A stretch of 64,000 nt of DNA. Source: Manis javanica (taxonomy: Eukaryota; Chordata; Mammalia; Pholidota; Manidae). The stretch lies in the NCBI RefSeq assembly GCF_040802235.1, contig NC_133166.1:2790001-2854000 (forward strand), read 5' to 3'. The position numbers and the translations under genes were made by a program. Positions 1 through 64,000 of the stretch are shown here, piece after piece. The notes beneath the pieces were generated by a model. The model was not told the DNA's origin and searched no databases. It saw only the letters and a list, made by a program, of their open reading frames with translations. The stretch's first letter is position 1. Each line of letters begins with the position of its first letter.

Positions 1-606
1 GGACCGTGGGCCCAGTCTAGTTCTGGCTTCAGTATGGATATACTAAGACCCACCCAAAACATACATTCATTGAAACTTTGGTTAAGTATGCTTTGAAGAG
101 GCAAGGTATTTTGAAGTGCTTGTTTCAGTACAGCTACTATGACCTATTTCTTGTTACTCAAAATCTTTTTCAGTATGTCAAGAGACCTATCTGTATTTTA
201 TGTCATCTTTTTAAAATGTGTAAGTAATTTGTAAAACTAATATCTAAACCTAAACCATAGACCTTACCTTATTCACATGATTGTCTCTGTTTAAAATGGC
301 AAGGCGTAAAAAGACACTCTGAACTGTTGGGGATCAGTTAGTTTACCCATCACAAAATCTATTGCTGTTCATTGTAAATTTTACAGTTTTGTTATTAATA
401 ACTTGTCCACATTTGCCACACCTCGTGTTTTCTGTCTATTGAATAACTTCTTCTAATGATCTTCCAATCATACCTCCCTCTTTTGTGGAAAAAGGACTTG
501 GCTGTTGTTACTATATATGAATTTCTAATGGGGACCCATCTAAAAAGGCCAAGTGGAAAGAACATAAATGAGCATTATAAGGGTGCAGAGTGAGTGACCC
601 CCAAGA
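1..606. other. Unassigned left segment of unit 1
   Basis: Repeated at about 12221-12826, 24481-25158 and 34988-35668. No open frame, tRNA or repeat family that I can name. Units 1 and 2 form one pair and units 3 and 4 the other; the latter share a short insertion near 24815-24890 and 35320-35395. Confidence 0.5.
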
Positions 607-1138
607 TGTGTCATTTTGGCACGCAGATTATTTTGAGCTGGAAACCATCAAGGCCCAATAGACTGAAGAAGATACTTTGACCCCCTCCCCCCAACCCACA
701 ACTGCACAAAGAGGCTGTGGATGGAGGACCTGCCCCTGGAGGACAGGCTCCACCACAGACAACTATACTATAGTGTGAACTAGGGGTAAGAGGCAGGAGG
801 GAAAGTGACAAAGCCATTGTTTAAAATTTCCCTCTGTGTGCCAGTCTTTATGTGGCCAGTAAATTTTTCTTTTTAATCAAGCATTTATTCTTTCATCTTC
901 TTATAAATTACTTCCCATTTCCTTTGAATTCTCAGACTGCTATCCCTTTCTCCATAGTCCAGGATGACATGAATACCACATTCTCCCTAAATGTCTTTGA
1001 ACTCATGTGTAGGGCTTTCCCTTACATCTATAATTAAACTTTGATTTTTTTCCCCTTTTTATCTGCCTCAGATCAATTTGATTCTTAGACCAGCAAAAAG
1101 AACCTTGAAAGGTAGAGAAAACTTTTTCCTCTCTAACA
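607..1138 (+). mobile_element. ERVL-type solo LTR, unit 1
   Basis: A TG...CA-bounded block of about 530 bp found at the same place in all four units, so it predates the duplications. Its 3' part, with an ATTAAA-like signal followed by text ending in a pyrimidine-rich stretch and CTAACA, resembles LTRs of ERVL-class elements. Old fossil; no internal region is attached. The family is assigned by resemblance only. Confidence 0.6.
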
Positions 1139-1147
1139 ATGTCAAGC

Positions 1148-1383
1148 ACTGATAGAGGACTTATTATGTGCAGGCATTTTTCTGAGCATTTTTACATATA
1201 TTAACTGATATGATCCATACAATAACTCTAGGAAGTACAGAGTGTGACTGTATCCACTTGAGGGTTGAGGAAACTGAGGCATGGGTGAACTAACCAAGGT
1301 CACTCAGATAGTGTCAAGATTCAAATAAAGGTATCCTGTCTTTAAAATATATTCTCATAAGTACAATGTCATGCTGTCTCTCC
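1148..1383 (+). repeat. MIR SINE, complete core, unit 1
   Basis: Shows the MIR core hallmarks: the TTATTATGTGCAGGCA-like stretch, the GAGGAAACTGAGGCA motif, the AGGTCACTCAGATAG-like stretch and a terminal ATGCTGTCTCTCC-like end. This ancient mammalian SINE is complete in units 1 and 2 and cut in units 3 and 4, so the difference must be a deletion in the latter. Confidence 0.85.
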
Positions 1384-1999
1384 AATAAGGTTATCCTGAG
1401 TGGACAGGAAGTAGAAATAGAAAGTGGGACAGGAGGGACAAGTAAAAAAAGGATAGGCAAAGATCCTTGTTAAAATAATGACTGAAGCATTGAGTTCATT
1501 TGACAACTAAAGTGGCCTAAATGCACAGCACAGAGCATCAGCAGCTATGTAACAGCTCCGTCCTAGACCTTTTTCTACTCCCCTTTATGGAGACTCTGTT
1601 TTGACTTCCTACTGTCTTAATCTACACTGATTGTTGCACAATGTATTTAAATATTTTTCTACTCCCTTGAGACTCATTTTGTTGAAGTTTCAATCTGATT
1701 CCAGGATTAAAAAATTGCAAATAATTGCCTGAGGGAGAGTGGCTTGGATATCTGTTAATTATTCTTGGAATGTCCCTTTAGGAAAAGCCAAAAGTATTTA
1801 ATGCCTGACTGTGACTGTAACAGAATAAATAAATTATATAATATCATGAACACTGGGAATTATAGATCTGCTTTTGTCAGGATTCCAGTTACACAATATC
1901 ATTGCATATAGTACAGACACACAAACACATATGCACACATATACATACATATACACATAATGCATGAGTAAACGAAAGAGTGACTTCCTAGAGAGAGAT
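1384..1999. other. Spacer retained in units 1 and 2 only (left part)
   Basis: No gene seen. The stretch up to about 1776 is deleted in units 3 and 4, and the remainder is shared by all units. It contains a short CA/TA-rich patch near 1915-1960. Confidence 0.5.
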
Positions 2000-3185
2000 T
2001 GTATTGCAGTAGGGCAGGGACATGGGACAAGCATCATGATTAACTTTTCCTGCCTATGATGAAAAATGCCAAGATATGAATAGTATAGTAAAACAGGAGA
2101 GACCCCATCTTAAGTCTAAAATTCCATTTTAAAAACCAGGGAGTTAGGAGGTAAGATTCCTAACATAATCTTTAGTAATCAGCCAGTAACCTATCTAAGG
2201 CAGGGGAGGTGATGTTACCTGATGTGTTTCCCAGTGCTTGCGGGAAACCGGTATCTTCGAGAAGAACAAGATCAATTAACTCCTTGTGTTAAGTTTACCC
2301 TGCAGAATTATTTAGAGGACTGACTGTGGATGTTGACACAAAGTCTCTCACAAAAGAGAGACATCATGAGACTACATGTCAAGCCTACACACAACAAACT
2401 TACCTCCTCTTTGCCCCATTTTGGAAAGCCTTAAAAGACAGAATCCTGACCCCTTGCAGGGCCTCCTCTCTGAGGTTGCCTGCACTCTCCTTTCCTCAAG
2501 TGGGTACTTTTTGAATAAAGCCTCTTCACTGCTCAACTTATGGCCTTTTGTCTCTGTGCTCTTACAGTGCAAAGTGTTTTTGTCCGTTATTTCATTCTAT
2601 TTTTCAGATGTAAGCAGAAGTCGTCACGCTGTCTGTTCTACTTCAGACAAGTAGGCAGGAAACTACTGAGAGCTCTGATTTGGGCTTGCAAGTTCCCTTC
2701 ACTTGCGTGACCTGGACAGGACTGCAGCTGCATGATCCTGCTCTTTAGTAGCCTGCCTGAAAATCTCCATTTTTTGCCTTTGGGAATTTGTCAGAACATA
2801 ATCTCACTCATTCAGTGCTCTGGGGCTCCCCCAAATCTTGGGTTGGAAGGGGCTTAGTTCCCATGTTATGCAGATTCAAGAAGACAGTGGACGCCAGGTG
2901 ACACTGACTTTAGGAGTTGGCCAGAGATCTGCCCTATGCTGAGCGGGAGTTCAATACACTTTTTTTCATCTCTGTGCTGTTCCTTGCCCTCTGCTGCCCG
3001 CAAGACGGCTGCCATTCACTGCTACTTTCACTTTAATGAGTTCCTTCCTTACCTACACTTGTCTGACCTGTTTGGGCATTCTTTCTCATCCTGGGTCAAG
3101 AACCCTACCCATTCAGGTTGAGGTTTCACCAAGTGTTTCACCTAGTGCACAGAGAGACCTCCGCAGCTGCAACTGCACAGCAACA
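2000..3185 (+). mobile_element. Long retroviral LTR (ERV1-like), unit 1
   Basis: About 1.19 kb present in units 1 and 2 and absent from the matching site in units 3 and 4 (near 26030 and 36530), so it inserted before units 1 and 2 separated. It has an AATAAA signal near 2514 in a setting typical of gammaretrovirus-like LTRs. Its last 230 bp or so resemble the end of the solo LTR at 4951-5646, suggesting related families. Ends are approximate; no internal genes are attached. Confidence 0.6.
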
Positions 3186-3947
3186 ATACAATCCTGAACA
3201 AGAAAACACGTACTAACTAAGAATATTTTATGGATATGTAATTATAAGTTAATATAAGACAATGTCTCATGACATTGTTTCTGTCAACAGATCAGTGATA
3301 AATGTTTTCTTAATTTAGTCATAAAGTATCTTTCATCTGTTTTTAAGGATTTCTCTTTATCATTGGTTTTCTGAACTTTAATTATGATGCATTTTGATGT
3401 AATTTCCATTCTGCTTACATGGCTTAAAATTATTGTAGCTTCTCATATTTTGAGGAGTATAACTGTTTTTATAATAAGTTTTAATATGAATGCATTTAAT
3501 TCTCCCATGGCAGAGATTGGCAGAACGGATTATTTTTAAAAATCATAATCCACCTATATGCTGTCTGCAAGAGACTTCCTTTGTTTCCACTTCATTCAGA
3601 AAAAACAATGTAAGAAAAAACAACATCAACAAAAAGTTGATTAAAACAACCAGTTTGTTTACTGACATAGAATTTAGCAAGATTTCTCTTGGGGTAAATG
3701 TGAGGTTCTATAGATAAACCAAAAAAAACATTGAATTAAAAGCAAAAAATGTTGGGAAGGGTGTAAAATTTAATTGAGACCTAAAATATGAGGATACATT
3801 TGGCTGAATTTAAGGGAAATAATCTATTTGTGAGCTATAATTAGTTTTTGCACTGGAGCCAAAAATAATGTAATTATATCTATTAGAAATATTACTGTGA
3901 CATTTGCCTTTTTCAGTTTATTAGAACAATATTCCACAAATTGAATA
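3186..3947. other. Downstream flank of OR copy 1
   Basis: AT-rich DNA shared by all units (15407-16170, 26030-26603, 38281-39040). No open frame of note. It would contain the 3' untranslated region of the receptor gene, which reads leftward, but I could not fix a polyadenylation site. Confidence 0.4.
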
Positions 3948-4889
3948 TCAGATATCAAGTTTGCACTGATTCTTAAAGAGCCTGTGGAAAGCTTTTTTTA
4001 CCTCTTTGTTCCTTAAGCTGTAGATCAAGGGGTTAAGCATGGGGATCACCAACGTGTAAAACACGGAGGCCATTTTATCAGTATCAAAGGAGTGAGTGGA
4101 TTTGGGCTGCATGTACATAAATAGTAGAGAACCGTAAAACACAACCACCACCATCAGATGAGAACCACATGTGGAGAAAGCTTTTTTCCTGCCTTCTGCA
4201 GAATGCATTTGAAATATGGCTATTAAAATCAGCACATAGGATGCTAGGATTACCAGGAGAGAAGAGATCAAATTAAATGCTGAAAATACTATGAGCAACA
4301 ATTCTATGTCTTCTGCATTTGAGCAGAGCATAAGTAGCAAGGGAACATCGTCACAGTAGAAATGACTGATGACATTAGTGCCACAGAAAGTCAATGTAAA
4401 AATCTTAATAGTGAACAGTAGAGCCTGGAAGGTACCGTAGAGGTATGGAATGCCTACCAACACGTGGCAGAGTCTCTGGGACATGATGACATTGTAGAGC
4501 AGAGGGTGACAGATGGCCAAATAGCGGTCATAGGCCATAGCGGACAGGATGAAATATTCAGTGATAATGAACATCAGGAAGAAAGCCGACTGCGTGGCAC
4601 ATGCATAGTAGGAGATGGTATTCTGATCCACAATGAAATTTACCAGCATCTCGGGACAAATGACAGTAGAATTACCAAGATCAATGAAAGCCAGGTGTTT
4701 GATGAAAAAATACATAGGTGTGTGGAGGCGGGAGTCCACCTGGGTCAAGACGATCATGCCCAGGTTGCCCACCACCGTGACTGTGTAGATGATGAGGAAG
4801 ACCCCAAAAAGTGGGGCCTGCAGCTCAGGCTGCCTTGTGACCCCCACCAAAATGAACTCAGTCAGCGATGTGAGGTTCTTTTGTTCCAT
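3948..4889 (-). CDS. Olfactory receptor, OR8K5-like, copy 1 (intact)
   Basis: Class II odorant receptor, a G-protein-coupled receptor of olfactory cilia. The 313-residue open frame has the normal family length. Visible hallmarks: N-glycosylation site NLT at 5-7, GN at 41-42 in TM1, LHTPMYFF at 55-62, the extracellular-loop cysteine at 97 and those at 169, 179 and 189, MAYDRYLAIC at 118-127 (Leu instead of the usual Val), SHFYCD at 175-180, KAFSTCGSH at 236-244 and PMLNPLIY at 283-290. It best matches my memory of human OR8K5, notably through the DRNTISYYACA-like and SQRLCHVLVG stretches. The start is the first ATG after a strong splice acceptor 17 nt upstream. It differs from copy 2 at three residues: E80/K, S101/L and K299/N. 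Ligand unknown. Confidence 0.95.
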   Translation of the reverse strand: MEQKNLTSLTEFILVGVTRQPELQAPLFGVFLIIYTVTVVGNLGMIVLTQVDSRLHTPMYFFIKHLAFIDLGNSTVICPEMLVNFIVDQNTISYYACATQSAFFLMFIITEYFILSAMAYDRYLAICHPLLYNVIMSQRLCHVLVGIPYLYGTFQALLFTIKIFTLTFCGTNVISHFYCDDVPLLLMLCSNAEDIELLLIVFSAFNLISSLLVILASYVLILIAIFQMHSAEGRKKAFSTCGSHLMVVVVFYGSLLFMYMQPKSTHSFDTDKMASVFYTLVIPMLNPLIYSLRNKEVKKAFHRLFKNQCKLDI

Positions 4890-4930
4890 TTGGTCCAGGA
4901 GCTCTTCTAGGAGGAGGCAGAGGAGTTGTT
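4890..4930 (-). promoter_or_regulatory. Candidate 3' splice site ahead of OR copy 1
   Basis: Read on the minus strand, a pyrimidine tract ends in CCTCCTCCTAG at about 4907-4908, followed by 17 nt and then the ATG. OR genes usually have a coding exon preceded by an intron and non-coding exon, which fits. A possible branch sequence (TTAAC) lies about 25 nt further upstream. The site is kept in all four copies (about 17131, 27563 and 40000), with a 2 nt change in the leader of copy 2. Confidence 0.6.
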
Positions 4931-4950
4931 AACTAGCTTTCCTGCAGTGC

Positions 4951-5646
4951 TGAGGCAGGTGTGGGTTTAGTCAGAGTAGGGTGAGAGCCTGTGAAGAAGG
5001 GAAACAGGATGGTTGCAGGGCTTCACGGAGAAGCAAAACAGGTTAATTGCTGTGGGGACAATGTAACAGTGTGCAAGGATATTCCTTCAGAAGCTCTGTG
5101 TTAAATATTAAGGAAAGCTAGAGGCGCACAATTTTGTTAGGATAAAAATAACAAATTAGGAATATAGGCCGTCTTCAGGGGGATTGGTTATAGCAAAGGA
5201 CAGCATTCAGGCAACAAGTAGTAAGAAACAGACAACTCAGCTTAACTTAAGATATAAACCCCTAGGCTCAGCCTAGCCAGGGGACCTCTTGTCCCCTCCC
5301 AGCATGCTCCAGGAATTAGGTGTTTTTGCTTTCTCCCTAAATAAAAAGTCTCTCTGTCCTACTTGCCTACCTTGAGCGTTAGTGATGTTCATTCTTTGTC
5401 TTCGTGACCAAGAACCCAGGCATCATCTTTTGGAGGCTCGTCCTGGATGTCTCCACACTCTCAGCCACCGAGAGGGTGGCTGCCATTCCCCACTACTCTC
5501 GCTTTAATGAATGCCTCCCATACCTGTACTCATCCCACCTGTGTGAGAATTCTTTCTTGTCCAGAGTCAAGAACCCTCCCCCATCCGGGTTGAGGAATCA
5601 CCTGGTGTGCACGTAGAGACCTTCCCAGTCACAGCTGCCCAGCAAC
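4951..5646 (+). mobile_element. Solo LTR (ERV1-like) 62 bp upstream of OR copy 1
   Basis: A TG...CA block of about 696 bp with a TATAAA at 5253-5258 and an AATAAA at 5340-5345, so it reads rightward, away from the receptor gene. The unit 4 sequence runs straight across the empty site near 40033. No internal genes are attached. It would lie in the receptor intron just upstream of the splice acceptor. Confidence 0.75.
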
Positions 5647-6889
5647 ATTGTCAGCTGAACAAACTGTATTTGCAGATAGAATGGACATTTTTCTACATAA
5701 TAGGGAATAGATGCATACTTCCCATATCTGATTTGGAAACGAAAATAAATGATAGGATCTTTTACTTCCCAAGAGGAGGTATTCATATGAAGCATATGCA
5801 CTATATGCATATAAACTCCAAATAGTGTCAGTAATATTTGGAACAAATCCATAGATTAAAAAAAAATCATACAGGTATTAATATAGGATTATTAGATTGA
5901 TTTTTCTCTACACAGTGGTATCACAATGTCTCTTTAGTATGCTTCTGTTTTTGTCTGAGAATTCTTGTGGAATTTTGATATTTTACAAAGAGAGGCAGAG
6001 ATAATATGGAGCCATACTATTTTTCATGATTTTAATTTTGATTTTATTGTTGTGGTAAGAATATGAAACATAAGATTTACCCCATTAGATTTTTAAGTGT
6101 ACAACATAGTATGGTTAACTCTAGACAAGATGTCGTATAGCAGATCATGAGATCTTACTCATCTTGCATAAGTGAAACTTCACATCTTTTGATTAGCAAT
6201 TCCCACATGATCCAGCATCCAACTTCTGGATATTTATCAAAAAGAATTGCTACTAACCTCTTAAAGAGATATTAATTCCCTGCCCATTCTTATTTGGAAA
6301 AGGATGTCTCTGTTCAGTTTTGAACATCCTGATGTTCACATTTTAAATACTTCCATTTAGGGCTAAACATCAAAGGAGACAAGATAAAAAAAGTATGCAA
6401 AGGGATGACTGACTTTTTAATCTTTAGACATGGTGATATCAGTTAGGAATGTTTTGAGGTTCAGAGCTTTCTCTATAACTCTTAAAAATAATTTCATTTG
6501 TTTGCAAATCTATTCAATCAGTTTGTAAAGCTTATTGTGGAAAAACAACCAAGTAGGGAAAACAAATTACTAAATCATCTAAAAGCTATGAATAGGAGTG
6601 TTCATATTAAAATTATTTCCTGTTTATAAAATATTGCATGGGGAATACATATCTTAAAATATTCTTTATCAGATATTGCCTTGGACATGTTTATGTAAAA
6701 CATGTTTGTGCTTATATAAAAGAATATTCATCAAATATTACATAGGATATATACTAAAAGTGGTTTGTTAATCTGAAATTCAAACGTAATGGGGTGACCT
6801 ATGGTTCATCTGGAAATCCTTGCTTTAATTAATAGCTTCTATTAGATGAAATCAGTGATGATGTTTCCAGTTATCTCTAGGTTCCCCTT
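5647..6889. repeat. Upstream spacer with old LINE-1 3' pieces, unit 1
   Basis: About 6035-6270 contains two short stretches resembling ancient L1M 3' ends, apparently in opposite orientations. Equivalents lie at about 18240-18500, 28750-29000 and 41915-42160. The rest is AT-rich with no open frame I would call a gene. Confidence 0.55.
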
Positions 6890-7175
6890 CAGTTGCAATA
6901 CTCAAATTCCACTACACCTCTCACAGATCAAGTGGGTCTATGAAGTCTAGTCATAGAATAGTCATAATCTAATGCTCTAAAAATACCATACTACCCCAGA
7001 GAACTCCAGTTAACAAAGGAGATAATGTCTGTTTGTGGTGTTGAGAAAGAATCAACTGTCAGTGACCATAACAGTGTCCATGGTCAGAAGCTCAGAACCA
7101 TAGGAAATGACCAATGTCCAGATGATGATGAGATCAGCAATTCTCATCCACTCACCTTTAATGAGAAACTGGATT
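6890..7175. promoter_or_regulatory. Conserved upstream block, candidate OR promoter region, unit 1
   Basis: By eye this block differs at only about 11 positions in 270 between units 1 and 4, while sequence just outside differs by roughly 10-15% plus indels. It lies 2.0-2.3 kb upstream of the receptor start. It contains several TAAT cores (homeodomain-type), preceded by a TTAATTAAT stretch near 6826, and a CCCCAGAGAA stretch loosely like an O/E (EBF) site. Those are the motif classes known for OR promoters. A small frame of 71 codons inside it does not keep its end across units and is probably not coding. Confidence 0.4.
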
Positions 7176-7617
7176 TTCTTCTCCTAACTTGCTCTTTTGC
7201 TATGAATGGAGAAAATTTATGCCTTTCTTCCCTTTTGTGATGTTCCCTGAAGAGGAGGAAGATGTCCAAATCACCCAAGAGATATATTTTTTATAATGTC
7301 TTACAGTGCCTACTAATTATCCAAGACACCCTGCATATTCTCTAGTGAGAAAATAGATAGAATAGCCAATTCAAGCATAGGAGCAAAACAACATGACTGA
7401 TATATGCAGTTCCATGGAGACCTACATGATGTAAAGATACTCTCACAGAATCAACGATTAAAGTAACCATGGAAAACACTTTTATATAAACTTCATCCCA
7501 GTGAAACTGTACAATTTCAAAAATAATGAAAAAACTAGAAATAACCTTATCATCACACAGAATGTTTTTTAGAATTTATTATTCTTATTATTTATTATTT
7601 ATTATTCATAAAACTTC

Positions 7618-7704
7618 ACTGTCAGTTAAGTATTGGGGAGTCAAACTCAGACATGCATCTACTGTGTGGGAGTCAGTGCCCTGAGCCCTGCATTGCTCAA
7701 GCTG
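7618..7704. mobile_element. Tigger-type DNA transposon remnant, unit 1
   Basis: Matches only the last part of the complete element at 48178-48501, including the inverted terminus (CATTGCTCAAGCTG versus CATTGCTCCAGGGCCAACTG). The left part is gone because the deletion that removed about 5 kb in units 1-3 ends inside it. Same remnant at about 19815-19904 and 30320-30410. Confidence 0.75.
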
Positions 7705-8093
7705 TAATTGAACTTCTAACTTATATTGGGAAATCTTATTTCTTTCATTAGGACTGCACTGAAAACTGTGGATAACATATAATATTCCCTTGAGAAATGT
7801 TATTCACTTGGTGTTCTAAACAGATGATTCGGAGAGTTAGATGGGACCTCTAAGTAATTCAACTTCTGCAGTGAAGAAAGTCTTCTATAACCTGCATTTG
7901 GATATAATGGCTGCTGGTCACACATGGCTATTGACCACTTGAATTGGAAATAGTTCCTAAGGATTGAAATTTAATTTTACTTAGTTATAATTTATTCTTA
8001 AATATTCCATCACTGCTGCATTGGAGAGCCCAGATGTGATGGATGGATGTCATTTTCAATTTTGAAATATCTAGACTAAACATGATTGGAAGG
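7705..8093. other. Right tail of unit 1
   Basis: Shared with 19905-20286, 30411-30795 and the more diverged 48502-48906. No gene seen. Confidence 0.6.
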
Positions 8094-10205
8094 TGTAACT
8101 CCCAGGGGGGGAAGTATTTTCCCAGCCCAGGGCACAAACCTTTGAACCGGTATCAGTGAAAGAGAGAAATAAAGTGGGAGAAACCCGTTTATTACCCACA
8201 AGCAGTCATCCACTTGTGCTCACCTGTCTCTCTTGTAACCTGGCTGCAGAAAAAACAGTACCCAAGTTCCTGATATGCCCTCTCCCCCCCTTGTAATTAT
8301 CTATTGATATGGCAATGCACTAAGGCCAGGTGGGAGATTCTGGAAATATTGCAATTTTACCCAGAGCCTACCACTCCAGAAATCTTGCCTCACAATATAC
8401 TCATTCCTGTGTGAGAAAACTGGAGCACTACAACCAGACTCACAGCGTACAATAGCAACAGTAGTGAAACCATGATATTCCTCAAGCCGGAGGATTCATC
8501 TAAACTCAGAGTCCATTGCAGATTAAGTCCATTGCACGCCCATCTCACAGGTGCGAGTAGCTGAATGTATAGGGAGCTCAGAGCAGCCATCATGTGGCAG
8601 CTGCAGCCAGGGGGAGAGTCCAGGCCACAGGGACTATAGGAGAAAATAACATTAAGGGTGATAAGATACATGTTTTAATGACACCAGAACAGGCCAATCT
8701 TTTCCATCAGGTAGGATGCATGTGAGAGAGTGGTCCTGTGAAAGGAAAGTGGCAGGAATGGGATCTCGTCCTGGTCTAGTCTAGCAGACTTTCTGCTCCC
8801 TCCCTTTTGGAGTTACAGATGGGTCAATGTGGGGCTATGGCACGTATACGCAATGGCCATAAAGATAAAACAAAACTTCTCCCAAAGGATGCTCTTACCT
8901 CCTGGACATTTTGAGGACACTGCCATGATCTTTGGGGGCCACTCGGCTCTTATTCCAAGAACACACACAAGGTCTGCTTCCAGGCCTTTTCCCCAAGGAG
9001 CCAGAAGGGCCAGCTATTGCAAATCCTTGTGTCAAAATGCCCAGGGCCACATCCACTCAATAGAGTCCCCAGTGTTTAATGCCGTTGGAGCTGGCAGCAG
9101 ATTGTTACTCTGATGACCATATCCTGGCTTCAGTAACACCTCCTTCGTTTGCACATTCAGCTGTACAGGAGAGGCAGCAATGTGTATTAGCATGTCCATG
9201 GAGACCAAGACTCCTTTTTAGGGGTTCTCATTCAGATGCTGTAGCACTGTCCATAAGTGAACTAACCAGCTCAGAGGACTATTGGTGCCCGCCTTCAGGC
9301 CAGATTTCAACAAACCATTGTGCCTCTCTATCACATCTGCCCAGGAGAGTCACATGGCGTATGAAACTTCTACTTTATTCCCAATTGCTGTACCTGCCCT
9401 TGTAACACATGTCCACTAAAGTGGGTGACTTGATCGCTCTCAATCACCTGTGGCTGGTCATAGGCTCCAAAGTGACAGTCTAGGACCCTTTTAGTGGTTT
9501 GCTGATCTGTATGACATGCAGGAAAAGCAACCGACAGTCCGGTAGGTCTGTCCTCACAAATCATGGCATACTGATACCCTTTAGACATGGGCAGAGGCCC
9601 AATATAGTCTATCTGCCACCTTACAAAGGGGGTATGGCCCCTTTATTGTTGGCCCCTGATGCTGGGTGACACAGTGTAAGTTCCTCTTAAAGCACACCAG
9701 GCACTCCTTCTGGACTCCACTGACTTCCCCAAAAGTCAACAACTGCATCCCATATTGTCTTTTCCCCAACAAGCAACAAATGCTGATGTGATCGTGGGGC
9801 TACATCGGAGGCAGACTTTCCTTCTAGTCAGCGCACCTGGGCCAGTGAGTCTACCTCATCATTCCCTGGGGAAGCCAAAGGCAAATGACTGGTCACATGA
9901 TATGTGGTAACCTATAGGTCTTGCCACAACACTTGCCCACAAAGGGGTTGGTGACCAACAATCCAGTTGGCATGGTACCAGATTGGTAGCCACAGAGTGA
10001 ATCCCAGTACAGTCTAACTGTCAGTGCAGACAACTATTGGGGAACGCTTCTGGGTGATCACAAGTCATAGTGCCCAGAGCTCAGCCCATTGGCTGCTCTT
10101 CCCCTCTCCATCCTCCATCCATATTGTCTCAGTCTTAGGATGGAAAGCCACAGCCCTCCACCTCAGGTACTGAAGGCGAAACCTGATGGTATGTTGGCTT
10201 GGATT
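8094..10205 (-). mobile_element. ERVL-class retroviral fossil (LTR plus pol part), unit 2
   Basis: Reading leftward: a region resembling the RNase H end of pol (about 10190-9900), then an integrase-like region (about 9800-9080), then a probable 3' LTR of about 300 bp (8094-8394, TG...CA, with AATAAA on the minus strand near 8187). The integrase words match the ERVL class (class III), for example VIESDQ, GLLKSGLKV and the LLPAPT-type stretch visible in the unit 4 copy. Incomplete and broken many times; an old fossil copied three times with the array. Confidence 0.75.
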
Positions 10206-10779
10206 TCCTGGCTTCAAGAAACCTTCCAAAGTTCAATCAGAAATTCCTTATGAAAAGTTCAAGCAAAGCACATTTAAAAGAGCCTGATCATTTGCTATTC
10301 TTGCTGCACTTATGTAAATAATCAAGCCAAGTGTTTTGAAGCTTCATATGGTTACCACTAATAAAAATGAGGGTGATTTTTAGAGAGGAAAGAGGTATGT
10401 TTCAGTAGTACAGACTAATTGATATTAGATTCTAATCCTAGTCATTGTGAAACAGACTGGACCCTGACTTCTGATTTCCTCAAAATACCTGGCTATGACT
10501 CTCCAAACATTTCCAAATTCGTCCCATCATTTCACTTGGAGGCTTCCTGCTCCCAGGCCTCATATTCAGCCATGCATACTTCATCTCCTTGCCAAGTTTG
10601 TTCCCTCCAGATCAGAAGATCTGACCCCAGATGTTGCTTGGACAGAGATTTCCACCCACTCCTCATGCTGATAAGGATGTACATCAGCAACCGACAACCT
10701 AGCTGCACCCTCCTTTCGTGTGCTGTTGTCCATCTCAGCCACTGCTAAGACCTCTCCATGACCATGACGACTTTACCTG
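10206..10779. other. Unassigned spacer between the two retroviral fossils, unit 2
   Basis: No family recognised. Repeated at about 22440-23009 and 32970-33554. It may be retroviral interior too degraded to name, or host DNA trapped between the insertions. Confidence 0.35.
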
Positions 10780-11616
10780 ACAGACAGCAAAGAAACTAGC
10801 CAATAGAGCCTCTCAGATTGTCAGCAGCTCTCAGAATCATGGGAGAGTTTAGTCCCACTTTAGAGACTGGGTATCCTGGCTACTCCCCTTAATTGGACCC
10901 CTACTGATGCTTTTCCAAGCTCTCATATTAGGACCATGTTTACTTAATGTTCTAATAAAATTTGTTTCCTCTGATTTAAAGTCCACAAGCTTCAGATGGT
11001 GATGCAAATGCAACCCCCTATCACAGTCCTCATGACTTTTGCCATGTGCCACCAGATAGACAAGTCAGAGAGTGAACCCAGACTGCCCTTCCCAGCCACC
11101 CCCCATTGCCAGCAGGAAGTAGCTTGAGTGGTCTTTGCCCTTCTACATTATGGCAGTTGGCATTACCTCTTCTGAGGGGATATTGAGGCAGGTGTCAGTC
11201 AGACACAGGCAGATAGAACTCAAGGCCCCAGACACAGACAGATAGAACTCAGGGTCACATAGAACTCAGGGTCCCAGTAAGGCACAGGTAGAAGGGACCT
11301 AGTGTCAAGTCTTCTCAGTAAACAAGAAGTCTCATCTTGGACATTTGGGAAAAAGCCTGAGAAACCAGGTGAGTTTTTCTTTCCCTTGATGCTAGCTCAG
11401 CCACAGCAGGAGTCCCGAGCAACAACTCCCAGCCACTTACATGGTTTCTCCAGTTTTGGGCTTATAAACCCTGGACACTGCAGCTCCACGGTGTCCTCCC
11501 TTGGACCCCCTCCTGGTAAGCAGGAGCTTTCCTTTCTTCTTTCACTCTTTTATTAAACTATGCTGGTGTCTCCATTCTCCTGTCGGCTGACTTCATTCTT
11601 TGTCACCTCTAAGACA
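10780..11616 (+). mobile_element. ERV1-class retroviral fossil (env end plus 3' LTR), unit 2
   Basis: About 10890-10960 resembles the membrane-anchor end of a gammaretrovirus-like envelope (GPLLMLFQALILGPCL-type words, clearest in the unit 4 copy). A probable LTR follows at 11184-11616 with TATAAA at 11463-11468 and ATTAAA at 11552-11557. Most of the provirus is missing and what remains is broken. It faces away from the ERVL fossil beside it. Confidence 0.65.
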
Positions 11617-12826
11617 CGGTCCTAGGAAAAGGAGCATCTCAGCCAGTATCAATACCATATGCTTTATATCTTGTTTTTCTGAAAAATTAATCATGACACT
11701 TGTCTCCTGTCTCTGCCCTCCATCAAAACGACAAGGGAAGTAATTTAAAGGAATATGGAAATAGCCAATGTTTGATTGACAATTGTTTGCTGGTCTGCAC
11801 AATAACAATTTGGATGCACAAAGAGGAATTTTAACAGGCTTAGCCACATCCCTTCCTGTCTCCCACACCTAGTTTACATTAGAATATAGCCATCTGAGGT
11901 TCTCTTCCTGGAGCATGTCCTCTGTCTATATTCTTTTCATGTGGTTGGTGGAGGGTAGGAGGTCAAAGTTTTTCTGAGTCTTTTGAGTCTTGATTGTTCT
12001 CTTGGGCCTGGATTGTTCTCAACTCTGAAATAATCTGCGTGCCACAGTCCTGCCCTTGGTCCCGACACGATGCATCCAGTAGGACCTCTGTAACAGATCT
12101 TGTTTTTCAAAGTTTCCTGCTGGTGGTCCCTGAGATTCATCTTCTAATCTTAATTAGAACCACAAGGTCTGGCCCAGCCATACATTGGCTCAGGCAGGTA
12201 AATGTGGAAGTTCATCTAAAGGACCGTGGGCCCAGTCTAGTTCTGGCTTCAGTATGGATATACTAAGACCCACCCAAAACATACATTCATTGAAACTTTG
12301 GTTAAGTATGCTTTGAAGAGGCAAGGTATTTTGAAGTGCTTGTTTCAGTACAGCTACTATGACCTACTACTTGTTACTCAAAATCTTTTTCAGTATGTCA
12401 AGAGACCTATCTGTATTTTATGTCCTCTTCTTAAAATGTGTAAATAATTTGTAAAACTAATATCTAAACCTAAACCATAGACCTTACCTTATTTACATGA
12501 TTGTCTCTGTTTAAAATAGCAAGACGTAAAAAGACACTCTGAACTGTTGGGGATCAGTTAGTTTACCCATCACAAAATCTATTGCTGTTCATTGTAAATT
12601 TTACAGTTTTGTTATTAATAACTTGTCCACATTTGCCACACCTCGTGTTTTCTGTCTATTGAATAACTTCTTCTAATGATCTTCCAATCATACCTCCCTC
12701 TTTTGTGGAAAAAGGACTTGGCTGTTGTTACTATATATGAATTTCTAATGGGGACTCATCTAAAAAGGCCAAGTGGTAAGAACATAAATGAGCATTATAG
12801 GGGTGCAGATTGAGTGACCCCCAAGA
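11617..12826. other. Unassigned segment, units 1/2 type
   Basis: No gene or named repeat. The part from 12221 repeats window positions 1-606. The part before it differs from the equivalents in units 3 and 4 (23853-24480, 34359-34987), which agree with each other near 24270-24350 and 34780-34860. Confidence 0.4.
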
Positions 12827-13358
12827 TGTGTCACTTTGGCATGCAGATTATTTTGAGCTGGAAACCATCAAGGCCCAATAGACTGAAGAAGATACTTTGA
12901 CCCCCTCCCCCCAACCCACAACTGCACAAAGAGGCTGTGGATGGAGGACCTGCCCCTGGAGGACAGGCTCCACCACAGACAACTATACTATAGTGTGAAC
13001 TAGGGGTAAGAGGCAGGAGGGAAAGTGACAAAGCCATTGTTTAAAATTTCCCTCTGTGTGCCAGTCTTTATGTGGCCAGTAAATTTTTCTTTTTAATCAA
13101 GCATTTATTCTTTCATCTTCTTATAAATTACTTCCCATTTCCTTTGAATTCTCAGACTGCTATCCCTTTCTCCATAGTCCAGGATGACATGAATACCACA
13201 TTCTCCCTAAATGTCTTTGAACTCGTGTGTAGGGCTTTCCCTTACATCTATAATTAAACTTTGATTTTTTTCCCCTTTTTATCTGCCTCAGATCAATTTG
13301 ATTCTTAGACCAGCAAAAAGAACCTTGAAAGGTAGAGAAAACTTTTTCCTCTCTAACC
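12827..13358 (+). mobile_element. ERVL-type solo LTR, unit 2
   Basis: Equivalent of 607-1138, with only scattered base changes. Old LTR fossil. Confidence 0.6.
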
Positions 13359-13367
13359 ATGTCAAGC

Positions 13368-13603
13368 ACTGATAGAGGACTTATTATGTGCAGGCATTTT
13401 TCTGAGCATTTTTACATATATTAACTGATATGATCCATACAATAACTCTAGGAAGTACAGAGTGTGACTGTATCCACTTGAGGGTTGAGGAAACTGAGGC
13501 ATGGGTGAACTAACCAAGGTCACTCAGATAGTGTCAAGATTCAAATAAAGGTATCCTGTCTTTAAAATATATTCTCATAAGTACAATGTCATGCTGTCTC
13601 TCC
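13368..13603 (+). repeat. MIR SINE, complete core, unit 2
   Basis: Equivalent of 1148-1383, nearly identical. Confidence 0.85.
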
Positions 13604-14219
13604 AATAAGGTTATCCTGAGTGGACAGGAAGTAGAAATAGAAAGTGGGACAGGAGGGACAAGTAAAAAAAGGATAGGCAAAGATCCTTGTTAAAATAATG
13701 ACTGAAGCATTGAGTTCATTTGACAACTAAAGTGGCCTAAATGCACAGCACAGAGCATCAGCAGCTATGTAACAGCTCCGTCCTAGACCTTTTTCTACTC
13801 CCCTTTATGGCGACTCTGTTTTGACTTCCTACTGTCTTAATCTACACTGATTGTTGCACAATGTATTTAAATATTTTTCTACTCCCTTGAGACTCATTTT
13901 GTTGAAGTTTCAATCTGATTCCAGGATTAAAAAATTGCAAATAATTGCCTGAGGGAGAGTGGCTTGGATATCTGTTAATTATTCTTGGAATGTCCCTTTA
14001 GGAAAAGCCAAAAGTATTTAATGCCTGACTGTGACTGTAACAGAATAAATAAATTATATAATATCATGAACACTGGGAATTATAGATCTGCTTTTGTCAG
14101 GATTCCAGTTACACAATATCATTGCATATAGTACAGACACACAAATACATATGCACACATATACATGCATATACACATAATGCATGAGTAAACGAAAGAG
14201 TGACTTCCTAGAGAGAGAT

Positions 14220-15406
14220 TGTATTGCAGTAGGGCAGGGACATGGGACAAGCATCATGATTAACTTTTCCTGCCTATGATGAAAAATGCCAAGATATGAA
14301 TAGTATAGTAAAACAGGAGAGACCCCATCTTAAGTCTAAAATTTCATTTTAAAAACCAGGGAGTTAGGAGGTAAGATTCCTAACATAATCTTTAGTAATC
14401 AGCCAGTAACCTATCTAAGGCAGGGGAGGTGATGTTACCTGATGTGTTTCCCAGTGCTTGCGGGAAACCGGTATCTTCGAGAAGAACAAGATCAATTAAC
14501 TCCTTGTGTTAAGTTTACCCTGCAGAATTATTTAGAGGACTGACTGTGGATGTTGACACAAAGTCTCTCACAAAAGAGAGACATCATGAGACTACATGTC
14601 AAGCCTACACACAACAAACTTACCTCCTCTTTGCCCCATTTTGGAAAGCCTTAAAAGACAGAATCCTAACCCCTTGCAGGGCCTCCTCTCTGAGGTTGCC
14701 TGCACTCTCCTTTCCTCAAGTGGGTACTTTTTGAATAAAGCCTCTTCACTGCTCAACTTATGGCCTTTTGTCTCTGTGCTCTTACAGTGCAAAGTGTTTT
14801 TGTCTGTTATTTCATTCTATTTTTCAGATGTAAGCAGAAGTCGTCACGCTGTCTGTTCTACTTCAGACAAGTAGGCAGGAAACTACTGAGAGCTCTGATT
14901 TGGGCTTGCAAGTTCCCTTCACTTGGGTGACCTGGACAGGACTGCAGCTGCATGATCCTGCTCTTTAGTAGCCTGCCTGAAAATCTCCTTTTTTTGCCTT
15001 TGGGAATTTGTCAGAACATAATCTCACTCATTCAGTGCTCTGGGGCTCCCCCAAATCTTGGGTTGGAAGGGGCTTAGTTCCTATGTTATGCAGATTCAAG
15101 AAGACAGTGGATGCCAGGTGACCCTGACTTTAGGAGTTGGCCAGAGATCTGCCCTATGCCGAGCGGGAGTTCAATGCACTTCCTTTTCATCCCTGTGCTG
15201 TTCCTTGCTCTCTGCTGCCCGCAAGACGGCTGCCGTTCACTGCTACTTTCACTTTAATGAGTTCCTTCCTTACCTACACTTGTCTGACCTGTTTGGGCAT
15301 TCTTTCTCATCCTGGGTCAAGAACCCTACCCATTCAGGTTGAGGTTTCACCAAGTGTTTCACCTAGTGCACAGAGAGACCTCCGCAGATGCAACTGCACA
15401 GCAACA
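14220..15406 (+). mobile_element. Long retroviral LTR (ERV1-like), unit 2
   Basis: Equivalent of 2000-3185, with few differences. Supports units 1 and 2 as the youngest pair. Confidence 0.6.
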
Positions 15407-16170
15407 ATACAATCCTGAACAAGAAAACATGTACTAACTAAGAATATTTTATGGATATGTAATTATAAGTTAATATAAGACAATGTCTCATGACATTGTT
15501 TCTGTCAACAGATCAGTGATAAATGTTTTCTTAATTTAGTCATAAAGTATCTTTCATCTGTTTTTAAGGATTTCTCTTTATCATTGGTTTTCTGAACTTT
15601 AATTACGATGCATTTTGATGTAATTTCCATTCTGCTTACATGGCTTAAAATTATTGTAGCTTCTCATATTTTGAGGAGTATAACTGTTTTTATAATAAGT
15701 TTTAATATGAATGCATTTAATTCTCCCATGGCAGAGATTGGCAGAACGGATTATTTTTAAAAATCATAATCCACCTATATGCTGTCTGCAAGAGACTTCC
15801 TTTGTTTCCACTTCATTCAGAAAAAACAATGTAAGAAAAAACAACATCAACGAAAAGTTGATTAAAACAACCAGTTTGTTTACTGACATAGAATTTAGCA
15901 AGATTTCTCTTGGGGTAAATGTGAGGTTCTATAGATAAACCAAAAAAAACGTTGAATTAAAAGCAAAAAATGTTGGGAAGGGTGTAAAATTTAATTGAGA
16001 CCTAAAATATGAGGACACATTTGGCTGAATTTAAAGGGGAAATAATCTATTGGTGAGATATAATTAGTCTTTGCACTGGAGCCAAAAATAATGTAATTAT
16101 ATCTATTAGAAATATTACTGTGACATTTGCCTTTTTCAGTTTATTAGAACAATATTCCACAAATTGAATA

Positions 16171-17112
16171 TCAGATATCAAGTTTGCACTGATTCTTAAA
16201 GAGCCTGTGGAAAGCATTTTTTACCTCTTTGTTCCTTAAGCTGTAGATCAAGGGGTTAAGCATGGGGATCACCAACGTGTAAAACACGGAGGCCATTTTA
16301 TCAGTATCAAAGGAGTGAGTGGATTTGGGCTGCATATACATAAATAGTAGAGAACCGTAAAACACAACCACCACCATCAGATGAGAACCACATGTGGAGA
16401 AAGCTTTTTTCCTGCCTTCTGCAGAATGCATTTGAAATATGGCTATTAAAATCAGCACGTAGGATGCTAGGATTACCAGGAGAGAAGAGATCAAATTAAA
16501 TGCTGAAAATACTATGAGCAACAATTCTATGTCTTCTGCATTTGAGCAGAGCATAAGTAGCAAGGGAACATCGTCACAGTAGAAATGACTGATGACATTA
16601 GTGCCACAGAAAGTCAAAGTAAAAATCTTAATAGTGAACAGTAGAGCCTGGAAGGTACCGTAGAGGTATGGAATGCCTACCAACACGTGGCAGAGTCTCT
16701 GGGACATGATGACATTGTAGAGCAGAGGGTGACAGATGGCCAAATAGCGGTCATAGGCCATAGCGGACAGGATGAAATATTCAGTGATAATGAACATCAG
16801 GAAGAAAGCCAACTGCGTGGCACATGCATAGTAGGAGATGGTATTCTGATCCACAATGAAATTTACCAGCATCTTGGGACAAATGACAGTAGAATTACCA
16901 AGATCAATGAAAGCCAGGTGCTTGATGAAAAAATACATAGGTGTGTGGAGGCGGGAGTCCACCTGGGTCAAGACGATCATGCCCAGGTTGCCCACCACCG
17001 TGACTGTGTAGATGATGAGGAAGACCCCAAAAAGTGGGGCCTGCAGCTCAGGCTGCCTTGTGACCCCCACCAAAATGAACTCAGTCAGCGATGTGAGGTT
17101 CTTTTGTTCCAT
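16171..17112 (-). CDS. Olfactory receptor, OR8K5-like, copy 2 (intact)
   Basis: Odorant G-protein-coupled receptor, 313 codons with every family hallmark present: NLT glycosylation site at 5-7, LHTPMYFF at 55-62, AYDRYLAIC at 119-127, SHFYCDD at 175-181, KAFSTCGSH at 236-244 and PMLNPLIY at 283-290. It differs from copy 1 only at residues 80 (Lys), 101 (Leu) and 299 (Asn). Leu101 is shared with copy 3, while copies 1 and 4 have Ser, a pattern that cuts across the unit tree. The leader between the splice acceptor and the ATG has a 2 nt change. A solo LTR lies 62 bp upstream, as in copies 1 and 3. No sign of inactivation. Confidence 0.95.
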   Translation of the reverse strand: MEQKNLTSLTEFILVGVTRQPELQAPLFGVFLIIYTVTVVGNLGMIVLTQVDSRLHTPMYFFIKHLAFIDLGNSTVICPKMLVNFIVDQNTISYYACATQLAFFLMFIITEYFILSAMAYDRYLAICHPLLYNVIMSQRLCHVLVGIPYLYGTFQALLFTIKIFTLTFCGTNVISHFYCDDVPLLLMLCSNAEDIELLLIVFSAFNLISSLLVILASYVLILIAIFQMHSAEGRKKAFSTCGSHLMVVVVFYGSLLFMYMQPKSTHSFDTDKMASVFYTLVIPMLNPLIYSLRNKEVKNAFHRLFKNQCKLDI

Positions 17113-17173
17113 TTGGTCCAGAGAGCTCTTCTAGGAGGAGGCAGAGGAGTTGTTACTAGCTTTCCTGCAGTGC

Positions 17174-17870
17174 TGAGGCAGGTGTGGGTTTAGTCAGAGT
17201 AGGGTGAGAGCCTGTGAGGAAGCGAAACAGGATAGTGGCAGGGCTTCAGGGAGAAAGAAAACAGTATAATTGCAGTCGGGACAATATAACAATGTACAAG
17301 GAAATTCCTACGGAAACTCCATGTTAAACATTAAGCAAAGTTAGAGGCACACAGATTCGTTAGGATAAAAATACCAAATTAGGAATATAGGCCGTCTTCA
17401 GGGGGATTGGTTATAGCAAAGGACAGCATTCAGGCAACAAGTAGTAAGAAACAGACAACTCAGCTTAACTTAAGATATAAACCCCTAGGCTCAGCCCAGC
17501 CAGGAGGACACCTGTCCCCTCCCAGCATGCTCCAGGAGCTCTGTGCTTTTGCTTTCTCCCTAAATAAAAAGTCTCTCTGTCCTACTTGCCTACCTTAAGC
17601 ATTAGTGACGTTCATTCTTTGACTTTGCGACCAAGAACCCAGGCATCATCTTTTGGAGGCTCGTCCTGGATGTCTCCATGCTCTCAGCCACGGAGAGGGC
17701 ATCTGCCATTCCCCACTACTCTCGCTTTAATGAGTGCCTCCCTTACCTGTACTCATTCCACCTGTGTGAGAATTCTTTCTTGTCCAGAGTCAAGAACCCT
17801 CCCCCATCCGGGCTGAGGATTCACCTGGTGTGCAGGTAGAGACCTCCCCAGACACAGCTGCCCAGTAACA
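17174..17870 (+). mobile_element. Solo LTR (ERV1-like) upstream of OR copy 2
   Basis: Equivalent of 4951-5646, at the same site 62 bp from the start codon and pointing away from it. A TATA box and AATAAA are both visible. Confidence 0.75.
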
Positions 17871-19100
17871 CTGTCAGCTAAACAAACTGTATTTGTAGAT
17901 AGAATGGACATTTTCCTACATAATAGGGAATAGAAGCATAATTCCCACATCCGATTTGGAAACTAAAATAAATGAGAATCTTTTACTTCCCAAGATGAGG
18001 GATCCATATGAAGCATATGCACTACATGCATGTAAACTCCATATAGTGTCAGTAATATTTGGAAGAAATCCATAGATTAAAAAAAACAGCGATATTAATA
18101 TAGAATTATTAGATGATTTTTCTCTACACAGTGGTATCACAATGTCTCTTTACTATGCTTCTTTTTTTGTCTGAGAATTCCTGTGGAATTTTGATGTTTT
18201 ACAAAGAGAGGCAGAGATAATATGAAGCCATAATGTTTTTCATTATTTTAATTTTAATTTTATTGTTGTGTGAAGAATATGAAACATGAGATCTACCCCA
18301 TTAGATTTTTAAGTGTACAACACAGTATGGTTAACTCTAGACCAGATGTTCTATAGCAGATCACAAAATCTTTTTTATCTTGTATAAGAGAGACTTCACA
18401 CTTTTTGATTAGCAATTCCCACATGATCCAACATCCAACATCTGGGTATTTATCAAAAAGAATTGCTACCAACGTCTTAAACAGGTATTAGTGCCCTGCC
18501 CATTCTTATTTGGAAAAGGATATCTCTGAGCAGTTTTGAACATCCTGATGTTTACATTTTAAATTCTTCCATTTAGGGCTAACCACCAAAGGAGACAAGA
18601 TAAAAAAAATATGCAAAGGGATGACTGACTTCTTAATCTTAAGGCATGGTGAAATCAGTTAGGAATGTTTTGAGTTTCAGAGCTTTCTCTATAACTCTTA
18701 AAAATAATTTCATTTATTTGCTAGTCTACTCAATCAGTTTGTAAAGCCTGTTGTTGAAAAACAATTAAGTAGCGAACAACCCAAAAGGGAAAACAAACTA
18801 CTAAAAAATCTAAACACCCATGCATAGAAGTCTTTATATTAAAATTATATGCAGTTTATAAAACATTCCATGGGGAATACATATTTTAAAATATTCTTTA
18901 TCAAATGTTGCATTGGATATGTTTATATAAAATAATATACATCAAATATTACATAGGACATATACTAAAAACGATGTGTTTATCTGAAATTCAAATGTAA
19001 TGGGGTGTCCTGTGGTTCATCTGGAAATCCCAGCTTAAATTAATAGCTTCTATTAGATGAGATCAGTAATGATGTTTCCAGTTATCTCTAGTTTCCCCTT
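17871..19100. other. Upstream spacer, unit 2
   Basis: Equivalent of 5647-6889; old LINE-1 pieces at about 18240-18500. No gene seen. Confidence 0.5.
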
Positions 19101-19390
19101 CAGTTGCAATACTCAAATTCCACTACACCTCTCACAGATCAAGTGGGTCTATGAAATCTAGTCATAGAATAGTCATAATCTAATGCTCTAAAAATACCAT
19201 ACTACCCCAGAGAACTCCAGTTAACAAAGGAGATAATGTCTGTTTGTGGTGTTGAGAAAGAATCAACTGTCAGTGACCATAACAGTGTCCATGGTCAGAA
19301 GCTCAGAATCATAGGAAATGACCAACGTCCAGATGATGATCAGATCAGCAATTCCTATCCACTCACCTTTAATGAGGAACTGGATTTTCT
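19101..19390. promoter_or_regulatory. Conserved upstream block, unit 2
   Basis: Equivalent of 6890-7175, 2.0-2.3 kb upstream of the copy 2 start codon. Function is inferred only from its higher conservation and TAAT-rich content. Confidence 0.4.
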
Positions 19391-19814
19391 TCCCCTAACT
19401 TGCTCTTTAGCTTTAATGAGTAGAATTTATGCATTTCCTCCCTTTTGTGATGCTCCCTGAAGAGGAGGAGGATGTCCAAATCACCTGAGATAAATTTTTT
19501 TAATGCCTTGTGGTGCCTACTAATTATCCAAGACACCCTACATATTCTCTAGTGAGAAAATAGAAGGGCCAATTCAAGCAAAGGAGCAAAACAACATGAC
19601 TGATACATACAGTTCCATGGAGACCTACATGATGTAAAGATACTCTCACAGAATCAATGATTAAAGTAATCATGGAAAACACTTTTACATAAACTTCAAC
19701 CCAGTGAAACTGTACAGTTTCAAAAGTAATGAAAACACTAGAAATAACCTTATCATCATCACACAGAACTTTTTCTTTGAATTTATTATTCTTATTATTT
19801 ATTATTAATAGAAC

Positions 19815-19904
19815 TTAACTATCAGTTAGGTTTTGGGGAGTCAAAGTCAGATACACATTTACTGTGTGGGAGTCAGTGCCCTGAGCCCTGCATTGCTCAA
19901 GCTG
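19815..19904. mobile_element. Tigger-type DNA transposon remnant, unit 2
   Basis: Right-hand end only, truncated at the same point as in unit 1. Confidence 0.75.
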
Positions 19905-20286
19905 TAATTGAACTTCTAACTTGTATTGGTAAATCTTCTTTCATTAGGACTGCACTGAAAACTGGATAATAGATAATATTTCCTTGAGAAATGTTATTCA
20001 GTTGGTGTTCTAAAAAGATGACTCAGAGAGTTAGATGACAGCTCTAAGTAATTCAACTTCTGCAGTGAAGAAAGTCTTCCATAACCTGTGTGTGTATATA
20101 ATGGCTACTGGTCACACTTGGCTACTGAGCAGTTGAATTGGACATAGTTCAAAGGATTGAAATTTAATTTTACTTACTTTTAATTTATACTTAAATATTC
20201 ACTCACTGCTGCAATGGAGAGTTCAGATGTGATGGACGGCTGTCATTTTCAATTTTGAAATATCTAGACTAAACATGATTGGAAGG

Positions 20287-22439
20287 TGTAACTCCCAGGG
20301 GGGGGAAATATTTTCCCAGCCCAGGGCATAACACCTTTGAACTGATATCAGTGAAAGAGAGAAATAAAGTGGGAGAAACCCGTTTATTACCCACAAGCAG
20401 TCATCCACTTGTGCTCACCTATCTCTCTCAAAACCTGGCTGCAGAAAAAAGGGGACCCAAGCTATCTGTTCATGATATGCCCTTGCTTCCCCTTGTAATT
20501 ATCTATTGATATGGCAATGCACCACGGCCAGATGGGAGATTCTGGAAATATTGCAATTTTACCCAGAGTCCACCACTCCAGAAATCTTGCCTCACAATAT
20601 ACTCATTCCTGTGTGAGAAAACTGGAGCACTATAACCAGACTCATAGCATACAATAGCAACAGCAGTGAAACCATGATATTCCTCAAGCCGGAGGATTCA
20701 TCTAAATTCAGAGTCCATTGCAGATTAAGTCCATAGCTCACCCATCTCACAGGTGCTAGTAGCTGAATGTATAGGGAGTTCAGAGCAGTCATCATGTGGC
20801 AGCTGCAGCCAGAGGGAGAGTCCAGGCCACAGGGACTATAGGAAAAAATATCCTTGAGGGTGATAAGATACATGTTTTAATGACACCAGCATAGGCAAAT
20901 CTTGTCCATAAGGTAGGATACATGTGAGAGAGTGGTCCTGTGATAGGAAAGTGGCAGGAATGGGATCTCGTCCTGGTCTAGTCTAGCAGACATTCACCCC
21001 TCCTCCCTTTGGAGTTACAGATGGGTCAATGTGGGGCTATGGGAGGTACATCCCTGGCCATAAAGATAAAACAAAACTTCTCCTAAAGGATACTCTTACC
21101 TCCTGGACATTTTGGGCACACTACCACGATCTTTGGGGGTCACTCTGCTGTTACTCCAAGAACACACACAGCCTGATTCCAGGCCTTTTCCCCAAGGAGC
21201 CAGAAGGGCCAGCTATTGCAAATCCTTGTGTCAAAATGCCCAGGGCCACATCCACTCAATAGAGTCCCCAGTGTTTAATGCAGTTGGAGCGGCAGCAGAT
21301 TGTTACTCTGATGACCATATCCTGGCTTCAGTAACACCTCCTTCATTTGCACATTCAGCTGTACAGGAGAGGCAGCAATGTGTATTAGCATGTCCATGGG
21401 GACCAAGACTCCTTTTTAGGGGTTCTCATTCAAATGCTGTAGCACTGTCCATAAGTGAACTGACCAGCTCAGAGGACTATTGGTGTCTGCCTTCAGGCCA
21501 GATTTCAACAAACCATTGTGCCTCTCTATCACATCTGCCCCAGGAGAGTCACATGGCGTATGAAACTTCTACTTTATTCCCAATTGCTGTACCTGCCCTT
21601 GTAACACATGTCCACTAAAGTGGGTGACTTGATCACTCTCAATCACCTGTGACAGGTCATAGGCTGCAAAGTGACAGTCTAGGACCCTTTTAGTGGTTTG
21701 CTGATCTGTATTACATGCAGGAAAAGCAACCAACAGTCTGGTAGCTGTGTCTACACAGGTCATGGCATACCAATACCCTTCGGACATGGGTGGAAGCCCA
21801 ATATAGTTTATCTGCCACCTGACAAAGGGGGTATTGGCCCCTTTATTGTTGGCTCCTCTTGCTGGGTGACACAGTGTAAGTCCCTCTTAAAGCACTCCAG
21901 GCACTTCTTCTGGTCTCCACTGACTTCCTCAAAAGTCAATAGAAAGACCCACAAACAGCTATAGCCTACGTTGACTTTTGCCCCACAAGCAACAAATGTT
22001 GACATAACCATTGGGCTACATCAGAGGCAGGCTTTCCTTCTAGCCAGCACACCTGGGCCATGTGTCGGCTCATCATTCCCTGGGGGGATGCCAAAGGCAA
22101 ATGGCCAGTCACATGATATATGGTAACAGTGTTAGTTTGACCAGAGACCTATAGGTCTTGCCACAACTCTTACCCACAAAGGGGTCAGTGACCAACCATC
22201 CACTTGGCATGGTACCAGGTTGGTAGCCACAGGTTGAATCCGATACAGTTTGACTGTCAGTGCAGACAGCTATTGGGGAAGGCTCCTGGGTGATCACAAG
22301 TCATACTGCCTGGAGCTCAGCCCATTGGCTGCTCTTCCCCTCTCCATCCTCCATCCATATTGTCTCAGTCTTAGGATGGAAGCCACAGCCCTCCACCTCA
22401 GGTACTGAAGGCGAAACCCGATGATACATTGGCTTGGAT
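20287..22439 (-). mobile_element. ERVL-class retroviral fossil, unit 3
   Basis: Equivalent of 8094-10205: probable LTR at 20287-20596, then integrase-like and RNase H-like remains reading leftward. Degraded, with many breaks. Confidence 0.75.
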
Positions 22440-23009
22440 TTCCTGGCTTCAAGAAACCATCAAAAGTTTAATCAGAAATTCCTTATGAAAAGTTCAAGCA
22501 AAGCACATTTAAAAGAGCCTGATCATTCGCTGTTTTTGCTGCATTTATGTAAATAATCAAGCCAAGTGTTTTGAAGCTTAATATGGTTACCACTAATAAA
22601 AATGAGGGTGATTTTTAGAGAGAAAAGAAGTATGTTTCAATAGTATAGACTTATTGGTATTAGATTCTAATCCTAGTCATTGTGAAATAGACTGGACCCT
22701 GACTTCTGATTTCCTCAAAATACCTATGACTCCCCAAACATTTCCAAATTCCTCCCATCATTTCACTTGGAGGCTTCCTGCTCCCAGGCCTTATATTCGG
22801 CCATGCATTCTTCATCTCCGTACCAAGATTTTTCCCTCCAGAACAAATAATCTGACCCCAGATGCTGCTTGGACAGAGATTTCCACCCACTCCTCATGCT
22901 GATAAGGATGTACATTAGCAACCCCACAACCAAGCTGCACCCTCCTTTCATGTGCTGTTGTCCATCCGAGCCACTGCTAAGACCTCTCCATGACCATGAC
23001 GTCTTTGCC

Positions 23010-23852
23010 TGACAGGCAGCAAAGAAACTAATCGATAGAGTCTCTCAGATTCATCAGCAGCTTTCAGAATCATGGGAGATTTTAGTCCCACTTTAGAGAG
23101 ACTGGGCATCCTGGCTACTCCCTTAATTGGACCCCTACTGATGCTTTTCCAAGCTCTCATATTAGGACCATGTTTACTTAATGTTCTAATAAAATTTGTT
23201 TCCTCTGATTTAAAGTCCACAAGCTTCAGATGGTGATGCAAATGGAACCCCCTATCACAGTCCTCATGACTTTTGCCATGAGCCACCAGATAGACAAGTC
23301 AGAGACTGAACCCAGACTGCCCTTCCCAGCCACCCCCCATTGCCAGCAGGAAGCAGCTTGAGTGGACTTTGTCCTTCTACATTACGGCAGACAGCATTAC
23401 CTCTTCTGAGGGGACATTGAGGCAGTTGTCAGTCCAACACTGGCATCTAGAACTCAAGGCCCCAGACACAGGCAGACAGAATGCAGGGTGAGATAGAACT
23501 CAGGGTCCCAGTAAGGCACAGGTAGAAGGGACCTAGGGTCAAGTCTTCTCAGTAAACAAGAAGTCTCATCCTGGACATTTGGGAAAAACAGTCTGAGAAA
23601 CCAGGTGAGTTTTTCTTTCCCTTGATGCTAGCTCAGCCACAGCAGGAGTCCCCAGCAACAACTCCCAGCCACTTGCATGGTTTCTCCAGTTTTGGGCTTA
23701 TAAACCCTGGACACTGCAGCTCCACGGTGTCCTCCCTTGGACCCCCTCCTGGTAAGCAGGAGCTTTCCTTTCTTCTTTCACTCTTTTATTAAACTATGCT
23801 GGTGGCTCCATTCTCCTGTCAGCTGGCTTCATTCTTTGTCACCTCTAAGACA
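23010..23852 (+). mobile_element. ERV1-class retroviral fossil (env end plus 3' LTR), unit 3
   Basis: Equivalent of 10780-11616; LTR at about 23418-23852 with a TATA box near 23699. Broken fragment. Confidence 0.65.
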
Positions 23853-25158
23853 CGGTCCTGGGAAAAGGAGCTTCTCAGTCAGTATAATTGCTATATGCTT
23901 TCTATCTTGTTTTTTTCAAAAATTCATCATGATACTTGTCTCCTATCTCTGCCCTCCATCAAAACGACAAGGGAAACAATTTTCAGGAATATGGAAAGAA
24001 CCCAAATTTGATTGACAATTGTTTGCTGGTCCGCACAATAACTATGAGGGGGCACAAAGAGGAATTTTAACAGGCTTAGCCACATCCCTCCCTGTCTCCC
24101 ACACCTAGTTTACATTAGAATATAGCATGTGAGGTGCTGGCTCTCTTCCCGGAGCATGTCCTCTGTCTATATTCTTTTTGTGTGGTTGGAGGAGGGTGGG
24201 AGGTTAAAGTTTTTCTGAGTATTTTGGGTCTCGATTGTTCTCTTGGGCCTGGATTGTTCTCAACTCTGAAATCATCTGCGGTTCACAGTGAGTGGCACAT
24301 ATTGGAGCCGCCTGCCCTTGGTCCCTACACCATGCATCCAGGAGGACCTAAGTAAGAGACCTTGTTTTTCAGTTTCCTGCTAGTGGTTCCTCATATTCAT
24401 CTTACAATCATAAAAAGAACCACCAGGGCTGGTCCAGCCATACATTGGCTCAGGTAGGTAAATGTGGAAGTTTCTCAAAAGGACTGTGGGCTCAGCTGAG
24501 TTTTAGCATCATTATGGACAGACTGAGATCACAGAAACATACATTCATTGAAACGTTGGTAAAGTATGCTTTGAAGGGGGCAAGGGATTTTGAAGTGCTT
24601 GTTTCAATACAGCTACTATGACTTACTCCTTGTTACCTAAAATCCTTTTAAGTATGTCAAGAGATCTATCTATATTTTAGGTCTTCTTTTTCAAATGTTT
24701 AAGTAATTTGTAAAACTAACATCTAAACCTAAACCATAAACCTTACCTTATTGACATGATTGTCTGTTTAAAATTGCAAAACATAAAAAGACTTTTCTGA
24801 ACTGTTGGGCATTGATGCATCAGGACATGACTAGGAAACTTCTAACCACTAAACTTGCATTTCAATACCTCTCATTGTAATACTTCTCAGCTAGTTTACC
24901 CATTACAAAATCTAATGCTGTTATTTGTAAATTTTACAGTTTTGGTATTAATATATTGTCCACATTTGCCACACCTCATGTTTCTGTATATTGAATCACT
25001 TCTTCTAATGATCTTCCAATCATACATCCCCCTTTCGTGGAAAAAGGATTTGGCTGTTGTGACTATTTATGAATTTGTAATGGAGACTAATATAAAAAGG
25101 CCAAGTGGAAAGACCACAAATGAATAATATAGGGTTCCAGAGTGAGTAGCCCCCAAGA
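23853..25158. other. Unassigned segment, units 3/4 type
   Basis: Equivalent of 11617-12826, but matches unit 4 (34359-35668) better, including a short inserted stretch near 24815-24890. No gene seen. Confidence 0.4.
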
Positions 25159-25688
25159 TGTGTCACTTTGGCATGCAGATTATTTTGAGCTGAAAACCAT
25201 CAAGGCCCAATATACTGAAGAAGATACTTTGACTTGCACATCCAACCTCACAACTGCACAAAATGGATGTGGATAGAGGAACTGTTCCTGAGGACAGGTA
25301 CCACTGCAGACAGCTGTAGTATAATGTGAACTAGGGGTAATAGGCAGGAAGGAAGGTGACAAAGTTATTGATTAAAATTTCCCTCTATGTGCCATTGTTT
25401 CTATGTGGCCAGTAAATTTTCTTTTTAATCAAGTACTTACTGTTTCATATTACTATAAATCACTTCCCATTTCCTTTGAGTCCTCAGACTCCTGACTCCT
25501 TCTCCTTGGTTCAGGATGACACGTATACCACATTCTCTCTGAATATCTTTGAACCCGTGTATATAGCTTACCCGTATATATGTAACTAAACTGATTTTTT
25601 TCTCCCCTTAATTCGTCTCATATCAGTTTGGTTCTTAGAGCAGCCAGAAGAACCTTGAAGGGTAGAAGAAATTTCTTCCTCCCTAACA
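25159..25688 (+). mobile_element. ERVL-type solo LTR, unit 3
   Basis: Equivalent of 607-1138, closer to the unit 4 copy. Confidence 0.6.
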
Positions 25689-25697
25689 ATATCAAGC

Positions 25698-25807
25698 GCT
25701 GACAGAGACCTCATTATGTGTGAGGTACTTTTCTGAGCACTTTGCAGATATTAAATCATATAACCCATACAATAACTCTAGGAAGTACAGAATTGTGACC
25801 ATATCCC
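25698..25807 (+). repeat. MIR SINE, right half deleted, unit 3
   Basis: Keeps the left half of the MIR at 1148-1383, then jumps at a CCATATCCCATTAG stretch to sequence equivalent to about 1776. The deletion removed roughly 520 bp. Confidence 0.8.
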
Positions 25808-26603
25808 ATTAGAAAAAGCTAAAAGTATTTAATGCCTGGGTATAACTGAATAAGTAAATCATACAATATTACAGAACACTGGAAACTATAGATTGTCTTT
25901 TGTCAGCATCTCAAACAATCTCATTGCCTCTTTTAGACACAAACACAGTCACATGCGCACATACATACACATATGTGCATCATGCATGAGCAGATGAAGA
26001 AAGACTTCTTAAATGTTGTACAATATTCACTAATAAAACATTTATTAACTGCGGATATTTTAACTGGATATATAATTATAGGTTGACATAAGACAATGAT
26101 TTATGACATATTATTGCGGCCAAGAGACCAGTAATGAATCTTCTTCATCTATTTATAAACTATCTTTCATCTGTTTTTAAGGATTTTTCTTTATCATTTG
26201 TTTTCAAACTTTGATTGTGATGTATTTTTATGTAACTTCCTATCTATTTATCTTACATAGAATTATTGTAGTTTCTCATATTTTGGAGAGTATAATTATT
26301 ATTTTAAATAAATTTCAGTGTAAATGAATTAAATTCTCCCAAAGCAGATATTGGCAGAATGGATTGTTTTTAAAAATCATAATCCACCTATATGCTGTCT
26401 GCAAGTGGCTTCCTTTGTTTACATTTGATTCAGAAAAAAACAACAAAAACAAGATTAAGAAGATACTTGCCCTTAAGAAAAAAAAACACAACAAAAACTT
26501 GATTAAACAAACCAATTACCAAAAAAAGGTAATTATATCTATTAGAAATATTACTGTGACATTTGATTTTTCAGTTAATTAGAACAATATTCCACATTGA
26601 ATA

Positions 26604-27545
26604 TTAGATACCAAGTTTGCAGCAATTCTTAAAGAGCCTATGGAAAGCATTTTTTACCTCTTTGTTCCTTAAGCTGTAGATCAAGGGGTTAAGCATGGGG
26701 ATCACCAACGTGTAAAACACAGAGGCCATTTTGTCAGTATCAAAGGAGTGAGTGGATTTGGGCTGCGTGTACATAAATAGTAGAGAACCGTAAAACACAA
26801 CCACCACCATCACATGAGAACCACATGTGGAGAAAGCTTTTTTCCTGCCTTCTGCAGAATGTATTCGAAATATGGCTATTAAAATCAGTACGTAGGATGC
26901 TAAGATTACTAGGAGGGAAGACATCAAATTAAGTGCTGAAAATGCGATGATCAACAATTCTATTTCTTGTGCATTTGAGCAGAGCTTAAATAGTAAGGGA
27001 ACATCGTCACAGTAGAAATGACTGATGACATTAGTGCCACAAAAAGTTAATGTAAAAATCTTGATAGTGAACAGTAGAGCCTGGAAGGTACCGCAGAGGT
27101 ATGGAATGCCTACCAACACGTGGCAGAGTCTCTGGGACATGATGACATTGTAGAGCAGAGGGTGACAGATGGCCAAATAGCGGTCATAGGCCATAGCGGA
27201 CAGGATGAAATATTCAGCGATAATGAACATCAGGAAGAAAGCCAACTGCGTGGCACATGCATAGTAGGAGATGGTATTCTGATCCACAATGAAATTTACC
27301 AGCATCTCGGGGCAAATGACAGTAGGATTACCAAGATCAATGAAAGCCAGGTGTTTGATGAAAAAATGCATAAGTGTGTGGAGGCGGGAGTCCACCTGGG
27401 TCAAGACGATCATGCCCAGGTTGCCCACCACCGCGACTGTGTAGATGATGAGGAAGACCCCAAAAAGTGGGGCCTGCAGCTCAGGCTGCCTTGTGACCCC
27501 CACCAAAATGAACTCAGTCAGCGATGTGAGGTTCTTTTGTTCCAT
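26604..27545 (-). CDS. Olfactory receptor, OR8K5-like, copy 3 (open, most divergent)
   Basis: Odorant G-protein-coupled receptor of 313 codons without stop or frameshift. It shares with copy 4 Ala38, Ala110, Cys151, Gln193, Val245, Thr260, Asn299 and Gly312, against copy 1. Private changes cluster at residues 186-208 around TM5 (Phe186, Lys187, Glu194, Ile199, Ala201, Leu205, Met208), and Arg227-Ile228 follow. The first intracellular loop reads LHTLMHFF instead of the family's LHTPMYFF (P58L, Y60H), and Ser74 is Pro. These hit highly conserved positions, so reduced function is possible although the frame is intact. The upstream solo LTR is of the units 1/2 kind. Confidence 0.93.
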   Translation of the reverse strand: MEQKNLTSLTEFILVGVTRQPELQAPLFGVFLIIYTVAVVGNLGMIVLTQVDSRLHTLMHFFIKHLAFIDLGNPTVICPEMLVNFIVDQNTISYYACATQLAFFLMFIIAEYFILSAMAYDRYLAICHPLLYNVIMSQRLCHVLVGIPYLCGTFQALLFTIKIFTLTFCGTNVISHFYCDDVPLLFKLCSNAQEIELLIIAFSALNLMSSLLVILASYVLILIAIFRIHSAEGRKKAFSTCGSHVMVVVVFYGSLLFMYTQPKSTHSFDTDKMASVFYTLVIPMLNPLIYSLRNKEVKNAFHRLFKNCCKLGI

Positions 27546-27605
27546 TTGGTCCAGGAGCTCTTCTAGGAGGAGGCAGAGGAGTTGTTACTAGCTTTCCTGC
27601 AGTGC

Positions 27606-28258
27606 TGAGGCAGGTGTGGGTTTAGTCAGAGTAGGGTGAGAGCCTGTGAGGAAGCGAAACAGGACAGTTGCAGTTGGGGCAATGTAACAATGTACAAGGA
27701 AATTCCTACCGAAGCTCCATGTTAAACATTAAGCAAAGTTAGATTCGTTAAGATAAAAATACCAAATTAGGAATATAGGCCGTCTTCACGGGGATTGGTT
27801 ATAACAAAGGACAGCATTCAGGCAAGAAGTAGTAAGAAACAGACAACTCAGTTTAACTTAATATATAAACCCCTAGGCTCAGCCCAGCCAGGGGACCTCT
27901 TGTCCCCTCCCAGCATGCTCCAGGAATTCTGTGTTTTTGCTTTCTCCCTAAATAAAAAGTCTCTCTGTCCTACTTGCCTACCTTGAGCGTTAGTGATGTT
28001 CATTCTTTGACTTCGCGACCAAGAGCCCAGGCATCATCTTTTGGAAGCTCGTCCTGGCTGTCTCCACGCTCTCAGCCACTGAGAGAGCAGCTGCCATTCC
28101 CTACTACTCTCGCTTTAATGAGTGCCTCCCATACCTGTACTCATCCCACCTGTGTGAGAATTCTTTCTTGTCCAGAGTCAAGAACCCTCCCCCATCCAGG
28201 TTGAGGATTCACCTGGTGTGCAGGTAGAGACCTTCCCAGTCACGGTTGCCCAGCAACA
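27606..28258 (+). mobile_element. Solo LTR (ERV1-like) upstream of OR copy 3
   Basis: Equivalent of 4951-5646, at the same insertion site, with small internal deletions. Its presence beside a unit-4-type receptor gene is the key evidence that unit 3 is chimeric. Confidence 0.75.
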
Positions 28259-28464
28259 CTGCCTGCTAACCAACTGTATTTGCAGATAGAATGGACATTT
28301 TTCTATGTAATAGGGAATAGAAGCATAATTCCCACATCTGATTTGGAAACTAAAATAAATGATAGAGTCTTTTACTCCCCTAGATGAGGGATCCATAGGA
28401 AGCATACGTACTATATGCATGTAAACTCCAAATAGTGTCGGTAATATTTGGAACAAATACATAG

Positions 28465-28580
28465 ACAGCATTCAGGCAAGAAGTAGTAAGAAAAAGACAA
28501 CTCAGTTTAACTTAAGATATAAACCCCTTGGCTCAGCCCAGGCAGGGACCTCTTGTCCCCTCCCAGCATGCTCCAGGAGT
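28465..28580 (+). repeat. Displaced duplicate of an internal LTR segment, unit 3 only
   Basis: About 116 bp matching 27811-27925 of the neighbouring solo LTR, including its TATA-box stretch but not its polyadenylation signal. It sits inside spacer that is uninterrupted in the other units, between CATAG and CCATGG-like sequence. Probably a short templated or transposed local duplication. Confidence 0.8.
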
Positions 28581-29609
28581 TCCATGGATTTAAAAAAATC
28601 CATACAGGTACTAATATAGAATTATTAGATCGTGTTTTCTTTACACAGTGGTATCACAATTCCTCTTTAGTATGCTCTGTTTTTGTCTGAGAATTCTGTG
28701 GAATTTTGATATTTTACAAAGAGAGGCAGAAATAATATGGACCATAATGTTTTTCATTATTTTAATTGTAATCCCATTGTTGTGTTAAGAATATGAAACA
28801 TGAGATTTACCCCATTAGATTTTTAAGTGTGCATCACAGTGTGGTTAACTCTAGACAAGGTGTTGTACAGCAGATCACGAGATCTTATTCATCTTGCATA
28901 AGTGAAACTTCACACCTTTTGATTAGCAGTTCTTACATGATTCAACATCCAACATCTGGGTATTTATCAAAAAGAATTGCTGCTATCATCTTATAGAGAT
29001 ATTAATTCCCTGCCCAAGCTTATTTGGAAAAGGATATTTCTGAGCAGTTTTGAGCATCCTGATTTACATTTTAAATACTTCCATTTAGGACTAACCACCA
29101 AAGAAGACAGGATAAAAAAAGTATGCAAAGGGATGACTGACTTTTTAATCTTAAGGCATGGTGATAAAAGTTAGGAATATTTTGAGGTTCAGAACTTTCT
29201 CTGTAATACTTGAAAATAATTTCATTTATTTGTTAATCTACTCAATCAGTTTGTAAAGCCTATTGTGGAAAAACAACCAAGTAGTAAACAACCCAAAAGG
29301 GAAAACAAACTCCTCAAACATCTAAACGCTCATGTGTAGTCTTTATATTAAAATGATTTGCAGTTTATAACATATTGCTTGGGGAATACATATCTTAAAA
29401 TATTCTTTATCCAATATTGCATTGGATATGTTTATATAAAATAATGTACATCAAGTATTACATAGGACATTTACTAAGAATGGTTTGTTTATCTGAAATT
29501 CAAAAGTAATGGGATGTCCTGTGTTTCATCTGGAAATTCTAACTTTAATTAATAGCTTCTATTAAATGAAATCAGTGATGATGTTTCCAGTTATCTCAAG
29601 TTTCCCCTT

Positions 29610-29895
29610 CAGTTGTAATACTCAAATTCCACTACACCTCTCACAGATCAAGTGGGTCTATGAAATCTAGTCATAGAATAGTCATAATCTAATGCTCTAA
29701 AAATACCATACTACTCCAGAGAACTCCAGTTAACAAAGGAGATAATGTCTGTTTGTGGTGTTGAGAAAGAATCAACTGTCAGTGACCATAACAGTGTCCA
29801 TGGTCAGAAGCTCAGAATCATAGTAAATGACCAACACCCAGATGATGATGAGATCAACAATTCCCATCCACTCACCTTTAATGAGGAACTGGATT
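29610..29895. promoter_or_regulatory. Conserved upstream block, unit 3
   Basis: Equivalent of 6890-7175, about 2.1 kb upstream of the copy 3 start codon. Confidence 0.4.
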
Positions 29896-30319
29896 TTCAT
29901 CTCCTAACTTGCTCTTTTTCTATGAATGGAGAGAATTTATGCTTTTCCTCCCGTTTGTGATGCTCCCTGAAGAGGAGGAAGATGTCCAAATCACCTGAGA
30001 GAATTTTTTAATGTCTTGTGGTGCCTGCTAATTATCCAAGACACCCTATATATTCTCTAGTGAGAAAGTATAAGGGTCAATTCAAGCAAAGGAGCAAAAC
30101 AACATGACTGATACATACAGTTCCATGGAGACCTGCATTATATAAAGATACTCTCACAGAATCAATGATAAAGTAACCATGGAAAACACTTTTACAGAAC
30201 GTTATCCCAGTGAAACTGTACAGTTTCAAAAGTAACGAAAAAACTAGAAATGACCTTATCATCATTACACAGAATTTTTTCTTTGAATTTATTATTCTTA
30301 TTATTTATTATTAATCGAA

Positions 30320-30410
30320 CTTAACTATCAGTTAAGTTTTGGGGAGTCAAACTCAGACACACATCTACTGTGTGGGAGTCAGTGCCCTGAGCCCTGCATT
30401 GCTCAAGCTG
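30320..30410. mobile_element. Tigger-type DNA transposon remnant, unit 3
   Basis: Right-hand end only, same truncation as units 1 and 2. Confidence 0.75.
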
Positions 30411-30795
30411 TAATTGAACTTCTAACTTATATTGGGAAATCTTCTTTCATTAGGACTGCACTGAAAACTGTGGATAACAGATAATATTTCCTTGAGAAAT
30501 GTTATTCAATTGGTGTTCTAAAAAGATGATTCAGAGAGTTAGACGGCAGCTCTAAGTAATTCAACTTCTGCAGTTAAGAAAGTCTTCCATAAGCTGTGTG
30601 TGCATATAATGGCTGCTGGTCACACATGGCTATTGAGCACTTGAATTGGAAATAGTTCCTAAGGATTGAAATTTTATTATACTTAGCTTTAATTTATACT
30701 TAAATATTTACTCACTGCTGCATTGGAGAGCTCAGATGTGATGGACGGCTGTCATTTTCAATTTTGAAATATCTAGCCTTAACATGATTGCAAGG

Positions 30796-32969
30796 TATAA
30801 CTCCCAGGGGGGATAATATTTTCCCAGCCCAGGGCAAAATGCCTTTGAAATGATATCAGTGAAAGAGAGAAATAAAGTGGGAGAAACCCGTTTATTACCC
30901 ACAAGCAGTCATCCATTCTGGTCACCTGGCTCTCTTGCAAACCGGCTGCAGGAAAATGGGGACCCAACCTATTTGATCCTGATATGCCCTTGCTCTTCCT
31001 TATAATAATGTGTTGATATGGCAATGCAGTAAGGCCAGGTGAGAGATTCTGGAACTATTGCAATTTTACCCACAGCCCACCAATCCAGAAATCTTGCCTC
31101 ATAAGATACTCATTCCTGATCTTTCACAATGGCCCTTGTGCGAGATAAATGGAGCACTGTAACCAGACTCACAGCATACAGTAGCAAAAGCAAGGAAACC
31201 ATGATAATCCTCAAGCCGGAGGATTCATCTAAATTCAGTCCTATGCAGATTTAGTCCGTAGCTCACCCATCTCACAGGTGCTAGTAGCTGAATGTATAGG
31301 GAGCTCAGAGCAGTCATCATGTGGCAGCTGCAGCTAGCGGGGTGGGTCCAGGCCACAGGAACTATAGGGGAAAATAACCTGAAGTGTGATAAGATACATG
31401 TTTTAATGATACCAGCATAGGCAAATCTTGTCTATAAGGTAGGATACATGTAAGAGAGTGGTCCTGTGAAAGGAAAGTGGTGGGAATGGGATCACGTTCT
31501 GGTCTAGTCTAGCAGACTTTCATCCCACTCTCTTTTGGAGTTACACATGGGTCAATGTGGGGCTATGGGAGGTACATCCCTGGCCATAACGAAAAAACAA
31601 AACTTCCTCCAAAAGATGCTCTTACCTCCTGGACATTTTGGGCACACTACCACGATCTTTGGGGGCCACTCTGCTGTTATTCCAAGAACACACACGGTTT
31701 GCTTCCAGGCCTTTTCCCCAAGGAGCCAGAAGGGCCAGCCATTGCTGATCCATGTGTCAAAATGCCCAGGGCCACAACCACTCAGTAGAGTCCCCAGGGT
31801 TTAATGAAGTTGGAGCTGGCAGCACAATGTTACTCTGATGACAATATCCTGGCTTCAGTAACACCTCCTTCCTTTGCACATTCAGCTGTACAGGAGAAAC
31901 AGCAATGTGTATTAGCATGTCCATGGGGACCAAGACTCCTTTTTTGGGGTTCTCATTCAAACACTGTAGCACTGCCCATAAGTGAACTGACCAGCCCAGT
32001 AGACTATTGATGTCCACCTTCAGGCCAGATTTCAACAAACCATTGCACCTGTCTATCACACCTGCCCCAGGACACTTACATGGTACCTGAAACTTCCACT
32101 TTATTCCTAATTGCTGCATCCATCCTTGGAACGCATGTCCAGTTAAGTCGGTGGCTTGATCACTCTCAATACCTGTGGTTGGCTATAGGCTACAAAGGGA
32201 AACTCTAAGACCCTTTTAGTGGTTTGCTGATCTGTATGAAATGCAGGAGAAGCAACTGATAGTCCAGTAGGTGTGTCCACACAAGTCATGGCATACCGAT
32301 ACCCTTCGGACATGGGCACAGGCCCAATATAGTTTATCTGCCACCTGACAAAGGGGGTATTGCCCCCTTTATTTCTGGCTCTTGTTGCTGTGTGACACAG
32401 TGTAAGTCCCTCTTAAAGCACACCAGGAACTCCTTCTGGTCTCCACTGACTTCCTCAAAAGTCAACAGCAAGACCCATTGACAGCTACAGCCCACCTTGT
32501 CTTTTGCCACACAAGCAACAAATATTGACATAACCATTGGGCTACATCAGAGGCAGGCTTTTCTTCTAGCCAATACACATGGGCCAATGTGTGTGGTTCA
32601 TCATTCCCTGTGGATGCCAAAGGCAAATGACTGGCCACATGATATGTGGTAACAGCGTTAGACTGACCAAAGGCCCATAGGTCTTGCCACAACTCTTGCC
32701 CACAAAGGGTTCAGTGACCAGCCATCCAGTTGGCATGGTACCAGGTTGGTAGCCACAGGGTCATTCCCAGTACGGTCCAACTGTCAGTGCAGACAGCTGT
32801 TGGGGAAGGCTCCTGGGTGATCACAAGCCATACTGCCTGGAGCTCAGCCCATTGGCTGCTCTTCCCCTCTCCATCCTCCATCCATATTGTCTCAGTCTTA
32901 GGATGGGAAGCCACAGCCCTCCACCTCAGGTACTGAAGGCAAAACCTGATGGCAAGTTTGGCTTGGATT
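30796..32969 (-). mobile_element. ERVL-class retroviral fossil, unit 4
   Basis: Equivalent of 8094-10205. The integrase C-terminal part is the easiest to read here (about 31757-32119), with GAGVIDRCNGLLKSG and VLPAPTSLNPGD words typical of the ERVL class. RNase H-like words (SSQWAEL, VCTDSW) lie at about 32711-32914. Broken many times. Confidence 0.8.
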
Positions 32970-33554
32970 TCCTGGCTTCAAGAAACCTTCAAAAGTTCAA
33001 TCAGAAATTCCTTATGTAAAATTCCAGCAAAGCACATTTAAAAGAGCCTGATCATTCACTGTTCTTGCTGCACTTATGTAAATAATCAAGCCAAGTGTTT
33101 TGAAGCTTAATATGGTTACCACTAATAAAAATGAGGGTGATTTTTAGAGAGGAAAGAGGTATGTTTCAGTAGTACAGACTAATTGATACTAGACTCTAAT
33201 TCTAGTCAATATAAAACAGACTGGACCCTGAGTTCCGATTTCCACAAAATACCTGGATATGACTCTCCAAACATTTCTAATTTTTCTAATTTCCTCCCTT
33301 CATTTAACTTGGAGGCTTCCTGCTCCCAGGCCTCATATTCAGCCATGCATTCTTAATCTCCTTGCCAAGTTTGTTCCCTCCAGAACAGAAGATCTGACCC
33401 CAGATGTTGCCTGGACAGAGATTTGCACCCACCCCTCATGCTGATAAGGATGTACATCAGCAACCCCACAACCTAGCTGCACCCTCCTTTCATGTGCTGT
33501 TGTCCATCTCAGCCACTGCTAAGAGTTCTCCATGACCATGACAACTTTGCCTGA

Positions 33555-34358
33555 CAGACAGTAAAGAAATCAGCCAATAGAGCCTCTCAGATTGTCAGCA
33601 GCTCTCAGAATCATGGGAGAGTTTAGTCCCATTTTAGGGACTGGGCATCCTGGCTACTCCCTTGATTGGACCCCTACTGATGCTTTTCCAAGCTCTCATA
33701 TTAGGACCATGTTTACATAATGTTCTAATTAAATTTATTTCCTCTGGTTTAAAGTCCACAGCTTCAGATGGTGATGCAAATGGAACCCCCTATGACAGTC
33801 TCATGACTTTTACCATGAGCCACCAGATAGACAACTCAGAGAGTGAAACCAGACTGCCTTTCCCAGCCACCCCCATTGCCAGCAGGAAGTAGCTTGAGTG
33901 GTCTTTGCCCTTGTACTTAATGGCAGTTAGGGTTACCTCTTCTTAGGCATGTGTCTGTCAGACACAGGCAGCTGGAACTCAAGAACCCAGACACAGGCAG
34001 ATAGAACTCAGGGTCCCAGTAAGGCACAGGTAGAAGGGACCTAGGGTCAAGTCTTCTCAGTAAACAGGAAGTCTCATCCTGGACATTTGGGAAAAAGCCT
34101 GAGAAACCAGGTGAGTTTTTCTTTCCCTTGATGCTAGCTCAGCCACAGCAGGAGTCCCCAGCAACAACTCCCAGCCACTTGCATGGTTTCTCCAGTTTTG
34201 GGCTTATAAACCCTGGACACTGCAGCTCCACGGTGTCCTCCCTTGGACCCCCTCCTGGTAAGCAGGAACTTTCCTTTCTTCTTTCACTCTTTTATTAAAC
34301 TATGCTGGTTGCTCCATTCTCCTGTCAGCTGGCTTCATTCTTTATCACCTCCAAGACA
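33555..34358 (+). mobile_element. ERV1-class retroviral fossil (env end plus 3' LTR), unit 4
   Basis: Equivalent of 10780-11616. The envelope membrane-anchor words are clearest at about 33662-33740. The LTR (about 33951-34358) has a damaged left end. Broken fragment. Confidence 0.7.
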
Positions 34359-35668
34359 CGATCCTGGGAAAAGGAGCATCTCAGCCAGTATCATTCAATA
34401 TGCATTAAATCTTATTTTTTTGAAAAATTCATCATGATACTTTGTCTCCTGTCTCTGCCCTCTGTCAAAATGACAAGGGAAGCAATTTTCAGGAATATGA
34501 AAAGAACCCAACTTTGATAGACAATTGTTTGCTGGTCCGCACAATAACTATGAGGGGGCACAAAGAGGAATTTTAACAGGCTTAGCCACATCCCTTCCTG
34601 TCTCCCACACCTAGTTTACATTAGAATATAGCCATGTGAGGTGCTAGCTCTTTTCCTGGAGCATGTCTTCTGTCTATATTCTTTTTGTGTGGTTGGAGGA
34701 GGGTGGGAGGTTAAAGTTTTTCTGAGTATTTTGGGTCTCGATTGTTCTCTTGGGCCTGGATTGTTCTCAACTCTGAAATCATCTGCGGTTCACAGTGAGT
34801 GGCACATATTGGAGCCGCCTGCCCTTGGTCCCTACACCATGCATCCAGGAGGACCTAAGTAAGAGACCTTGTTTTTCAGTTTCCTGCTAGTGGTCCCTCA
34901 TATTCATCTTACAATCATAAAAAGAACCACCAGGGCTGGTCCAGCCAAACATTGGCTCAGGCAGGTAAATGTGGAAGTTCCTCAAAAGGATTGTAGGCCC
35001 AGCTGAGTTTTAGCATCATTATGGACAGACTGAGATCCACAGAAACATACATTCATTGAAACGTTGGTAAAGTATGCTTTGAAGGGGGCAAGAGATTTTG
35101 AAGTGCTTGTTTCAATACAGCTACTATGACCTACTTCTTGTTACCCAAAATCTTTTTAAGTATGTCAAGAGATCTATCTATATTTTATGTCATCTTTTTA
35201 AAATATTTAAGTAATTTGTGAAATTAAAATCTAAACCCAAACCATAAACCTTACCTTATTGACATGATTGTCTCTGTTTAAAATTGCAAAACATAGAAAG
35301 ACTTTTCTGAGCTGTTGGGGATTGATGCATCAGGACATGACTAGGAAACTTCTAACCACTAAACTTGCATTTCAATACCTCTCATTGTAATACTTCTCTG
35401 CTAGTTTACCCATTACAAAATCTAATGCTGTTATATGTAAATTTTATAGTTTTGTTATTAATATCTTGTCCACATTTGTCATAGCTGGTGTTTCTGTCTA
35501 TTGAATTACTTATTCTAATGATCTTCCATTCATACATCCCTCTTTTGCGGAAAAAGGACTTGGCTTTTGGGATTATTTATGAACTTTTAATGGAGACTAA
35601 TCTAAAAAGGCCAAGTGGAAAGAACATAAATGAATATTATAGGGGTCCAGAGTGAGTGGCCCCCAAGT
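34359..35668. other. Unassigned segment, unit 4
   Basis: Equivalent of 23853-25158. No gene or named repeat seen. Confidence 0.4.
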
Positions 35669-36197
35669 TGTGTCACTTTTGCAAACAGATTATTTTGAGC
35701 TGAAAACCGTCAAGGCTCAATAGACTGAAGAAGATGCTTTGACCCCCACCCCCCATCCCCCACCTGCGCAAAGAGGCTGTGGATGAAGGACCTGCCCTTG
35801 GAGGACAGGCTCCCCTGCAGCAGCTACAGGACCATGAGAACCAGGGTAACAGGCAGGAGGGAAGGGCATGGAGCCATTGATAAAAAGTTCCCTCTATTGC
35901 CATTGTTTTTATGTGGCCAGTAAATTTTTCTTTTTAATCAAGTATTTACTGTTAATATTCCTATAAATTACTTCCCATTTCCTTTGAGTCCTCAGATCCC
36001 TGACACCCTCTCCTTGGTTCAGGATGACATGTGTACCGCATTCTCTCTGAATATCTTTGAACCCGTGTATAAAGCTTACCTGTACATATGTAATTAAACT
36101 GATTTTTTTTCTCCCCTTAATTCATCTCATATCAGTTTGGTTCTTAGAGCAGCCAGGAGAACCTTGAAGGGTAGAAGAAATTTCTTCCTCCCTTACA
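35669..36197 (+). mobile_element. ERVL-type solo LTR, unit 4
   Basis: Equivalent of 607-1138; old LTR fossil. Confidence 0.6.
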
Positions 36198-36206
36198 ATA
36201 TCAAGC

Positions 36207-36303
36207 GCTGATAGAGACCTCATTATGTGTGAGGCACTTTTGTATATATTAAATCCTATAATCCATATAATAACTCTAGGAAGTACAGAATTGTGACCAT
36301 ATC
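36207..36303 (+). repeat. MIR SINE, right half deleted, unit 4
   Basis: Same deletion junction as unit 3 (25698-25807), showing common descent of this part of units 3 and 4. Confidence 0.8.
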
Positions 36304-36564
36304 CCATTAGAAAAAGCTAAAAGTATTTAATGCCTGGGTATAACTGAATAAGTAAATCATACAATATCACTGAACACTGGAAACTTTAGATTGTCTTTTG
36401 TCAGCATATCAATTAAACAATCTCATTGCCTCTATTGGACACAAACACAGTCACATGCACACATACATACATGTATGCACATCATGCATGAGAAAATGAA
36501 AGAATGACTTCTTAGATGTTGTACAATATTCACTAATAAAGCATTTGTTAATTGAGGATATTTT

Positions 36565-37964
36565 TTTTGAGAGGGCATCTCTCATATTTATTGATCAAAT
36601 GGTTTTTAACAACAATAAAATTCTGTATAGGGGACTCAATGCACAATCATTAATCGACCCCAAGCCTAATTCTCAACAGTCTCCAGTCTTCTGAAGCATA
36701 ATGAGCAGGTTCTTACACGGTGAACACGTTCTTACATAGTGAATAAGTTCTTACATGGTGAACAGTACAAGGGCAGTCATCACAGAAACTTTCGGTTTTG
36801 ATCACGCATCATGAAGTATATAAACAATCAGGTCAAATATAATTATTCGTTTGATTTTTTTTTTGGGAGGGCATCTCTCATATTTATTGATCAAATGGTT
36901 GTTAACAACAATAAAATTCAGTATAGGGGGGGGTCAATGCTCAATGTACATTCATTAATCCATCTCAAGCCTAATTCTCGTCAGTCTCCAATCTTCTGAA
37001 GCATAACGAACAAGTTCTTACATGGTGAATGAATTCTTACTTAGTGAATAAATTCTTACATGGTGAACAGTACAAGGGCATTCATCACAGAAACTTTCGG
37101 TTTTGATCACGCATTATGGCCTATAAACAATCAGGTCAAATATGAATATTCGTTTGATTTTTGTACTTGATTTATATATTGATCCCACATTTCTCCCTTT
37201 ATTATTATTATTATTTTTATTTTTAATAAAATGCTGAAGTGGTAGGTAGATGCAAGATAAAGGTAGAAAACATATTTTAGTGCTGTAAGAGGGCAAATGT
37301 AGATGATCAGATGATCAGGTGTGTGCCTATGGACTAAGTATTAATCCAGGCTAGACAAGGGCAGCAAAACATTCACGGATGCAGAAGATTTCTCTCAAAG
37401 CAGGGGGGGTGAGGTTCTGAGCCTCACCTCTGTTGATCCCCAAATTCTCACCTGATGGCCCCCCTGCGACTGTGCCTGTCTTAGGTTGTTCCTCCCTTGA
37501 GGAATCTTACCCGTCTCTGGCTAACCAGTCATCTTCCGGGGCCATACAGGGAGATGCAAAGTTGGTAAGTGAGAGAGAAGCCATATTGTTTGAAAAGGTT
37601 AGCTTTTTACTTCTTTGCAGATTTATGCCCTGTGGCTTCTATGCTCAGCACTTGTCTCGAGGTATCTTTGTCACCTGGAGGAATTATGATACTCGGTAAA
37701 TTCGATATGAGGCACGAATTCTATTTAAGGGTTGTAATTAGGAAGGAAGAAGAAAAGCTATAGAGGTAGCATATGGAAGGAAACATAGGAGGATTGATTA
37801 TTTCTTTGACATATCTTCTTGTAGAGTAACTTAAGTACATATAGGTTTTAAACTACTAACTAATTTGCACACACATATTAACATAATAGGAATACAGTGA
37901 CATAAACATATTCATTTGATTTTTATACTTGATTTATATGTGAATCCCACATTTCTCCCTTATT

Positions 37965-37995
<31 letters not shown>

Positions 37996-38280
37996 TTATT
38001 AAAATGCTGAAGTGGTAGGTAGATGCAAGATAAAGGTAGAAAACATAATTTAGTGCTGTAAGAGGGCAAATGTAGATGATCAGGTCTGTGCCTATAGACT
38101 AAATATTAATCCAAGCTAGACAAGGGCAACAAAACATCCACGGATGCAGAAGATTTCTCTCAAAACAGGGGGGTGAGGTTCTAAGCCTCACCTCTGTTGA
38201 TTCCCAATTTCTCACCTGATGGCCCCCCTGCGACTGTGCCTGTCTTAGGTTGTTCCTCCCTTGAGGAATCTTACCCGTCT
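36565..38280 (-). mobile_element. LINE-1 3'-end insertion (outer copy), interrupted
   Basis: A 5'-truncated LINE-1 on the minus strand. Its poly-A tail reads as the T run at 36561-36568 and its AATAAA lies at 36587-36592 (minus). It is flanked by a 17 bp target duplication with one mismatch, TTAATTGAGGATATTTT at 36548-36564 and TTAACTGAGGATATTTT at 38280-38296, and units 1-3 lack it. The body is split by a second copy of the same family (about 36859-37907), leaving about 290 bp and 370 bp of outer copy. Only 3' untranslated sequence remains. The family reminds me of a pangolin LINE-1, unverified. Confidence 0.9.
36859..37907 (-). mobile_element. LINE-1 3'-end insertion (inner, nested copy)
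   Basis: A second, longer truncated copy of the same LINE-1 family in the same orientation. Its tail is the T run at 36855-36864. The host sequence ATTCGTTTGATTTT on the left and ATTCATTTGATTTT on the right acts as the target duplication. Positions 37156-37530 of this copy match 37920-38280 of the outer copy. Confidence 0.85.
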
Positions 38281-39040
38281 TAACTGAGGATATTTTAACT
38301 GGATATATAATTATAGGTTGACATAAGGCAATGATTTATGACATATTATTCCTGCCAATAGACCAGTGATAAATCTTTTCTTCATCTATTCATAAACTAT
38401 CTTTCATCTGTTTTTAAGGATTTTTCTTTATCATTTGTTTTCTAACTTTGTGATGTGTTTTCATGTAACTTCCTTTTTATTTATCTTACATATAATTACT
38501 GTAGCTTCTCACATTTTGGAGAGTATAATTGTTTTTTTTTAAAGTGTCAGTGTAAATGGATTAAATTCTCCCAAAGTAGAGATTGGTAGAATGGATTGTT
38601 TTAAAAAATCATAATCCCCCTATATGCTGTCTGCAAGTGGCTTCCTTTGTTTACACTTGATTCAGAAAAAAACAACAAAAACAAGATTAAGAAGATACTT
38701 GCCCTTAAGAAAAAAAAAAACAACAACAAAACTTGATTAAACAAATAGTTTGTTTACTGACATAGAGTTTAGCAAGATTTCTGTTGGGGAAAATGTGAGA
38801 TTCTATAGGATAAATTAAATGAAACAATCAAAAGCAAGAAATGTTGGACAGAGTGTAACATTTAATTGAGACCTAAAATATAAGGATTCATTTGGCTGAA
38901 TTTAAGGGAAGTAATCTATTTTCATTTGCAAGCTATAATTAATATTGCTGTGGATCAAAAAAAAGTAACTATATCTATTAGAAATATTACTGTGACATTT
39001 GCCTTTTTCAGTTTATTAGAACAATATCCCACATTGAATA
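38281..39040. other. Downstream flank of OR copy 4
   Basis: Equivalent of 3186-3947, about 15% diverged by eye with several indels. No gene seen. Confidence 0.4.
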
Positions 39041-39982
39041 TTAGATACCAAGTTTGCACTGATTCTTAAAGAGCCTGTGGAAAGCATTTTTTACCTCTTT
39101 GTTCCTTAAGCTGTAGATCAAGGGGTTAAGCATGGGGATCACCAGCGTGTAAAACACGGAGGCCATTTTATCAGTATCAAAGGAGTGAGTGGATTTGGGC
39201 TGCGTGTACATAAATAGTAGAGAACCGTAAAACACAACCACCACCATCACATGAGAACCACATGTGGAGAAAGCTTTTTTCCTGCCTTCTGCAGAATGCA
39301 TTTGAAATATGGCTATTAAAATCAGTACGTAGGATGCTAGGATTACCAGGAGAGAAGAGATCAAATTAAATGCTGAAAATACTATGAGCAACAATTCTAT
39401 GTCTTGTGCATTTGAGCAGAGTATAAGTAGCAAGGGAACATCGTCACAGTAGAAATGACTGATGACATTAGTGCCACAGAAAGTCAATGTAAAAATCTTG
39501 ATAGTGAACAGTAGAGCCTGGAAGGTACCGCAGAGGTATGGAATGCCTACCAACACGTGGCAGAGTCTCTGGGACATGATGACATTGTAGAGCAGAGGGT
39601 GACAGATGGCCAAATAGCGGTCATAGGCCATAGCGGACAGGATGAAATATTCAGCGATAATGAACATCAGGAAGAAAGCCGACTGCGTGGCACATGCATA
39701 GTAGGAGATGGTATTCTGATCCACAGTGAAATTTACCAGCATCTCGGGACAAATGACAGTAGAATTACCAAGATCAATGAAAGCCAGGTGTTTGATGAAA
39801 AAATACATAGGTGTGTGGAGGCGGGAGTCCACCTGGGTCAAGACGATCATGCCCAGGTTGCCCACCACCGCGACTGTGTAGATGATGAGGAAGACCCCAA
39901 AAAGTGGGGCCTGCAGCTCAGGCTGCCTTGTGACCCCCACCAAAATGAACTCAGTCAGCGATGTGAGGTTCTTTTGTTCCAT
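39041..39982 (-). CDS. Olfactory receptor, OR8K5-like, copy 4 (intact, ancestral right flank)
   Basis: Odorant G-protein-coupled receptor of 313 codons with all hallmarks, including the normal LHTPMYFF at 55-62, AYDRYLAIC at 119-127 and PMLNPLIY at 283-290. Compared with copy 1 it differs at about ten residues (T38A, I87T, T110A, Y151C, M187I, E193Q, L245V, M260T, K299N, D312G) and about 15 bases, so most differences change the protein. Ser101 is shared with copy 1. It is the only copy without an LTR close upstream: the sequence from the splice acceptor runs directly into the ancestral spacer. It is the best candidate for the positional equivalent of human OR8K5, lying next to the OR5J2-like genes. 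Confidence 0.95.
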   Translation of the reverse strand: MEQKNLTSLTEFILVGVTRQPELQAPLFGVFLIIYTVAVVGNLGMIVLTQVDSRLHTPMYFFIKHLAFIDLGNSTVICPEMLVNFTVDQNTISYYACATQSAFFLMFIIAEYFILSAMAYDRYLAICHPLLYNVIMSQRLCHVLVGIPYLCGTFQALLFTIKIFTLTFCGTNVISHFYCDDVPLLLILCSNAQDIELLLIVFSAFNLISSLLVILASYVLILIAIFQMHSAEGRKKAFSTCGSHVMVVVVFYGSLLFMYTQPKSTHSFDTDKMASVFYTLVIPMLNPLIYSLRNKEVKNAFHRLFKNQCKLGI

Positions 39983-40003
39983 TTGGTCCAGGAGCTCTTC
40001 TAG

Positions 40004-40413
40004 GAGGAGGCAGAGGAGTTGTTATTAGCGTTCTTGTAGTGCCAGCTAAACAAGCTATAATGTTTGTAGATAGAATGGACATTTTTCTACATAATAAGGA
40101 ATAGAAACATAATTCTCACGTGTGATTTTGCAACTTAAACAAGTGATATAATCTTGTCCTTCCCAGTAGAGGGATCCGTAAGAAGCATAAGCACTATTGC
40201 AACAGGTTAAACTCCAAATAGTCTCAGTAATATTTGGAACAAATCCATAGATTTAAAAAAATCCATACTGTTATTAATATCGAATTATTAGATTGATTTT
40301 CTCTAGACAGTTGTATCACAATTTCTCTTTGGTATGCTTTCCCTTTTATCTGAGAATTCTTGTGAAATTTTGCCATTTTGTAAAGAGTGACAAAGATAAT
40401 GTAAAGCCAGTGA
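40004..40413. other. Upstream spacer, unit 4, with empty LTR site
   Basis: Near 40033 the sequence TAGTGCCAGCTAAAC is continuous where units 1-3 carry the solo LTR. The remainder matches 5650-6025, about 15% diverged. Confidence 0.6.
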
Positions 40414-41915
40414 TGTTTAAGACATAGGGTCCTTCCTTTGCATTTTCAAGGTCCTGGGTGGGGACTTAGCAATGAACTCACGAAGTGGTATATCTTTATA
40501 AAAGTAGCAGATGTCAAATATTTTAACCTTGATCAATTAAGCCTGCTTTTCATTCCAACTCTCACTTTCCATTTCAACTAATATCAGGATATATCAGTTA
40601 AGGGAAGACTGAGTTAATAATATTTTATTTGAAAACTAATGGGTAACAGTTCTGGTTTAGGAATGACTTCTAAGAACACTCCTACCACCCATATGCTGAA
40701 ATGTGTCTGAAATTTAATTAATAAAAATATGTTTATAGATTGTATGATGCTATTGACTTAGTTTGCAACTGAACTTTTAGAAATATCTTTTCCACTCTAA
40801 ACAAGTATCCACATTTATTCTTGAACGTACGTGTAAAATTTTATTTCTTTTTAAAAAAGAAAGCTCTCAAATTAGTATAAGCTTCAAGATGCTCAAGGTC
40901 TGAATCCATTCCTGTTAAAATATATGGTTTATACCAATATTCAGAGATTTTGATTTTATATATGTTATTTCATCAAATATGCTTATTTGTATGCATGAAT
41001 TAATTCCTGTACTATGGACGTGATAGGATATATAAAGTACTTAAATACTTATTTTATCATTTATCTTATTCTGTATTAGTTTATTTCTTGAGTGGTACAA
41101 GAAACTATACACAGAGAATAACATTGTGATTTTGAAATATTTCAGTGGTAAGTACTGCTTTCTTCATTCCATAAAACTACATGGAAGTTAATAAAAGAAA
41201 GTGGACCTGCTCTGATTGGAGGTTGGTACTGTGTTTTAGCTTAACCCACCTGGATTCACTACCCTTTACATTCATATTCTCTTCAGTGAAGATCGGGAAC
41301 TCTGTAAGCATGATTTTTAACTGTGGGAGTATGTAGAATATAAAATATTCAGTCACATAAATACAGGGTAGAATTATTATAATATAATGGAATGTTCACC
41401 CTTACCCAGGAAACAATCAGTCCAAAGGGGTTAAGGTAGACTCTTCTGCCCATCTGGGAGCCTACCGTTAGGTTGCCTGGAGTCGGAAGCTGCTCTGTGG
41501 CACTTGGCATAATTCTAGGAATCTGCTCATTTTTGGTATTAATTTTAGCTAGTCTGATCCAAGGAATGGGGATGGAGAAGAAAGGAGATTGGAGAGCCAC
41601 TTTTATTCTTTTTCCCAAGATGATCTGTCTGCTGTTTCTCCATGTAGTCCCACTCTGCTTTCACCTCCGTTCCTCTTTCACAAATAAGAACCAAGTCCTG
41701 CAGGGCCTGCTATCATGGGCTTGTTCTGTAGCCTGGGAGATGTATTGGATCAAGCAAAGGAGTTCAGAATTCCAGGTCTGGTGTTTCCACTTCAAGTCTT
41801 CAACATGTTGCTAAGGATTGTCGAAGTGTTTGTTGAGTCTGTCTCCAATTTCAGTGCCTGTTATTACCTCCCTCTGGAGATGTTTGCTTCTTTTACCCAG
41901 CCCATTCTTCCTTTT
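40414..41915. other. Unit 4-specific 1.5 kb segment
   Basis: Interrupts the match between unit 4 and units 1-3, which resumes at the TTTTCATTATTTTGATTTT stretch. No repeat family recognised. Two overlapping frames of 113 and 70 codons near 41473-41927 look fortuitous. It could be an insertion here or an old deletion in the ancestor of units 1-3. Confidence 0.5.
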
Positions 41916-42760
41916 TCATTATTTTGATTTTAATTTTATCATTGTGGTAAGCATACGAAACATGAGATTTACCCCATTAGATTTTTAAGTGTATACAGTA
42001 TGGTTAACTCTAGACAAGATGTATAGTAGATCGTTAGATCTTATTCATCTTGCATAAATGAAACTTCATACCTTTTGATTAGCAATTCCCACATGATCCA
42101 GCATCCAACTTCTGGGTATTTATTAAAAAGAATTGCTACCAACATTTTAAAGAGATATTAGTGCCCTGCCCATTCTTATTTGGAAAAGGTTATATCTGAT
42201 CAGTTTTGAACATCCTGATGTTTACATTTTAAATACTTCCATTTAAGACTAACCATCAGAACAGACAAAATAAAACAAGTATGCAAAGGCCTAAGTGATT
42301 TTTCAATCTTTAGACATGGTGATATCAGTTAGGAATTTTTTGAGGTTCAGAGATTTCTCTGTAACTCTTAAAAATCATTTTATTTATTGGCTAATCTACT
42401 TAATCAGTTTGCAAAGCCCATTCTGGAGAAACAAACCACATAGTAATCAACCCATTAGGGAAAACAAACTACTAAAACTTCATGTATAGGAGTCCTTACA
42501 TTAAAATATAAAATTAGTTTATAAAACATTGCATGGGAAATGCATATTCTAAAATATTCTTTATCAAATATTGCATTGGATATATTTATATAAAATAATA
42601 TTCATCAAATATTACATAGGACATATACTAAAAACTATCTGTTTATTTGAAATTCAAATGTAATGGGGTATCCTGTGGTTCATCTGGAAATTCTAACTTT
42701 AATTAACAGCTTCTAATAGATGAGATCAGTGATGTTTCCAGTTATTTCTAATTTCCTCCT

Positions 42761-43045
42761 CAGTTGCGATATCCAAATTCCACTACACCTCTCACAGATC
42801 AAGTGGGTCTATGAAATCTAGTCATAGAATAGTCATAATCTAATGCTCTAAAAATACCATACTACTCCAGAGAACTCCAGTTAACAAAGGAGATAATGTA
42901 TGTTTGTGGTGTTGAGAAAGAATCAACTGTCAGTGACCATAACAGTGTCCATGGTCAGAAGCTCAGAATCATAGGAAATGACCAATACCCAGATGATGAT
43001 GAGATCAGCAATTCCCATCCACTCACCTTTAATGAGGAACTGGAT
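42761..43045. promoter_or_regulatory. Conserved upstream block, unit 4
   Basis: Equivalent of 6890-7175; about 2.8 kb upstream of copy 4 because of the private 1.5 kb segment and the missing LTR. It keeps the TAAT-rich stretch. Confidence 0.4.
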
Positions 43046-43779
43046 TTTCTTCTCCTAACTTGCTCTTTTGCTTTGAATGGAGAGAATTTCTTCCTTTTCT
43101 CCCTCTTGAGATACTCCCTGAGGAAGAGGAGGATGTCCAAATCATCTGAGAGATTTTTTTAAATTGCCTTGTGGTGCCTACTAATTATCCAGGACATCCT
43201 ACATACTCTCTAGTGAGAAAATACAAGGGCCAATTCAAGCAAAGGTGCAAAACAACATGACTGATACATACAGTTCCATGGAGACCTGCATTATGTAAAG
43301 ATACTCTCACAGAATCAATGGTTAAAGTAACCATGGAAAACACTTTTACATAAACTTTATCCCAGTAAAACTGTACAGGACCAAAAGTAATGAAAAACCC
43401 AGAAATGATGTTATCATCATCACATAGAATTTTTTCCTTGAATTTATCATTCAAATAAAAAATACAGTAGGCATCGGGTTAAGAATATATTATGTAACCT
43501 ATGTAAAATAGATATTACAGTTCTCCTGATCAGAAGATACCATGCTCAGAAACCATCTATTTTTCTAAAGTCACATGATTGGTAACTAGACTATTTGAGA
43601 TGACAGCTTCATCTTTAAGGTCATGATATATATGCTTTGTTCTTTCATATGGTACACTCATGCAATGACTGTAATACAATGTGTCACTATAGTGAGTGTC
43701 TCAGTAACGGTGTTTCCTCTTGGATAATGGTCAGTACAACCTGACTTACGTAAGTTAGTACATTCTATCTCTTGTAACT

Positions 43780-44530
43780 TTTACCCATGCCCTCTTCCTC
43801 TATGATTTTCATATGTATAAGAATTGAGGGAAATTTGCCTATAGTCAAACATGGGTTTAAATTTTACAAATGCAAAGGATTTGAAAAATGTATTGCCCTT
43901 ATTACTATACCTGAATCAAGAGAAGACATTTCCAGCATCCACCCCCAAAGTAAGTTCCTTTCTTTCTTTATATCCCCGTGTCCTAGGCTATTCCCATCAT
44001 AAGGACATTTTCCTCATACTTTAACCCCCAGACAACATCTTCTCACTTGCAGCAAGTGCTGCATTAATTTCTGTCCCTAGGCTTATTTTTTCCTGTCTCT
44101 GAATTTCACAGATGTGCAGTCACACAACACAGATTCTAAATCTGGCTTCCTTCGCTTAGCCCAGTGATTTTGAAGTTCATCCATGTTGTGCTTGTATCGC
44201 TGCATGATATTCCATTGCATGAACTGACTACAATTCTTTAACCATTCTCCTGCTGATGGATATTTGAATTCTGTGTTATTATAAAAAGTCTAGTGTAAAC
44301 CATCTTATATGAGTATATTTGTGTACAAATTGATAACTTTCTCTTGATTACAGATCTAATAGTGGAATCACTGGATCATAGGATAAATGTCTATTTAACT
44401 CCATAAGAAACTTCCAGATTCCCCAACTTATGGGTTGTTTTCTTTTCTGTTGAATTTTTAGAGTTTTGTGTGTGTCCTAGATGAATCTACTCTTTTATGT
44501 TTTTCTTCTAGAAGTGTATTATTTTGATGT
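43780..44530 (-). mobile_element. Ancient LINE-1 (L1M) fragment
   Basis: The plus-strand text reads as antisense L1M 3' region: a TTCATCCATGTTGT word, a GATATTCCATTGCAT word and an AGTGGAATCACTGGATCATA word in the usual order. Highly diverged. Confidence 0.75.
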
Positions 44531-45699
44531 TTCTCTTTAGCTCTTTGATCCATTGTTCTGTAGTGATACAAAGCAGAGTTGTACTACCACTAGAGAGAGC
44601 AGAACACTCTCTCCCATCTGAGGTCTCCACATACACAAAACATGCTTGGAGGCAAGGGGATGGAATGGGCAGGAAAGGCCATAAAACTAATAAAGCCACA
44701 ACCCAAGGTACAGAACTCTGAAGACTGAGAAGGGGGAAGGAGAGCTAAGAACCAATGTCTGTTACCATTTCAAGGCTTGTTCTAATTCTCTTATACAAGT
44801 GTGTGTCAAGGAATTTTGGATTCCATCTTGGACACTGTGATACTGAGCTTTGAACATGTCTGAATTTTGTGATGTTCTTCCTAAGAATGTTGATTTTATT
44901 TGTTCTTTTAAAAAAATTTTAACAGGAAATTACCACAGTTTGAGTAAAATATCACACTTTGCCTCAGGGGCTACTATAAATACTACTTCATACTTTTAGC
45001 CTTGTCTAGAATACTGAAATCTTCTCCACAGCCACATGGTTCAAGGCTAGTGAACTGGAGAGTGTTTGGACACAGAATGTGGATCTATCATTCCCTGGAT
45101 GCTTCCTTTCTGGAATTCATCCTAATTTTACTGTGACTGTGGTTGTCCTTAGCTCTGTCTTTTTGTTCTTCAGATCAGAAAACCTGTTGGATGTATATAA
45201 AGCTTCTATTTGGTGCAAACGGGGACCTCTCCTCAAAATAGAATTTGTAAAATTCGGAAGTCATTAGGTTCCTTAGGATATAATACCTTTGAGAATCTGC
45301 CTGATATATTTTTTTCTAAGACATTAATTTTTAACCATGTGGTGGTATGCCTTTTCAAAGTTATCTTGGTCATTTCCAGAAATAGATCAAGAAATCATGT
45401 CTTCCTTTCAGTTTTTAAGTTATATATTTGCCTGATACAGTTTCATATTTTTCCACCATTTTAAATAGTTTACTCCCTTCTTCTGTGGCTTGTATTACTT
45501 TTATCAAAAAAATCTGTGTTCATTCTTTATTTTTTAATGTATTGTTTTTCCATAAGTTTTTCAAATTTCTAAATTTTTCATTATTTTGTTTTCTCTTGGT
45601 ATAATTAAGTGTGGAAAGTTTCTACTGTCCTGTGTTCAAATTCAGTAATTTTTTTCCTTCAATGTGTAATGTTCTTTTAACAAATGACCAATAAAATGT

Positions 45700-46400
45700 T
45701 CATGTACAATATCACATTCAGCCCTAAAACTCAGTTTGATTCTCTATTATAATTTCTCTTTTTCTTTTAGTATACATGTTTGCCTTTCAATTCTTGCAAA
45801 TATTTATGACTATTTTAAAGTCCTTCTTGTCTGCTAATTCTACCATCTCTGATATTCCTGAGTCTAGTTTTGATGACTTATTTTTTTTTTCACAGTTATG
45901 GATAACATTGTCCTGCTTTTTCAGTCTGCAAATAAATATTTTCTTTTGATGCTGGACATAAAGAACATTCTTCAGTTAAGCCTGGAATTTGTAAATCTTT
46001 AATCAGTGTTGAGTTTTGTTTTGGCAGGCAGTTTATTTGCTTTAATTTACTTGTGCATCTGCTGTACAATATCACATTTAGCCCTAAAAACTCAATTTGA
46101 TTCTCTATTATAATTTCTCTTTTCTTTTATATACATGTTTGCCTTTCAATTCTTGCAAATATTTTTAACTGTTTTAAAATCCTTCTTGTCTGCTAATTCT
46201 GCCATCTCTGATATTATGGATAACATTGTCCTGCTTCTTCGATCTGCAAATAAATATTTCTTTGATGCTGGACATAAATAACATTCTTGTTAAGCCTGGA
46301 ATTTGTAAATCTTTAATCGGTGTTGAGTTTTGTTTTGGCAGGCAGTTTATTTGCTTTTATTTACTTGTGCATCTGCTTAATCTTTTTGAGAATTAATGTT
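45700..46400 (-). mobile_element. Ancient LINE-1 fragment containing a tandem duplication
   Basis: Antisense LINE-1-like text (CTGCTAATTCTACCATCTCTG and TTTTGGCAGGCAGTTTA words). A segment at 45703-46072 is repeated at 46073-46377, the second copy being shorter by about 65 bp through internal deletions. Confidence 0.65.
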
Positions 46401-48177
46401 GCGTTCTGTTACAGTGGAGTACAGTGAATATTTTCCTTTGGGACAAGTTTCTCTTTCTTCTGCTATTTCCATTGAAAGCCCTAGACATTCAATGAGCTTC
46501 CTCATTAAGATTTGACAGAATTTGAACATACACCAACCATGTGTGAAGTGCCAGTTTTCATCATACAGATCTTTGGTAGTTTATTTTTTCCTGTTAGTTG
46601 TTCTTGATCTGACTTAATGCAATCTCACCTTAAGCACTTGAAGTCTCAGATGTCATGCCAATATCTCAATCACTTTGTCTGCTTAGTTATCTCTACTCTG
46701 GTACTCAGTTCCACATACTGTAACCACCTCAGCCCTTCCTGATCTGATTTTGTGTCTTTATCTCAAAATGACTATTGTGCTCTCTATACTCCCCACTGCC
46801 ACCCCATGCCAGAAACCAGTAAATGTGTCCTTCACAGATCAGAGTCTTACATCATCAAATATCTGAAAACATTTGTTACTGTGTGTTATCTCATTTTCTA
46901 ATTGTTTGCAGGAGTAGTTATTAAAATCCAACTTTCCTGTTACAGAAATTGACAAAAACCCTCAGGAAATGCTTACTATCAATTACCCATTATCAGTCTA
47001 ATTTTCAGCAACCTTCTCATTTTTCCCCAGGGAGATTATCCATTTATTGAGATTAAGGTTTTAGATATTCGGATATAAGTGTCCTTGGGAGTCTTCTCCA
47101 ATATTTCTAAAAATTAGTCTTCAGTCATTTTTGGTAACTGCTTTACATCCAGTGCATGACATAATGCCTAGAATATATCACTCATCATAAATATTAGTTC
47201 AATGGATATAAGTGTTGACTGTAAACAAGATTTCTAGCAGGATTCCTCCAAACTGATTGTGCAGGTTAAGCTAAGAAACAAGATAAACATCCTAACAATC
47301 AGAAACTTGTTGTGTACTCTGTATGTATGTTGCTTTTAAAGAAGCCTTTACAAGCAATAGCACTTGTCAGCTTCCTTATCTTCTACATCTGCATAAAGAC
47401 AAAGTGTGTAGCAAGCCTAGTAACATCTAACCATTTACCATGTAGGCAATTCACTGTTTCATTGAACAAATTATTTTAATTATTGTTCCTATTACAAATT
47501 CAAAAATCCCTCATCTTTCGCTTTACATTTTCTTAAATTCTTTATAGTATTTTAGTAAATTGTACACTTTACGGAGGTAGATGAGACATGGGCAAATATA
47601 AAGTCCCTTGGGAAACAGTATTTTCCAATGTTTCATTTATTACTCTCTAACTAAGCTGTGATAGAGCTTGTTAGAGGCTTATGTAAAATGTATATATAGC
47701 TGTCTTTTCTACCCAAATTTGTCCTCTTAGAGGAAAGAAATTAAATGTTATCACTGTATTTGTTTGCTATACTGCTTATTATGTATTAATAGTTAAGATT
47801 TACTACACTTATTTTACTTGAACTTTTTCAGATATACCATTCATATAATAACTCTGCATATCTTATGCTCATTAATGAAATTGTTTCTGAGTAAAGAAAA
47901 AAAACATGCGAAAAGACAGAAAGTTTCTAGAGCTGAAATTTTAGAATATTTTCATTTGGTAAGTTCACTTTAATAAGAATTTTTCTTTTAATCTTTCCTT
48001 TGCATTTCCTCTTATTTAATACATCATTTAGAAAGTTTGTTTTAAATCAGATAGAATCATTTGAGTGTGAGGAATATTAGAGATAATTCAATCTAACTCC
48101 ACATTCTATCACTGAGTTATATTTACAATATCATCTTAAATTTTACAGAGGATAAACATGCCTGAATAAGTAATATA

Positions 48178-48501
48178 CAGTTGCCCCTTGAACAACATGG
48201 GTATTAAATGCATGAGTCCACTTATATGGGGACTTTTTTCAGTAAATACTGTACAGTACTATAAATATAGTTTTCTTATGACTTTTGTTAATAATATTTT
48301 CTTTTCTCTAGCTTATTTCATTGTAAGGATATAACACATCATACATATACAAAATATGTGTTAATCAGCTAATGTCATCAGTAAGGCTTCTTCCGGTCAA
48401 CAGCGCACTATCAGTTGTTTTAGGGAGACAGAGGTCAGATATTGATCTTCTACTGCATGGGACTCAGTGCCCCGGGGCCTGCATTGCTCCAGGGCCAACT
48501 G
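48178..48501. mobile_element. Tigger-type (TcMar) DNA transposon, non-autonomous, complete ends
   Basis: Begins CAGTTGCCCCTTGAACAAC and ends with the inverted match GGGCCAACTG, flanked by the TA target duplication (48176-48177 and 48502-48503). The internal text fits a well-known mammalian pogo/Tigger-derived short element with no transposase. The exact subfamily is not assigned. It is the intact form of the remnants in units 1-3. Confidence 0.85.
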
Positions 48502-48906
48502 TAAATGAACTTCTAACTTACATTTGGAAATCCTATTTCTTTAATTATGCCTTCACTGAAAATTATGTAAAATAGATCATCTTTCCTTAAGAAATGCTGT
48601 TCAATTGGTGTTCTGAAAAGATGAGTCAGAGAGTTACATGTTAGATGGCAAATCTAAGCAATTCAGCTTTCTGCCGTGACGGAAGTCTTCTATAACCTGT
48701 ATGTGATGTAACACCTGCTAGACACATATGGCTATTGAGCACTTGAATTGGAAATAATTCAAAGAACTGAAATTTTCTTTTACTTAGTTGTAATTTCTAT
48801 TTAAATTTTCACATGAAATTACTCATTGCTGCATTGTAGAACTCAGATGTGATGGACTGATGTCACATTCTATTTTGAAATATCTGGATTTAACAAGATT
48901 GGAAGG

Positions 48907-50586
48907 ACTTATCCATTTTGGCACACATTTTGGTACTTTCTAAGCAGCATATGAAAAATTGTGAAATTAATAGGCTAATAATTTATCAAAGGAAATTAAA
49001 ACATTCTTTTGCATTTCCATTTGTCATTTTAAATAACAGGAAACAGATATTTAAATTGGGGAAATATAAATTAGTTGACCAAAGTACTTTTTCATTTCTT
49101 TATATTCATCCACATCTATCCTTAAAAAATAACCTCACATAGCAATTGTCTAGTGGTGTATTATTTATCTAACTTCTTAACTGACTACCAACCCATCTTC
49201 CTATGTTATCTATAATCAGAGTACATATTATACACCCAAAGCAACACTTAGCATTTTTCTTGTAATATCTTTTCATCTTTTCAGTAATCATGTCACATAG
49301 ATGTAATCATACGCAGTCTGATAGCAGAGAGATGAATTTCTCAAAGTCAATTAAAAGGGACAACAATATATGTAATCCCTGGTTGGGCTAATGCCACCCA
49401 CTTCCCTTTTGTGGCAACTGAAATATATTAATCGCATATATATAGAATTAACATAGATAATCCAGATTTTATCCTTGTTTTTATTTCATTTAAAAAACAT
49501 TTGTAAATTCCTTCTCTTAACTCTTACGACTATGGGAAAGATGAGTTCTATAATTTTCTGGAGATGTTGAATCTTATCAAAATACAAGTTGAATTAAAAG
49601 TATAAATAATCAAACTATCTAAGAAAATCAGATTTAGAAAACCATAATGATTATATATATTTATCAGTATATGAAGGATATGAAAAAAAATGCTCCAGAG
49701 CAATTGATTATTTTGGTTATACACATTTTAATTTTATCTTATTCCATATATGTGTGTGAGTGTGTGATGCTATTATTTACATATACAGATATATAGCAAC
49801 TATTTAAGTACATTGAATAAACTCCTTATCCATATAGCAATGTATATAAAAACACCTTAATGCAAAAAAATAAATATACAATTTATTTATTTGGGACCTC
49901 GCATAATTTATGAAATCTTCTACTGCTCTATTTGAGCAAGGTGGTGCTCCAAGGATTCCACAGAGGGTCTCTTTCCATGGGGCTCATAAGTAGGCATCAG
50001 AAAAGGCCAGAGAGACTCATGCACTTTAAAGGGTATCATGTATCCTCTTTGGAAGTCAGGCCCTCACCTCATAATCTTTGCCTGTTGTCTGGTTATCGTA
50101 CTGTTTTTGTGATTTAACTGCATAGTTAATAGTGCATAGTTAATTGCATAGCTGATTTGAAATCTTGTCTTTTACTCCTTTTATATCTAAAAATGAAGAG
50201 TTCAGAAGAGGGCTTAAATTTTATTTTGTAAATTCATTTTACTTGCTGTCAGTGTCACTCTTGGTAGCATCATATCCCTACAGATGCAGGAACTTTGGAG
50301 ACAGACTGAAATTTTTGAAAGCACTTTTTCTTTTTTTTTGCATACTTCCCTTTGGGATAGAATCAAAGCTAGCACTAAAAATAAATAAATAAATAAAATT
50401 AAGAGACAATCTGGTCAAGCGTCTTCTATGAGAAATGAGAAGACTCAGGTTCAACAAAATAGTGAATGATCCAAGATACAAGTCTATAAATGTTTCTATT
50501 TGCTTTTACTGAATACCAGATTCTCCTCAGTCTATTCTAATCCCTTTAATTTATCCATCACAGATTTCAGGATAAAGAATTAACAA
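48907..50586. other. Single-copy spacer upstream of the OR5J2-like pseudogene
   Basis: AT-rich, with no gene or named repeat seen. About 50280-50586 is a diverged match to 55400-55668 ahead of the intact OR5J2-like gene. A candidate splice acceptor (CCATCACAG) ends at 50563, 23 nt before the ATG. Confidence 0.5.
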
Positions 50587-51525
50587 ATGGCTGAAGAGAA
50601 TTTTACGGTTGTTACTGCATTTATTCTTTTGGGGCTGACAGACTGCGCTGAACAGAAAGTAATGCTTTTTGTGTTGTTCCTGGGGATCTAAGCCATCACC
50701 CTGGTGGGGAATCTGGGCATGATCTTCATAATCCGAATCACACCCAAGCTCCACACACCCATGTACTTTTTCCTCAGCTGCCTGTCATTTGTAGATGCCT
50801 GCTACTCATCTGCAATCGCACCCAAAATGCTAATCAACCTCCTGGTTGTGAGGGGAACCATTTCTTTCTCTGCTTGCATGGTACAACATTTGTATTTCGG
50901 GGTGTTTATTACCACAGAAGGCTTCTTGCTGTCGGTGATGGCATATGACCGGTACGTGGCCATTGTGAACCCTCTGCTTTACACGGCAGCCATGTCTAAG
51001 AGGAAGTGTGTAGGGCTGGTTGCTGGGTCATGGATATGTGGAACAATTAACTCGCTGATACACACAGTAAGCTTAGGCAGACTGTCCTTTTGTAGGCTGA
51101 ATATTGTCCGCCACTTCTTCTGTGATATTCCCTCGCTCCTAAAGCTGTCATGTTCGGATACCTCCGTCAATGAGCTGTTGCTCTTAGTCTTCTCTGGAGT
51201 CATTGCCATGGCCACCTTTTTGATTGTGATCATTTCGTATGTGTTTATTGTGCTCGCCATTCTGAGGATCCGCTCCGCAGAAGGGAGACTGAAAGCCTTC
51301 TCCACCTGTGCCTCTCACCTGACGGCAGTGACCATATTCTACGGCACCTTAAGTTTTAGTTACATCCAGCCGAGCTCCCAGTATTCTGTAGAACAGGAGA
51401 AGGTGGTTGCTGTGTTCTATACGCTAGTGATTCCCATGCTGAACCCGCTGATTTACAATCTGAGGAACAGAGAGGTGAAGGATGCTGTGAAAAGGGCCAT
51501 AGAAACAAAACAACTCTCCTGTTAA
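50587..51525 (+). pseudogene. OR5J2-like olfactory receptor pseudogene, single nonsense codon
   Basis: A full-length 312-codon receptor frame whose only visible lesion is TAA at 50689-50691, codon 35, where the intact paralogue has TAT (Tyr, in TM1). Everything after it is open: [25 protein letters not shown] and PMLNPLIY. Re-initiation at Met45 (50719) or at the in-frame ATG at 50704 would lose the N-terminus and half of TM1, so a working receptor is unlikely. From codon 36 it differs from the gene at 55669-56607 at only four residues (89, 103, 108 and 291), but before that at nine of 34. The single stop suggests recent loss; it might even be variable within the species. Confidence 0.9.
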
Positions 51526-51845
51526 TCTCAAGACCTTGTCACTTCTACAATATTCTACCCGTCAGTTCTTCACTTGTAGCATTCACATGAATTCAATGAA
51601 TTTTAGAGTTTCTAAGTATAATACAAATCATTTTATTTTACATATTAATTTTTCACACGAGGAAGCAAGACTAGAAAGTAAAAGTGACTTTATGTACAAC
51701 TGCATTTTAGAAAGGTAACTTAAATCTCAGTTCACTAGACTATTAATATTTATATCAATCAATTTTAATACAATCAATTTAATAATTTTTTTTAATCCAT
51801 AGAATTGTGAGCATCTTTTCTGATTAGGGGAAAACTTCACATGTG

Positions 51846-51902
<57 letters not shown>

Positions 51903-54900
51903 ATATAAAGATTATATATATATATAGCAGATATAATGAATTACAGATCTTTCTAGTATACTTAAAAAATTATTTAGAAAGTTAATTTTATACATATTTT
52001 CTTTTATTTTTAAAACTTGCGTTACATTTTAAGTATTGGTAAGTCCCCATGTTAAATAAAAAGAAGGCTATGAATACAAATTACATTTTCCAACTACTAG
52101 TTATTTGCCTACTTTTATTCCTTTTAGACATCAGTGACTTTAGCAACTGAAAGATGAGTTATGAGAAAATGACCCTATTATAATCCTCAGCTTGCAACAA
52201 TATATTCTTCCTTAAAAAAAAATCCACCATAAAAGACAGATAACTTGTATAAAATGATTCCATTTTGGAATAAGTAAAATTCAGCCCCCTTCCCATCCAT
52301 CTGTCCTTTCAAGAATTGACTTCATGTTCTTTCAAGATTGAAGAAAAGTCCAGCAATCTTCAAATCACATGATGGATGTTAATGCCTGCCTGAAGTTTCA
52401 TTCTATAATGATGGATTACTTGATTAACTTCATTACTTCTCCTGATTTTAGAAATCATGCTGTAAAAAATATTATAATAAAAAGTTTAAAATAAAAATAA
52501 CAGATTATGTTCAATGTTCTGCATTTTGGGAGCCTGTATTAACGATTTCCTATCAGACAACCTGAGGTTTTCAAAACTGATGAGAAAGTTTAAACTAGTT
52601 AAACAATTCTACATTTGCTAATGGATACCTGACAATGAATACAGTTAATATGCTAGAAAGAATGACAAGGTTTAGAAAAGAAAAGCAATTGTTATTTTTC
52701 CAATGAACAATGACAATAACAAAGCTATTATAAAGTGGTTTTTGCATATACATTTGGTAACACATGGGTCACGAAATTAGGTTGATTTAAAGTAATATGT
52801 TATTCATTCATGTGGGATATAAGTCAAATTCCATGAAAATGTTGTTTTGTAGAGAATAACCATCTTCATTATTATAGTACTAACAGTTCATACCATAATG
52901 TGTTTAATTGAAGTATAACACTGACTTCTCTGACAAGCATTCTTATGTATGCATATATATCTCCATGCATATTCATATAAGAAGAATCAAAACGAAAAAA
53001 AATGGACCAGTACAAAAAAATCAACTTGTCCCAGTTCATTTTAGAAACCTGAATTGCCATTCAGCTGTGACAGAATGGTCTGGATTTTTTCTCAACTAGA
53101 TTTTGATAAGAAGAGGTTATGCACATAAAAGGTGAAAATAGCACCTGGAACTTCCATGCATGTTTTTAAATGTGTATTTGTAGTAGAAAGTGAATATGTT
53201 GGTGTATTCCATAGAAATAAGAATTCAATAGGAAAATGACACTGGATCTTGGCTATGTTTAAGCAAACAGCAACATTATAGGACATTGTTTAAAGAAGCA
53301 CACATATACAGATAATGTGTGAATAATTATATTTAACAAACCTTGACTTCACAACTATTAAGGACAATCATATTTTCTGTAGATTTTGAAAGGTCCAGTC
53401 CATATTATATCTTAATGAAATGTATGCAGTTTATTCTAATTATTCACAATTAAAATTTCTGCTATTTTTTCACCCTTGGCTCTATTTGCTTTCCAGTGTA
53501 TAACATTTTTTTATATTACCATCTTCAAGAAGCCAGTTCCTCTGGTATCCCTAGAGAAAGTCCTTTGAGAATCTTGAACACAATCCCAAATGTAATTTTT
53601 GGGTTGTTGTGATTGACTTAGTGTAATCAGATTCTGAACTACAGGGATTCTGGCCTCATTAGAACAGAAAAATGCGTGCATACACACATTCATATGTGTA
53701 TATATATATATACCTTTCCCTTCTTTCAACTTTGCCTTATTTGAGGAAATAATTAAAGATGTGAAACCATCATTCTTTTTTTTTTGATGTGTCTGTTTTA
53801 CATTGTTTTACTTGGTTTTATCTTAGTTTTTGTTTTAACCTAGAATGATATTCAGTTACCTACCATTAAAATCTTGATCATTCTGAACCGCAGAAAATAT
53901 CAACTGGTTTCATTTCTAAGAAAAGAGTAAAAAACATGGAAATAGACTTGAGCATTCTAAATGAATTGATATACCAAGCTTTTTTACATCATTGGTAAGT
54001 CCATTCCTTCTAATGTTTTCCTTTTTCTTTTAATTGCATCATTTTTAGCATTCATCCTGTAAATAATTGAAAATTTCAAATATGTTAGGTTCTTATCAGT
54101 GTTTTGAATCATATAGTTCATATAAGTTGCATCCATATCTTATATAATTCAATTCTCAACACTGTCATCCAATTTTGCTGCCAAAGTTATATAGTTTTAT
54201 AACTGGATTGCTAATATAATTTCTAATTCCTTTTAAATATTCTATTTCCCAAATAGTAGTTTACAACAAAATTCATGTCTATAAGTAATCTCCTTTTTTA
54301 ATGGGAAATTTTTCAGTTAATACTCTAAGAGTAGCAAAAGAAAGAACAGGTATAAGATTTATAAAAGTACAGTTTTGAAATATACAGACTTATTATTTGT
54401 GGGAAATGCTCTCCCATACTGTCAAATCTGTTGGTATTCTTTCAAAAGTTTGTGAGACATCCTGAAAAAATATGTGCTTATTTTATATATCTCACATTGA
54501 CAAGGCCAGTTTATAAACAAAAAATTGAGATGTCCATTTGATAACTCAAATCAAGGAATAAATACAAAAAGATTTATTTGGGAAGTAAAGATAATTCTAT
54601 CCTGGATCAAGAAAGCTAAATAACTTTTCTGATGAAATAAAACCTGTTATTGTCAACATTAGGATTTGACTGAAGATTAATAGATTCCTACCATCTCTCT
54701 GTTGTGGCAATCAAAACATTTTAATTAAAACAAGTAAGTAGTGTCAATTATACATAGGCCAAAATAATCACTTCTCATAATTTCTCAGACAACAACCCAA
54801 TTTAAAGAAAACGTCTTTCAAATTTCTGCCTTCTAAATTGTTATGCCCGCTTTCTAAAATTCTGCTTCCTGTTTTTCAAAATTATATAACATTTCAGAAA

Positions 54901-55645
54901 AAGCAGGAGGCTCCATGTAGTCCAGATATGCAAGAATCAGTATTCTGTGTCCTCAGTCTCAGAGTGAGACACCGTCTAGAGCTCCTGTCCAATCACAGGG
55001 AAAATTGTCCCGAAGCAACAATCCTGGCTACTTGTAATAGGTATCATGCGAAAAGCAGGCTTTTCTTTCATGACTTTCAGAGTTAGCTGTTGCCCCCCAA
55101 TGCATCCCATGATCTCAGAAGCCACAATTTGGTATTTTTAAATGTCATTACTGTTTGCACCTGAGCCACCTTATTTCATGATAATGGCCAATTTGCTATC
55201 TACACTATGGTACCCGTAGATCATTTCTACATATAACTTCAAAATATGTATAACTGACCCCAAAACAAAACAGAACAGATCAGAAGAGAATTTCATTGAA
55301 TCACAACTTTCCAAAAATATGTAATATACATGCTATTAATTTTAATTCCCATTAGTGCTATCATTTCCTTAGTGCTAGTAAACTTTGTTATTGAGGTAGT
55401 TATTTTAGAGACAGACTGAAACTGTGAGAATGAAACACTCCACGATTGGTTTTTTGACATATAATCATATAAAATAACAACCCTGGGAAGAAAATTAGAG
55501 ATGATCTAGCCCACTTGCTAATTTTATTAATGATGAAACTCAGATTCAAAGAAGCGGTATGAGACTCACATCAGTGACTGTATTCATTTGATTGTACTTT
55601 ATTTTCCTCTAATAAATTATAAATCCCCTTTTTTTCTCACAATAG
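51526..55645. other. Spacer between the two OR5J2-like copies
   Basis: AT-rich, no gene recognised. The first 200 bp are a diverged match to sequence after 56607, so the pair arose by an older duplication of about 5.1 kb spacing. It contains a TA microsatellite (51848-51900). The frame of 82 codons at 54838-55086 has no recognisable similarity and I do not call it a gene. Confidence 0.5.
51848..51900. repeat. (TA)n microsatellite
   Basis: About 53 bp of uninterrupted TA repeats, followed by a shorter TA tract near 51913-51926. Likely variable in length. Confidence 0.95.
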
Positions 55646-55700
55646 ATTTTTGTGAAAAGAAGAAATGAATGGCTGGAGGGAATTTTACATTTGTTACTGA
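55624..55700 (+). promoter_or_regulatory. Splice acceptor and overlapping upstream ORF at the OR5J2-like start
   Basis: A pyrimidine run ends in CTCACAATAG at 55645, a good 3' splice site, leaving a 23 nt leader. In that leader an ATG at 55665 precedes the receptor ATG (55669) by 4 nt in another frame and encodes 11 residues, stopping at 55698-55700. It has a purine at -3, whereas the receptor ATG has T there, so it could lower initiation at the receptor start. The pseudogene copy lacks this upstream ATG. Confidence 0.55.
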
Positions 55701-56607
55701 GTTTATTCTTTCGGGGCTGACAGACCGCGCTGAACTGAAAGTGACGCTTTTTGTGCTGTTCCTGGGTATCTATGCCATCACCCTGGTGGGGAATCTGGGC
55801 ATGATCTTCATAATCCGAATCACACCCAAGCTCCACACACCCATGTACTTTTTCCTCAGCTGCCTGTCATTTGTAGATGCCTGCTACTCATCTGCAATCG
55901 CACCCAAAATGCTAATCAACCTCCTGGTTGTGAAGGGAACCATTTCTTTCTCTGCTTGCATGGTACAACATTTGTGTTTCGGGGTGTTTGTTACCACAGA
56001 AGGCTTCTTGCTGTCGGTGATGGCATATGACCGGTACGTGGCCATTGTGAACCCTCTGCTTTACACGGCAGCCATGTCTAAGAGGAAGTGTGTAGGGCTG
56101 GTTGCTGGGTCATGGATATGTGGAACAATTAACTCACTGATACACACAGTAAGCTTAGGCAGACTGTCCTTTTGTAGGCTGAATATTGTCCGCCACTTCT
56201 TCTGTGATATTCCCTCGCTCCTAAAGCTGTCATGTTCGGATACCTCCGTCAATGAGCTGTTGCTCTTAGTCTTCTCTGGAGTCATTGCCATGGCCACCTT
56301 TTTGATTGTGATCATTTCGTATGTGTTCATTGTGCTCGCCATTCTGAGGATCCGCTCCGCAGAAGGGAGACTGAAAGCCTTCTCCACCTGTGCCTCTCAC
56401 CTGACGGCAGTGACCATATTCTACGGCACCTTAAGTTTTAGTTACATCCAGCCGAGCTCCCAGTATTCTGTAGAACAGGAGAAGGTGGTTGCTGTGTTCT
56501 ATACGCTAGTGATTCCCATGCTGAACCCGCTGATTTACAGTCTGAGGAACAGAGAGGTGAAGGATGCTGTGAAAAGGGCCATAGAAACAAAACAACTCTC
56601 CTGTTAA
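55669..56607 (+). CDS. OR5J2: Olfactory receptor, OR5J2-like (intact)
   Basis: Odorant G-protein-coupled receptor of 312 codons. Hallmarks: N-glycosylation site NFT at 5-7, GN at 41-42, LHTPMYFF at 55-62, Cys97 paired with the loop cysteines, [10 protein letters not shown] at 118-127 (Val in place of the usual Cys at 127), [16 protein letters not shown] at 176-191, KAFSTCASH at 236-244 and PMLNPLIY at 283-290. Long stretches such as [16 protein letters not shown] and [16 protein letters not shown] match my memory of human OR5J2. The start is the ATG matching the family N-terminus; an ATG 4 nt earlier is out of frame. The next receptor to the left in the window is a pseudogene copy of this gene. 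No inactivating change is seen. Confidence 0.93.
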
Positions 56608-57269
56608 TTCAAGACTTTGCTAATCCTGAACTGTCTGCCAGTCAGTTCTCACTTCCAAGAATTCCATAGGTGTTACAGCTTCTAAAGATTGTAAAGATGT
56701 TTTTATTCTATATGCTTATTTGTTATATGAAGAGGCAGCCAGAAAGGGAAAGCTGTTTAATTCCCACACCCGAATCACAAAAATAGCCTATCCCATAGGT
56801 CTTCTGACATTCTAGGCTGTGAGTCTCTGAATCAGTATAAATGCCATAATACATTTATATTTTTCTCTTATTTGGAGAAAGGAATTGTTTAATATTTGCT
56901 TGCATTTAAGTACATAAAAACAGGGTGTGCACAAAGAAAACATAATTGGTTGTCAAATTTCCAAGAATATAGATATAACTATAACTGACATATGCCTCTC
57001 AACAATCATAACGTTAAGGATAACAAAAATTTATATGAAATTTAATAAAACATCCATTTGACCATTCTTTTAGAAGTCTTGGGTTATGTTTTCATTTCTG
57101 TGACTATTTAACTTTGCTATTTTTTCTTATGTTTGGAATAATTAGCTCCCATTTGCCTATGCTGAGTATATTACACACATACAATAAAATAAATAAAATA
57201 AGCGTATTATGTGAGTCCTATAACTTTGATCTTTAATTTTTAATTCTTTGGTCTGTTCTAATTTCTTTG
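56608..57269. other. Downstream flank of OR5J2-like gene
   Basis: The first 100-150 bp are a diverged match to sequence after 51525. AATAAA-type words occur near 57044 and 57184; either might serve as the receptor polyadenylation signal, unproven. Confidence 0.4.
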
Positions 57270-58080
57270 CCTTTCCGTTCATTTTAGAATCAGTTTGCAG
57301 ATTGCGCTCACTCAAGTATCAGATCTAACAAGGACTGTATTTCCAATCCATAAGCAAAATATTGTCTCCACATACATGTCACTGATTCTTTTCCTCAGTA
57401 TTTTGCTGTGTTCGATATGTTGATTTAGGGCATATTTTGTTCAACTTATAAATGTTTCATGCTTTTGATTTTACTGTAGTAAGTTATATATTTGCTTAAA
57501 CTTCAAATTCTTTATTTCATATATACAGAAATACAAAGGATTCTGCATGTTGGCCTGGTTCACTGTGAATTTGTTGTATTCGATTATTAGTTCTAGTCAC
57601 TTTTACAAATTCAGTTTCTACACCAACAACCATGTCAGCTACACAGAGAAACAATTTTATTTATTTGTTTCAGCTCTATGTGTCATTTTATTTACATTCC
57701 TCATCTTATTGCACAGGCTGGGATCTCCATTATGGTCTATAATTGTTGTAGTAAGAAAAACAGCCTTGCCTTCTTCCAATTTTAATGGGCAAATATTCAT
57801 CCTTTCATCATTAAGTATGATGTTCACTCTACGTTTTATTGTAGATATCCTGTATCTTTTTTTAGGAAGTCACTTTCTGTTTCCAGACTGTTGAGAGATC
57901 ATTTTATTTGATGCTATAAATGGAAAGTGAATTTCATCAAATGCTTTTTCTGCATCAACTGAGAAATTCATACATTTTTTTCTCTTTATGCTGCTGATAC
58001 AATTAGTTACATTATTGATATTTGAATGTTGAACCAGGCACCCTGCAGACCAGTATGGTTATGTGTTCTATTTTTATTCC
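57270..58080 (-). mobile_element. Ancient LINE-1 ORF2 fragment
   Basis: The plus-strand text is antisense to LINE-1 ORF2: TTATTGCACAGGCTGGGA, CATTAAGTATGATGTTCACT, CAAATGCTTTTTCTGCATC and a GATATTTGAATGTTGAACCA stretch occur in the expected order. Diverged; the 115-codon plus-strand frame here is a shadow. Confidence 0.8.
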
Positions 58081-59130
58081 ACTTTACAAGCGAAGTTACA
58101 AATCCTTTATTATATCATGCAGTGTAGCAAGGCAGAGAGATATAAACAGTTCTCTGCCAATCACCTATAGTATTCAAATGGAGAAGCCCGGATAAAATGT
58201 CTTCAAAGTCTGAGGAGCAGAAGATGATGGAGAATGAATACTCCCCTTACAGACCTCCTTTTTGGGGAAAGAATATGCATTTCTCACATCGTCTGTGGCA
58301 GAATTCTACCTACAAAACATTAGCAACAGATATTTGGCTTTTTTGGAATTCTGCTTCTCCTCAGCCTTCATTTACCAAAGGTGGCTGAACTTCTTAAAAC
58401 AGAAATCATTTCTTAACATGGGAACCTGCTTGTTTACCTCAAGCAGGTTCCTAACAAGAATTAATGCTAATTCTTGCCCATCCTCTGGTTTAGTACAGAT
58501 TCTACTCAGCCTTCATCCTGCATTCACTTTGTTACGGCTATTGTTGCAAAATCACTCATCCAAAATGCCTGATTAATTTATATTTCTGAGTGAATTTGTT
58601 TATTTTTAATTAATTAATTACATGCTTCTTAAAGTCATTTTCTGTGGCAGACAAGGCTTTTCACTGGTTTTTCTTTCTTGTTTTTAGTCTCTCTGCTGTT
58701 TCTTCTCTTCTAGTCTGACATCTGCCAAAGTGAAGTTCTACATTTATCATCTCTGGATGACATCAATGAAGCGCACAAATCACATTAAGAGACAATATAG
58801 GGTATTTGTTAGAGCTTGAAGTCCTAAGCATGAGCTAGAACACCTGGCTTGACTACCTATTTCTAACACCTAATGCCCTGGGGCACTCTGCCAATGTACT
58901 CTCTGGGCCACTGTTTTAAAATGTGAAAAATGGAAATGTTAATGGAACCTACCTCACAGAGATGTTGTGGTGACTAAACTCATCAAGACATGAGGAATGA
59001 CTGCCATACAGCACTTAGAAATATGAGATATTATGGCCTGGTAGTCTTTATGGCCATTGTAAAGATTTCTTGTAACCGCATCAGTAGTTGATAGTATTTA
59101 TCCCCACATGATGCCATACCATGCAATTCT
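58081..59130. other. Unassigned spacer
   Basis: No gene or clear repeat. Two overlapping small frames at 58197-58576 show no recognisable similarity. Confidence 0.4.
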
Positions 59131-59790
59131 TCTTGTATTTCAAGTCTTTATTTTTTCAGACAAATTTTAGGTTCACAGAAAAATTGAGAGGAAGGTACAG
59201 AGCTTTCCCATATTTCCCATATATTCCCTGTGCACATCTCATAGCCTCCCCGTCCTATGATGCACGTCCACCACCAGAATGGTGCTTTTGTTACAGTCCA
59301 TAAAGTTACATCACTCTCATCAAAAGTTCATAGTTTACAGGAGGGTTCACTTACATTAGGGTATATTTGGTGTTGTACATTACATGGATTTAAACAAATA
59401 AATAATGACTTGTATGAAACACTGTAGTTTAACACAAAGTATTTCTGCTGCTCTAAAAATCCTTTCTGCTCCACCTATTCATTTCCTCCTCTCCCTTAAC
59501 TTCTGTAAACACTGATATTTTTTGTTTGATCTTTTCCAGAATGTTATATCATTGGAATGATAGATACAGTATGCAGTCTTTACAGATTGGCTCTTTCCAC
59601 TTAGCGACTTGTACTTAAGGTTCTACCATATCCTTCTGTAGCTTAATAGTTCATTTCTTTTCAGTGCTGAATAATATTCCATGGTCTGGATGTACCATGA
59701 TCCATTAACCACTTCATCTACTGAAGGACATAATGATTGCTTTCTATCATACACTTTTAAAATTTTGTGCCAAAAAGTGTTTTATTAAAT
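59131..59790 (-). mobile_element. Ancient LINE-1 (L1M) 3' fragment
   Basis: Antisense L1M 3' region: words TTTTAGGTTCACAG, AAATTGAGAGGAAGGTACAG, GTTACATCACTCTCATC and GAATAATATTCCATGGTCTG in order. Diverged by roughly a fifth or more by eye. Confidence 0.8.
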
Positions 59791-60868
59791 GCTCATTGGC
59801 TAAACAGAGATTTTTCTTGCATAATGGTAACAAAGTAAGTATTGTAGGCTAATAGGGACAATAAAATATCAGAAATATTCAGAAGAATAAAGGCAGACAA
59901 AATGGGGAAAAATAAAAGTAAGCACATGGGAAAATATGAAGAATGATATGAAGCAACTATGTATAAAAGGCAAGATAACCATGTCCCTGCCATGTACCAG
60001 GTCTTATTTGTCTTAGAAATAGTGTATATGACAGGATTATCTCTGCTTGCTTTCCACAAGTAGGACAATCAACCAGTGCGGTTTAGCGATGAAAATCAAT
60101 GAAATACAGTGCGTAATCAGTATGGATGAAAATTTGGAGCCATCAACCCAAGGGAAGAGAGGCAACACACAGGCATCACAGAAGAGCTTTTTTACCCAAG
60201 GTTACAAAAATAACTGCAACAGAATTTTTAAAGATAGATATTACTTTTTTTTCAAAAAGGTAAGGAAATACTACAAACTTCTAAACCAGGCAATCAGCTA
60301 TTAAGAACAACCACTTGGAGGAAAAAAATTACAAACTTGGGAGTTTCTGAGTGGTCTCAAATATTTATCTTAATTTGAATAATCCTGATATCAACAAAAT
60401 GATTGATTGAGACAAAATCAGATGCCAGTCAGAATGTAAGGACTGCTGAATTACAAAATATATTCACTACACAGACTCATGTTCAGAAGAAAAGACATTG
60501 ATGAGGAAAATGGGACACACACACACAAACATAAACACACTTATATACACATGTACACACACATAGAAAGACACATTAACTTTATTCTTTAGGTTACAGC
60601 AGCACCAAAATCCTTGGAGATTTTATTTGGGGGTCGGGGGTTACATCTATGCAAGACATTTACTCTACTATAACAGTTACATAACTTATGGAAGGCAAAT
60701 GTCTTTACTAGTTTGTTTGTTAGCCTATTTACAACAGTTGGAAGTCCTTACCATATAGACACCTTCTGTAAATATATATTGGACTCATATGTGCTTACAA
60801 TTTCTTTTAGAGGGTTATAAAGAAAAATGTGAAGTTCATAATGTGGTTTTTGGGAAGCATAGTGAACT
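59791..60868. other. Downstream flank of the OR8K3-like gene
   Basis: No gene seen. A CA-rich patch lies at about 60513-60566. Confidence 0.45.
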
Positions 60869-61810
60869 CTAATGAAAAAGATTACATAGTTTTTTCCACA
60901 TTTTTTGCACTGCATATTTTATGTCTCTGTTCCTCAAGCTATAGATCAAGGGATTTAACATGGGGATAACAAGGGTGTAAAATATGGAAGCCACTTTATC
61001 AGTGTCAAAGGAATGACTGGACTCCGGTTGCACATACATAAATATCAAAGTCCCATAGAACACTGTGACCACTGTCAGGTGGGACCCACAGGTGGAAAAA
61101 GCCTTGTGCCTGCCCTCGGCAGATTTCATCCTGAGAATGGCTACAATGATGAGCATGTAAGACACAAGAACTATCAGAAGAGATGAAATCAAATCAAAAC
61201 CAGCTAAAATCAGAATAATCATTTCAGTTTCATGTATATTTGAGCAGAGCAAAGATAACAAGGGGAGACTGTCACAGTAGAAATGACTAATAATATTATA
61301 GCCACAGAATGACAAATTAAAGATCTTTATAGTGACTAGAAGAGAAACAAATGTGCTGTAGAGATAGGGGACTGCCACCAGCCCCTGACATACCCTTGGT
61401 GACATGATGACTGGGTAAAGCAGAGGTTTACAGATGGCCACATAGCGGTCATAGGACATTGCCGACAGAATGAAAATTTCACTAACAATGAATACAAGAA
61501 AAAAAGCTAGTTGTATAGCACAAAAACAGTAAGAGATTGTATTTTGATCTACAACAAAACTTACCAACATTTTGGGTCCCACAGCTGTTGCATAACCGAG
61601 GTCAGTGAGAGCCAGGTGTCTGAGGAAGAAGTACATGGGGGTCTGGAGCCTGGGGTCCACCTTGGTGAGGGTGATCAGGCCCAAGTTGCCCAACACTGAG
61701 ATCGTGTAGATGGTCAGGAAGAGCCCAAATAAGGGGGCCTGCAGCTCAGGGCGATCTGTGATTCCCATGAGGATGAATTCATTCAGCACTGTTAGATTTT
61801 GTGTTTCCAT
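60869..61810 (-). CDS. Olfactory receptor, OR8K3-like (intact)
   Basis: Odorant G-protein-coupled receptor of 313 codons. Hallmarks: NLT at 5-7, GN at 41-42, LQTPMYFF at 55-62, SMSYDRYVAIC-type motif at 117-127, SHFYCDSLPLL at 175-185, KAFSTCGSH at 236-244 and PMLNPLIY at 283-290. It belongs to the same subfamily as the four OR8K5-like genes, but the LGYATAVGPKMLVSFVVDQN and VTIKIFNLSFCGYNIISHFYCDSL regions (stretches around 72-90 and 159-182) are closer to my memory of human OR8K3. A candidate splice acceptor (TCTCTGTCCAG, minus strand) ends near 61833, about 22 nt upstream of the ATG. It lies outside the tandem array and shows no damage. Confidence 0.92.
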   Translation of the reverse strand: METQNLTVLNEFILMGITDRPELQAPLFGLFLTIYTISVLGNLGLITLTKVDPRLQTPMYFFLRHLALTDLGYATAVGPKMLVSFVVDQNTISYCFCAIQLAFFLVFIVSEIFILSAMSYDRYVAICKPLLYPVIMSPRVCQGLVAVPYLYSTFVSLLVTIKIFNLSFCGYNIISHFYCDSLPLLSLLCSNIHETEMIILILAGFDLISSLLIVLVSYMLIIVAILRMKSAEGRHKAFSTCGSHLTVVTVFYGTLIFMYVQPESSHSFDTDKVASIFYTLVIPMLNPLIYSLRNRDIKYAVQKMWKKLCNLFH

Positions 61811-61993
61811 GCAGGCGTATCAGGAGATGTATCTGGACAGAGACATTGGCACAGTCAATAAATTCCATGTGTTACATTCCGGGAGAAGTTTTAGTATGCA
61901 AAGCCAAATGCATAAGATACACCCAAACTTTCCAACGTAGGGCATATAAAAATTAAATCCGCAAATAATAATATACATAAAAAGAGATAGAGA

Positions 61994-62239
61994 CAGTCAA
62001 CGGTTCTCAACTGGAGTTGATTTTACTAGTCATTTTTGCTTGGGGAGATATTGGTTGATGGGTGCTATTGGCATGTAATGGATAGAGGTCAGTTATGTTT
62101 CTAAAGATTTTGGTTGGAAAGATATTGGGAGTTAGGGTGCTATTGTCACGTGATAACTCAGGATCAGATATGCTTTTAAACTCCTACCATTCTCAATATC
62201 CCTTCAAAAATATAAGTAGTGCCAGGTTGAGAAACCAGG
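61994..62239 (+). mobile_element. MER5-type hAT-Charlie DNA transposon relic
   Basis: Begins CAGTCAACGGTTCTCAACTGG and ends AGTGCCAGGTTGAGAAACC, the inverted termini of this short non-autonomous family. The inside contains the GGTGCTATTGGCATGTAATGG stretch and appears partly duplicated, since a second GGGTGCTATTGTCACGTGAT follows. About 60 bp longer than the usual relic for that reason. Confidence 0.8.
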
Positions 62240-62245
62240 ATGGTA

Positions 62246-62310
62246 TAGATAGATAGACAGATAGGTAAATGGTGGTTAGATAAATGAATAGATGGATACA
62301 TAGATGCATA
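62246..62310. repeat. Degenerate GATA-type tetranucleotide repeat
   Basis: Imperfect run of ATAGATAGACAGATAG and related words, fading into similar text to about 62360. Confidence 0.8.
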
Positions 62311-62360
62311 AAAAGGGAAATATAGCTATATATAGAAACAGATAAAGATACATATACATA

Positions 62361-64000
62361 TATAAAGGAAAAATGAAAAAGCTAATGATATATTGACAAT
62401 TGGAGTGTTACTTATGTAAACTAATGTGCTATTTTTTAAAGTTTTATATTGGATATTTATATAATTGCAATCATGTAGTGATATTTATAAATTATGCTTA
62501 ATAGGACAGTTATATAATGAATTATATTATACAATTATAATTACAAAAATTTGAAGCCACAAATTCCCAAAATGCTCGAATCTACTACTTCAACACACAG
62601 TCATAAAATCCTTTGTGCCTGCAGGTGACACAGGCTGAACCAGTTAACACACTTGACAGAGAGTGAACAGTTATATAAATAAGGAAACTATAAAGTCTGC
62701 AGTGAGAATTACTTGTATTTATAGAGAGAAATATATGAAATACATGTATGTGTAGAAATAATCTCTGTTACACCTCTACTTATGGTATTACAAAGGAATA
62801 ATTTGGGCAAATAAGTTATCTAAAACTCTTTATTCTCATATTCAAAACCAATACATCCTTACAGGGCTGGTGGGAGGATAAGTGAAGATTAAATGATAAA
62901 ATGTCTATGCTACCTTTTCGGTACATAGTGGGTTTTTTTTTCTTTTGTTTTTTGCTTCTTTTAATGGTAACAGTAACTTAGCTCAAATAGGGTTTCTTTA
63001 CATATATCTAAGTAAATTATTCTGGACTGTTACATATCTTCTTTTCAAAGCAAGATGATGGGTCAGGAGAAGAAAAGGTCAAGTAGGATAGAATGCATGT
63101 GACTTACTCCAGGCTGCTCCCCATTTCTCTTCTCTGTGACAAAAATTGGACAAAAAAAAGTTGTTTTTCTTTTGTACTGTATTCTAATTTTCTTAACTGT
63201 TTTAACAAAATATTAATAGAAGTTTATTATGTTATAAATTTTCTTAAAATGTTTATCTTCCCTTAGGGGCATTTTCATTATAATACATACTAACTTGTAC
63301 GTAACAAATCAAATACACTGTATCATGTGAGACTGCAGGAGAGTATTAGGAAATCTGGGCAAATTGGGAGAAAAAGCCATCCCTTAATTGTTTTCATCTG
63401 ATGAAGATTCACAAAAACTCCCTTGGCATAAAGAGATACTGTACTGTGCAAAAATGTCTGGAGTCACTATGCCTCACAATACTATGCAGATGAAATAAAA
63501 TACACTAAAGGTGAGATGTACATAGATTCTTGGATATTAATTTAAATTCTTCTATACCTTCAGGCCACAGGAACTCCTTAAAACTATGATATATGTAAAA
63601 CTCAGGGACTCACTTGCATGATCAAATAAAAATGTATCTGAATATCCTTAATACACAGGTTAAGAATATACCAGAGTAAGAAATGGTGGCAGATTAAGGT
63701 AAAAGAATTGTCAGCTTTAAAATGTTGTAAGTAAGAATGTTCCCTTTAAAAAAAAAAGGTAGCAGAAATGATACTAGTTACAATGAAACTTACAGTAACA
63801 GTAGCCTCTCAGTGATCTATAAGAAAATAAATAAAAAATACAATTTATAATATTAAATATAAAAGTGGTTACATGAAATATGAATTTAACTTAAAATATT
63901 ATTCATAATTTTGTTTCCTCCTCATAGCCTATTCTGCCTCAATGTGCACACTGTTTTTATATGGAAATGTGTACAGGTAGACCACAATTTCAGAGAAATA
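62361..64000. other. Unassigned right end of the window
   Basis: AT-rich DNA upstream of the OR8K3-like gene. No gene, RNA gene or nameable repeat seen. Confidence 0.4.

Follow-up and report, generated by a model that had tools for sequence, protein, structure and literature searches.

A mosaic OR5J olfactory receptor pseudogene in the Sunda pangolin, Manis javanica, probably produced by recent gene conversion from its intact paralogue

The window analysed here comprises 64,000 nucleotides of the Manis javanica genome (assembly GCF_040802235.1, contig NC_133166.1, positions 2,790,001 to 2,854,000), and all coordinates given below count from its first base. It holds two OR5J-like coding exons on the + strand, spaced 5,082 bp apart, and every part of the two copies described below lies on that strand. 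The downstream one, copy B (55669-56607), is an intact OR5J2-type olfactory receptor gene of 312 amino acids with matches to the Pfam families PF13853 (E 8.9e-53) and PF00001, and is the putative donor of the event discussed here. The upstream one, copy A (50587-51525), is an OR5J pseudogene and the putative acceptor: it carries a stop at codon 35, and its remaining frame is open to codon 312. An OR8K3-like gene (60869-61810), 99% identical to an M. javanica protein, adjoins; an Rfam scan returned zero matches.

Other placental mammals possess two OR5J paralogues, OR5J2 and OR5J3, the latter named OR1052 in many records. Among the matches listed, copy B has its closest named relative in a protein of Manis pentadactyla (96%), and no named Manis javanica OR5J protein occurs among the best 120 matches, which are what both of our protein comparisons cover. 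The protein set comprises 106 of at least 138 proteins, all of 300 to 372 residues: three pangolin sequences, namely P0001 and P0002, counted as pangolin on similarity alone, and P0003 of M. pentadactyla, and 103 outgroups, of which 12 are cats, so that the rows are not independent, and of which two fox records (P0047 and P0057) are of low quality according to their source. The outgroups were sorted into 43 OR5J2 and 60 OR5J3 sequences on residue 76 alone, a rule that places P0099 and P0114 (marmot), with OR5J3-type residues at most informative sites, in the OR5J2 group.

Copies A and B align without gaps over 939 bp and differ at 20 positions in total, which are very unevenly distributed: 14 of the 105 positions up to 50691 differ (13.3%; codons 1-35, 50587-50691), as against 6 of the following 834 (0.72%). 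A previous sequence-only reading of this locus had estimated about 15 and about 6 differences for these two parts, had proposed a recent gene conversion over codons 36-312, and had named uniform divergence as the pattern that would speak against it. Both estimates agree closely with our counts, and the divergence is far from uniform: the best position for a single change point is immediately after base 105, the likelihood gain there was matched in 0 of 2000 permutations, and over all sites the step has a Fisher p of 4.6e-10. The low-divergence block extends one base 3' of the stop codon, which gives a shortest tract of 835 bp in copy A (50692-51526), corresponding to 55774-56608 in copy B, with six differences that are all transitions. 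The return of divergence had been placed at the stop codon itself; the flank is indeed diverged, but the block ends one base later. On the left side, the edge of the tract can lie anywhere from 50691 to the next difference at 50852.

Codons 36-312 include the receptor core, where strong protein constraint is generally expected, and purifying selection might have held this part of the two copies alike while the N-terminus and the flanks drifted. The same step, however, is found at synonymous sites, of which 5 of 25 differ in codons 1-35 (pS 0.198) and 2 of 214 in codons 36-312 (pS 0.0093; Fisher p = 1.5e-4), and protein constraint is therefore not its cause. An excess of identity at synonymous sites, on which the case for conversion had been made to depend, is thereby present. 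Furthermore, a pseudogene is not expected to be held under such selection. The identity of the A and B proteins in codons 36-312 reaches 98.6%, compared to 75.8 to 93.9% in ten paralogue pairs of other mammals, which were chosen by name, include Ursus and Canis pairs made of two species per genus, and are represented by one copy where a species has several of OR5J3 type (Choloepus, Elephas). Seven of these ten pairs are less alike in codons 36-312 than in codons 1-35, the segment in which the identity between A and B (76.5%) is the lowest among all 11 pairs. We consider selection without conversion an extremely improbable explanation.

The sequences on both sides of the exon are homologous between the two copies but strongly diverged. 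The 5' flank of copy A (50189-50586) aligns with 55267-55668 and differs at 117 of 362 aligned positions (32%); this homology is recognisable back to 50189, with a score of 39 that none of 100 base shuffles attained (19.3 +/- 2.4). The 3' flank (51527-51684) aligns with 56609-56752, and 43 of 145 positions differ when it is counted from 51526 (30%). Past 51684 no homology with copy B was seen: the score of 51685-52685 against 56753-57753 was reached by 44 of 100 shuffles. K2P distances amount to 0.42 and 0.39 in the 5' and 3' flanks, and to 0.0072 in the tract. High identity restricted to the coding exon could also mean that copy A arose lately, as a partial duplicate or retrocopy of the B coding region. 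Against this, codons 1-35, the 5' flank and the 3' flank are homologous in register at 13%, 32% and 30% divergence, which indicates that copy A already was an old co-linear paralogue and leaves a young duplicate hardly credible.

The tract itself appears young: 20 of the 21 CpG sites in the tract of copy A are also CpG in copy B, which, together with the restriction of the differences to transitions, fits a recent origin. An assembler may confuse near-identical blocks separated by 5 kb, and it is conceivable that reads of copy B were misplaced into copy A. The block nevertheless holds six differences between A and B that a simple copy of B would lack, one of them S291N, where all 103 outgroups have serine, and we regard such an artefact as very improbable.

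Phylogenetic trees inferred from the two parts of the protein (FastTree, midpoint root) are discordant. In the tree from codons 1-35, copy B groups with P0001-P0003 and copy A falls outside (support 0.77); this tree is based on 35 residues only, and the support for the placement of A itself is 0.0. In the tree from codons 36-312, all five pangolin rows come together with a support of 1.0. Within them, copy A sits with P0001-P0003 and not with copy B (support 0.86), which probably reflects residue 89, a lysine in B and an arginine in the other four rows. At this codon of the intact gene (55933-55935), the near-identical P0001 shares the arginine of the pseudogene, and the difference is possibly allelic. 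With the sharp step, the synonymous sites, the diverged homologous flanks and these discordant trees, the proposal of a recent conversion over codons 36-312 stands.

The comparison of the sequences leads us to the view, to which we give a probability of about 85%, that the 835-bp block in pseudogene A was most likely pasted from the intact gene B by interlocus gene conversion once the lineages of M. javanica and M. pentadactyla had diverged. DNA synthesis on the misaligned copy B would have repaired a break in copy A; the 3' limit of the event would lie where homology drops to about 70%, and its 5' limit within the exon near codon 35. Copy A, as the presumed acceptor, may have been dead already or have died soon afterwards and then drifted, while copy B would have stayed intact throughout.

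With two copies alone, such a block is symmetric, and the opposite event has to be considered, in which copy A, its tract still intact, overwrote copy B and the conversion ended just before the nonsense codon. Several sites are in accordance with this alternative: the lysine at codon 89 is apparently derived in B and not in A (arginine in P0001-P0003), a CpG of copy A at 51053-51054 is CA in copy B, and the OR5J3-like residues F149 and G151 occur in M. pentadactyla and not in B. The direction is rather indicated by residues that occur in less than 10% of the 103 outgroups and are common to B, P0002 and P0003. Copy A has all nine of those in the tract and one of the four in codons 1-35 (Fisher p 0.014), or five of five and one of four at a threshold of 5% (p 0.048), in a post hoc test on protein states at few sites. 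The derived residues which B shares with M. pentadactyla are all in the tract of A and are mostly missing before it, which argues for a transfer from B to A; under the opposite direction, copy A would need to have possessed all nine beforehand. Of the residues conserved in at least 95% of the 103 outgroups, 18 lie in codons 1-35 and 150 in the tract. Copy A departs from two of the former, by E11A and the stop, and from two of the latter, of which that at 295 is also altered in B; copy B departs from one in each segment. These counts are small, but they likewise weigh against A as the source. We infer that the intact gene 55669-56607 was the donor, and consider the reverse transfer unlikely.

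The nonsense codon of copy A (50689-50691) reads TAA, compared to TAT in copy B, and its third base is the final difference before the tract. The sequence-only reading had pointed to this position exactly at the tract edge. The position holds, but its weight is small: a tract will by necessity end next to a difference, and the codon supplies one of the 14 differences found to the left of the edge, which makes its location weak evidence. Of the two scenarios offered there, a conversion that stopped just short of repairing the stop agrees better with the direction from gene to pseudogene than one that ended just before transferring it. The nonsense mutation may predate or postdate the conversion. 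In the first case the tract ended just short of replacing codon 35; in the second its actual edge may be situated slightly more to the 5' side. Close by, codon 33 (50683-50685 in A, 55765-55767 in B) is a glycine in both copies and in 2 of 103 sequences elsewhere, encoded by GGG in A and GGT in B; a common glycine with different third bases may reflect an older exchange upstream of the present tract.

At three of the six tract differences (Y103, I108 and N291), copy A differs from the other four pangolin rows. The asparagine at 291 is as expected from drift without constraint. I108 is the usual state of OR5J3 (58 of 60), and this residue and Y103 might alternatively be remnants of the older sequence of copy A.

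For the age of the event, residues A146 (5 of 103 outgroups) and E232 (2 of 103) are informative: both occur in the two copies and in neither P0002 nor P0003, a pattern which suggests that the conversion is likely later than the M. pentadactyla split. At a substitution rate of 2.2e-9 per site per year, the tract distance of 0.0072 corresponds very roughly to 1.6 million years. At the rate of 1.47e-8 per generation with the one-year generation used in PMC8288997, it corresponds to roughly 0.25 million years. Simple clocks would thus put the event at about 0.2 to 2 million years ago. The split from M. pentadactyla is dated in PMC10551234 to 22.6 Ma (17.1-28.2), with 12.9 Ma (10.3-15.6) given there for earlier work.

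The question arises which receptor was overwritten. We found 15 residues diagnostic for the two paralogues at a threshold of 0.6, all within codons 76-222; when sites were drawn at random from the 79 variable ones, so short a span came up in 3 of 20,000 draws. At a looser threshold of 0.4, 5 of 21 diagnostic sites lie outside it (20, 50, 223, 229 and 258). Copy B is of OR5J2 type at 14 of the 15 sites and uninformative at one, and P0001, P0002 and P0003 are of OR5J2 type at most of them. Copy A shows OR5J2-type residues at 11 sites, OR5J3-type residues at two (89 and 108) and uninformative residues at two (103 and 158). None of the 15 sites falls into its unconverted codons 1-35, and an assignment of copy A to OR5J3 from that segment consequently failed. 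No pangolin OR5J3-type protein occurs among the best 120 matches to a cat OR5J3-type query. This absence and the number of loci suggest that the overwritten copy A is likely the former OR5J3 (OR1052) locus. A separate peculiarity concerns codons 146-151, where the OR5J2 of M. pentadactyla (P0003) and P0002 carry F149 and G151, residues resembling OR5J3, and copy B carries neither; this could possibly be a small patch received from an OR5J3-type sequence.

Mosaic proteins are also apparent in carnivores. The OR5J3-type protein of Canis lupus and the OR5J2 of Canis aureus show 18 differences among 120 residues in codons 1-120 and 3 among 167 in codons 146-312. In the pair of Ursus maritimus and U. 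americanus, 0 of 33 residues differ in codons 34-66, 21 of 124 in 67-190, and 2 of 122 in 191-312. Canid receptors classed as OR5J3 type (P0031, P0035 and P0047) are not uniform. From about codon 145, the sequence is largely of OR5J2 type in Canis lupus and Vulpes lagopus, and in Vulpes vulpes it is not: V. vulpes, a low-quality record, is of OR5J3 type at 149-183, and V. lagopus is of OR5J2 type at most of those sites. To judge from these protein sequences, the canid pattern suggests a conversion that is recent or still sorting. Within species, the paralogues are more alike than expected in codons 1-75, 76-222 and 223-312 alike (permutation p between 0.0002 and 0.0036 across these segments and three subsets of the pairs). 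The idea of a core shielded from exchange is only partly borne out, given that the excess identity is not confined to the ends; exchange reaches codons 76-222 too.

The OR8K family, with four genes in the same window, shows comparable features. Copies 1 (3948-4889) and 4 (39041-39982) have 4 synonymous differences in 226 sites (pS 0.018), and divergence reaches 13.5% in the 600 bp that follow the coding exon; the figure of 28% obtained upstream is unreliable, as homology is interrupted there. The pattern suggests a homogenisation centred on the exon in this second receptor family. Between the tandem units 1-12554 and 12221-24812, divergence per 250 bp is 0 to 3.6% as far as about position 5000 and 1.6 to 14.1% thereafter. 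The sharp step between copies 1 and 2 near 4998, just upstream of the OR8K gene, would represent either a staged duplication or another conversion tract of larger size. The mosaic OR5J proteins of canids and bears and the homogenised OR8K genes suggest that conversion recurs. More tentatively, and with somewhat less than even confidence, we propose that OR5J2 and OR5J3 exchanged exon segments throughout placental evolution, with paralogue identity surviving mainly in the core (codons 76-222), and that the transfer in the Sunda pangolin swept a dead OR5J3 core and so erased the OR5J3 type from the lineage.

Gene conversion could accordingly delete a receptor type while the number of loci stays unchanged, and it masks the age of duplicates. 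Dating a pseudogene such as copy A by whole-gene divergence is misleading, because codons 36-312 look very recent and the flanks very old. The apparent OR5J2/OR5J3 mosaics of pangolins, canids and bears provide a natural series on which receptor segments tolerate exchange. In the literature searched, no paper dealt with both OR5J2 and OR5J3, and a search for Olfr1052 yielded nothing relevant, judged by title and the beginning of the abstract.

Conversion among olfactory receptor coding regions is already known and ordinary in this gene family, and the pangolin tract is a well-resolved further case. The primary work, cited in a later review, is reportedly that of Sharon et al. 1999. As described in that review (PMC1995454), conversion of whole olfactory receptor coding regions homogenises paralogues and possibly contributes to the rebirth of pseudogenes. 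Homogenised paralogues and mosaic receptors are what we observe as well; compared to the cases treated in PMC1995454, the pangolin tract reported here has mapped edges, and its acceptor retains a stop just upstream. Olfactory receptors are also listed as a hotspot of interlocus gene conversion in mammalian segmental duplications (PMC3790853); in contrast to such duplications, near-identity here is limited to the exon, and the flanks are about 30% diverged. In dogs, low linkage disequilibrium within olfactory receptor genes suggests gene conversion (PMC2635374), which is similar to our results in that conversion within these genes is ongoing, and canids show OR5J mosaics too; the dog signal is a population signal across 109 genes, whereas ours is a single mapped tract. 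Within pangolins, nonallelic gene conversion has been described for the HGT-KRTAP genes, for which a recent duplication could not be completely excluded (PMC9848057). Both cases represent tandem genes homogenised in pangolins, in a keratin-associated family there and in a pair of a receptor gene and a pseudogene here.
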